DNA of 41,071 bases. It comes from Pirellulales bacterium (GTDB lineage: Bacteria > Planctomycetota > Planctomycetia > Pirellulales > JADZDJ01). Under the pieces are notes generated by a model. The model was not told the DNA's origin and ran no database searches. It saw nothing but the letters and a program-made list of their open reading frames with translations. Location: the NCBI GenBank assembly GCA_035656635.1, contig DASRSD010000019.1:1-41071 (forward strand), read 5' to 3'. Positions 1 to 41,071 of the stretch are shown here, piece after piece. The stretch's first letter is position 1, and each line of letters starts with the position of its first letter. Both the position numbers and the translations under genes were made by a program.

Positions 1-138
1 CAAGATCACATGATCGCGCTGGATTCGCTGGTCAACAAAATGCTCAATCCGTTCGAACGCATGTTCGGCACCACCTTGCTCGGCGCCCAAACCATCCAAA
101 ACATCCGCTCCCTACCCTCCGCCCCAGCAGGTCTGTAG
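1..138 (+). CDS. C-terminal end of an unidentified protein (partial)
   Basis: Frame 1 is open from the window edge to a TAG at 136-138, giving 45 residues that end in RSLPSAPAGL. The piece contains an amphipathic stretch (MIALDSLVNKMLNPFERMFG) and has no motif I recognise. It lies 145 bases before the secreted-protein start on the same strand. It could equally be a chance open frame, because only 45 codons are visible; the upstream sequence would be needed to identify it. Confidence 0.4.
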   Translation, partial: QDHMIALDSLVNKMLNPFERMFGTTLLGAQTIQNIRSLPSAPAGL

Positions 139-283
139 ACACGAAAGAGCGTTACCCGAAGCGAGGATTTCGGTTCCAGAAAAATCAAACTCGACGCATG
201 AACAGAGTGATCGCCATCTAATGCGCAGTCGCAGCCAACGACATCCGATGGGCGCGATGCGTCAGAAGGAAGAGGAGAGCAAA

Positions 284-1402
284 ATGCTCGACACAAGGAT
301 TTGTCGAAAAATCGCGGTAATATTTGCATGGTCGCTTTCTGCAGCCGCGGTGGCATCCGCCGCAGAATTATTCGGGACCAATACATCTCCCTGCCCTAGC
401 CATTGCACGCCAGCGAGTCCCTGGTGGGGATATGTCCAAACTCATTGGACCCGTTGGCCGGGCGCGCTGTATCCCGACATGGTACAGGCTCCAGCAACCA
501 CGGGCGAAGGAATTTCGGCACCCGGGATCGAGCTGCCAAATCCGCGAAAAGAAACCGATATTCGCACCGTGCCATCGACAACGAATAACAAAAGCACAGA
601 GGCTGGAGCGGCGACCGAACCCACTCCGGCCGAACCGGCAACCGAGCCGACGCCGGCCCAGCCGATGCCAGGCACCCAGCCAACGCCAGAGGTCGAACCA
701 TCCCCCAGCAACGAACCAGCGGCGCCAAGCACCAAATTATTGCCAGAGACTAAGCCCAACGCGCTGCCGCCACTCAAGGAAGCGCCGGGCGCCATGCCAC
801 CGGCTGACAACAATCCATTCTTCGTCCCGCCTAGCAATCCTCAACCCAGCCCGTCAACGCCACCTGGCGGCTCCAGCATGACGCCGAAACCAATGTTTCA
901 TACGCCGAGCACAAAATCGGTCAGCACAGCCTCCAACGCCCATGCACTAAGCGGCTTATCAGTGGCGAAGAGTGACGCAACATCGGCTGCGAAACCACTG
1001 CGTCTGCGCATCGATGTGGACGATTTCACTCGCCCAATTTCCCCGGACCAAGAACCGGAACTCATTGTTCCCTCGCTTGCTAGCCGGCCATTGGCAACTG
1101 TGAATTTAGATACCGCCAGTCCACGAACACCTGCGTCAAATACATCAGGAAATCCGTTACGGACTGATCTTGGAGTCGGGACAGTAGTCAATACAAATCT
1201 CATCAATTCTGACTCGACAAGAAATGATCCCAATGCATACGGCATTATCAAAACCCAAAGTTTGAGTGCCGCTACAACCGCCACTTCTTCCGCGACCGGT
1301 AATACTTCTGCCAACACGTCTTCCGCATATGCAAATGCAGCCAATTCTGCTGGGAACTTTGTAGGAACGCACTCCAGTAGCCAAACTAATCCGTTGCGAT
1401 GA
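284..1402 (+). CDS. Secreted Pro/Thr/Ser-rich protein with Trp-rich N-terminal motif
   Basis: I chose the ATG at 284 because a good ribosome binding site (GGAAGAGGAGAG) lies just upstream and a signal peptide follows directly. The frame is open back to 221, but that extension adds no recognisable sequence. The protein has 372 residues. Residues 1-28 form a classical signal peptide with a basic start, a hydrophobic core and an ASA-AE cleavage site, so export is expected. Then comes a Cys/Trp-rich segment (PWWGYVQTHWTRWPG, about residues 46-60), resembling a short motif that I recall in many secreted planctomycete proteins. The rest is low complexity: Pro/Glu/Ala/Thr-rich repeats (about 110-230), a short less biased part around residues 240-290, and a Ser/Asn/Ala/Thr-rich tail. 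There is no catalytic domain. A cell-envelope or surface role is possible, but the function is unknown. Confidence 0.7.
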   Translation: MLDTRICRKIAVIFAWSLSAAAVASAAELFGTNTSPCPSHCTPASPWWGYVQTHWTRWPGALYPDMVQAPATTGEGISAPGIELPNPRKETDIRTVPSTTNNKSTEAGAATEPTPAEPATEPTPAQPMPGTQPTPEVEPSPSNEPAAPSTKLLPETKPNALPPLKEAPGAMPPADNNPFFVPPSNPQPSPSTPPGGSSMTPKPMFHTPSTKSVSTASNAHALSGLSVAKSDATSAAKPLRLRIDVDDFTRPISPDQEPELIVPSLASRPLATVNLDTASPRTPASNTSGNPLRTDLGVGTVVNTNLINSDSTRNDPNAYGIIKTQSLSAATTATSSATGNTSANTSSAYANAANSAGNFVGTHSSSQTNPLR

Positions 1403-2028
1403 AGCGATTACTCGTCCGGTGTTAGCCAATTCGTGCAAGCCGAATCTCGCCGGCGCCGGCTAAACGCTCAGGCTTGTTAGAAATCGGATAGTTTGCGGCA
1501 AGTTTATGCTTGTTCTGTGCGGGCCGATGCGCGCGTCAAATGCGGCTCTAAATTCTTTAACGATTGCCATGCTGGCATCGATCGCGCTCGGTGGCGCAAG
1601 CTGTTGAAATGGGTCGAATTAAGGCGCTATTGCCAGCAAAAGAACGGCGGCGTTTCGTTGACATCCGGGCGCAACCATGTACACTGAGGTTTTAGGGCGA
1701 TGTGCCGGAAGTTCCATGAGAAAGCAGGCTTAACGTTCATGGGCATCGGCACATCTGAGGCAGCGCACTGATCGGTAAGGGAATGGCCGGTCGCGGGCTG
1801 CGAAGGAGTCTTTTCATCGCTTCATTTCCCCGTTCTTTTGGCACGCGCGGCACCGGCGGTTGGTGCATGCTTGTGGACTCCGTTGTGGGAGTTGGAATGC
1901 CGGAGCGGCATGTGCGGCGGGCAACAGACTCGGTGTACAGTTTCGCGTCGGCCGCTTGTTTCCGACAACGGTTGCGGCTGAGGTTGAGTGGCACAGATCG
2001 TATTCGAAGGCATCATGCGGAGGCCCGC
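1403..2028. other. Long stretch without a convincing gene
   Basis: About 620 bases between the secreted-protein gene and the antiterminator remnant. Open frames exist on both strands (for example 1493-1687 + and 1737-1994 -), but they overlap each other, have no ribosome binding site and give Arg/Cys-rich compositions unlike the neighbouring proteins. The right part could be the decayed 5' half of the antiterminator gene, but I could not find a NusG N-terminal domain in any frame. Confidence 0.5.
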
Positions 2029-2145
2029 TTGGAAGGCACCATTTTGCGACGACACGGGCGGCATACATTGCTTGTCGCTGTGGAGTTTTTGCAAACAGGC
2101 GCTTCGGTGCAAATCGAAGATTGCGATGTAGAAACTGTTGCTTGA
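2029..2145 (+). pseudogene. Remnant of a NusG/UpxY-type transcription antiterminator (KOW end)
   Basis: The frame ending at the TGA at 2143-2145 reads LEGTILRRHGRHTLLVAVEF followed by a LQ-GASVQIED-type ending. This matches the C-terminal KOW domain pattern of the specialised NusG paralogues (UpxY/RfaH group). Immediately upstream, the expected glycine-rich KOW entry (SCGGPLG, about 2012-2032) is in a different frame, which points to a frameshift. No NusG N-terminal domain could be found 5' of this in any frame. The remnant ends 55 bases before the first gene of the polysaccharide locus, which is where such antiterminators usually sit. It is seen as broken; a sequencing error producing the frameshift is possible but would not explain the missing N-terminal half. 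Confidence 0.55.
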
Positions 2146-2200
2146 TCCTCGTATAGATCAACCTGAGAAATAAACCATTCATTCGAGCTGAGAGGAACTG

Positions 2201-3406
2201 ATGGCAACTGCGATGGGCATCTCAACGAACTTACCGGCCATTCTCGGAGGTCAGCCGGCATTTGAACAATTGGTTCCGATCGTTCGTCCCACTCTGCCAC
2301 CGTTTAGCGAACTTTCCACAGAGCTTGCTGAGATTGTTACTTCCGGCATGGTTACCCGAGGCCGACATCTACGGGCCTTCGAAGAAGCCGCCGCGGAACA
2401 TTTAAGAGTCAAGCACGCCGTGGCTGTTTCCAGCTGCACGACGGGCTTGATGCTTACCTATCAGGGCTTGGGGTTGACGGGAGACATCATTGTTCCCAGC
2501 TTTACTTTCATGGCCACAATTAGCGCTGCCGTTTGGGCAGGCTTACGGCCGGTTATGGTCGATGTCGAACGTCATACCCATAACATTGATCCGGCAGCCA
2601 TTGAGCAGGCCATTACTCCTGCCACCCGAGCCATTGTGGCGGTGCACAACTTTGGAAATCCGGCCGACATTGCTGCCTTGGAACAAATCGCCAAGCGGCG
2701 GAATCTGAAATTGGTGTTTGACGCAGCCCATGGATTCGGCGCACGGTTTCAGGGAGTGCCTGTTGGTCCGCAAGGTGACGCACACGTGTATAGCTTGAGC
2801 CCCACCAAGTTAGTTGTCGCAGGCGAAGGGGGAATTGTCGCCACGAATTCAGACGAGTTGGCGGAAAAAATTCGCTGTGGCCGCGAATATGGTATGGGGA
2901 AGGCTTACGACAGTCTGTTCGCCGGCATCAATGCCCGCATGAGCGAATTCCACGCCTGCTTGGGTCGGCATAGTTTGGTATTGCTGGAAAAGCATGCGAG
3001 CCGCCGCCAAGAAATTGTGGCGCTCTTCCGCCGCGAATTAGGCCGACTTCCCGGCATCGGTTTCCAGGAAGTGCTGCCCGGCAATCGCTGCTCCTACAAG
3101 GATTTCTCGCTGACGGTAGACTCCGCAGCATTTGGGCTTTCGCGTGATGGATTAGCCAAAGCGTTGACGGCCGAGAATATCGATACGCGAAAATACTACG
3201 ATCCGCCGGCGCATCGCCAAACTGCATACCGCCAATTCGCTCCTCCGGCCGGCCAATTGAAAGTTACCGATTTGCTCGCTGCTTCGTGCTTAAGCTTGCC
3301 TTTATGGTCGCATCTGACGGACGAAATTGCTCTGCAAATCTGCCGCGCCTGCCAGCGCATTCACGATGCCGCGGAAGATGTCAAAACGCATTTGGCAGCT
3401 CAATAG
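2201..3406 (+). CDS. DegT/DnrJ/EryC1/StrS-family PLP-dependent sugar aminotransferase
   Basis: A 401-residue protein of normal length for the family, which transfers an amino group (usually from glutamate) to a keto-sugar nucleotide. Visible marks are the family's N-terminal block, the SSCTTGL cofactor-phosphate segment (about 77-83), the FDAAHGFG motif with Asp174, which contacts the pyridine nitrogen, and SLSPTKLVVAGEGG, whose Lys203 would form the Schiff base. The usual SFH(A/P)TK is here SLSPTK. The final domain ends with the typical CLSLPLWSHLTDEI block. The ATG at 2201 has an AGAGGA ribosome binding site about 5 bases upstream. As first intact gene of the + locus it probably supplies an amino sugar. 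The exact substrate cannot be read from the sequence. Confidence 0.92.
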   Translation: MATAMGISTNLPAILGGQPAFEQLVPIVRPTLPPFSELSTELAEIVTSGMVTRGRHLRAFEEAAAEHLRVKHAVAVSSCTTGLMLTYQGLGLTGDIIVPSFTFMATISAAVWAGLRPVMVDVERHTHNIDPAAIEQAITPATRAIVAVHNFGNPADIAALEQIAKRRNLKLVFDAAHGFGARFQGVPVGPQGDAHVYSLSPTKLVVAGEGGIVATNSDELAEKIRCGREYGMGKAYDSLFAGINARMSEFHACLGRHSLVLLEKHASRRQEIVALFRRELGRLPGIGFQEVLPGNRCSYKDFSLTVDSAAFGLSRDGLAKALTAENIDTRKYYDPPAHRQTAYRQFAPPAGQLKVTDLLAASCLSLPLWSHLTDEIALQICRACQRIHDAAEDVKTHLAAQ

Positions 3407-3481
3407 TTTTTCAGGGTTATTACGCATCGCTCCTAATTAAATCATCTTTCGAACGACACCTCATGAGGAAGGTAATCTCCA

Positions 3482-5026
3482 ATGTTTAAAGCCACCAATG
3501 GAAAAGTCACGCCGGCGATGTTTTTGCGCATCTTCGCCGATGTGCTAATGGTGCAATTCTCGCTGCTGACGGCAATCTCGCTGACCTGGTTTTGCCACGT
3601 GCTCTTGGGAGATCTATCGCCCGATAAAAAACTATCGCAACATTTTTGGATTATGATCGGCGGGTACGCCGATGCAGCCTGGCCGCTGACCTTAATTTGC
3701 GTGGCGGTTTTTTACCTCAATGGCTTTTACACGTACGGCCGGTTTTATCAGGGCCGTTATAAAGCGCTCATTGTCCTGCAGGCGGTTTGCCAAAGCTATT
3801 TGATCTACGGCTGCGTCCATTATGGATTTCAGTTGGGAGAATTGACGTTCTCTCGCACCGCGTTTGTTATTTCGTGGATTTTGACGGCTGTGCTGTTAAT
3901 TGGTTCGCGCGTGTGGCTCCATATTTGGAAAACGATTGCCGATCCAGAACGCGATCGGGTTTTAAGCGCGCGTCGAGGCCAAGGCAAAAATGTCTTGGTC
4001 ATCGGAGGAGCAGGCTATATTGGTTCCGCTTTATTGCCCAAGCTGCTCGCCAGCGGCTATCGCGTGCGGTTGCTCGATTTGTTGCTGTATGATACCGAGC
4101 CCATCGACTCGGTCCTGGGCCATCCGAATTTGGAAGTGGTGCAGGGAGACTTCCGCCATGTCGGCAAAATTGTGGAAGTCATGCAGGACATCGACTCGGT
4201 GGTGCACTTGGGCGCCATTGTCGGTGACCCGGCCTGCGAACTGGATCGGGAACTGACGACGGAAGTGAACTTGTCGGCTACGCGCATGGTGGCCGAGGTT
4301 GCCCGATTATGCGGCGTAGAACGCTTTGTGTTTGCCAGCACCTGCTCTGTTTATGGTGCTTGCGATGAAGTGCTGGACGAGCGTTCCAATACACGCCCGG
4401 TTTCGCACTATGGCAACACGAAGCTGGCTGCAGAACGGGTGCTGCGGCAAATGGCCGACGACCGCTTTGCTCCTACCATTCTGCGCTTTTCCACGATTTA
4501 CGGCCTGTCCGGCCGTACGCGATTCGACTTGGTCGTCAATCTGCTGACTGCCAAGGCGAAAATCGACGGCCAAATTACCGTGATGGGAGGCAACCAGTGG
4601 CGGCCCTTTGTGCACGTCGACGATGCCGCTTTGTCCGTGGCCACGGTGCTTGCCGCTCCCCGAGAATTGGTCGGCAACGAAATGTTCAACGTCGGCTGCG
4701 ATGCGCAAAACTATACCATCAAGCAGATCGGCGAGATTGTTCATCAACACGTGCCCGGCGCCGAATTAATTATTGACGAGAAAGACACCGACCGCCGCAA
4801 CTACCGGGTCAGTTTTGCGAAAATTTGCAATTATTTGAATTTCGAGCCGCAGTGGACGCTGGAACGCGGCATTGAGCAAGTTCTGGAAGCGATTGCGCGC
4901 GGCGACATCACGGATTACCGCGATGCCAAATACAGCAACGTTAAGTTCTTGAGCACTCAAGGCACCGAACGATTGAGCCGCAGCACCTGGGCCCACGAAA
5001 TGCTTAAAGAAATCACGTCGAGTTAA
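3482..5026 (+). CDS. Membrane-anchored NAD-dependent sugar epimerase/dehydratase (TM domain plus extended SDR)
   Basis: 514 residues in two parts. Residues 1-150 carry about four hydrophobic helices (near 14-42, 62-82, 95-117 and 124-148). Their spacing and a closing FSRTAFVISWILTAVLLIGS segment resemble the N-terminal membrane domain of CapD/FlaA1-type dehydratases and polyprenyl glycosylphosphotransferases. Residues 168-514 form an extended SDR enzyme: the NAD-binding GGAGYIG (175-181), the ASTCSVYG serine block (285-292) and the catalytic Tyr310 and Lys314 (YGNTK). The SDR half looks GalE/NAD-epimerase-like rather than CapD-like, so this is a fusion of two modules. It probably acts on a UDP- or dTDP-sugar at the inner face of the membrane. 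An upstream GAGGAAGG (3463-3470) is a good ribosome binding site for the ATG at 3482. Confidence 0.85.
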   Translation: MFKATNGKVTPAMFLRIFADVLMVQFSLLTAISLTWFCHVLLGDLSPDKKLSQHFWIMIGGYADAAWPLTLICVAVFYLNGFYTYGRFYQGRYKALIVLQAVCQSYLIYGCVHYGFQLGELTFSRTAFVISWILTAVLLIGSRVWLHIWKTIADPERDRVLSARRGQGKNVLVIGGAGYIGSALLPKLLASGYRVRLLDLLLYDTEPIDSVLGHPNLEVVQGDFRHVGKIVEVMQDIDSVVHLGAIVGDPACELDRELTTEVNLSATRMVAEVARLCGVERFVFASTCSVYGACDEVLDERSNTRPVSHYGNTKLAAERVLRQMADDRFAPTILRFSTIYGLSGRTRFDLVVNLLTAKAKIDGQITVMGGNQWRPFVHVDDAALSVATVLAAPRELVGNEMFNVGCDAQNYTIKQIGEIVHQHVPGAELIIDEKDTDRRNYRVSFAKICNYLNFEPQWTLERGIEQVLEAIARGDITDYRDAKYSNVKFLSTQGTERLSRSTWAHEMLKEITSS

Positions 5027-5127
5027 TCGCGCCGCGATGGGAACATACAACCTCATTTAAACCGTGATTTCTCGCCAGTCGCTTGATCCAACCTGGTGAT
5101 TTAATCTGCTTACGGAGTGAACCAGCT

Positions 5128-5793
5128 GTGCGCGTTTTGGTGGTGGCACCCCATCCGGATGACGAAATTCTCGGTTGCGGCGGGGTCATGGCACGACATG
5201 CTGCAGAGGGAGACGAAGTGCACGTGGCAGTGGTCACGCGCGGCGCTCCGGAAGTGTATCAAGCTGAAGAAGTTAATCAAACGCGTGCGGAACTCAAGCA
5301 GGCCCACGACGTGCTAGGGGTCAAAAGCGTTCGCTACCTCGATTTCCCCGCGCCTCGAATGGATACAATTCCCCGCCATACCGTGGCGGACGCAATCCGG
5401 CGGCTCGTTGCCGAATTGACGCCCGATACCTTGTATGCGCCTCACTATGGCGACATGCACTTCGAACATGGCTTGACCTACGAAGCGTGTCTCGTCGCAA
5501 CGCGACCCGTCGGTAAAATAAAGGTGCGTCGTGTGCTCGCTTACGAGACGCTGTCGGAAACCGAATGGGGTCCGCCGGTCTCCGGAAGTGCTTTTCAGCC
5601 CACGGTGTTCGTGGACATTGGACCTTATTTGCCGAAAAAGCTCGCCGCCATGGCGTGCATTAAAAGCCAGTTGTTTACCCCGCCGCATCCCCGCTCGCTG
5701 GCCAATTTGGAGGCTTTGGCCACACTCCGGGGCAGCACCGCGGGTTTGTCAGCTGCCGAGGCGTTTATGCTGGTACGCGAAATCATCGCCTGA
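5128..5793 (+). CDS. PIG-L (LmbE-like) family deacetylase
   Basis: A zinc-dependent de-N-acetylase family, acting on GlcNAc-type sugars, pseudo-glycans or antibiotics. I start at the GTG at 5128 because GGAG lies about 10 bases upstream and the protein then begins VRVLVVAPHPDDEILGCGG, as the family usually does; an in-frame ATG at 5083 would add 15 residues of no family match. With that start it has 221 residues. His9, Asp12 and Glu13 of the HPDDE motif and the later DMHFEH block (Asp109, His111, His114) supply the expected metal and catalytic residues. Sitting between an aminotransferase/epimerase pair and acyltransferases, it may free a sugar amine so that another acyl group can be attached. 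That role is inference. Confidence 0.88.
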   Translation: MRVLVVAPHPDDEILGCGGVMARHAAEGDEVHVAVVTRGAPEVYQAEEVNQTRAELKQAHDVLGVKSVRYLDFPAPRMDTIPRHTVADAIRRLVAELTPDTLYAPHYGDMHFEHGLTYEACLVATRPVGKIKVRRVLAYETLSETEWGPPVSGSAFQPTVFVDIGPYLPKKLAAMACIKSQLFTPPHPRSLANLEALATLRGSTAGLSAAEAFMLVREIIA

Positions 5794-5868
5794 ACCACCT
5801 TTCAGCGGACGATGCGGACATATCGTGATTGTCAACTTTCCGACTACTGAACGATTTGAAAACGAAAT

Positions 5869-6516
5869 ATGCGGCTTGGCTTAGAGTTAATTGTCGTTGG
5901 CGCAGGGGGTCACGCGAAGGTCGTCATTAGCTCCTTACGAGCAAGTGGCTGGGAAGTTCGCGCTGTCTATGACGATGATCGCAAGAAATGGAATCGAAAG
6001 ATCATGGGAATCAACATCGAGGGCCCCATCGAAAAGCTGAGTGAACCGGATCACTTTCCGGCAGTAATTGCCGTCGGAGATCCGCTTTTTCGACAATATT
6101 TGGCAGAACGCTATGATCGAGATTGGGTCACCGTTCTCCATCCGCGTGCGTATGTTGATGCCACGGCGACGGTGGGGCCAGGAAGCGTGGTATTTGCCGG
6201 CGCCATAATTCAGCCCGATGTGGTCATTGGTGCACATGCGATTATCAACACGTCGGCCAGCATCGATCATGACTGCGCTATTGCGGACTATGCTCACATG
6301 GCGCCCGGCGCGCACCTGGCAGCGAACGTACATGTGCAGCGCGGGGCTTTTTTAGGTACCGGCGCACACGTGATTCCTGGCATCACGATTGGTGAATACA
6401 CGATTGTAGGCGCAGGTTCTACTGTGGTCCGGGACATCCCGGGGCATGTAACCGCGGTTGGCTGTCCAGCCAAAGTCATCAAAACCAATCCCTTGCGAAC
6501 ATTCCCGAAGTCATAG
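5869..6516 (+). CDS. NeuD/PglD-type sugar O- or N-acyltransferase (1)
   Basis: 215 residues, the standard length. The N-terminal Rossmann-like domain begins LELIVVGAGGHAKVVISSL (nucleotide-sugar binding, GAGGHAK) and the C-terminal half is a left-handed beta helix of hexapeptide repeats (for example VGPGSVVFAGAIIQPDVVIG). The catalytic base is His134 in SIDHDC, as in PglD and NeuD. The protein would transfer an acyl group, usually acetyl from acetyl-CoA, to a sugar amine or hydroxyl. It is followed after 3 bases by an acyl carrier protein gene, so an ACP-bound donor should be considered. The ATG at 5869 has no clear Shine-Dalgarno sequence. Confidence 0.9.
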   Translation: MRLGLELIVVGAGGHAKVVISSLRASGWEVRAVYDDDRKKWNRKIMGINIEGPIEKLSEPDHFPAVIAVGDPLFRQYLAERYDRDWVTVLHPRAYVDATATVGPGSVVFAGAIIQPDVVIGAHAIINTSASIDHDCAIADYAHMAPGAHLAANVHVQRGAFLGTGAHVIPGITIGEYTIVGAGSTVVRDIPGHVTAVGCPAKVIKTNPLRTFPKS

Positions 6517-6519
6517 CCC

Positions 6520-6780
6520 ATGATGAGTCAAAACGCGGATATCCGAGGGACGGTGGAGAAGGTCATTCAACAAGTGCTGGCCAGTTCCGGGCGTTCCGCG
6601 CAATCCTTACAGGACCAAGATTTGCTGTTTTCAAAAATCGGTCTCGACTCGCTCGACTTAGCCCAAGTCGTGGTCATTTTGGAGTCTGAGTTAGGCGTAG
6701 ACCCATTTTGGAAAAGTGGGGAACCGATCCGTACATTTGGAGATTTAGTGCAGGCATACCAATCGGCTCGGCAATCTTGA
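6520..6780 (+). CDS. Acyl carrier protein (1)
   Basis: 86 residues with the phosphopantetheine attachment motif GLDSLDL; Ser44 would carry the 4'-phosphopantetheine arm. The four-helix pattern is typical up to residue 59, after which the sequence FWKSGEPIRTFGDLVQAY is more divergent than in a fatty-acid ACP. The gene begins 3 bases after the preceding acyltransferase, with two adjacent ATG codons (6520, 6523) as possible starts. A stand-alone ACP inside a glycan locus suggests a carrier-bound acyl donor for sugar modification. It lacks the DSLD-V-E context of housekeeping AcpP (here DSLDLAQVVVILE), so it is a dedicated paralogue rather than AcpP. Confidence 0.88.
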   Translation: MMSQNADIRGTVEKVIQQVLASSGRSAQSLQDQDLLFSKIGLDSLDLAQVVVILESELGVDPFWKSGEPIRTFGDLVQAYQSARQS

Positions 6781-6849
6781 AATATAACTTTCTGCTACAA
6801 AATCTGCTTCCACTTGGAGACGGTTCGTGCACTCAACCGCTACTTTTAT

Positions 6850-7497
6850 ATGTACGATCTGATCATTGTAGGCGCGGGCGCTTTTGCCCGAGAAGTGCGC
6901 CAATTCGTGCCACACAGTTTTCCCTATCGATCGGTAAAGATGAAAGGCTTTTTGTCGAATAATCCGCAAGATTCCGAAAAGTTCAGTCTACCAGAACCCA
7001 TCTTGGGCGATCCGGAACAATACCTACCTGAACAAAACGATCGTTTTCTGTTAGCCATCGGCGATATTCGAGATCGTCGACGAATAACCCATGTGCTTAA
7101 ATCCCGGGACGCGAAATTTCTCACGCTGATTCATCCAACGGCATTTATTGACAGCACTGCCGAACTTGGAGAAGGCTGCATTATTTATCCATTTGCCACT
7201 ATTATGAATGAAGCCCGAATCGAAGATTTCGTAATGATGAACATCTATTCCTCCGCGGGTCACGACACGCAAATCGGCCAGTATTGCAATCTTTCTCCCT
7301 ACGCCACGATGAATGGATTTAGCGTTTTGGATGACGATGTATTCCTCGGAACCCATGCCAGCGTGCTGGCCTATAATCGTGTAGGACGGGGCTCGAAAGT
7401 CAGCGCCAACTCCGTGGTCACTCAGAATGTCGGTCCGTCGACTTTGGTGTTTGGCGTGCCCGGCCGGCACATGCCGTTGATTTCGCACCGAGGATAA
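6850..7497 (+). CDS. NeuD/PglD-type sugar acyltransferase (2)
   Basis: 215 residues from the ATG at 6850, chosen because the protein then begins at the Rossmann strand MYDLIIVGAGAFAREV; a TTG at 6814 would add 12 unmatched residues. No strong ribosome binding site is visible. The second half contains hexapeptide repeats, and His138 in SSAGHDT is the expected catalytic base. It is clearly a paralogue of the acyltransferase at 5869, but diverged, so the two probably act on different sugars or positions. It sits between an ACP gene and an FkbH-like gene, supporting a possible ACP-bound acyl donor. Confidence 0.87.
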   Translation: MYDLIIVGAGAFAREVRQFVPHSFPYRSVKMKGFLSNNPQDSEKFSLPEPILGDPEQYLPEQNDRFLLAIGDIRDRRRITHVLKSRDAKFLTLIHPTAFIDSTAELGEGCIIYPFATIMNEARIEDFVMMNIYSSAGHDTQIGQYCNLSPYATMNGFSVLDDDVFLGTHASVLAYNRVGRGSKVSANSVVTQNVGPSTLVFGVPGRHMPLISHRG

Positions 7498-7521
7498 TTG
7501 CTCAACTGCGCAACTGATTTC

Positions 7522-9252
7522 ATGGCCTTACAACTTAAGCGAATCGCGATTCTCTGCTCATTCAATCTGGATCTCCTCAAACGGCCATTGAGCGAGGTCT
7601 TGGCACAAGCTGGGGTGAAGTCGGAACTTTACTTCACAGGCTACGGCCTGTGGGAACCGGAAGCGCTTGATCCACAGTCGCCGCTGCATCAGTTCGCCCC
7701 GGAGTCAGTTGTCTTGTTTGCCGACGCGGCAGATGTGCTTCCGCCGTTGCATCCAGGCGATCAATTGTCGCGACGCGCCGATGCACCGGCCGCTGCCGGC
7801 GCTGTCTGGCAACGATTGACGACCGTTATCAACGGCCTGCTGGCGAATTTGCCGCAACAGTCCACGCTGCTAGTTCATAATTTTGTGTTGCCGCGTCTGA
7901 GCGCGCTGGGCACGCTGGAAGACAATGCGGGACTTTCCGCCGGCGCGACGTTGAACATCTTGAACGATCAACTCCGCGCCCTGGCTGAATCGAACCCTCG
8001 GGTACGCATTATCGATTATGCGAACTTTGTGGCGGAATATGGGCGAAACACCTTATTCGACAATCGGCTGTGGTACTTGGGCCGGATGCACTTTGGCCGT
8101 GGGGCTTTGAACCACGTGGCAGCGCTTTACGCCCGATACCTCGCGGCGCTGTTCACGCCACGCCGAAAGTGCTTAGTCCTGGATTTGGACAACACGCTGT
8201 GGGGCGGCGTGCTCGGAGAGGATGGCCCGCAGGGAATTGCCCTGGGGCAGGAAGGCATTGGCCTGGCATTTCGCGAATTTCAACTAGCCATTTTGGCATT
8301 GGCGCAGCGGGGCGTGATCTTGGCGGTGGCCAGTAAAAACAACCCTGCGGATGCCTGGGAAGTGATCGATCGGCATCCGGAAATGATCCTTCGCCGCCAG
8401 GACTTTGCGTGTTTGGAAATTCATTGGAATCCCAAATCTGAGTCGCTGCCGCGGATTGCGGAAACTTTGAATCTTGCTTTGGATAGCTTTGTGTTTTGGG
8501 ATGACGAACCCCGGGAACGAGAAATCGTTCGGACCCAACATCCGGCTGTGTTCGTTCCAGAAGTTCCGGCTGACCCGTCGGAATATGCCCGTGCGTTACT
8601 CAACCTGGACTGCTTCGACGTGTTGAATTTAACCGACGAGGACCGCCGCCGCGGAAAAATGTATCATCAGGAAGCCGATCGGCAGCAGTGGCTCACTGCA
8701 GCGTCGGCGACTAATCTGGGAGAATTCTACCGCTCGCTGAACATGACGATCTGCATTGCGCAACCCGATGCCTATGCGGTGCCGCGTTTTGCACAATTGA
8801 CACAACGCACCAATCAATTTAATTTTACGACGCGTCGCTACACAGAGGGAGATATTCGAGCCAAATTATCCGATCCGTCGTTCGGCCTGTATACAATCAG
8901 CCTGGAAGATCGTTTCGGCAAGCTGGGCCTCATTGGAGCGGCAATTGTTGAGCGGCAAAACAAGGCTTGGTTGTTGGATACGTTTTTGATGAGCTGCCGA
9001 GCGCTCGGCCGCGGCGTGGAAGACGCTTTTTTATCAATGCTTGCGACCGAAGCGGCAGATGCGGGCTTGGCATTGCATGGCACGTTTATTTCCACCAAAA
9101 AGAACGTTCCAGCGCGGCAATTTCTCGAGCGACTGAAGATTCAGCTCCAGGCAGTGGGCGAGGAAAATTTCACATTTCAGATTGATCCTGCACACGTCGC
9201 ATTTCCTTCATGGATCGGCAAACAGGACGGGAGCAATTCGAATGGGCACTGA
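7522..9252 (+). CDS. FkbH-like HAD-IIIC protein (candidate glyceryl-ACP synthase)
   Basis: 576 residues from the ATG at 7522; a TTG at 7498 in the same frame is less likely. Three regions are visible: an N-terminal SGNH-like part (residues 1-210), a HAD-IIIC domain with the nucleophile motif LVLDLDNTLWGG (Asp221, Asp223) and later VFWDDEPRER, and a C-terminal GNAT-like part around NQFNFTTRRY and SCRALGRGVEDAFL. FkbH relatives in polyketide pathways take 1,3-bisphosphoglycerate, remove a phosphate and load a glyceryl group on an ACP. This one overlaps an ACP gene at its 3' end and follows an ACP and NeuD-type transferases, so it may load such a group for transfer to a sugar. The domain call is firm; the substrate is inference. 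Confidence 0.88.
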   Translation: MALQLKRIAILCSFNLDLLKRPLSEVLAQAGVKSELYFTGYGLWEPEALDPQSPLHQFAPESVVLFADAADVLPPLHPGDQLSRRADAPAAAGAVWQRLTTVINGLLANLPQQSTLLVHNFVLPRLSALGTLEDNAGLSAGATLNILNDQLRALAESNPRVRIIDYANFVAEYGRNTLFDNRLWYLGRMHFGRGALNHVAALYARYLAALFTPRRKCLVLDLDNTLWGGVLGEDGPQGIALGQEGIGLAFREFQLAILALAQRGVILAVASKNNPADAWEVIDRHPEMILRRQDFACLEIHWNPKSESLPRIAETLNLALDSFVFWDDEPREREIVRTQHPAVFVPEVPADPSEYARALLNLDCFDVLNLTDEDRRRGKMYHQEADRQQWLTAASATNLGEFYRSLNMTICIAQPDAYAVPRFAQLTQRTNQFNFTTRRYTEGDIRAKLSDPSFGLYTISLEDRFGKLGLIGAAIVERQNKAWLLDTFLMSCRALGRGVEDAFLSMLATEAADAGLALHGTFISTKKNVPARQFLERLKIQLQAVGEENFTFQIDPAHVAFPSWIGKQDGSNSNGH

Positions 9253-9478
9253 ATTCCTGCGAAAACTTGTAGCCGAAACGCTGCAGTTACCACTGGATGC
9301 AGTTCCCACCGATGCCAGCAGCGAAACGCTAGAAGCATGGGACTCGCTCCGTCACTTGGAGATAATTATGGCGGTCGAAGCGGCCACGAATATTGTATTT
9401 CCGACCGATGAGATTGTTGAGTTAACGTCGCTCGACCAGCTACATGCGGCATTGATCCGTCACGGCTGGAAACCATAA
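9242..9478 (+). CDS. Acyl carrier protein (2)
   Basis: 78 residues; the attachment motif is WDSLRHLEI with Ser35 as the phosphopantetheine site. This WDSL form is the one often seen in ACPs paired with FkbH-like or secondary-metabolism enzymes, unlike the GLDSLDL form of the first ACP. The ATG at 9242 lies 11 bases inside the FkbH-like gene, which implies coupled translation and a working pair. The frame is open further upstream, but only inside the FkbH gene. Confidence 0.88.
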   Translation: MGTEFLRKLVAETLQLPLDAVPTDASSETLEAWDSLRHLEIIMAVEAATNIVFPTDEIVELTSLDQLHAALIRHGWKP

Positions 9479-9750
9479 ATCTTCCTAAAGTGCAATTCGT
9501 CGCAGCGGGCCGGTTTGCTGGTTTTACTGCATGTCAGGAATGTCGTGGGGGCCTTATACTGCATCGTACTGCTTTCTGGGTTGCCAAACTGCAACGTGAT
9601 CGTCAATTCGACCAATATATGTCTCACACATAAGTCGAATGGCGTTAGGCAAGTACGTGCAAAGCAGGATGTCAACAGGGCTTTGTAGCCGGGCCTGGCA
9701 CGTTTTTCGCTACAAAATTGGGCCAATTCAAAAGAAACAGTTGAATCAAA
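9479..9750. other. Intergenic leader with an inverted repeat before the flippase gene
   Basis: A 272-base gap inside an otherwise compact locus. It holds an 8-base perfect inverted repeat, TTTGTAGC (9682-9689) and GCTACAAA (9709-9716), with a 19-base loop. There is no U-run after it, so it is not an ordinary terminator. It could be a leader stem or an operator; nothing else recognisable is present. Confidence 0.35.
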
Positions 9751-11184
9751 ATGGCGCTAGAGCCTTCCAACGTCGAAGCGAACTCCACTCCCGGTGCGTT
9801 AGCGACGGGTTTTGCTGGGGCCAGCTCGATAAACGATATTTTGAGTGTGCCGACTCGAGGACTGCGCGCCAATGCTACTTGGATTCTCGTCGGCAATACT
9901 GTGCTTGCTGGAGCACGCCAACTGATCTTCGTCTTAATTGCCAAGCTTGGAAATCCTGAAATGCTAGGACAGTACGGCTGGGCAGTGGCTTTTTGTGTCC
10001 CCACGGTAACGATATGTAGCTTTGGCATCCGAAGTTTGCTGGCTACCGATGCCCGTCGAGAAGTGAAATTTAGTGAATATTTGGGTTTTACGCTCGTTTT
10101 TTCTGTAATTGGTCTGTTGATTGTAGCGGGCATGATTCTGATCAATCGTGCTGATGGCTATACCGTCACTTTGGTGATGCTGGTGACGATTTGGACTTCC
10201 TTAGAATCGATCAGCGATACATTTGCCGGGCTGTTTACACGAGATGAACGCATGGATTTGCTGGCGAAGGCTTGCATCTTTCAGGCGGTGCTGATTTGCG
10301 TCTTCTTAACCGCTGGATTGGCCATCGGAAAAGATTTGCGTTGGGGTGTCCTGGGCTTAATCGGCGCCGCCTTCCTGCGACTCGTGGGATACGAGTGGCC
10401 CAATGCAAGCAAACACTTCAAAGTCAGCGGGCTCGAACCTGCGCACGATACCGGACTGATAGGCTCGCCGATTTTTCCTCAGTTCCATTGGAAAGCGTAC
10501 CGCCATCTGCTCTCCGCGGGCATATGGCTCGCAATTCTGTTGTACCTCTTGACGCTCTGCGATGCAATTCCCCGATATTTAATTAAGGATCAGCTTGGTG
10601 ATGCTGCCGTTGGCGTGTTTACCGCTCTGTTTTCAGTCTCCTTGGTGGTGAATCTGCTGGTCATTTCGATTTGTCAATCGATGAGTTCGCGATTGGCTGT
10701 TTTGTTTGCAACGAACCAGCGCACCGCCTTCTTACGCCTGTGCGTCCGTTCCATCATCGTGTCCGTCAGCGTGGGATTGCTGGCATTGGCTGGATCTTAT
10801 TTCGTCGGCAAACCCGTGTTGGCGATTGTATTTACACCGAAATATACCGAAGAAATGGGGCTATTCTACATCCTGCTGTTGACGACTATTATTAATTGTG
10901 TGTCCAACATCACGGGCACAGCCATAACTTCCATGCGCCGCTTTGCGATTGTAGTTCCGGTTTATCTGATCCGGATTGCAATCGTTTATTTTGGTGGGTT
11001 ATGGGCCATTCAACGAGCTGGGCTGCAAGGTATAGGATGGATATTAGTTGCCGCATCAGCTTTCCAATCCCTGTGTCACGCATTAATCATTTTCAACGCC
11101 CTGCCATCTGGTCATCCAGCACCTCGACCATTTGATGCTTGTAGCGACGATTTAGCAACTATCAGCCCTCGGAGTTCTCGATGA
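9751..11184 (+). CDS. Polysaccharide flippase (Wzx/MOP family membrane protein)
   Basis: 477 residues, about 12 membrane helices. The N-terminal segment ANATWILVGNTVLAGARQLI and the internal GQYGWAVAFCVPTVTICSFG are typical of Wzx-like O-unit or exopolysaccharide translocases of the MOP superfamily, which flip lipid-linked repeat units across the inner membrane. Length and helix spacing agree with the family. The stop overlaps the next ATG by 4 bases (ATGA at 11181), so the methyltransferase is probably translated with it. The presence of a flippase together with a candidate polymerase (15484) favours a Wzx/Wzy assembly route rather than an ABC route. Confidence 0.85.
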   Translation: MALEPSNVEANSTPGALATGFAGASSINDILSVPTRGLRANATWILVGNTVLAGARQLIFVLIAKLGNPEMLGQYGWAVAFCVPTVTICSFGIRSLLATDARREVKFSEYLGFTLVFSVIGLLIVAGMILINRADGYTVTLVMLVTIWTSLESISDTFAGLFTRDERMDLLAKACIFQAVLICVFLTAGLAIGKDLRWGVLGLIGAAFLRLVGYEWPNASKHFKVSGLEPAHDTGLIGSPIFPQFHWKAYRHLLSAGIWLAILLYLLTLCDAIPRYLIKDQLGDAAVGVFTALFSVSLVVNLLVISICQSMSSRLAVLFATNQRTAFLRLCVRSIIVSVSVGLLALAGSYFVGKPVLAIVFTPKYTEEMGLFYILLLTTIINCVSNITGTAITSMRRFAIVVPVYLIRIAIVYFGGLWAIQRAGLQGIGWILVAASAFQSLCHALIIFNALPSGHPAPRPFDACSDDLATISPRSSR

Positions 11185-11906
11185 CGACGCCTCAGTATCA
11201 AGAGCATCCCATCTGCTGGACGCGAGAGCTTTCTAGTCGATTTTGGGATTTCTATTCACGCAAGCCGACCCTCACATACTTTAGCGCAGAGGTTTCGAAT
11301 GGAATCATCAATAATGTGTTACGGAATGGTGTTCCCTTAAGGGGAAAGGTTCTGGATTTCGGTTGCGGCCGGGGCGATTTGTTGCAAAATCTCACGAATC
11401 GCCGGATCGCGTGCGAAGGAGCGGATTTTTCTCCCGAGTCGGCGCGCGAAGTCGAACGCAAACTTCGGGGGAACCCCTATTTCCGAGGCGTCACGATAAT
11501 TGACGGCATTCCTACACAGCTCCCGGGGAATAGTGTTGATGTCCTATTTTGTATTGAAACCGTCGAACATATTTTGGACGACGAATTACTGCCGTCCATG
11601 CAGGAAATCCATCGTTTGCTCCGCAGCGGTGGATATCTCATCGTGACTACCCCCAATGACGAAGATTTGGATAAGAACAAAATATTGTGTCCCGAGTGTG
11701 GTTGCATATATCACACGGTCCAACATGTGCGCTCTTGGAGTAAAGACTCCTTGGAAGCCTATTTGAGCCCGCTCGGTTTCAAAACGATTTACTGCGGAGC
11801 CACAGTTTTTGACAATTCGAGAACTTGGTCGCTTCTGCTTCGAATTGCATTTCACCTACGCCATCGTACCCTGCCTCACCTCATTTACATCGGGCAAAAG
11901 ATTTAG
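11181..11906 (+). CDS. SAM-dependent methyltransferase with Cys/His knuckle
   Basis: 241 residues. The SAM-binding motif VLDFGCGRGD is at 57-66, followed by the acidic GADFSPESA block and the SVDVLFCIETVEHI motif of class I enzymes. Beyond the core lies CPECGCIYHTVQHVRSW, a Cys-x2-Cys ... His ... His arrangement seen in a subgroup of glycan-locus methyltransferases; it might bind a metal. The gene overlaps the flippase stop by 4 bases. It probably methylates a sugar or a cap of the glycan; the exact position is unknown. The stop is followed by a 200-base gap before asnB, which contains a GGGG-CCCC hairpin but no clear promoter. Confidence 0.85.
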   Translation: MTTPQYQEHPICWTRELSSRFWDFYSRKPTLTYFSAEVSNGIINNVLRNGVPLRGKVLDFGCGRGDLLQNLTNRRIACEGADFSPESAREVERKLRGNPYFRGVTIIDGIPTQLPGNSVDVLFCIETVEHILDDELLPSMQEIHRLLRSGGYLIVTTPNDEDLDKNKILCPECGCIYHTVQHVRSWSKDSLEAYLSPLGFKTIYCGATVFDNSRTWSLLLRIAFHLRHRTLPHLIYIGQKI

Positions 11907-12106
11907 CTCGGTGCGTGTGAATGCGATTGCACTAAAAACCGCGGTGGGTGCGTGCCGCATTCGTTGTATGGATGGGGCACGGGGTCGGCCCCTAATTCCG
12001 TTCGCCTTGGGTCAGTCATCAAGAATACAATTGTCCGATTCATGCGCCACCGCCTAGCTGGCGTAAATTGGGATACAGCCATTAAACATCGAGCCGGATT
12101 CACCTC

Positions 12107-13984
12107 ATGTGTGGAATTTGTGGATTGGTTTTCCGAGATCCCCGTGTGCAGCCCGAAGTGGAAACACTTCGTCGGATGGCGGCTACGATCCGCCATCGCG
12201 GTCCGGACGACTGTGGCGTACAGGTCTTAGGCAGCGCCGGATTGGGTCATTTGCGCTTGGCGATTATTGACCTCTCGCCAGCCGGACATCAACCGATGGC
12301 GAACGAAGACAATACGGTTTGGATTGTCTTCAATGGCGAAATATACAACTTCGCCGCATTGCGGCGAGAGCTTGAAAGCCGACATCAATTCCGTTCCAAA
12401 ACAGATACCGAAGTTCTCATTCACCTTTATGAAGAAGAAGGTGAACGGATGGTCGATCGGCTAGACGGAATGTTTGCCTTTGTAATTGTCGATCTCAAAC
12501 AGCAACGGATACTTCTGGCGCGCGATCCCTTTGGAATTAAACCGCTATTTTATGCGTTGGATGATCGACGGTTAGTCTTTGGCTCCGAGATCAAGCCGCT
12601 ATTGGCTTCCGGAGAGGTCAATCGAGATATCGACATTAGCGCACTGAACGATTATTTTGACTTTGACTGGATTCCAGCTCCCAAATCAATCTTCCGCGAT
12701 GTTCGGAAGCTTTTGCCTGCGCATACCATGTTGCTTGACATGGCCTCCTGGCAGGCGAGCTTCCGGCGTTATTGGCAGCCGCAATACCGCCCGGAAGAAG
12801 GTCGTTCGCTCGACTCTTGGGCCGATGAAGCCGAAACTGTGCTTTCGACGGCGGTCCGCCAGCACATGGTGGCGGATGTTCCCGTGGGCGCCTTTCTGAG
12901 CGGCGGAATTGATTCCACACTCGTTTCGCTCTATGGCAGCCAATCCAGCGAAGCGCCATTGCGTACTTTTACCATCGATTTTGACGATCAAGCTTTTTCT
13001 GAGGCTCCATTTGCCCGGCAAGTTGCGAACCAAATTCACTCGCAAGCTATTTTTCGTCAGTTGCCTGGCGAATCCGTCGATCACCTGCCTCAACTTGCCA
13101 CCTATTACGACGAACCTTTCGCTGATGCCTCCTTGCTTCCTACCTATGCAGTGAGTCGTGAAGCACGCAAAGAGGTTACTGTCGCTCTGTCAGGCGATGG
13201 TGGAGATGAACTTTTCAGCGGCTACCTCCATCACCGCTGGGCCAACTATCTTAGTCGTCTCGATCTGCTTCCCGCCACAGTTAGTCAGCCGCTGTTTGGT
13301 ATGGCGGCTAAACTGACGCCTCGGCATCTGAGGCTTCATAATCTGTTTCGCAGGATGAGCTTGTCTCCCGTTTTGCGACGGCTCTCTGTGGTGCGCCTAC
13401 CGGCCCAAGCCATGCGATCTCGCCTGTTAGCTCCAGAGATTCGCGAACCGGCGCAACAACGATATTGGCATTGGAATAAGTATCATGACGAATTGGCTGG
13501 GCTGCCGCCAGTGACTCAGGCTCAGTTCTACGACTTACTTTTATATTTGCCCAATGATATGTTGGTAAAGGTAGACCGCGCCAGCATGGCCCACTCTCTT
13601 GAGGTTCGCGTTCCGATGCTTTGCCGGTCCGTAGCCGAATTCGCTTTTCGCATTCCTGAAGAGACTCGGTTTGAAAGTGGGAACGAAAAGCGGGTATTGC
13701 GCCACCTCACCGCTCGTCATTTTGGAAATAAACTCGCCTATCGTCCCAAGCAGGGTTTTGGCATCCCGCTGAAGCGCTGGATGAGGCAATACCTAGCAAC
13801 TGGTGGCCAACAGAAAATTATGGACAGCCGTTGTTATAAAAGCGGTTATCTCGATCCTCAAGGCGTACAGCAGATGATCAAAAAAGTCAATCTAGGCGCA
13901 AACCGCTGGGTAACTCACCACCGCGCAGACGAATTATTTGCGCTATTAGTTTTGATCGCTTGGTGGGATCAATACCTGGGATGA
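12107..13984 (+). CDS. asnB: Asparagine synthase (glutamine-hydrolysing) family amidotransferase
   Basis: 625 residues. The N-terminal Ntn glutaminase begins MCGICGLV, so Cys2 (after Met removal) is the nucleophile; RHRGPDD follows at about 30. The synthetase half has the PP-loop SGGIDS (265-270) and the GDGGDELFSGY motif, both intact, so both half-reactions appear possible. In AsnB proper, aspartate is amidated with ATP. AsnB relatives in polysaccharide loci have been proposed to amidate uronic acids (WbpS in Pseudomonas). A UDP-HexNAc-type dehydrogenase and an epimerase lie downstream, which supports a sugar-amidation role here, but an ordinary asparagine synthetase cannot be excluded. The start is fixed by the Cys2 requirement; no strong Shine-Dalgarno sequence is visible. 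Confidence 0.9.
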   Translation: MCGICGLVFRDPRVQPEVETLRRMAATIRHRGPDDCGVQVLGSAGLGHLRLAIIDLSPAGHQPMANEDNTVWIVFNGEIYNFAALRRELESRHQFRSKTDTEVLIHLYEEEGERMVDRLDGMFAFVIVDLKQQRILLARDPFGIKPLFYALDDRRLVFGSEIKPLLASGEVNRDIDISALNDYFDFDWIPAPKSIFRDVRKLLPAHTMLLDMASWQASFRRYWQPQYRPEEGRSLDSWADEAETVLSTAVRQHMVADVPVGAFLSGGIDSTLVSLYGSQSSEAPLRTFTIDFDDQAFSEAPFARQVANQIHSQAIFRQLPGESVDHLPQLATYYDEPFADASLLPTYAVSREARKEVTVALSGDGGDELFSGYLHHRWANYLSRLDLLPATVSQPLFGMAAKLTPRHLRLHNLFRRMSLSPVLRRLSVVRLPAQAMRSRLLAPEIREPAQQRYWHWNKYHDELAGLPPVTQAQFYDLLLYLPNDMLVKVDRASMAHSLEVRVPMLCRSVAEFAFRIPEETRFESGNEKRVLRHLTARHFGNKLAYRPKQGFGIPLKRWMRQYLATGGQQKIMDSRCYKSGYLDPQGVQQMIKKVNLGANRWVTHHRADELFALLVLIAWWDQYLG

Positions 13985-14151
13985 TACCGCCTTTTATTCC
14001 CGCAAATTTTCATTAGGCCGCGCACGTCACGCCCGTAAAATCGTTAAAATTAATGGTTTCCGCGGAAATCGGGTGCATCCAGTTCCATTGCCAACCAATC
14101 TGTAGCCTGTGGCATTGAACTATTGATTAAAATGAACGAAATGAGGCTATT

Positions 14152-15378
14152 ATGATCCGCGTTTTGCATCTCCTCAGTTCGCTCAATATTGGCGGCCTTG
14201 AAAAGCGCTTGATTTCCTTGTTGGAGGTAATACCGCGTGATCGGATTGCCATGGATATCGTTTGCAAGGGTCCAACGACCGGCATCATGGCTCCTCGAGC
14301 CGAAGAGCTCGGCGCAAAAGTTTACCATTGCCGAATGACTCCGTTCCAAATTGGCTTTGCCCGACGGCTAGCTCAGATCATTCGTCGAGGCAATTACGAT
14401 ATCGTCCATAATCACTTGGGCGCGTTCGGGGGCGTTGCCGTCTGGATGGCTCATCGCCGTGGAGCGCGTGTGATTACCTCATTTGTGGGCACCTGCCAAC
14501 TCATTACGCGGTGGTCCAGCCAACCCATATTAAAGCAATTAAATTCAGTTTACACTCACTTGAATATTCGCTATGCGATAAATCATTCGGATCTTGTTAC
14601 CGGCGTTTCTCGCGGAGTGCTTGATGCCATCGTGCCAGATCATCTTTCCCGATCAAATTGCATCGTCCTGCACAGCGGGGTCGCCTTAAATTCGCCATCT
14701 ACGATGCAAGAATCCGTGACGCTGCGACAGGAACTCGGTCTGCCTGCCGCGGCGCCCATCGTATTACATGTCGGTCGATTTACCTGGGAAAAAAATCATT
14801 TGGGGCTACTTGCGATTTTTCAGGAAGTGCTAAAGTCGGTGCCTCAGGCCCGCATGCTGCTTGTGGGCGCGGGGCCATTGCAGTCGAAAGTCAAAAACGC
14901 AATTATCGAATGCGGCTTGGAAAACAATGCCATTCTGTTGGGAATGCGCAATGACGTGCCACGTCTTATGCGCTGCTGCCAAGTTCTGCTGCATCCGTCA
15001 TTTTTTGAAGGCTTGCCTGTCACAGTTTTGGAAGCCATGTCCGCTGGTCTGCCGGTAGTGGCATCAGATATCCCCGGAATCCGGGCCGAGGTCATCGAAT
15101 CTGGGCATTCGGGCTTTCTCCACTCTGTCAACGAGCCTCTCGCCATGGCTCAATCCATTTCACAACTACTTCTTAATCCTGCATTGGCCGCAAAAATCGG
15201 CCAAACCGGCCGCACGATCGTGGAAAACCATTTTTCGCTAGCGGCCACGGCGAATCGATACATCACGCTTTACGAGAATTGCATGCTGCAAAAACCGGAT
15301 ATAATACCGACAAGCATGCCCACAAGGCACAGTTCCAGGACGATTGATGCTGGCCGCCAATCCCTAAAATCTTTTTGA
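14152..15378 (+). CDS. Family 4 (GT-B) glycosyltransferase (1)
   Basis: 408 residues. The start is the first ATG of the frame, followed by IRVLHLLSSLNIGGLEKRL, the standard GT4 opening. The donor-binding half has APIVLHVGRFTWEKNHLGLL and the E-x7-E element FFEGLPVTVLEAMSAGLPVV, both well conserved. A retaining enzyme using a nucleotide sugar is expected, adding one residue to the lipid-linked repeat unit at the cytoplasmic side of the membrane. Donor and acceptor cannot be predicted. There is a 167-base gap after asnB, so it may have its own promoter, though I see none that stands out. The C-terminal tail after about residue 385 looks disordered. Confidence 0.9.
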   Translation: MIRVLHLLSSLNIGGLEKRLISLLEVIPRDRIAMDIVCKGPTTGIMAPRAEELGAKVYHCRMTPFQIGFARRLAQIIRRGNYDIVHNHLGAFGGVAVWMAHRRGARVITSFVGTCQLITRWSSQPILKQLNSVYTHLNIRYAINHSDLVTGVSRGVLDAIVPDHLSRSNCIVLHSGVALNSPSTMQESVTLRQELGLPAAAPIVLHVGRFTWEKNHLGLLAIFQEVLKSVPQARMLLVGAGPLQSKVKNAIIECGLENNAILLGMRNDVPRLMRCCQVLLHPSFFEGLPVTVLEAMSAGLPVVASDIPGIRAEVIESGHSGFLHSVNEPLAMAQSISQLLLNPALAAKIGQTGRTIVENHFSLAATANRYITLYENCMLQKPDIIPTSMPTRHSSRTIDAGRQSLKSF

Positions 15379-15483
15379 ATTGGTGCCGAAAATCACCTAT
15401 TTCAATCACTTAATCCAATTGTTTATCCATAATTTAATTGCGGACTGAAAACGCGACGATTGCCTCCTTCCAAGAAATGGTGA

Positions 15484-16842
15484 ATGAAAATGGACCAATT
15501 GATTGTCACAATATTCAGCGCGATTTGTTTTGTGGCAATTGCACAGATACCCATTGCCCGCGTTTGCCGACGCAATCCGGTCATTCGCTCCTGGAAATAT
15601 TTAATCATCATGCTCTCATTGCTGTGGGGGCTTTTCTTTGTCATCCGCGTTTACACGCTGAGAGATCTTCCCGGAGCCAGGGCAGACTCCACGACTCACG
15701 AATTTAATGCTCACAAAATTGCGGACTATATTCGAGCGGGTGATGTGAGATCGGCTTTCAGTATGGGCGGAATCGGGAACTATGGTTTTGATTTTGCCGT
15801 TGGAACCATTTATGCCTTTACCAACGCCCCCGATCAGGCCGTCATGGCCTTATTTACGTTGATGGCCTTTAGCGGCTTACTTACACTGCTTGATGTTTTA
15901 GCTCGCAGCACGCAAGCCACGGCAATGCCCTTTTGGGTAGTCGTCATCGTATGCGCCTATCCGGAAGCGTTATTTTTCGCTTCCGACACGCTCAAGGAGG
16001 GACCAGTTTTATGGGGCGCATGCAACATGTTACGTCTCATCGTTCCTGATCCTACACGCAAAGGTGTCCGCCGTTGGATAGCGCCGATCGCCGGCACAGC
16101 CACATTTATGTTCCTCAGACCGCACATTGCCTTCATGTGGCTAATGGCGATTGGAGCAACGGTTATCATTAAGCAACGACGCTGGGGCTTGGCATTTTTG
16201 ATGCTCATCGTAATCAGTCTTGCCGGTTTGTTGATGGTTTTGATGGCGCCGCTGCAGTTCAGAGCGGTCCTCCAACGCGGGATGTTCGAAACCCTGGAGG
16301 GTTCGGTCCACATGACAGGAATCGATGTCGGTGGGTCGCAAATCTTTTACGATACAGGCGCCCCCATCCCCGCTGTGACTGGCGCCACCCTTTTATTTTT
16401 AAGGCCCTTTCCATGGGAAGCTCCCCACTGGATTGCATTTCTTGCTGGCGCTGAAGCTTGGTTTCTGACGACCGTGATGATCATCTCGTGGCTAAATCTC
16501 CGCCATTGGCGAAGATTTGCGACCCGCCCCTTGATGCTCACAAGCTTGATCGTCGCGATATTGATGGCTTTCTTCTTTACCTACATACCAAATTTAGGTT
16601 TGGTCGTACGGCAACGGATTCAATTTTTTCCTGCAATGATGGTCTTGGCTGCCACCCCAGGTTTGATTCGCCGCTCGCGGTTGTATCAACCACAGTTACA
16701 GTCAGGTTTCCCGTTGCCGATCAGACCTGCTAAACAGCGAATAATTCCTGTCGGAGCGCGGCCCATGGCAATTCCGGCTCTTCGCCCGCCACTACCACGG
16801 CGGTTTACCGTCACGGCTCCACGTCGGCCACCCCCTCACTAG
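15484..16842 (+). CDS. Multi-spanning membrane protein, candidate polysaccharide polymerase (Wzy-like)
   Basis: 452 residues with roughly ten hydrophobic segments and a large loop around residues 250-290. The segment VVIVCAYPEALFFASDTLKEGPVLWGACNMLRLI resembles the helix with a charged Lys-Glu turn seen in EpsG/Wzy-type polymerases, and the R-P-H-I-A-F element (about 205) also fits. These proteins are poorly conserved, so this rests on topology and on the locus position between two glycosyltransferases. The last 45 residues are unusual: proline- and arginine-rich (PALRPPLPRRFTVTAPRRPP), probably cytoplasmic. It could instead be a lipid-linked-sugar glycosyltransferase (GT39-like). Confidence 0.55.
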   Translation: MKMDQLIVTIFSAICFVAIAQIPIARVCRRNPVIRSWKYLIIMLSLLWGLFFVIRVYTLRDLPGARADSTTHEFNAHKIADYIRAGDVRSAFSMGGIGNYGFDFAVGTIYAFTNAPDQAVMALFTLMAFSGLLTLLDVLARSTQATAMPFWVVVIVCAYPEALFFASDTLKEGPVLWGACNMLRLIVPDPTRKGVRRWIAPIAGTATFMFLRPHIAFMWLMAIGATVIIKQRRWGLAFLMLIVISLAGLLMVLMAPLQFRAVLQRGMFETLEGSVHMTGIDVGGSQIFYDTGAPIPAVTGATLLFLRPFPWEAPHWIAFLAGAEAWFLTTVMIISWLNLRHWRRFATRPLMLTSLIVAILMAFFFTYIPNLGLVVRQRIQFFPAMMVLAATPGLIRRSRLYQPQLQSGFPLPIRPAKQRIIPVGARPMAIPALRPPLPRRFTVTAPRRPPPH

Positions 16843-16975
16843 CCAACTCATCGATCGCGCTAAATTCAAACAGATTCCGCTGGTTCGGCATCCGAACTAC
16901 AACCGTGGGACGGTTTGCAGGGGTGACTTTTTCCCGGAATCTGACAATGGTCAAATCGAACGGGCTTAAATAACG

Positions 16976-17725
16976 ATGTCGCGCCTGGCAAAAAAATTGC
17001 GAGCGAAGTTAGTCGACGACCAAACCAACGATTGGCGGACTTATCATAAGATGGTTGCCTCGCTGCTTCGGCCTGGAATCAGAGTACTTGATGTGGGCTG
17101 TGGAGTAGGGCACGTCGCGCCGTTTCCATGGGATCAATATCCTGATGTGGAAGTCATCGGTATTGATCCGAATCCCGAAGCTAATCACAACACGAATTTG
17201 AATCGCTTTGAACTACTCAAAGATTTCTCGAATTGGCCCGTCGAGGACAATAGCATTGACCTTGTTCTTTCGCGGTACGTGTTGGAACACGTCGAGAATC
17301 CGGAGGATTTTTTTGCAAACCTGACGCGGGTGTTAAAGCCGGGTGGGCAATTCATCGCCCTGACTCCCAACCATCGTCATCCGGCAGTCATTTGTTCCGG
17401 CATATTGCCCCTGAGAGTAAAGCAAAGAATTTTAAAGGCTACCACCGGGGTTCAGGAATCCGATGTCTTTCCCACTTGGTACCGAATAAACACCTTAAGC
17501 AAACTTCGGCGGTACGCACAAAAATTCGATTTGCAAATTGAACATCTCGATGCCCGTGAGTATGGCCCGACTGGTTATTTGGACTTCAACGTGTTTGGAT
17601 TTTTGGTGTCTTATACTTACTACGAAGCAGTCCGGTGGCTATTTCTTGAACGCTGGTTCGGTGCATCCATTACGGTAGTTCTTCGCAAACCCGGATTAAA
17701 CCCCAAGATTCTTTCGTCCACTTAA
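16976..17725 (+). CDS. Class I SAM-dependent methyltransferase (2)
   Basis: 249 residues. SAM binding is shown by RVLDVGCGVGHVAPF (about 36-50), the acidic loop VIGIDPNPEAN and the SRYVLEHVENPEDFF motif. The PGGQFIALTPN block after it is typical of small-molecule or sugar methyltransferases. The C-terminal 80 residues have no clear assignment. The frame is separated from both neighbours by about 135-140 bases. Which glycan position it methylates cannot be read from the sequence. Confidence 0.85.
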   Translation: MSRLAKKLRAKLVDDQTNDWRTYHKMVASLLRPGIRVLDVGCGVGHVAPFPWDQYPDVEVIGIDPNPEANHNTNLNRFELLKDFSNWPVEDNSIDLVLSRYVLEHVENPEDFFANLTRVLKPGGQFIALTPNHRHPAVICSGILPLRVKQRILKATTGVQESDVFPTWYRINTLSKLRRYAQKFDLQIEHLDAREYGPTGYLDFNVFGFLVSYTYYEAVRWLFLERWFGASITVVLRKPGLNPKILSST

Positions 17726-17867
17726 GAAGATAGTCAACGGCGTCGCTCTCGTCTGAATACGTTGCTGCTTCGCCGTTTCTATGACCTAATTATGTCGCGA
17801 TCGAAAAATCCATCCTGACGATTCTATTTCTATTGTCAGCAAAAACGAGTAACTTCCGGAGACGGTT

Positions 17868-18575
17868 ATGAGTGTCGCGACTCAGAGGTATATAACAGGC
17901 GAATACGACGTCGATTTCGGCGACGACCAGTTCAAAGCCGAGCAGATACTTCGGCTGCTCGCAAACATACCCGATTTAAAAATGCTGTCGAGTTATGCGG
18001 ATGTCGGTTGTGGAAACGGCGGCACATTCGCAGGAATCTATGATGGGCTTATCCGCTTTGGCTGCCCACTTGAGCGCGCTGTCGGTTATGACCTTCTTCC
18101 GGAGGAAAAGTTTCGTGCACATGGGCGCGCTGGGATCAGCTATAAACGGATGAATTTTTTTGAAGACGATCAAGACTTCGATTTGATTACGTTGAATGAT
18201 GTCATCGAGCATGTTCTTAAGCCGCAGGAATTTTGTTCAAAAATAAGCCAGCGAGCGCGATACGTTGCTTTCCATATTCCATTGGACGATCGGCTTAGTG
18301 TACTTTTCACCAACCAGTTTAACTGTCGCTTACAAAGCGTCGGACATGTTAGCTTCTGGAGTCCGGCGACAGCACTGAATTTGCTGACCGCCTCAGGATT
18401 GCTGCCCATTCACTGCTGCTTTACACCTGGCTTTAAAGCGCCGTCGAGTCGCGCACGTTTAATCCAACGCTTAGCACATCCATTCCGTTGGATCATGTGG
18501 CGTATTAATCCAGGTCTTATGTCTGCAACGATTGGCGGCGTCAGTTTGGCAGTCCTATGTCGAGGCCAAAAGTGA
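17868..18575 (+). CDS. Class I methyltransferase-like protein (3)
   Basis: 235 residues. The SAM motif is YADVGCGNGGTF (about 43-54), followed by AVGYDLLPEE and DFDLITLNDVIEHVLKPQEF, so the core fold is clear. The later half is divergent, with the segment FHIPLDDRLSVLFTNQFNCR in place of the usual PGG loop. RBS: CGGAGACGG lies before the ATG at 17868. It overlaps the next glycosyltransferase by 19 bases, so the two are probably coupled. It could modify the glycan or a lipid intermediate; the substrate is unknown. Confidence 0.8.
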   Translation: MSVATQRYITGEYDVDFGDDQFKAEQILRLLANIPDLKMLSSYADVGCGNGGTFAGIYDGLIRFGCPLERAVGYDLLPEEKFRAHGRAGISYKRMNFFEDDQDFDLITLNDVIEHVLKPQEFCSKISQRARYVAFHIPLDDRLSVLFTNQFNCRLQSVGHVSFWSPATALNLLTASGLLPIHCCFTPGFKAPSSRARLIQRLAHPFRWIMWRINPGLMSATIGGVSLAVLCRGQK

Positions 18576-19768
18576 CTCATTCCGACCCGTTGCCTACTGT
18601 GCCGAGCCGCTCATTGCGAATGGTTTATATGACTACTGCCCCTATCGCCCTACGCAGTCTGTGCGCCGGGCAGTTGGCGTTTTATCGTCATCAAGGTTAC
18701 GAGGTAATCGCTATCGCGAATCCAGGCGAGGACCTGGATGTGGTTGCCAGCCTTGAGGGCGTCCGAACTATGGCTGTTCCAATGCAGCGGGAAATTCGAC
18801 CACTGGCCGATGTTGTTTCACTTTGGCGCTTATGCAGATTATTTCGCCGCCTCCGTCCTGAAATCGTTACCACCGCCACCGCCAAGGCCAGCCTGCTAGG
18901 CTTGCTGGCAGCAAGGCTCTCGGGAGTTCCGGCGCGAATTTATCAGCTGTGGGGACTGCGACTGGAAACGACTCACGGTCTCAAGCGCCGAATCCTGAAA
19001 ATTGCCGAGTGGATCACCGTGGCCTGCGCTCATCGTGTGATCTGTGTCAGCGACAGCTTGCGTCGCGAGTATATCGCCTGCCATTGTGCTCCCTTGGAAA
19101 AAACGGTCGTTCTATTAAACGGGTCCTCCAACGGCGTCGACGCCTCGCGATTTACGCAAACTTCCGCAGTTAAATCGGCTGCCGAGAATCTCCGGGCCCA
19201 ATGGCAGATTGCAGGTGCTGACCCCGTGATCGGCTTTGTGGGTCGCTTTGTTCACGACAAGGGCATTGTGAATTTGATCGATGCTTTCGACGAAGTGCTC
19301 AAGTCGCGGCCGGATGCATGGCTTTTGCTGGTCGGAGACTACGAGTCGGGAGATCCAGTGCCAGATGCGTATGTTCACCGGATTGCCACACATCCGCGCA
19401 TTATCCGGACGGGCTTCATTCGCGATCTAGCGCCGTATTACGGAGTCATGTCCGTACTAGCTCTCCCCACGTATCGAGAAGGGTTTCCCAATGTTGTTTT
19501 GGAGGCTGGCGCCGCGGAATTACCCGTGGTAGCGTTTAGGGCTACAGGCGCTGTCGATGCCGTCCAAGACAACGTAACCGGGGCCTTAGTGGAAATTGGC
19601 GATTCCCACGGGTTAGCATCTGCCTTGTTACGGTATCTTAACGATGAAGAACGCCGCCGCTGCCACGGTCAAGCAGCCCGTCAGCGAGTTTTGCGAGATT
19701 TTAGCCGCGAGCAAATATGGGAGGCCTTGGATTCCCAGTTTCGCGAAGTGTTGGCGCAAGCCAAGTGA
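18557..19768 (+). CDS. Family 4 (GT-B) glycosyltransferase (2)
   Basis: 403 residues from the ATG at 18557, which overlaps the previous gene by 19 bases. The ATG at 18620 is a serious alternative, because the family core begins at MVYMTTAPIALRSLCAGQLA there. The N-terminal half contains GEDLDVV and the RPEIVTTATAKASLLGLLAA block of the GT4 subgroup related to enzymes such as WbpJ/EpsD; the C-terminal half contains VIGFVGRFVHDKGIVNLIDA and the E-x7-E motif YREGFPNVVLEAGAAELPVV. It should add a sugar to the growing lipid-linked unit. Donor specificity is not predictable. It is the last gene before a 349-base gap. Confidence 0.88.
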   Translation: MSRPKVTHSDPLPTVPSRSLRMVYMTTAPIALRSLCAGQLAFYRHQGYEVIAIANPGEDLDVVASLEGVRTMAVPMQREIRPLADVVSLWRLCRLFRRLRPEIVTTATAKASLLGLLAARLSGVPARIYQLWGLRLETTHGLKRRILKIAEWITVACAHRVICVSDSLRREYIACHCAPLEKTVVLLNGSSNGVDASRFTQTSAVKSAAENLRAQWQIAGADPVIGFVGRFVHDKGIVNLIDAFDEVLKSRPDAWLLLVGDYESGDPVPDAYVHRIATHPRIIRTGFIRDLAPYYGVMSVLALPTYREGFPNVVLEAGAAELPVVAFRATGAVDAVQDNVTGALVEIGDSHGLASALLRYLNDEERRRCHGQAARQRVLRDFSREQIWEALDSQFREVLAQAK

Positions 19769-20117
19769 TCTGTGTCAGTATAGCGGTAATCTCTGCGCAA
19801 TTTTAACTGACAGTATATGGACGAGCCAGTTTCGTATGACCAAAACCCAGGCACACGAGCAAACGGGTGCGACGGACCGGCCGCAGCCGCTCGCCACAAT
19901 CTGATAGTGCGTCAGTCAATCCAGCGATCATGCCCGTGGTATGGCGCCGAGTTGGCCTCAATGCTGCTGAACCGTCGATCGTCCTGTGATCGGTTGATTT
20001 GACACGCGATTCCACGGCCATAGCCGCCGATGGGACTCTCGATTAAAGTAGATTTAGAATCGATCGCACAATTTGCATTACATAGTACGAATCAAACCCA
20101 ATATTCCCTAGGTTTCC
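19769..20117. other. 349-base intergenic region before the UDP-sugar dehydrogenase
   Basis: No coding region is convincing. A 7-base inverted repeat, TGTCAGT (19773-19779) and ACTGACA (19806-19812), has a 26-base loop. A TTGACA-like hexamer lies at 19997-20002, but without a good -10 at the right distance. The gap may separate a second transcription unit (dehydrogenase and epimerase) from the rest of the locus. Confidence 0.35.
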
Positions 20118-21434
20118 ATGCCCGATCTCAGCTCCGCAATCTTGAAAAAGTCCGCCACGGTCGGCGTCATTGGTTTGGGATATGTCGGAATTCCGCTGAT
20201 TCAAGCATTTGTCAAAGCCGGATATAGCACGATGGGCTTTGACATCGATTCGACCAAAGTCGATCGGCTTTTGGCAGGACAAAGCTACATCGGGCACATT
20301 CCATCGAGTTGGATCAGCGAATGCATTCAATCGCAGCGTTTTGTGCCCACTGCCGACATGCAGCGGTTAAAAGAAGCCGACGCCATTTTGATTTGCGTGC
20401 CGACGCCGCTGAATGAAAGTCGCGATCCTGATCTAAGCTATATCGAAGCCACAGCACGCCAAATTGCCGCAGTCCTCCGGCCAGGACAACTCATTGTCCT
20501 CGAAAGCACTACCTATCCCGGCACTACGCGCGATGTCGTGCTGCCCATTTTAGCCGCCACCGGGTTGAAACCTGGACAAGATTTTTTCTTGGCTTACAGC
20601 CCGGAACGAGAAGACCCAGGTAACCCGAACTATACGGCCAGTGCAATTCCCAAGGTCGTCGGCGGCATCGATCCGGGTAGTTCTGAATTGGCCCAGTCAC
20701 TCTATCGCCAAGCGGTGGTGCAAGTAATTCCGGTAAGCAGTTGCGAAGTAGCCGAGGCCTGCAAAATTCTCGAAAACACGTACCGTTCGGTGAATATTGC
20801 CATGGTGAATGAATTGAAGGTGTTATTCGACCGCATCGGAATCGACGTGTGGGATGTCATCGACGCTGCCAAGACCAAGCCGTTTGGCTTTCAGGCGTTT
20901 TATCCAGGGCCCGGGCTGGGCGGACATTGTATTCCAATCGATCCGTTTTATTTGAGTTGGGTGGCTCGCAAGCACGGAATGATCACACGCTTTATTGAGC
21001 TGGCCGGAGAAATCAACACCGGAATGCCACTTTACGTCATTAGTCGGCTGATCGAGGCCTTGAACAATGTCGGCAAACCAGTGCGGGGAAGTAAAATTGG
21101 CCTGCTTGGCGTTGCCTACAAGAAAGACGTTGACGACCCACGAGAAAGCCCGTCGTTCGAATTACTGGAAATGCTCATGGCGCGTGGAGCGATCCTAAGT
21201 TATAACGATCCGCATGTTCCACGAATGCCTCAAATGCGCCATCACCGTTTGCCAGAAATGCACAGCCAAGCTCTCACGGCCGAATATTTGGCAGCCCAAG
21301 ATTGTGTCTTGATTGCGACCGACCACTCGGCATACGACTACGATTTTATCGTACAACATTCCCGCTTGGTGATTGACACGCGGAATGCTACGCGGCATGT
21401 TCGCCAGGGTAGGGAGAAGATTTGCAAGGCTTAA
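20118..21434 (+). CDS. UDP-N-acetylhexosamine-type 6-dehydrogenase (nucleotide sugar dehydrogenase)
   Basis: 438 residues. The NAD-binding motif GVIGLGYVGIPL is at about 15-26, and GPGLGGHCIPIDPFYLSW contains the catalytic Cys271. The segment SPEREDPGNPNYTASAIPKV is the form found in WbpA/WecC/WbpO-type enzymes (UDP-GlcNAc or UDP-ManNAc or UDP-GalNAc oxidation) more than in UDP-glucose dehydrogenases. It would perform two successive NAD-dependent oxidations to a UDP-uronic acid. The ATG at 20118 follows a weak pyrimidine-rich leader. Its 3' end is followed after 88 bases by a UDP-uronate 4-epimerase-like gene. Confidence 0.92.
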   Translation: MPDLSSAILKKSATVGVIGLGYVGIPLIQAFVKAGYSTMGFDIDSTKVDRLLAGQSYIGHIPSSWISECIQSQRFVPTADMQRLKEADAILICVPTPLNESRDPDLSYIEATARQIAAVLRPGQLIVLESTTYPGTTRDVVLPILAATGLKPGQDFFLAYSPEREDPGNPNYTASAIPKVVGGIDPGSSELAQSLYRQAVVQVIPVSSCEVAEACKILENTYRSVNIAMVNELKVLFDRIGIDVWDVIDAAKTKPFGFQAFYPGPGLGGHCIPIDPFYLSWVARKHGMITRFIELAGEINTGMPLYVISRLIEALNNVGKPVRGSKIGLLGVAYKKDVDDPRESPSFELLEMLMARGAILSYNDPHVPRMPQMRHHRLPEMHSQALTAEYLAAQDCVLIATDHSAYDYDFIVQHSRLVIDTRNATRHVRQGREKICKA

Positions 21435-21522
21435 GGGCTGTTTGTCGGACCTCTCTCGGTTGCGAACCTATGAGAAGTTATTCTTCTCGTTCCTGAAATC
21501 GTCTGACGAAAGCTACACACAA

Positions 21523-22527
21523 ATGGCTGAACGCTACTTAGTGACGGGGGTTACAGGCTTCATCGGCAACGTCGTCTGTCGGCTTCTGCTTGATGCCGGC
21601 CATGTCGTCGTCGGAGTCGACAATCTGAATGCCGCTTATGATCCAAAACTAAAAGAGTGGCGATTGGCCCAACTAACTTCATTGCCCTGCTTTCAATTTC
21701 ATCGGCTCGATTTTACTGATCTAACTGCGATCGAGCAGGTATTTGAAAACAGCGCCGGCCACGATGCTAAGACCCCAACTTTCGCTGGTGTACTCCATTT
21801 GGGTGCGCGGGCAGGAGTGCAACCTTCGGTCGACGACCCTTTGATTTACCTCCGCACAAATACCGAAGGAACGCTGAATGTGTTGGAATTGTGCCGCCGC
21901 CATGGCGTACCCAAATTCGTGTTGGCTTCGACTTCCAGCTTGTACGGCGCGCATAATCAAGTGCCGTTTTCGGAAGATGCCGATACCAGTCGACCTCTTT
22001 CGCCGTATGCCGCTACAAAAAAAGCAGCCGAAGCTCTGGCGTTCACGTATCATCATTTGCACAAAATTGATGTCAGCATCGTGCGATACTTCACCGTCTA
22101 CGGACCTGCTGGCCGGCCCGACATGAGCATTTTCCGCTTCATCCGCTGGATTGCCGAAGGCGTACCAATTGCCCTCACCGGCGACGGGGAACAAAAACGC
22201 GATTTCACTTATGTCGATGACATTGCGCGCGGCACCGTAGCCGCATTGAAGCCATTAGGATTTGAAGTGATCAATCTAGGCGGCGACCGATTGACTTCTA
22301 TGAATTCTGCCATCGGGCAAATTGCGAAATTGCTGGGCCGCGAGCCAATCATCAATCGCCGTCCCATGCATCCGGCAGATGTGCCTGCCACTTGGGCAAA
22401 TGTCGATAAAGCGAAACGATTGCTGGGCTGGACGCCGCAAATATCGCTTGAGGAAGGCCTGCGCCGGACCGTAGCCTGGTACCAAGAAAATCGCGACCTA
22501 GCCATGCAGCTCAGCTTGGGGCAGTAA
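21523..22527 (+). CDS. NAD-dependent epimerase, UDP-glucuronate 4-epimerase-like
   Basis: 334 residues from the ATG at 21523, where the protein starts AERYLVTGVTGFIGNVVC, the SDR nucleotide-binding strand. The frame is open further upstream (to 21373), but overlaps the dehydrogenase gene with unmatched sequence. GVTGFIG, the ASTSSLYG serine block and SPYAATKKAAE (catalytic Tyr and Lys) are present, and VDNLNAAYDPKLKEWRLAQL is typical of GlcA 4-epimerases. It probably converts the UDP-uronic acid made by the preceding dehydrogenase to its galacto-form. The gene ends 32 bases before the convergent kinase, and is the last gene of the + locus. Confidence 0.9.
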   Translation: MAERYLVTGVTGFIGNVVCRLLLDAGHVVVGVDNLNAAYDPKLKEWRLAQLTSLPCFQFHRLDFTDLTAIEQVFENSAGHDAKTPTFAGVLHLGARAGVQPSVDDPLIYLRTNTEGTLNVLELCRRHGVPKFVLASTSSLYGAHNQVPFSEDADTSRPLSPYAATKKAAEALAFTYHHLHKIDVSIVRYFTVYGPAGRPDMSIFRFIRWIAEGVPIALTGDGEQKRDFTYVDDIARGTVAALKPLGFEVINLGGDRLTSMNSAIGQIAKLLGREPIINRRPMHPADVPATWANVDKAKRLLGWTPQISLEEGLRRTVAWYQENRDLAMQLSLGQ

Positions 22528-22559
22528 CGGCTTAGCCGGCCCGTTGCGTTCATGGCAGC

Positions 22560-23546
22560 TTATGCCGGAATGCGCTGCCGCAAAGTTGCAATCTCCAATC
22601 GCATGAGGCGCTCGGCAGTTTCGCGCGCTGTGTGAGGTCGCCGGAGCGGATCCTGTGCGGTCAGACAACGCACTAGCTGAGCCACTTCTTCCTGCACTTG
22701 CGGCGCCGAATTACGCAAATTGAGCAATCGTGCGGTGCGCTTGAATTCCACCAGGTCGGGCAAATGATCGGGCATGGCTGGCAATTTTCCGGCCAGCATC
22801 TCATACAGTGTCAGGCCGAGGCTGTATAAATCGCTGCGCTCATCGGCGGGCCGGCCGAAAAACATCTCCGGCGCTAAATATTTTGGCGTGCCGAGCAGCG
22901 GCTGGCCATATAGAGTCGGATCGGACATCTCGGCGGCATCGTCCAGACGGCGCGTGCATGTCAGATCGAGCAAGGTTACATGCCCATTGGGGGCCAGCAG
23001 CAGATTACGTGGCTTGATATCGCCGTGAAGGTAACCTGCCGTGTGCAAAGCCCCCAGCGCTTGAGCCGCCTGCCGAGCAATCCACAAGGCCACAGGTACG
23101 TTCAATTGGCCGCGCACGGCCAACGTGGAAGCCACACTGGAAGCCGTAAGATGTGGTAGCACCAAATAATACGGCGGCCGGTGAATGTGAGCCGCTAAAA
23201 CCGGCAGCAAATGCTTGTGGGCTACGCAACGGCCGACCGTGGCTTCTTGTCGGATGCGCGCCACGGCTGCCGGATGATCGTGCCACTCTTCACGCAGTAC
23301 TTTAATCACATATGCGGGCGCCAAATTCGCGTCGTCTTTCGCTTCAGCGGGTCGCGCACGATAAGCTCGCGTCAACGTTCCTTCCCTCAGCCGCGAGACT
23401 AGCAGCCACGGACCCAACCGCAACGGTGCGGTAACCGCCGTGCGATTTTCAACTGCGGAGGTCTTGATTGAATTCAGCGCACCCGTCCAGTCAGCGCGCA
23501 GCGGCGTGCTGCCAAATGCCTGATCGGATGCAAGAGATGCCGACAT
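22560..23546 (-). CDS. Soluble serine/threonine protein kinase with atypical DFG motif
   Basis: 328 residues with no membrane segment. Kinase motifs: Lys82 in YVIKVL, Glu101 in the C-helix, HGDIKPRN (Asp176, Asn181), DLT in place of DFG (Asp194), GTPKYLAPE and DLYSLGLTLYEML. The catalytic Asp, Lys and metal Asp are retained, so the enzyme may be active, but the glycine loop is degenerate (SRLREGTLTRAYRA) and the catalytic-loop Arg is replaced by Gly, so activation by loop phosphorylation is unlikely. Such HGD kinases are common in planctomycetes. It may serve signalling linked to the adjacent transporter genes, or be unrelated. The ATG at 23546 is the first start of the frame; residues 1-40 are unstructured. 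Confidence 0.85.
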   Translation of the reverse strand: MSASLASDQAFGSTPLRADWTGALNSIKTSAVENRTAVTAPLRLGPWLLVSRLREGTLTRAYRARPAEAKDDANLAPAYVIKVLREEWHDHPAAVARIRQEATVGRCVAHKHLLPVLAAHIHRPPYYLVLPHLTASSVASTLAVRGQLNVPVALWIARQAAQALGALHTAGYLHGDIKPRNLLLAPNGHVTLLDLTCTRRLDDAAEMSDPTLYGQPLLGTPKYLAPEMFFGRPADERSDLYSLGLTLYEMLAGKLPAMPDHLPDLVEFKRTARLLNLRNSAPQVQEEVAQLVRCLTAQDPLRRPHTARETAERLMRLEIATLRQRIPA

Positions 23547-23692
23547 TGCAAAGCGAGCGAGGAGGGACGTGCGGGCGGAAAACGAGGAGGGCTAGTCGTT
23601 GTTATCGGCCAATCGACTGACAAGAATTGAACCCATTGATCATGTTGCTCGCAACATTCTTCATCCAGAATGGGGCCAATGCCTGGATGCGA

Positions 23693-24001
23693 TTAATGCC
23701 CCTGCGGACCGTGCCCGCCTTGCATTTCCCGGCGCTGCTCTGTTGCTTCCAGCTCACGCCCCTCGGGACTGTCTTGGGTGGAGCGCACAGCCGATGTTCC
23801 CCGCCGGGCCATTAGAAACATAAAAATTCCGAACGCCAACATGACCAAACCGCACCACAAATTCACGTTGTAGCCCAGGGAGTTGTCGTAAATAACGTGT
23901 TTTTCGAGGATGTCGAATTGCGTCAAGATGCCAAACGCCACCAGCATTGCGCCAAGCACGGCAAACAACAAGCCAATTGGAAAGCGAATATCCAGGTGCA
24001 T
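23693..24001 (-). CDS. Small two-helix membrane protein next to the symporter
   Basis: 102 residues from the ATG at 24001, preceded by AAAGGAAC as ribosome binding site; upstream codons (to 24106) overlap the symporter gene and are not needed. Two hydrophobic helices (MHLDIRFPIGLLFAVLGAML and LWCGLVMLAFGIFMFLMARR) are followed by a charged tail rich in Glu and Arg. There is no known enzymatic motif. The gene lies 29 bases after the sodium/solute symporter in the same direction and has the look of a small accessory subunit for it, which is inference. Confidence 0.65.
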   Translation of the reverse strand: MHLDIRFPIGLLFAVLGAMLVAFGILTQFDILEKHVIYDNSLGYNVNLWCGLVMLAFGIFMFLMARRGTSAVRSTQDSPEGRELEATEQRREMQGGHGPQGH

Positions 24002-24030
24002 GAATTGTTCCTTTTGCAGGTGGCAATGAG

Positions 24031-25857
24031 TTAGCGGAAAATCACGTTGAGTACGACGACCAGCGCTAAGACGACAATTCCCAGCGCCGCCGGCCGTTGA
24101 TACCAAGTTCGGGCATCGTCTTTAGGACGTTCGGTCAAAGAATAAACTAGACCGACGAGTTCTCGATCCTCACGGGGTTTGGTCAGCAAGCTAAGGACAA
24201 TGGTAACGATAAAGCAAGCGGCGAACGCATAAATGGCGCCCCAGAAGTTTCGCGCCATCTCGCTGGGATACGTGTGCGTCACGCTGATCCATCCACCTTG
24301 CAAACCAACCGCGGCGCCGGCGGGCAACGTCAATGCCACGTGGATTGCTGCAGCTGCGGTCCCTGCCAGCAGACCGAAAAAAGCGCCGTGGCCTGTCGTT
24401 CGCTTCCAAAACATACCGAGCAAGAACGTGGCGAACAAGGGTGCGTTAACAAATCCAAAAACAAGCTGCAGCATGTTCATAATGTTGTTGAACCGCGCGG
24501 CCACATACGCCGTGGCCACGGATAGCGCAATTCCCCAGATCGTGGTGAACCGTCCCATCCACAAATAATGCCGGTCGCTTGCCCCGGGGTGGATATAGGC
24601 TTGATAAATGTCGTAAGTCCACACCGTGTTGAATGCCGTCACGTTCCCCGCCATGCCCGACATGAAGCTGGCCAACAGCGCCGTCAGCCCCAATCCCAAC
24701 AATCCGGTCGGAAAATATTGCAGCAACATATTGGGAATCGCCATGTTGTAGTCCAGTTCCGGCTTTTTCGTTTCTTCATTCAGGATGACAGGAATAAGCC
24801 CTTTCGGCAAAACCTGATCTTGGGCCGCCATCTGAGCATTCGCCGCCGCCGCCTCGGGAGAAATGCCTTGCATGTCACCACGCATGGGCACCACGACAGC
24901 AATAATCCCCGGGACAATCACTAACGCCGGAAAAAACATTTTGGGTATGGCGGCAATCAGCGGAGTACGACGGGCTGCCGACATCGAATCGGCCGCCATT
25001 GCTCGCTGAATCACCAAAAAATCGGTGCACCAATATCCAAACGACAATACAAATCCCAGCCCCATGGCCAAGCCAATCCAAACCATCCACATATCCTGCG
25101 GGCCGGTAGGAGTTCCTCCCGGCGGGCGAAAACCAGCCATTGTCTCCACGCTGGGGCCGGACCACGAATGCACAAAATCCGGTACTTTTTGTTTCAACCC
25201 TTCCCAGCCTCCGACGTTGATAAGGCCCAGCACCACCAACGGCAAAAAGCCGGCCACAATTAGAAAAAACTGCAGCACCTCGTTGTAAATTGCGCTGGTA
25301 AGGCCGGCCATGAAGATGTAAACCAACACGATCAGCGCCGTAACAACGATGCTCGTATCAAAAATGTATTTTGGCGGCAGATTCAGCCAGGCAAATAATC
25401 CGTCAAAAATTTTCAGCGTCACAATCAGTTTGGCCATCACAAACATCGACATGCCGGAGGCAAAAACCGTCATCACGGCAAACGTCGCGGCGTTCCAGGC
25501 CCGCGTCTTCTCGTCGAAGCGAAGCTTCAAATATTCCGGCACCGACCGGGCCCTGGAACCATAGTAAAACGGCATCATAAAAATGCCCACAAAAACCATC
25601 GCGGGAATCGCGCCGATCCAATAAAAATGGCTGGTGGCGATTCCGTATTGCGCCCCAGATGCGCCCATACCAATCACTTCCAACGCGCCGAGATTGGCGG
25701 AAATAAATGCCAAACCAGTAACCCAGGCCGGCAAGGAGCGACCGGAAAGAAAAAAATCGGTGCTGCTGCGAGTGGTGCGCCGGAGCATAAAACCTATGCC
25801 CAGCACGAACACGAAGTACACCAGCATGATGGCCCAGTCGATGTACGTTAAATTCAT
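24031..25857 (-). CDS. SSS-family sodium/solute symporter (candidate galactose or sugar importer)
   Basis: 608 residues, about 14 hydrophobic helices. The N-terminal segment and the following DFFLSGRSLPAWVTGLAFIS block are typical of the solute:sodium symporter family (SGLT/vSGLT relatives), with the ANLGALEVIGMGASGAQYG element in helix 2 and VPEYLKLRFDEKTR after helix 3. The 608 length is a little longer than most bacterial SSS members. The gene lies close to galE/galT/galK on the same strand, so import of galactose is a plausible role, although the substrate cannot be read from sequence. The ATG at 25857 is the first start; a 301-base gap separates it from the VOC gene, where a palindrome occurs. 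Confidence 0.85.
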   Translation of the reverse strand: MNLTYIDWAIMLVYFVFVLGIGFMLRRTTRSSTDFFLSGRSLPAWVTGLAFISANLGALEVIGMGASGAQYGIATSHFYWIGAIPAMVFVGIFMMPFYYGSRARSVPEYLKLRFDEKTRAWNAATFAVMTVFASGMSMFVMAKLIVTLKIFDGLFAWLNLPPKYIFDTSIVVTALIVLVYIFMAGLTSAIYNEVLQFFLIVAGFLPLVVLGLINVGGWEGLKQKVPDFVHSWSGPSVETMAGFRPPGGTPTGPQDMWMVWIGLAMGLGFVLSFGYWCTDFLVIQRAMAADSMSAARRTPLIAAIPKMFFPALVIVPGIIAVVVPMRGDMQGISPEAAAANAQMAAQDQVLPKGLIPVILNEETKKPELDYNMAIPNMLLQYFPTGLLGLGLTALLASFMSGMAGNVTAFNTVWTYDIYQAYIHPGASDRHYLWMGRFTTIWGIALSVATAYVAARFNNIMNMLQLVFGFVNAPLFATFLLGMFWKRTTGHGAFFGLLAGTAAAAIHVALTLPAGAAVGLQGGWISVTHTYPSEMARNFWGAIYAFAACFIVTIVLSLLTKPREDRELVGLVYSLTERPKDDARTWYQRPAALGIVVLALVVVLNVIFR

Positions 25858-26007
25858 GCAATAACCTCACTCCCGATGAGATATGCCCACGAGTTTCGAT
25901 TGTCGAAGACGGTGTACGAGCGCAAACCGATGAGTCGGCGCCGGCGGCAAACTGTCGGTCGTCGTCAGCATCCCGATAGCGCGTGCCGCTCCTCCCTTGG
26001 CACCGCC

Positions 26008-26022
26008 ACGATCAGTGATCGT
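26008..26022. promoter_or_regulatory. Perfect 15-base palindrome upstream of the symporter
   Basis: ACGATCAGTGATCGT is a perfect dyad with a single central base. It is about 150 bases upstream of the symporter start in the 301-base gap 25858-26158, which holds no gene. A dyad of this size suits a dimeric repressor or activator. No flanking -35/-10 pair is obvious, so the assignment is low confidence. Confidence 0.3.
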
Positions 26023-26158
26023 ACTCTAATCGCAACCGCTACGCAAACAAGGGGCGGGGCACTTTTTGTAACCTGGCACCCTGGCCGGTCCAGTAGCTTC
26101 CTCGCCGTGCAAAACCTTGCCGATCGTGGTGAGTTTGCCGAACTAAGAGGAACGACAG

Positions 26159-26506
26159 TCATGCCGTCTCTTCGTGCAACTCCAGCAAATGCCCGGCCGG
26201 ATCGCGCAAATAGGCCGCCCGGCCCCAATCGTAATTTCGGGCGGGGATTTCAACAGCAATTCCCCTCTGTCCGAGTTCTGCGACTGCCTCATCCAGATTG
26301 CTTACCGCAAAGCCCACATGATTTTCGCAGGGCGGCCATTGCGGCTCGGGCTGGTAAAGCTTGTGAATGAGAAGCTGCACGCCAGCCTCTCTAAAAATTG
26401 CTATGCCTTCGTCGCGAAACACGGGCTTGGCATTCAACAGCCGCTCGTAGAAATTCACTACGGCATCTACCTTGTCGGTAAAGATTGCCCGTTCGCAGAG
26501 CTTCAT
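26159..26506 (-). CDS. VOC-fold (glyoxalase/bleomycin-resistance family) protein
   Basis: 115 residues with a single VOC module of paired beta-alpha-beta-beta-beta units. The second half carries [20 protein letters not shown], and the end ([17 protein letters not shown]) holds the usual Glu-type metal ligand region. Family members are metal-dependent lyases, isomerases or dioxygenases, or antibiotic-binding proteins; the substrate is unknown. The ATG overlaps the galE stop by 4 bases, so it is translationally tied to the galactose operon. It could handle a reactive aldehyde by-product, but this is speculation. Confidence 0.85.
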
Positions 26507-27507
26507 GTATTCTCCCGTTTGGGCTTTCCACTATAACCGTGCGGGTTTTTTTTGTGCCAGTTCCATGCCGATTCAATAATGCTGTGCAGCTCCGGATATT
26601 TCGGCTGCCAGTTTAACTCTTTGCGGATTTTTTCGCTGCTGGCAATCAACACTGCCGGGTCCCCTGGCCGGCGCGCGCCATTCTGAACCGGAATTGCGTG
26701 GCCGGTGATTTTACGTGCCGTTTCAATCACTTGCTTCACGCTGAAACCTTGCCCATTGCCCAAGTTATAGACGCGACTTTTCTGGTCGATGGCTTTCATC
26801 GCCAGAATATGGGCTTGGGCCAGATCAGCCACGTGAATGTAATCTCGTACACAGGTTCCATCCGGCGTGGGATAGTCGCTGCCAAAAATCGTAACCGATT
26901 CGCGTTGCCCCAGCGCCACTTGCAGCACAATCGGAATGAGATGCAACTCGGGATGATGGTCTTCGCCCCGCTCCGCCGTGGCGCCCGCCGCGTTGAAGTA
27001 TCTCAGGGCAGCGTAGCGCAGCCCGTGAATTTTATCCAACCAATACAGCATGCGTTCTAAAATGAATTTCGATTCGCCATACGGACTGCCCGCCACAAGC
27101 TGTTCGTCCTCATCAATGGGCATTTTTTTCGGCGCATCGAACAAATTGGCCGTGGACGACAAAATGAATTTCTTCACGCCATACTGCACCATGCTTTGCA
27201 GCAGGTTCAAGCCATTGGTTACGTTTTCCCCAAGATATTGAAACGGATGCTTCATCGATTCGCCCACTAAAGTGTGCGAAGCAAAATGCATGACCGTGTG
27301 CGGCTTGTGCTGAGAAAGTGCTTGATCGATAGCCGTCCGATTCGCCAGATTGCCTTCGATGAGCGTGGCCTGAGGATGAACGGCTTCCCGGTGGCCTTGA
27401 TACAAATTGTCGAACACGACAACTTGTTCTCCCGATTGCACCAATTGCTCCACAACCACGCTGCCAATGTAACCCGCGCCGCCTGTCACAAGAACCGACA
27501 TTCGCAT
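26503..27507 (-). CDS. galE: UDP-glucose 4-epimerase
   Basis: 334 residues, the normal length. The NAD-binding GGAGYIG is near residue 9, followed by [39 protein letters not shown] (Tyr and Lys of the catalytic pair) and LRYFNAAGA, all typical of GalE. It interconverts UDP-glucose and UDP-galactose. The usual SSAAVYG is here [10 protein letters not shown]. Position supports the call: the ATG follows the galT TAA directly (TAAATG), galT follows galK with an ATGA overlap, and the VOC gene overlaps its stop. The internal Met at codon 3 is a second possible start. Confidence 0.95.
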
Positions 27508-28557
27508 TTACCCTTCTTTGGATTCTGAAAGTTCACGCAAGCGCTGGGCTGCCTGCTCGGGAGTTAAATCACGCTGCGCTTCGGCCAGCATTTCATAGCC
27601 GACCATAAATTTTTTGACGGTCGCCGAGCGCAACAGAGGCGGATAAAAATGTGCGTGCAACTGCCAATGAAACCAATCTCCCGCCGCCGTCGGTGCGCCG
27701 TGCCAACCCATCGAGTAAGGAAAGGAGGTTTCAAACAGTTGATCGTATTTGCTAAGCAGCCGTTTGAGTGCGTCGGCCAAAGCAGCGCGCTGCACTGCAT
27801 TCAAATCGGGCAGGCGCAATACCGCTTGCCGAGGCAAGAGCAGCGTTTCGAACGGCCATGTGGCCCAATACGGCACTACGGCCACCCAGTGTTCGTTCTC
27901 AACGACAATTCGTTGCTGCTGCTCTTGTTCGAGTTGCAAGTAATCTAAAAGCAGCTTAGTACCGTGCCGCTGCAAATAGTCGCGCTGCTGCTGATCTTCC
28001 TTGGCCGGCTCGTTAGGCAATTGATTGCTGGCCCAAATTTGGCCGTGGGGATGAGGATTCGAGCAGCCCATCACCTCTCCCTTATTCTCGAAAACTTGCA
28101 CCCAGCGATAGGTTTTTCCCAGTTCTTCGATTTGCTCCGACCACACGTCGATTACTTTCCGAATGTCCGCGAGCGGCATTTTCGGCAACGTGAGATCATG
28201 CCGCGGCGAAAAGCAAATGACCCGGCACGTTCCGGCAACATTCTCACGCCGTAGCAAACCTTGGGTCGGAGAATCCTCTTGTGCCAAGCCGCTTGCGCCC
28301 GCAGGCGCAAACTCCGGCAACAGCGCTGGGAAATCGTTTGTGAACACAAACGTTTCGGTATATTTTGGATTCTGCACTCCCGCGGCACGGGCGTTTCCAG
28401 GACAAAGATAGCAAGTTGGATCGTATGGTGGGTAGTTATCGGCTGCCACGCTTTCGCGCTTTCCCTGCCACGGTCGCTGGGTGCGATGCGGCGAAACCAA
28501 TATCCAATCGCCGGTCAGCGCGTTCAATCTGCGATGAGGATGGTCTTGAACATTCAT
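27508..28557 (-). CDS. galT: Galactose-1-phosphate uridylyltransferase
   Basis: 349 residues. GalT swaps UMP between UDP-glucose and galactose-1-phosphate. The active-site motif [10 protein letters not shown] has His169 and His171, the second being the expected nucleophile. CYLCPGN (Cys49, Cys52) gives the zinc-binding pair, and the late HAHFYPP block supplies the further histidines. The ATG overlaps the galK stop by 4 bases (ATGA) and the stop codon abuts the galE ATG, so expression should be coordinated. No unusual feature is seen. Confidence 0.95.
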
Positions 28558-29792
28558 AACGGCCGGCTGGGAAAAGCTCGAGCGCCTTGCGCCGGTCGGC
28601 TGGTGAACAGCGCTGGCTTAATGCCCGTTTGTTTGTGGTAGCGGTCGTAAAGCAGCTGCGCAACATTTGCCGCCGCACTGCTCTTCACCAGGCTGACGGT
28701 GCAGCCGCCAAAGCCGCCGCCCGTCATGCGGGAGCCGATTACGGCTCCGTCTTGGCCAATTTCCTGAGCCAAAGCAACCAGCAAATCTAACTCTGCGCAA
28801 CTAACTTCGTAATCATCACTCAGCGAATTGTGGCTGGCGTACATTAACTGTCCCACTTCGTTCCAGCGGCCCGCGCTAATGGCCAAGGCAGCTTTTTCGG
28901 TCCGGTCAATTTCCCCGATCACATGGCGCGCGCGACGGTAGTTTACGTTTCCCAGTTTGTCTCGCGCTGCTTCCAAGTGTGCCACGGTTGCATCGCGCAG
29001 TGTATCCACGCCCAATACTTTAGCCGCCGCCTCGCATTGAACACGACGTTGGGCATATTCGCCGCCGGTCAATTCGTGCTTGACGTTGCTATTGGCGATC
29101 AGCACGGTGACATCGGCAGCAGTAAACGGGACGAGTTTTGCTTGTTGCGATCGGCAATCCAACAGCATCAAATGATCGGCGGTGCACAGCACACTGCTGA
29201 ATTGATCCATTATTCCGCAGGGCACGCCGGCATATTGATGTTCTGCTTCCTGGCACAACAGCGCTTTTTGCACTGGCTCCAGCGATTTGCCGAGCATCGC
29301 CTCCAAAAGCGTGGCGGTGGCCACTTCCAAGGCTGCGCTGCTCGATAATCCTCCGCCCAACGGCACATTGGACAGAATCACGGCCTCGAAGGCCGGCACG
29401 CTAAAGCCGCGCGCCACAAAACCCGCGATTACCCCCTGCACGTAGCTGGACCAAGTAACTGGGCCGGGCGAAATTTTCCCCGCCACTTGCAGCGTTGCAG
29501 CTTCCTGCTTGTTCATGCTGAAAACGCTTGCGGCTGGTTGGCCATCGCCGCCGCGGTGATCTGTCGACTTGGCTGCGGCAATCACCACGTACCGTTCAAT
29601 CGCCATCGGCAACACAAATCCGCCGTTATAATCGGTGTGCTCTCCGATGATGTTGACCCGCCCAGGCGCAATCGCCAGATACTGTGGCTCACGCGAATAC
29701 CGTCGGCGGAATTCATTTGCCGCTTCTTCCCGAAGTTGGTCCGCGGAATTGGTAGCCGTCTCAAGTGCTGCAATTGCTTCTGGCATATTCAT
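28554..29792 (-). CDS. galK: Galactokinase
   Basis: 412 residues, a GHMP-family kinase making galactose-1-phosphate from galactose and ATP. Signature [15 protein letters not shown] is at 44-58, the phosphate-binding [15 protein letters not shown] near 147-161 and [12 protein letters not shown] near the end. It is somewhat longer than the usual 380-390 residues, the excess being a C-terminal tail with [15 protein letters not shown]. The family start cannot be decided between codons 1 and 3 (ATG AAT ATG). It is the first of the galK-galT-galE-VOC chain; a 130-base gap separates it from the upstream inositol-phosphatase gene. Confidence 0.95.
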
Positions 29793-29922
29793 GATCCCTG
29801 CTGCTGATCGCGCCTAACTCTAAATCGCTCACGAAATCAATGTAATCTGTTGCCGTGCGAAAGGCGACTGGGTGACTAATTGCACATCTGGTGGCCAGAA
29901 TAAATAGCTAGAATCATAAATT

Positions 29923-30699
29923 TCAACACTTATCTCCGACCAAGCGCAGCATTTGTTCGTGCAGCGGCATGGTGGCGGCAGCCACAAACCGAGGAGCGTT
30001 TAAATCCAGCGGCCCGCCGCTGTAATTCGTAATGATGCCACCAGCTTCGTGAATTAATAATGCCCCGGCCGCCACGTCCCAGGGTTTGGTGTTCCCGCCC
30101 CAATAGGCATCAAAACGTCCGGCGGCGACATACGCTAAATTCAGTGCGGCCGAGCCGGTGCGGCGAATCGCCTGCGCAGCTACTGCCATGCGCAGCATTT
30201 CGGCCAGTTCACGAGACTGAGGAGTCATCTTCGGCGGCAAACTGACAACGACCACTGCCCGGTCGATTTGCTCCACCTCGCTGACGGCAAGTTTGCACCC
30301 ATTCCGATGTGCTCCTCGACCCGCTTGGGCCGTAAAGCACTCCTGCGACACCGGATCGTATACCACTCCGCAAATCAGTTCACCTTGCCGCTCCAGGGCT
30401 ACAGAAACGCAATAATGCGGAATCTGATGCACGTAGTTGGTGGTTCCGTCGAGCGGATCAACAAGCCAACGATACTCAGCATCGGCCGGGCCCATCGGGC
30501 TTCCTTCCTCGCCGAGAAACGCGTGCTTTGGATACGCCGTCAGTAATATCCGCCGGATTTCTTCCTGGCTGGCCACATCGGCTTCCGTGACCAAATCGGC
30601 GGGGGCCTTCTCTCGGGCGGCAAATCGGCCGATCCAATCCAAAAGCACCTGCCCCCCGGCCCGGGCGGCGTGTTCGCATGTCGGTAGATAATCGTCCAT
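29923..30699 (-). CDS. Inositol monophosphatase-family phosphatase
   Basis: 258 residues, the usual size. Mg-dependent phosphatase motifs are present: the GEEGS element (about 63-67), WLVDPLDGTTNY (about 78-89) and KPWDVAAGALLIHEAGG near the C-terminus. The family hydrolyses inositol-1-phosphate, fructose-1,6-bisphosphate, histidinol-phosphate or 3'-phosphoadenosine phosphates; which one cannot be told here. It precedes galK on the same strand by 130 bases and may be co-transcribed. Its start (ATG at 30699) is next to the small-RNA region on the other side. Confidence 0.9.
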   Translation of the reverse strand: MDDYLPTCEHAARAGGQVLLDWIGRFAAREKAPADLVTEADVASQEEIRRILLTAYPKHAFLGEEGSPMGPADAEYRWLVDPLDGTTNYVHQIPHYCVSVALERQGELICGVVYDPVSQECFTAQAGRGAHRNGCKLAVSEVEQIDRAVVVVSLPPKMTPQSRELAEMLRMAVAAQAIRRTGSAALNLAYVAAGRFDAYWGGNTKPWDVAAGALLIHEAGGIITNYSGGPLDLNAPRFVAAATMPLHEQMLRLVGDKC

Positions 30700-30787
30700 G
30701 GGGTTATCCCGGGTACAAAAATGGTTATTTTCTGCGGAAAAACGCGGGTTAGTACCCCTCTGGCGCGGTCGGATTCGATTGAATCAC

Positions 30788-30842
30788 AACCCCGCGTGGG
30801 GTTAATCTTGGGGTAATTAATGATGCTCCCCGAAAGTGGGGC
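30788..30842. promoter_or_regulatory. Two short GC-rich dyads in the divergent intergenic region
   Basis: AACCCCGCGTGGGGTT at 30788-30803 is a 6-base perfect inverted repeat with a 4-base loop. A second element, CCCC-GAAAGT-GGGG, lies at 30828-30841. Additional CCCC/GGGG words occur nearby (TACCCC around 30756, TTGGGGTAATT around 30809). The region is the likely promoter region of the phosphatase/gal genes on the minus strand. Neither dyad is followed by a T-run, so they are not terminators; an operator function is possible but unproven. Confidence 0.3.
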
Positions 30843-30874
30843 AAAAAGAATCTTTGAAATTTTTTTGCTAAATG

Positions 30875-30903
30875 CTGGACTTTTGAAATCTACTTGTTAT
30901 CAT
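30875..30903 (+). promoter_or_regulatory. Candidate promoter for a small RNA
   Basis: A CTGGAC hexamer (30875-30880) and TATCAT (30898-30903) are separated by 17 bases. The -10 is good, the -35 weak. The spacing would start transcription near 30910, just before the structured segment that ends at the terminator near 31073. The A/T-rich run (30856-30867) upstream could act as an UP-like element. It is a prediction only. Confidence 0.35.
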
Positions 30904-30909
30904 CGCGGT

Positions 30910-31073
30910 TGTGGATAGAAGAAGTCGACGTTAGCGGAAAACATTCGGTCCTTTGCTCACAAGAATCTTGGTGCAACTGACTCATCCTTATCATCCTGCT
31001 GAGTGATCCGCAACTACGGCCTCTTCTCTGTTCCGGCCCCGCCGACTTACGCAAGTGAGCGGCGGGGTTTTTT
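30910..31073 (+). ncRNA. Candidate small structured RNA (about 160 nt) with terminator
   Basis: No protein frame fits this stretch, but two distant segments can pair: 30917-30938 (AGAAGAAGTCGACG then TTAGCGGA) with 31007-31027 (TCCGCAAC then TACGGCCTCTTCT). Reading them antiparallel gives helices of 6, 3-4 and 3+5 base pairs, broken by a mismatch, an internal loop and a one-base bulge. Enclosed in it are a small CAAGAATCTTG hairpin (30959-30970) and an ACTCA/TGAGT hairpin (30980-30984 with 31000-31004). The RNA ends with an intrinsic terminator. Size (about 160 nt) and the closed rod-like shape resemble 6S-type RNAs, but I see no decisive family signature. The candidate promoter is just upstream. 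Confidence 0.5.
31037..31073 (+). terminator. Strong intrinsic terminator
   Basis: CCCCGCCG (31037-31044) pairs with CGGCGGGG (31060-31067), an 8-base perfect GC stem whose loop can extend by ACTT/AAGT, and is followed by six T (31068-31073). It faces right (+ strand) and lies 42 bases before the unknown gene at 31116, so it ends the small RNA rather than any protein gene of the minus strand. Confidence 0.85.
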
Positions 31074-31115
31074 ATTGGATTTTTCCGTCGCCTTTGTTAA
31101 ATCGTCTTTTGGAAG

Positions 31116-31964
31116 ATGAGTGTTGTGTGGCAGCTTGCTGCAAACTCTGCACGAATTACGTGCCCCGCCTGGAATGCCACGCTCGATCTACAGCATCCTG
31201 ACCGTGGCTTGATGCTGCGGTTGGCAAACAGCGGCGGCAATCTAGAATCGTCCAAGGCATCATCCCCGTTGCAAATTTTGGCGGCGAAGTTTGGAAACGA
31301 GGAACCCCTCGTCCCGGCGCATATTGACGCTTATGTGCGCGGCAATGATTTGATAGCGAGCTACGACGCTGCCGGGTCACAACAGATTCGCGTGCAGATT
31401 TACTGGCGGTGCCTTACCCCTGCGGAGTTTGCTCCTGCGGCTGCCGACCAAGTACTCGCAGCCTTCGATTTAATTTTCTCGATGAACACTAGTTTGCTCG
31501 ACAGCGAACCAAAATCACAGGTCCGATCAGTCTTTTCGTCTGAGTGCGCAATGCTGCATTTGAAACCGTCGGCCTCAAAAAAATTCCATCCTGAGCAAAT
31601 CCAATTGCCGGTCGCTTCGACCGCCACGGAGCAGGGTCTGGTCTTCACGGCGGCAAACCAAGCCACGGGATGCTTCATGGTACGCCGGGAAGCTTGCCCG
31701 TTCTCTTACGTGGAAATGGTTCACCCGAACGATTTTTACCGAAGTTCGATTGTCGCTTCATCCCTGCCCTCGCCAAGCCAAAGGCCGCCGGCCGAGACGA
31801 ACCGAATTGCCATCGAACACAATCTCTTCCCTTTAAGATTGGAAAAGGGAGTCATCCTAAAGGCCCGGGTTCGTTCGGCGGTAATCTCCCGCCAGCAGGA
31901 TGAAGCCACGGTCGTGGCGGCATACCAGCAATTCCTTTCCACCGAACTGCCGCTAACCGCCTGA
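31116..31964 (+). CDS. Protein of unknown function, 282 residues
   Basis: No signal peptide, membrane segment or catalytic motif is visible. The sequence is mainly beta-rich and of normal composition, with an N-terminal WQLAANSARITCPAWNATLD, a middle IYWRCLTPAEFAPAAADQVLAAFDLIFSMNTS and a C-terminal RNRIAIEHNLFP-type segment (TNRIAIEHNLFPLRLEKGVI). The predicted look is that of a beta-sandwich such as the aldose-epimerase-like fold, but that is a guess. It lies 42 bases after the terminator and 190 bases before the nuclease-like gene. The ATG has little Shine-Dalgarno support. It may be a lineage-specific conserved protein. Confidence 0.65.
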   Translation: MSVVWQLAANSARITCPAWNATLDLQHPDRGLMLRLANSGGNLESSKASSPLQILAAKFGNEEPLVPAHIDAYVRGNDLIASYDAAGSQQIRVQIYWRCLTPAEFAPAAADQVLAAFDLIFSMNTSLLDSEPKSQVRSVFSSECAMLHLKPSASKKFHPEQIQLPVASTATEQGLVFTAANQATGCFMVRREACPFSYVEMVHPNDFYRSSIVASSLPSPSQRPPAETNRIAIEHNLFPLRLEKGVILKARVRSAVISRQQDEATVVAAYQQFLSTELPLTA

Positions 31965-32154
31965 ATAAAATCGCCCCAGCACCGTCCGTCAACGCTGTGT
32001 TGTGTTACGGCACAGACCGGAAGTCGCCAGAACTCGGATAGGCAAATCTTCCGCTCTTTACTAAACTTCCCCATTGCTTACCCGTGTCAATTGCTCACCT
32101 GGGTCAGGCATCGATGGGATTTCCGTAGAAAAATCGTCGGGCAAGGAGGCACCC

Positions 32155-33489
32155 ATGCCGCAGCGGCCATTCCGCTTCTTACACGCTGCCGATTTACATC
32201 TGAGTCGCCCTTGCCAAGCCGCCGGCGAATTGCCGGAGCACCTTGTCGATCTTCTGATCGACGCGCCCCTGCGCGCCGCGGAAAAGGTCTTCGATGCCGC
32301 CATCAATCAGCATGTCGATTTCGTCTTGCTGGCAGGCAACGTGATTGATCCGCGTTGCTCCTCTCCGCGCGAACTGCTGTTTATTGTTGAGCAATTTCAA
32401 CGACTTGCCAGCCACAATATTGTCGTGTACTGGTCTGGCGGGCTTATTGATTCAATCGACGATTGGCCTGAATATGTGTCCTGGCCGAGCAACGTCCGTC
32501 GGTTTCCACAGAATCGAACCCAACGGTATCGGCACGAAATTACCGAGGCGCCATTGTGCGAAATCATTGGCTGCGGCCACGACGATAACGAGCCAAGTCG
32601 ACCCTACCAGTTTGCGCCCAGTAATTCAGAACTATTTTCAATTGCCGTTACTCATGCGTCCTGGAATTCGAGCGCGCTGGGCGAGATGAATGTGAACTAC
32701 TGGGCCTTGGGCGGCCAGCAGCAGCGCTCGACGCCGCTGCAAGCCGGCAGCGTGGCACATTTCTCCGGGAGTCCCCAGGGACGCAATCGCAATGAAACCG
32801 GCCCGCATGGGTGCACCATGGTTGCCGTCGATGAACAGCGACGCGTTCAACTTTCGCCGGTTGCCTGTGATGTGCTGCGCTGGATGACGCCGCAATTGTC
32901 CGTGTTGGAGAGTTCGAATCGCCAGGAATTGGAATCGCTTTTGCACGACCGCACCGAGCAACTGTTAGCGGCATCGCCAGATGTCCCTTTATTTGTGACC
33001 TGGCGCGTAGCCTGCCATGATCCTTGGCGCTCGAAGCTGCAAGATGGATCGTTGGCCTTGGAATTAGTTTCCAAGTTGCGCGAAGAGTTCGGAAATCGGC
33101 CCGTAGCGCCCGTTTGGACATTGGCGATCGAACCGGTACCACCCGACCGGCTGCCGGCTGAATGGATTGCAGAAGAAACGCTGCGCGGCGATTTTCTGCG
33201 CGCGGCGCAGCAATGTTTGCCGACGCTTTCCGACCTCCAGCCGATAGACGCAGCGATTGAGCCAACCCTGACGACAGCGAATACGCTGGGCCAACCGTCC
33301 GTGCCGCCGCTGGTCTTGTCGTTGCCCGACGGTGCGGCCGAATGGGCTGCGCTGGGCGGAATTTCACCTGCCGGAATCGAAGCCATTCAATCGGTCCAAG
33401 CGGACGATCCGGAAAGCAATCGCCAGGCCTTGCGCGAGGTCGTTTGGCTCGGCGCCGATTTGCTTTGTCCCGCGGAGCCCAAGCGATGA
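32155..33489 (+). CDS. Mre11/SbcD-like metallophosphoesterase with degraded metal motifs
   Basis: 444 residues from the ATG at 32155, which has a perfect AAGGAGG 7 bases upstream; a frame extension to 32074 is not needed. The start FRFLHAADLHLSRP (Asp13, His15) matches motif I of the SbcD/YhaO family. Later motifs are changed: GNVID (61-65) instead of GDxxD, WSGGLID (93-99) instead of GNHD, and LGGQQ instead of GHxH. The usual metal-binding set is therefore incomplete, so nuclease activity is doubtful; it may be a structural or regulatory partner. It overlaps the following SMC-like ATPase by 4 bases (ATGA), the standard arrangement of SbcD with SbcC or YhaO with YhaN. Confidence 0.85.
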   Translation: MPQRPFRFLHAADLHLSRPCQAAGELPEHLVDLLIDAPLRAAEKVFDAAINQHVDFVLLAGNVIDPRCSSPRELLFIVEQFQRLASHNIVVYWSGGLIDSIDDWPEYVSWPSNVRRFPQNRTQRYRHEITEAPLCEIIGCGHDDNEPSRPYQFAPSNSELFSIAVTHASWNSSALGEMNVNYWALGGQQQRSTPLQAGSVAHFSGSPQGRNRNETGPHGCTMVAVDEQRRVQLSPVACDVLRWMTPQLSVLESSNRQELESLLHDRTEQLLAASPDVPLFVTWRVACHDPWRSKLQDGSLALELVSKLREEFGNRPVAPVWTLAIEPVPPDRLPAEWIAEETLRGDFLRAAQQCLPTLSDLQPIDAAIEPTLTTANTLGQPSVPPLVLSLPDGAAEWAALGGISPAGIEAIQSVQADDPESNRQALREVVWLGADLLCPAEPKR

Positions 33490-36400
33490 AACTGACCGAT
33501 ATTCACATCGACGGCTTCGGAGTTTGGAGCGGGCTGACGCTGGCTGATCTTTCCCCCGAATGCACCGTGTTCTACGGGCCGAATGAGGCTGGAAAAACCA
33601 CGCTGCTGCAATTTGTCCGCGCGGTTTTATATGGTTTTTCGCCGCGCCGAACCGCCCGGTATTTGCCGGCGTTAGGTGAAATTGCTGCCGGAGGCTCGCT
33701 GACGGTGCTGGACGACGAAGAGGGACGATTGGAGGTTCAGCGGCATCAAACTGCGCAGCAGCCCCTGGGCGATGTTCTTGTCGGTGCAGCCGACGGCACG
33801 GTTCAAGGCGAAGCACAATTGCAGCGTTTGTTGCAGGATGTTGACGAAACGATCTTCCAGAACGTGTTTGCCGTGAGCTTGCACGAGTTGCAAGAACTAG
33901 GCGCACTTACCGATTCGGACGCCGCCCGCTGGCTGTACGATTTATCGTTGGGCTTTGACCGCGTATCGCTCAGCGAAGTGCTGGGCGAATTGGAGAATTC
34001 GCGGCGACGACTTTGGTCGGACACAGTACAATCGCAAATTGGCCAACTGCTGTCCGAGCGCGAGCGGCTTCGCACCGAACTTGCGGAATTTTCCAAGCTT
34101 TCAACGGAGTTAAACCAGCTCATTGCGGATCGCGCAGCCACCGATCAGCAAATTGCGCAACTGGAAGCCGCCGTGGACGAACAGGAAGTGGAACATCGCA
34201 CGCGCGAAACAGCCGCGGCACTAATGGGTCCCTGGCAGCGGCGGCGGGCATTGAACGCACAAATCGAAGCGCTGGGATCAATCGCACAATGGCCAGCCGA
34301 TGCGCCGGCACGCATGAGCCGCTTATTGTCAGGCATTCACAAAACAAAAAGGGAACAGCGGTTCGTCCTCCGCCGGCGAAAACTATTGAGCCGCAATTTG
34401 GCACAGCTCAAGTTGAATCGACCGCTCGTGAGACAATCAGCACGGATTGAAGCGCTGGCGGAAAACGAATCGTGGATTGTTTCACTGGAGAAAGAGATTC
34501 GCCAGGCGGAAGAAGCTGCCAAGCGACTCACCGCCGAATGCCAGACGCCCGAGAAACGGCTGAACGATTTAAGCAATCCAAATGTTGAAACCAAGCCCGG
34601 CAAGCCAAATAACTTGCTGGTATCCATCGACCGCCGCGATTGGCGCACACTGCGCCGTCCGGCCGCGGAGCTTTTGCATGCGGAGCGCCAATCGACTGCC
34701 GATCAGCAAAAAGTTCAGGTCCGGCGCGCTGCGGAGCAAAATCGCCTCCGGGAAGCAGAACTAGTATTGGCAGCACAAGGTCCAAAGAATCTGGCCGCCG
34801 CCTTAGATGCCGCGGGGCAGCGCGTGTCACAACTGCGGCGACGCGTGCAATTGGACGGGCTGCTGCAACAGTTGGCTGACACCAAAGCCGATTTAGAACA
34901 CTCCATCGCCGGCAGTCTTCAACGGCAAGTTCTCCCTGCTTGGATGTTGCTCTCGTTGGGCGGCGTATTTGTATTGGGTGTTGTGCTGATTCTTGGCGGT
35001 TTGCTGTTGCCGGGCACGTTCACCGGATCGCTCGGTTGGCCGATGGCTGGTCTCGGAGTGTTAGGAATGGTTTCGGCGGTTGCCGCTAAATATAGCATCG
35101 AGCGTTCAGCAGCCAGTCGTTTGGAAGCCAGCCGTCAACAATTGGCGCTGGTCGGAACACAAGTACAGCAGGCCGAAGCCGAACGCAGCGACTTGGATCG
35201 CAACCTTCCCAAAGGTGCTGGCTCACTGCAGGCACGGTTGCAAACCGCACAGCAAGAGCTGGCCAAGTTGGAAGATCTGCTTCCGCTGGAAGCGCAGCGA
35301 CAGGCTGCGGATCAAGCGTTGCAAGCTGCCGATTCTCAAAATGCCGATTTCGACCGGGATTTGACTCTTGCGCGTCAAAATTGGAAAACCGCTTTGTCGG
35401 CTGTTGGCTTGCCCGAAAACTTTTCGCCACGGCAAGCACGAGCCCTCTATCACGCGGGTCAGCAACTCGACGAAGCGCAGCGGCAACTCACCGATGCACA
35501 AGCGGAATTGGAGCGCCATCGCCGAGAGCTGGGAGTATTTACAGCCCGACTGGAGCAAGTCTTTCTGGCCGCCGAGATTCCGCAGCCGGCGGGTACGGCC
35601 AGCGAACAACTCCGTGATTTGCGCCGCGCACTGGCGGAACAAGAAACTCGCCAGCAGCAGCGTCGTTCGATGATCCACCGACAAAAGAAGTTGCGGCGGC
35701 GAGGGAAAATCGCCGCGCGCCGGCTTGGTCGGTTGCGAGGACGTGCCAAGAAATTGCTCGTCGATTGCCGCGTGCCTAATTTAGCCGAATTTCGCCAGCG
35801 CAGTGCAGAATTTTCACAAATTAGCTCGCTCATCGCACAGCGCGATTCCGCGGCACAAGAAATTGCCTCGCTGTTGACAGGCGCGACCACCAACCCCGCA
35901 TGCCAGCAAAATCCTCTCGGCGGCGCAATGATCGAAAAAGAGTCGTTCTTCGCTTCACTGGTAGCGAATGCCAGCTTCGAGCAACTTAACTCCCAGCTCG
36001 CCAGCAGCCGTCAGCATTTGGAAGATCTGCGCCGGCAGCAGCAACGGCTGTTTGAAGAACGCGGCCAACGTAGCGAGCAAATTCGGCGCATTTCCTGTGA
36101 CCGGCAACCGGCCGTGAAGCGGTTTGAGCTGGCACAAATCGAGCAGCACATTGCCGCCGCGCTGCAGCGTTGGAAAATCCTTACACTGACGCACCACTGG
36201 CTGGTTTCAATCAAGGAGCATTACGAACGCCATCGGCAACCGGAAGCTTTACGCGATGCTTCCGAATTCATGACGCAACTTACCGAGGGACGGTATCGAC
36301 GCGTGTGGACCCGGTGGGGCGAAAATACGTTGCTGGTCGATGACGACGAAGACCGTACCCTGACCGTGGAAGTACTCAGCCAAGGAGCCCGTGAGCAACT

Positions 36401-37187
36401 ATTTTTGAGCCTGCGGCTGGCGATTGTCGGTTTGTATGCCCGGCGTGGCGTGCAGTTGCCGATGGTGCTGGACGATGTGTTGGTGAATTTTGATACGCAA
36501 CGGGCTGGCGCAGCGGTTCGGGTGCTGCGAGATTTTTCTCGGCGTGGGCATCAATTGCTCGTCTTCACGTGCCATGAACATTTGGCATCGCTGTTTAAGA
36601 GCTGCAAAATGGATGTCCGCCGCTTGCCCAGCAATCGCAGCTCGGGGCGTGACGAGCCTTACGTCGACGAAGCCAATCCGCCGCCGCGGCGCCACCGGCC
36701 GCGCCGGCAAAAAGAAGAAGCTGCTTCGCCGCCCGTCATGTCCATCACAAGCGTTGCCACGGCCCAAGCGATTGGCCCGGCAGTGTCAGTCGAAACCCAG
36801 TCCATAGCGCCCGCTGAAGTGTACCCGGTCGAAGTTGTTTTGCCGTTTCTGTCTCCCCAATTGGAGCCAGTTGCCCAGGAGCCAAGCGTACCTTTGCGTG
36901 TCGACATGCCGCAAAGCAGCGTGAGGTTGTCGCCCATTATGCGACGCTGGGCTGCCGAAGAATTCAGCGGAGAATTGGACGACCGCATTAACCCGCTGTG
37001 GCTGCTGGATGGCACGGCGCGGGAAGAGGCTGGCACTGCATCCGCCCGGCCCAGGTACCCGATTTCCGAGACAGAGGACCCCGCCTCACCGGCGGCCGGA
37101 CGCACTCGTTCTGCTCGTTACTTTGCCGAAGAGCCAGCCTTCGGCTATCCCGACCGACCCCTGGGCGATGACGGCCTGGAAAGCTAG
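33486..37187 (+). CDS. YhaN/SbcC-like SMC-family ATPase with a central membrane hairpin
   Basis: 1233 residues. Walker A is GPNEAGKTTL (31-40) in an N-terminal domain that begins MKLTDIHIDGFGVWSG, the ABC-signature motif LSQGAREQLFLSLRLA is near 963-978, and Walker B LPMVLDDVLVNFD near 991-1003, so a complete head is formed. Between them lie long coiled-coil arms. The middle has no zinc-hook CxxC; instead two hydrophobic helices occur (about residues 484-535: WMLLSLGGVFVLGVVLILGG and GWPMAGLGVLGMVSAVAAKY), as in YhaN-type proteins. A disordered C-terminal tail of about 180 residues, rich in Pro, Arg and Glu (from about residue 1050), follows the head. Coupled translation with the nuclease-like gene suggests a membrane-tethered complex acting on DNA or on a DNA-processing step. 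Confidence 0.9.
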   Translation: MKLTDIHIDGFGVWSGLTLADLSPECTVFYGPNEAGKTTLLQFVRAVLYGFSPRRTARYLPALGEIAAGGSLTVLDDEEGRLEVQRHQTAQQPLGDVLVGAADGTVQGEAQLQRLLQDVDETIFQNVFAVSLHELQELGALTDSDAARWLYDLSLGFDRVSLSEVLGELENSRRRLWSDTVQSQIGQLLSERERLRTELAEFSKLSTELNQLIADRAATDQQIAQLEAAVDEQEVEHRTRETAAALMGPWQRRRALNAQIEALGSIAQWPADAPARMSRLLSGIHKTKREQRFVLRRRKLLSRNLAQLKLNRPLVRQSARIEALAENESWIVSLEKEIRQAEEAAKRLTAECQTPEKRLNDLSNPNVETKPGKPNNLLVSIDRRDWRTLRRPAAELLHAERQSTADQQKVQVRRAAEQNRLREAELVLAAQGPKNLAAALDAAGQRVSQLRRRVQLDGLLQQLADTKADLEHSIAGSLQRQVLPAWMLLSLGGVFVLGVVLILGGLLLPGTFTGSLGWPMAGLGVLGMVSAVAAKYSIERSAASRLEASRQQLALVGTQVQQAEAERSDLDRNLPKGAGSLQARLQTAQQELAKLEDLLPLEAQRQAADQALQAADSQNADFDRDLTLARQNWKTALSAVGLPENFSPRQARALYHAGQQLDEAQRQLTDAQAELERHRRELGVFTARLEQVFLAAEIPQPAGTASEQLRDLRRALAEQETRQQQRRSMIHRQKKLRRRGKIAARRLGRLRGRAKKLLVDCRVPNLAEFRQRSAEFSQISSLIAQRDSAAQEIASLLTGATTNPACQQNPLGGAMIEKESFFASLVANASFEQLNSQLASSRQHLEDLRRQQQRLFEERGQRSEQIRRISCDRQPAVKRFELAQIEQHIAAALQRWKILTLTHHWLVSIKEHYERHRQPEALRDASEFMTQLTEGRYRRVWTRWGENTLLVDDDEDRTLTVEVLSQGAREQLFLSLRLAIVGLYARRGVQLPMVLDDVLVNFDTQRAGAAVRVLRDFSRRGHQLLVFTCHEHLASLFKSCKMDVRRLPSNRSSGRDEPYVDEANPPPRRHRPRRQKEEAASPPVMSITSVATAQAIGPAVSVETQSIAPAEVYPVEVVLPFLSPQLEPVAQEPSVPLRVDMPQSSVRLSPIMRRWAAEEFSGELDDRINPLWLLDGTAREEAGTASARPRYPISETEDPASPAAGRTRSARYFAEEPAFGYPDRPLGDDGLES

Positions 37188-37386
37188 CTATCACCGGAAA
37201 AAGCCCGTCAAATTCGAAAACTCTGAGGTTGGTCCGAGGCGGCAAATTCGCTACCATTCCCGGCTTGCCAGGGTCAGTTATGGGGGGCGGACGCACTGTC
37301 CTCTCCATTCGCGAGATGGCAACAAAACAGCGTTCTGTTTGCGGTTCAAGGACCGAGCCGCCGAAGTTCACCATGGATGGTGATGC

Positions 37387-40224
37387 ATGTCGCAGCAGTT
37401 TCCGCCCACTCCCGATCTAGACGGCGTAAGCGATCCGTCTCCGGATGTAGCCGTGGCGGTGCAACCTGATTCGTCTGCCCATGCGCCGCAGCAATCGTGG
37501 CTAACCGCCGGGCTGTTGGCCATCACGCGGCTGGTGCTGCGCTTTCCAAAGCCCACATTGGCGGTCGCCGTGGCCTTGGCCATCGTCTCGGTCATCTATT
37601 CCATCGGCCATTTGGGCTACAAAAGCAGCCGCCTCGATTTGCTGAATCCTAAAAGCGATTACAACCGTCTGTGGATTGAGTACGTCAATGAATTCGGCGA
37701 CGAAGACGATGCCGTGATTGTCGTCGAAGGGGCCGGCCGCGAGCAGGTTGTGCCGGTCGTGGAAGAAATTTCCACCGCCCTGGAGCGCGAGAAGCGGCTG
37801 TTCCACGCAATTTTGGACGAGTGGGATCTGACCAAGGTTCGGCCGAAAGCTCTCCATCTGGTGCCGCCGGAACAATTGCAGGGCATTGATCGCTACGTTG
37901 AACAAAAGGCGTCCGTTGCCTGCGGCGATTGGTCCCAGTTGCAAGTGGGCAAGCTGCTTGGAAATTTAACACAGCAACTCCAAGCGGCATCTGCCGGCGT
38001 GGCTGGCATCGATTTGAAGATGACGATGTATCAAATCGATGCCACGCTCAGCGGTTTGGTTGCACAATTTCGGGGCGAGGCCTACCGTGCCGCCGCGCCA
38101 CCCGACATGCCAATTGCCATGTCGATGTTGAGCCAGCTAGGCCCCAACTACCTGCTGGCCAAGGACGGCCAAATGGGGTTTGTGCTGTTGCGCTTGGTGG
38201 TCAACAAGGAAGAATTTGCACGCGGCAGCGAAGCCGTCGATGCGCTGCGGGAAATTATTGCTGAAATCAAAACGCGCCATCCGAACGTGCGAATCGGGCT
38301 GACCGGCTTGCCCGTCATGGAAAATGACGAAATGCGCGAAAGCCAATCGTCGATGCTGTGGGGTAGCCTGCTTTCGTTCGTGGGAGTGGTCATCATTGTC
38401 ATCGCGGGATTCGGCGGCTTGCGGCATGCTCTGTTGGCCAATCTGGTGCTGCTGTTGGGCACCGCCTGGGCCTTTGGGTATGTAACGCTAACTGTTGGGC
38501 ATTTGAACATTCTTAGCGTGACGTTTACGGCCACGCTGATCGGCATTGGCATCGATTATGGCGCCTATTATGTTTCGCGCTACATGCAATTGATGCGCGA
38601 AGGGCTGGCATGTGAAGAAGCCTTACTGGAAACGACTCGCGCCGCCGGTCCGGCCATTGTCACGGGAGCGTTGATCACTTCGATTGCATTTTTCTCCGCG
38701 GCACTAACCAGTTTTACCGGCGTGGCGGAACTGGGAATCATCGCCGGCGGAGGCTTGTTGTTGTGCGCGGTCGCGCAACTGTTTGTGCTGCCGCCGCTGA
38801 TCAAGGTGGTCGATGGTTCCCAGTTAGGCCTGAAATTTCCTACGCCGGTGCCTGTTCACAAGTGGATCAATCCGCTGCTGCGTTTCCCTCGCCTGGTATT
38901 TTGCGCCGGATTGCTCATTACCGCGACCGCCGGCTGGGGCGTGCAAAAGCTGTGGTACGATCACAATTTATTGGACATGCAAGCCAAAGATTTGGAAAGC
39001 GTTAAATTAGAACGGCGTTTGTTGGTCGAGTGCGACAAAAGCGCCTGGTACGCACTTTCCATTTCCGACAGCCGCGAGGAGTTGCTCAAGCGGGAGGCAA
39101 AATTCAAGCAATTGCCCAGCGTCGATCGGACCGAAGAAATCGCCCGCTTTTTGCCCGACGACGAGAAATGCAAGCAACCCATTATCATCAAAATGGCGCA
39201 GCGGCTGGCGTCTTTGCCCGAACGCCCGCCGCTGATTGGCTTGGATTCTTTGGATGATCTCGGAGCAGTGCTGGCGAACTTGGAAGAGGTGATGCGCCGC
39301 ACGCCGAATGCCGCCGAGTGCACCCGACACCTGGAATGGTTGCGCGACTCCATGCGCCGGCTGTCGACCTCGGACTGTTACGCCAGGCTGTCGCAATTTC
39401 AGCAGCAAATGGCGGGCGATTTGCTTACTTCCTTGTACTTCATGCGCAGCATGGCCAACCCGGAGCCGCCGCAGTTGAGCGACTTGTCGCCCAGCTTGGT
39501 CAGCCGGTTCGTCGGTCAAAATGGAAAATACTTGCTGAAAATTTATGGTCGCGGCGACATTTGGAATATCGAGAATTTAACTCCGTTTGTCCAACAGGTT
39601 CGCAGCGTCGATCCCAAAGTGACTGGCAATCCCCTGCAAGCGTTTGAAGCTTCGCAAGAGATGGAAACCAGCTACCAAAAAGCCGCCGGCTACTCGCTGA
39701 TTGTGATTTTTGTTTTATTATTCATCGATTTTCGCAATTTGCTGCACGTGTTCTTGGCCGCACTGCCGCTGGCCATGGGCATGGTCATTACGTTTGGGTT
39801 GATGGGATATCTCAACCAGCCGCTGAATCCAGCGAATCTCATTGCGTTGCCGTTATTGTTGGGAATGGGAGTCGATTATGGCGTGTATGTGGTGCACGAG
39901 TTTCTGGAACAGCAGGGCCGCTACCGCATGTCTTCTGCAACGGCGGTGGGTTTGTTGGTCGATTCGTTGGCCACCATCATCGGCTATGCGGGGCTCTTAA
40001 TTGCCAGCCACCAGGGTTTGCAAAGCTTGGGTCGTTCGCTCACGATTGGGGTCGCCGTCTGCACGTTAACCTCCATGATTTTGCTGCCAGCCCTCTTATC
40101 CTGGATGACTCGAAAACGGCCGCTGGTGCCGTGGGTCGGCAGCGCAGTGGTCAGCTACGATCATGATCAGCCGGAAACCGATCCGATCGAGGACAACACT
40201 CCTAGCTTGCAGCGCGCGGCCTAG
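37387..40224 (+). CDS. MMPL-family RND transporter (HpnN-like)
   Basis: 945 residues. Two matched halves each contain a periplasmic domain and a bundle of helices. The characteristic GIGIDYGAYYVSRYMQLM (about 384-401) and GMGVDYGVYVVHEFLEQQG (about 828-846) motifs carry the Asp-Tyr pair used in proton coupling. The N-terminal TM is followed by SSRLDLLNPKSDYNRLW and a GDEDDAVIVVEG block, typical of the hopanoid-associated HpnN group, which moves lipids such as hopanoids or fatty acyl substrates to the outer membrane. No hopanoid genes are in the window. The ATG at 37387 is the first start; the 199-base gap upstream has no obvious promoter, and there is a disordered tail. Confidence 0.88.
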   Translation: MSQQFPPTPDLDGVSDPSPDVAVAVQPDSSAHAPQQSWLTAGLLAITRLVLRFPKPTLAVAVALAIVSVIYSIGHLGYKSSRLDLLNPKSDYNRLWIEYVNEFGDEDDAVIVVEGAGREQVVPVVEEISTALEREKRLFHAILDEWDLTKVRPKALHLVPPEQLQGIDRYVEQKASVACGDWSQLQVGKLLGNLTQQLQAASAGVAGIDLKMTMYQIDATLSGLVAQFRGEAYRAAAPPDMPIAMSMLSQLGPNYLLAKDGQMGFVLLRLVVNKEEFARGSEAVDALREIIAEIKTRHPNVRIGLTGLPVMENDEMRESQSSMLWGSLLSFVGVVIIVIAGFGGLRHALLANLVLLLGTAWAFGYVTLTVGHLNILSVTFTATLIGIGIDYGAYYVSRYMQLMREGLACEEALLETTRAAGPAIVTGALITSIAFFSAALTSFTGVAELGIIAGGGLLLCAVAQLFVLPPLIKVVDGSQLGLKFPTPVPVHKWINPLLRFPRLVFCAGLLITATAGWGVQKLWYDHNLLDMQAKDLESVKLERRLLVECDKSAWYALSISDSREELLKREAKFKQLPSVDRTEEIARFLPDDEKCKQPIIIKMAQRLASLPERPPLIGLDSLDDLGAVLANLEEVMRRTPNAAECTRHLEWLRDSMRRLSTSDCYARLSQFQQQMAGDLLTSLYFMRSMANPEPPQLSDLSPSLVSRFVGQNGKYLLKIYGRGDIWNIENLTPFVQQVRSVDPKVTGNPLQAFEASQEMETSYQKAAGYSLIVIFVLLFIDFRNLLHVFLAALPLAMGMVITFGLMGYLNQPLNPANLIALPLLLGMGVDYGVYVVHEFLEQQGRYRMSSATAVGLLVDSLATIIGYAGLLIASHQGLQSLGRSLTIGVAVCTLTSMILLPALLSWMTRKRPLVPWVGSAVVSYDHDQPETDPIEDNTPSLQRAA

Positions 40225-40422
40225 CCTCAGCGGAAACCCGCCGGTCTTGCTCTGTATTCACTACCCTGCGGCGCCGGTTTGCGTTTGAGTATTGCCCAGC
40301 GATGGCCTACAATGCCGCTGCGCTGGCGGCAACGACGTGGGCATTAGAAATCTCGCCTCGTGGTAAATCGTTACATTTCCGCACGGCGATAGCACACACC
40401 ATCACCTCTCCGGAATCTACGC

Positions 40423-41071
40423 ATGAGCGTGCCTGTTGCACCCCCTGCAAGCAGTTCTCCATCGCCACGAATGACGATCATCCAGTGGCTGATTTGCATG
40501 ATCGCGGTCATCGGCTTCGCGTTTGACACGTATGTGCTGTTGATGCTGCCACTCATTTTGCGGCCGGCACTGATGGAGTTCGGCATTAAGCCCAATACCG
40601 ACGCATTTTCTCTCTGGCGGGGACTCCTGTTTTTTGTGCCGGCCTTGGTGGGCGGAATTGTCGGGCTGTTCGGGGGCTATTTAACGGACCGCCTGGGGCG
40701 GCGGCGTGTCCTCACGTGGAGTATTTTGATTTACGCCGTTTCCACGTTTGCGGCCAGCTATTCCACCAGCGTGCAAATGTTGCTGGTGTTTCGTTGCCTG
40801 TCGTTTATTGGAGTTTGCGTCGAGTTTGTCGCGGCCGTGGCCTGGCTAGCGGAGTTATTTTCCGATCCGCACCAACGTGAACGAGTGCTCGGTTACACCC
40901 AAGCGTGCAGCTCCTTCGGCGGATTGCTGGTCGCGGCTGCCAATGGATTGGCGCTTACCTGGGCTGCCAAATTACCCGCCATTGAATTGCCCCATTGGTT
41001 GAGCTCTTGGGGTGTGATTAAAGATTCGCACGCAGCCTGGCGGTATACGCAAATGTCGGGCTTGATTCCGG
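40423..41071 (+). CDS. Major facilitator superfamily transporter (partial, cut by the window edge)
   Basis: The frame starts at the ATG at 40423 and stays open to the window end, so the first 216 residues are visible. A short Pro/Ser-rich start (VAPPASSSPSPR) leads into helix 1 (IIQWLICMIAVIGFAFDTYV). The loop between helices 2 and 3 has GYLTDRLGRRRVL, the family's GxLaDrxGrrrvl motif, and the 4-5 region includes CVEFVAAVAWLAELF. It resembles sugar-phosphate or anion:proton permeases, but the substrate is not certain. It follows the MMPL gene by 198 bases on the same strand. Confidence 0.85.
   Translation, partial: MSVPVAPPASSSPSPRMTIIQWLICMIAVIGFAFDTYVLLMLPLILRPALMEFGIKPNTDAFSLWRGLLFFVPALVGGIVGLFGGYLTDRLGRRRVLTWSILIYAVSTFAASYSTSVQMLLVFRCLSFIGVCVEFVAAVAWLAELFSDPHQRERVLGYTQACSSFGGLLVAAANGLALTWAAKLPAIELPHWLSSWGVIKDSHAAWRYTQMSGLIP

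Follow-up and report, generated by a model that had tools for sequence, protein, structure and literature searches.

This locus raises the question of what a set of six genes, coding for a PIG-L-type deacetylase, two NeuD-type acyltransferases, two acyl carrier proteins (ACPs) and an FkbH-like protein, does inside a polysaccharide cluster of a Pirellulales bacterium, and which acids, from which donors, it would attach to a sugar. The window, i.e. the whole stretch of DNA analysed, comprises 41,071 nucleotides. The six genes all lie on the + strand, in the order PIG-L, NeuD1, ACP1, NeuD2, FkbH and ACP2, with an 11-base overlap of the ACP2 and FkbH genes; coordinates and family scores confirm what the first-pass annotation had reported on their place and order. 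The reading that we prefer, with a probability of roughly 0.5, is that the cassette would provide the acyl decoration within a polysaccharide cluster of the Wzx type, served by two acyl-ACP supply lines.

The acceptor side of the cluster comprises a DegT/DnrJ/EryC1 sugar aminotransferase (2201..3406, +; PF01041, 338 bits), which is the amino sugar maker, and the adjoining SDRm (3482..5026, +), an NAD-dependent epimerase/dehydratase (PF01370, 156 bits, residues 171-405) in which hydrophobic segments at the N-terminus are fused to the epimerase/dehydratase domain. The order of DegT is the same in a congener (locus L038) and in a related locus (L172), and its adjacency to SDRm is conserved in relatives. 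PIG-L (5128..5793, alternative start 5083, +; PF02585, 92 bits) shows both zinc motifs, HPDDE and HxxH (HFEH), and is retained in L038 and in L175. A Wzx-type flippase (9751..11184, +; PF01943, 47 bits) marks the cluster that holds the cassette as one for polysaccharide export; this cluster also harbors a UDP-sugar dehydrogenase (20118..21434, +; PF03721 and PF00984). Pfam detects three SAM methyltransferases downstream of FkbH-ACP2 in the window, and Rfam finds no RNA families there. Family scores, a gene order kept in the congener and conserved motifs, taken together, exclude a chance origin of the cassette as read from its sequence.

Concerning the FkbH-ACP2 pair, FkbH (7522..9252, alternative start 7498, +) scores 318 bits with TIGR01686 (cut-off 146.65) and matches FkbH_N; since the congener's FkbH begins with MALQ, the ATG at 7522 is the start pointed to in the window. 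The protein combines an SGNH-like N-terminal domain, a HAD-IIIC phosphatase domain and a GNAT-fold C-terminal domain carrying a cysteine (alignment position 500, corresponding to Cys492 in the 576-aa form) that is invariant in 11 FkbH sequences; its structure matches are 3slr and, for the C-terminal part, GNAT folds. This cysteine is presumably the acyl carrier, as in the work on OzmB. The HAD-IIIC motifs are retained, namely DLDNT (residue 221 by the 576-aa numbering), SKNN, the motif-III Lys and DD. Family membership is read from a domain score above the curated cut-off, these motifs, the Cys-bearing C-terminal domain and the neighbouring dedicated ACP. The latter, ACP2 (9242..9478, +; PF00550), is of the WDSL type, and the carrier Ser is intact in ACP2 as well as in ACP1. 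Among 80 FkbH loci sampled across bacteria and archaea, with neighbours taken within 2.5 kb, 63 have an ACP within that distance (67 genes versus 25 expected), and the ACP is usually the immediate neighbour of FkbH. The earlier proposal that FkbH loads glyceryl on an ACP is supported by the motifs, the overlapping ACP2 and this linkage, all of which point to a genuine glyceryl-ACP-type pair in which, by motif and gene order, ACP2 is the dedicated carrier of FkbH. The acid supplied by FkbH is quite likely glyceryl.

ACP1 (6520..6780, +; PF00550, 23.8 bits, cut-off 20.8; also found by pattern scan) belongs to a different type, GLDSLDLAQ (LDSL), and shares 38-53% identity with relatives' ACP1s beside AMP-ligase or NeuD2 and 10% with ACP2. 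The genes NeuD1-ACP1-NeuD2 occur in a related genus without FkbH, and elsewhere in the order, in other families, the genes flanking an AMP-ligase and a FabG-type reductase are ACP1 and NeuD2. We treat these four genes (ACP1, AMP-ligase, FabG and NeuD2) as an acyl module, a grouping defined in this analysis; all of them are present in the window's own genome, the AMP-ligase/FabG pair being unlinked to the cassette (G000:C140). An AMP-ligase is found in 36 of 37 genomes with NeuD2 (p 1e-26); when the dominant family is set aside, the count is 7 of 8. Judged from these distributions, NeuD1-ACP1-NeuD2 is one module, separable from FkbH-ACP2, the other module, which this genus has acquired in addition; ACP1 appears to be the partner of NeuD2, and would also be that of the unlinked AMP-ligase/FabG pair. 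The first-pass annotation had taken the two ACPs as two carriers or steps of one set. What does not hold is the assignment of both ACPs to FkbH, because ACP1 accompanies NeuD2 where FkbH is absent and is linked to AMP-ligase/FabG.

The two acyltransferases both reach the TIGR03570 cut-off (160.8), with PglD_N plus the LbH helix and an intact active-site His, His134 in NeuD1 and His138 in NeuD2, which align with His141 of PerB. NeuD1 (5869..6516, +; 213 bits), of the GGHAKVV class, has the perosamine N-acetyltransferase 4ea7 as its best PDB match (E 2.9e-41), and is probably a PglD/PerB-type N-acyltransferase of the ordinary acetyl-CoA kind. NeuD2 (6850..7497, alternative start 6814, +), of the GG(F/C)GREV class, lies barely above the cut-off with 163.8 bits (PglD_N 27.5 bits). 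Its model is closest to the PglB acetyltransferase domain, PerB and WeeI, although the monomer is weakly modelled in the helix at residues 105-152 (pLDDT 69.6); the predicted fold is that of acetyl-CoA enzymes, which counts against an ACP donor. Gene linkage speaks for one: in the order sample, 18 of 19 GREV-class NeuDs have an ACP, AMP-ligase or KAS gene close by, as against none of 6 HAKV-class NeuDs without a GREV partner, and NeuD2 orthologs track AMP-ligase even where the two are unlinked. NeuD2 is hence a probable divergent PglD-type, ACP-dependent N-acyltransferase, and we consider it likely that an ACP is its donor and, to a similar degree, that the acyl group is N- rather than O-linked. 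A VSAN-for-VGAG signature in the C-terminal helix was considered as a mark of ACP dependence; it is true of NeuD2 orthologs and fails for other ACP-linked NeuDs. The suggestion that NeuD-type proteins pass a C3 acyl group to the sugar may hold for NeuD2 and is unlikely for the canonical acetyltransferase-like NeuD1.

In the proposed mechanism, FkbH would take 1,3-bisphosphoglycerate, remove the phosphates and pass glyceryl via its C-terminal domain to ACP2, while ACP1 would be charged with another acid, perhaps a 3-hydroxyacyl group, by the unlinked AMP-ligase and FabG-type reductase. NeuD2 would draw acyl groups from the ACPs instead of acetyl-CoA and acylate an amine of a nucleotide-activated amino sugar built by the SDR and DegT enzymes. 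PIG-L may first free a second sugar amine, and the other amine would probably be acetylated by NeuD1.

The use of glyceryl-ACP2 by NeuD2, rather than by another enzyme, is a step of this proposal that we put at even odds. The conserved partner of NeuD2 is ACP1, not ACP2, so that NeuD2 may not accept glyceryl-ACP2, and the two lines could be independent, with glyceryl-ACP2 used elsewhere, by an O-acyltransferase or in a lipid or small-molecule pathway. The persistence of ACP1-NeuD2 without FkbH and the mere 10% identity between the ACPs agree with such a separation, as does the order-wide comparison, in which this genus is the only one with NeuD2 and FkbH at the same locus. On the other hand, the two species of the genus both have FkbH-ACP2 as the next genes after NeuD2 in the operon, NeuD2 being, besides FkbH, the sole acyltransferase kept next to the pair, and elsewhere FkbH has no acyl machinery beside it other than a GREV NeuD and its own ACP; we rate independent lines as rather unlikely. 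NeuD1 as the glyceryl transferase, with NeuD2 working only with ACP1, would profit from the position of NeuD1 in the same operon and from the congener, whose NeuD1 slot holds an ATP-grasp ligase and a HAD protein, the former of the enzyme type making glyceramido sugars in Neisseria. However, that congener keeps FkbH-ACP2 with NeuD1 gone, and NeuD1 most resembles the CoA-using PerB; being canonical and exchangeable for an ATP-grasp ligase, it is a highly improbable candidate.

Two further explanations were weighed. Both NeuDs could be acetyl-CoA enzymes placing two acetyls on two amines, the ACPs serving FkbH or fatty acid-like chemistry without relation to the NeuDs, in line with both NeuDs reaching the TIGR03570 cut-off, their PglD/PerB-like folds and PDB structures of PglD and PerB that, by their titles, carry CoA. 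The near-constant company of ACP, ligase or KAS genes around NeuD2 orthologs, and their tracking of AMP-ligase whether linked or not, make this improbable. FkbH-ACP2 could also feed a methoxymalonyl or tetronate polyketide pathway merely neighbouring the polysaccharide cluster, for which the characterised role of FkbH (PMC7489565) and the three downstream methyltransferases could be adduced. Against it, in two species the pair has NeuD2 on one side and the flippase on the other, and Pfam shows no ketosynthase, PKS, FabH, FkbG/I/K-type set or ligase among the annotated cluster genes; the methoxymalonyl route is rejected for want of the two dehydrogenases (FkbI/FkbK-like) beside FkbH-ACP, and the tetronate glycerate-utilisation operon for want of KAS or PKS. 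A polyketide role is thus the least probable of all.

The neighbourhoods of FkbH beyond this genus bear out the cassette in part. Hexapeptide acyltransferase genes within 2.5 kb of FkbH number 24 versus 11.1 expected (z 4.7, 80 loci), whereas DegT and SDR show no clustering over the same loci and distance. The arrangement NeuD-ACP-FkbH, following DegT, is seen again in Ruminococcus, Clostridiales, Lachnospiraceae and one more family of the order, and in four loci FkbH has no other acyl machinery beside it; in favour of the pairing, the tree requires the FkbH-NeuD(GREV) linkage to have changed at least three times. The recurrence of FkbH-ACP with a hexapeptide acyltransferase, and a gene order kept in the congener, agree with the conserved neighbourhood that had been proposed as a check; within the order, the NeuD2-FkbH locus itself is confined to this genus. 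Over the order, co-occurrence of NeuD2 and FkbH is not significant (7 of 37 genomes, p 0.08), and genes of polysaccharide clusters readily change their linkage; both count against the preferred reading. As a tentative generalisation, doubtful at present, FkbH-ACP might be a widespread and largely undescribed feed of glyceryl from glycolysis to surface sugars in bacteria and archaea, acting via ACP-dependent acyltransferases; here one PglD-type enzyme with two ACP lines would furnish a sugar with glyceryl or the other acid.

ACP-borne short acids are known from antibiotic making and are almost undescribed for surface sugars. If the proposal is true, glyceric-acid decoration of glycans in bacteria and archaea has a gene signature, FkbH with a WDSL/WDSF-type ACP and a hexapeptide acyltransferase; the NeuD/PglD "acetyltransferases" comprise two classes, one using CoA (GGHAKVV) and one that probably uses ACPs (GGFGREV); and the prediction of many surface-sugar structures could improve.

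Among known systems, FkbH/ACP pairs such as Mad7/Mad8 and Mad14/Mad12 load glyceryl on an ACP on the way to methoxymalonyl-ACP and tetronates, and like them the present locus has an FkbH-domain protein and a stand-alone ACP with conserved motifs (PMC7489565). Unlike them, it has neither the oxidation/methylation trio nor a FabH-like or PKS partner, and it is accompanied by sugar N-acyltransferases within a polysaccharide cluster. The wfpC-G genes of Flavobacterium psychrophilum, for the R-group of its O-polysaccharide, also pair a PglD homologue with a dedicated ACP: WfpG is predicted to move a short hydroxyacyl group from the ACP WfpD to the 4-amine of UDP-Qui2NAc4N, with ketosynthases and a ketoreductase alongside (PMC6519341). 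There, type II fatty-acid-like steps yield 3,5-dihydroxyhexanoyl as the acid (PMC6519341), whereas here it would be FkbH-derived glyceryl, and the second ACP line with AMP-ligase/FabG sets this system apart. In Campylobacter jejuni, an FkbH-domain gene, cj1302, likewise lies in a glycan locus, that of flagellin glycosylation (PMC7099621), and a di-O-methylglyceric acid occurs on pseudaminic acid (PMC3068675); gene and derivative are thus known together at the species level, methyltransferases are also present in the window, and the acceptor is, unlike here, a nonulosonic acid. Finally, among close relatives in Neisseria the choice between an N-acetyl and an N-glyceramido amino sugar depends on whether a NeuD-type acetyltransferase (PglB) or an ATP-grasp domain (PglB2) is present, a glyceryl route separate from FkbH/ACP (PMC11130364); likened by enzyme type, the NeuD1 slot of the congener shows the same kind of NeuD/ATP-grasp swap.

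Re-annotation of the window recovered all the genes of the first-pass annotation, in the claimed order and with the 11-base overlap of FkbH and ACP2. On the plus strand, a DegT aminotransferase (2201-3406), a membrane-fused SDR (SDRm, 3482-5026), a PIG-L protein (5128-5793), the PglD-type acyltransferase NeuD1 (5869-6516), the carrier protein ACP1 (6520-6780), a second such acyltransferase, NeuD2 (6850-7497), FkbH (7522-9252) and a second carrier, ACP2 (9242-9478), are followed on the same strand by genes for a Wzx-type flippase, methyltransferases, an AsnB-type protein, glycosyltransferases, a UDP-sugar dehydrogenase and an epimerase. The fused hydrophobic region of the SDR is N-terminal, and several Pirellulales families keep the gene together with DegT. 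Adjoining the polysaccharide cluster, galE-, galT- and galK-like genes, read by eye from the sequence, stand in a row on the minus strand (26503-29792).

FkbH proteins load glyceryl onto ACPs in polyketide pathways. The window FkbH, the single TIGR01686 match genome-wide, has intact HAD motifs and, in alignment, the invariant Cys in SCR; its N-terminal two thirds resemble 3slr (BF1531, Bacteroides fragilis) and GNAT folds match the C-terminal part, as expected for a protein that combines a phosphatase with an acyl-transfer function. The carrier Ser is present in both ACPs, and both NeuDs have the His aligning with PerB His141, which is substituted in 4eaa. NeuD1, whose nearest relative is a perosamine N-acetyltransferase (E 2.9e-41), is probably an ordinary acetyltransferase-type enzyme. 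NeuD2 is much more divergent (best E 1.1e-17; score narrowly above the TIGR03570 cut-off), with a model fold resembling the PglB acetyltransferase domain, PerB and WeeI.

Comparison with relatives indicates that NeuD1-ACP1-NeuD2 and FkbH-ACP2 are separate modules. The congener G018 (L038) carries DegT-SDRm-PIG-L-ACP1-NeuD2-FkbH-ACP2, followed by Wzx, but genes for a PylC-like ATP-grasp enzyme and for a HAD hydrolase occupy the NeuD1 slot there (3886-5573). In the related genus G035, locus L172 reads DegT-SDRm-...-NeuD1-ACP1-NeuD2 and lacks FkbH, ACP2 and PIG-L, and the whole genome has no FkbH match; with ACP1-NeuD2 thus present without FkbH, assigning the two ACPs jointly to FkbH is unsupported.

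Close to the N-terminus, NeuD2 and its kin have the motif GG(F/C)GREV (for NeuD2 of the window, GAFAREV), whereas NeuD1 and PerB-like proteins carry GGHAKVV. An ACP, AMP-ligase or ketosynthase-type (KAS) gene lies within 2.6 kb of 18/19 GREV NeuDs in the order sample, the remaining one being near a contig end, versus 0/6 HAKV NeuDs lacking a GREV partner in the locus; this is a hand tally, a more cautious table gives p 2e-4, and the sample was partly picked by NeuD2 similarity, so that rows are not independent. Because GREV NeuDs, unlike lone HAKV NeuDs, adjoin such genes, the comparison supports an ACP as putative donor of NeuD2.

Other Pirellulales families have ACP1 and NeuD2 on either side of an AMP-ligase and a FabG-type reductase, as ACP1-ligase-FabG-NeuD2 (L183, L186, L275), NeuD1-ligase-FabG-NeuD2 (L175, L177), NeuD1-ACP1-FabG-NeuD2 (L270) or ACP1-FabG-NeuD2 (L269). 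The ligase-FabG pair is unlinked to the cassette in the window's genome, G018 and G035; in the first, the orthologous operon lies at 8104-10388 of L193 (contig C140). The ligase occurs in 36/37 genomes with a strong NeuD2 match (about 140 bits, a threshold chosen after the list was inspected) versus 66/292 overall (p 1e-26), and in 7/8 such genomes with the dominant family left out (p 3e-7), both p values being inflated by kinship. More distant loci (L174, L176, L178, L184, L272, L274, L256) place ACP-KAS-FabG or ACP-FabG-ligase-KAS-ACP ahead of a GREV NeuD. The NeuD class is constant while the donor module varies. The order NeuD1-ACP-FabG-AMP-ligase-KASIII-ACP-(SDR)-NeuD(GREV) in L174, L176, L178 and L256 resembles a small type II pathway that would build the chain of a sugar acyl group.

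Among 80 bacterial and archaeal FkbH loci, 63 have an ACP within 2.5 kb. Hexapeptide acyltransferases are enriched in the same interval (24 genes versus 11.1 expected under uniform placement, z 4.7), with no like excess of DegT (2 versus 5.4) or SDR (10 versus 9.3); many of these acyltransferases lack PglD_N, and GREV NeuDs are a minority. DegT followed by NeuD(GREV)-ACP-FkbH occurs in Ruminococcus, Clostridiales, Lachnospiraceae and G255, and a sugar transferase intervenes after DegT in the Ruminococcus and G255 loci checked. Neither a ligase nor a KAS gene was found within 2.6 kb in these loci. The NeuD(GREV)-FkbH linkage probably had multiple origins, since at least three of its six changes on the FkbH tree are forced by well-supported branches. 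The main rival explanation is that NeuD2, next to ACP1 even where FkbH is missing, uses ACP1 only. NeuD2 is, however, the sole acyltransferase adjoining FkbH-ACP2 in both species of the window's genus, which together with the FkbH neighbourhoods favours glyceryl-ACP2 as its donor, at about even odds. The glyceryl hypothesis of the first-pass annotation is thus strengthened by locus comparison, yet is unproven and stays a prediction.

Ammonia-oxidising archaea (L063, L064, L070) have an FkbH-ACP-AcpS-type phosphopantetheinyl transferase (PPTase) operon, accompanied by a hexapeptide acyltransferase, which makes up a carrier-protein route that probably serves sugar decoration. L070 encodes FkbH (9923-11677), ACP (11677-11916), a MaoC-like protein (11909-12346) and PPTase (12356-12715), with a polysaccharide deacetylase upstream; PF01648 has no match in the four control-set archaea. 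An AcpS-type PPTase also adjoins FkbH, at 0-28 bases, in L071, L087, L088, L091 and L107 and, at about 1 kb, in L104 (Nanoarchaeota, Micrarchaeota, Thorarchaeota, Methanospirillaceae, Dehalococcoidia and Doudnabacteria records).

Glyceryl loading onto ACP by FkbH is an accepted step of polyketide pathways (PMC7489565). Two separate reports place cj1302, an FkbH-domain gene, in the C. jejuni flagellin glycosylation locus (PMC7099621) and di-O-methylglyceric acid on the flagellin glycan (PMC3068675). In Neisseria, exchange of the PglB acetyltransferase for the PglB2 ATP-grasp domain yields a glyceramido sugar (PMC11130364), a swap resembling that of NeuD1 and the ATP-grasp enzyme between the window and G018. 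An ACP-fed PglD homologue has already been proposed in F. psychrophilum (PMC6519341); the window holds a putative module of the same kind, differing in its predicted FkbH donor and second donor line.
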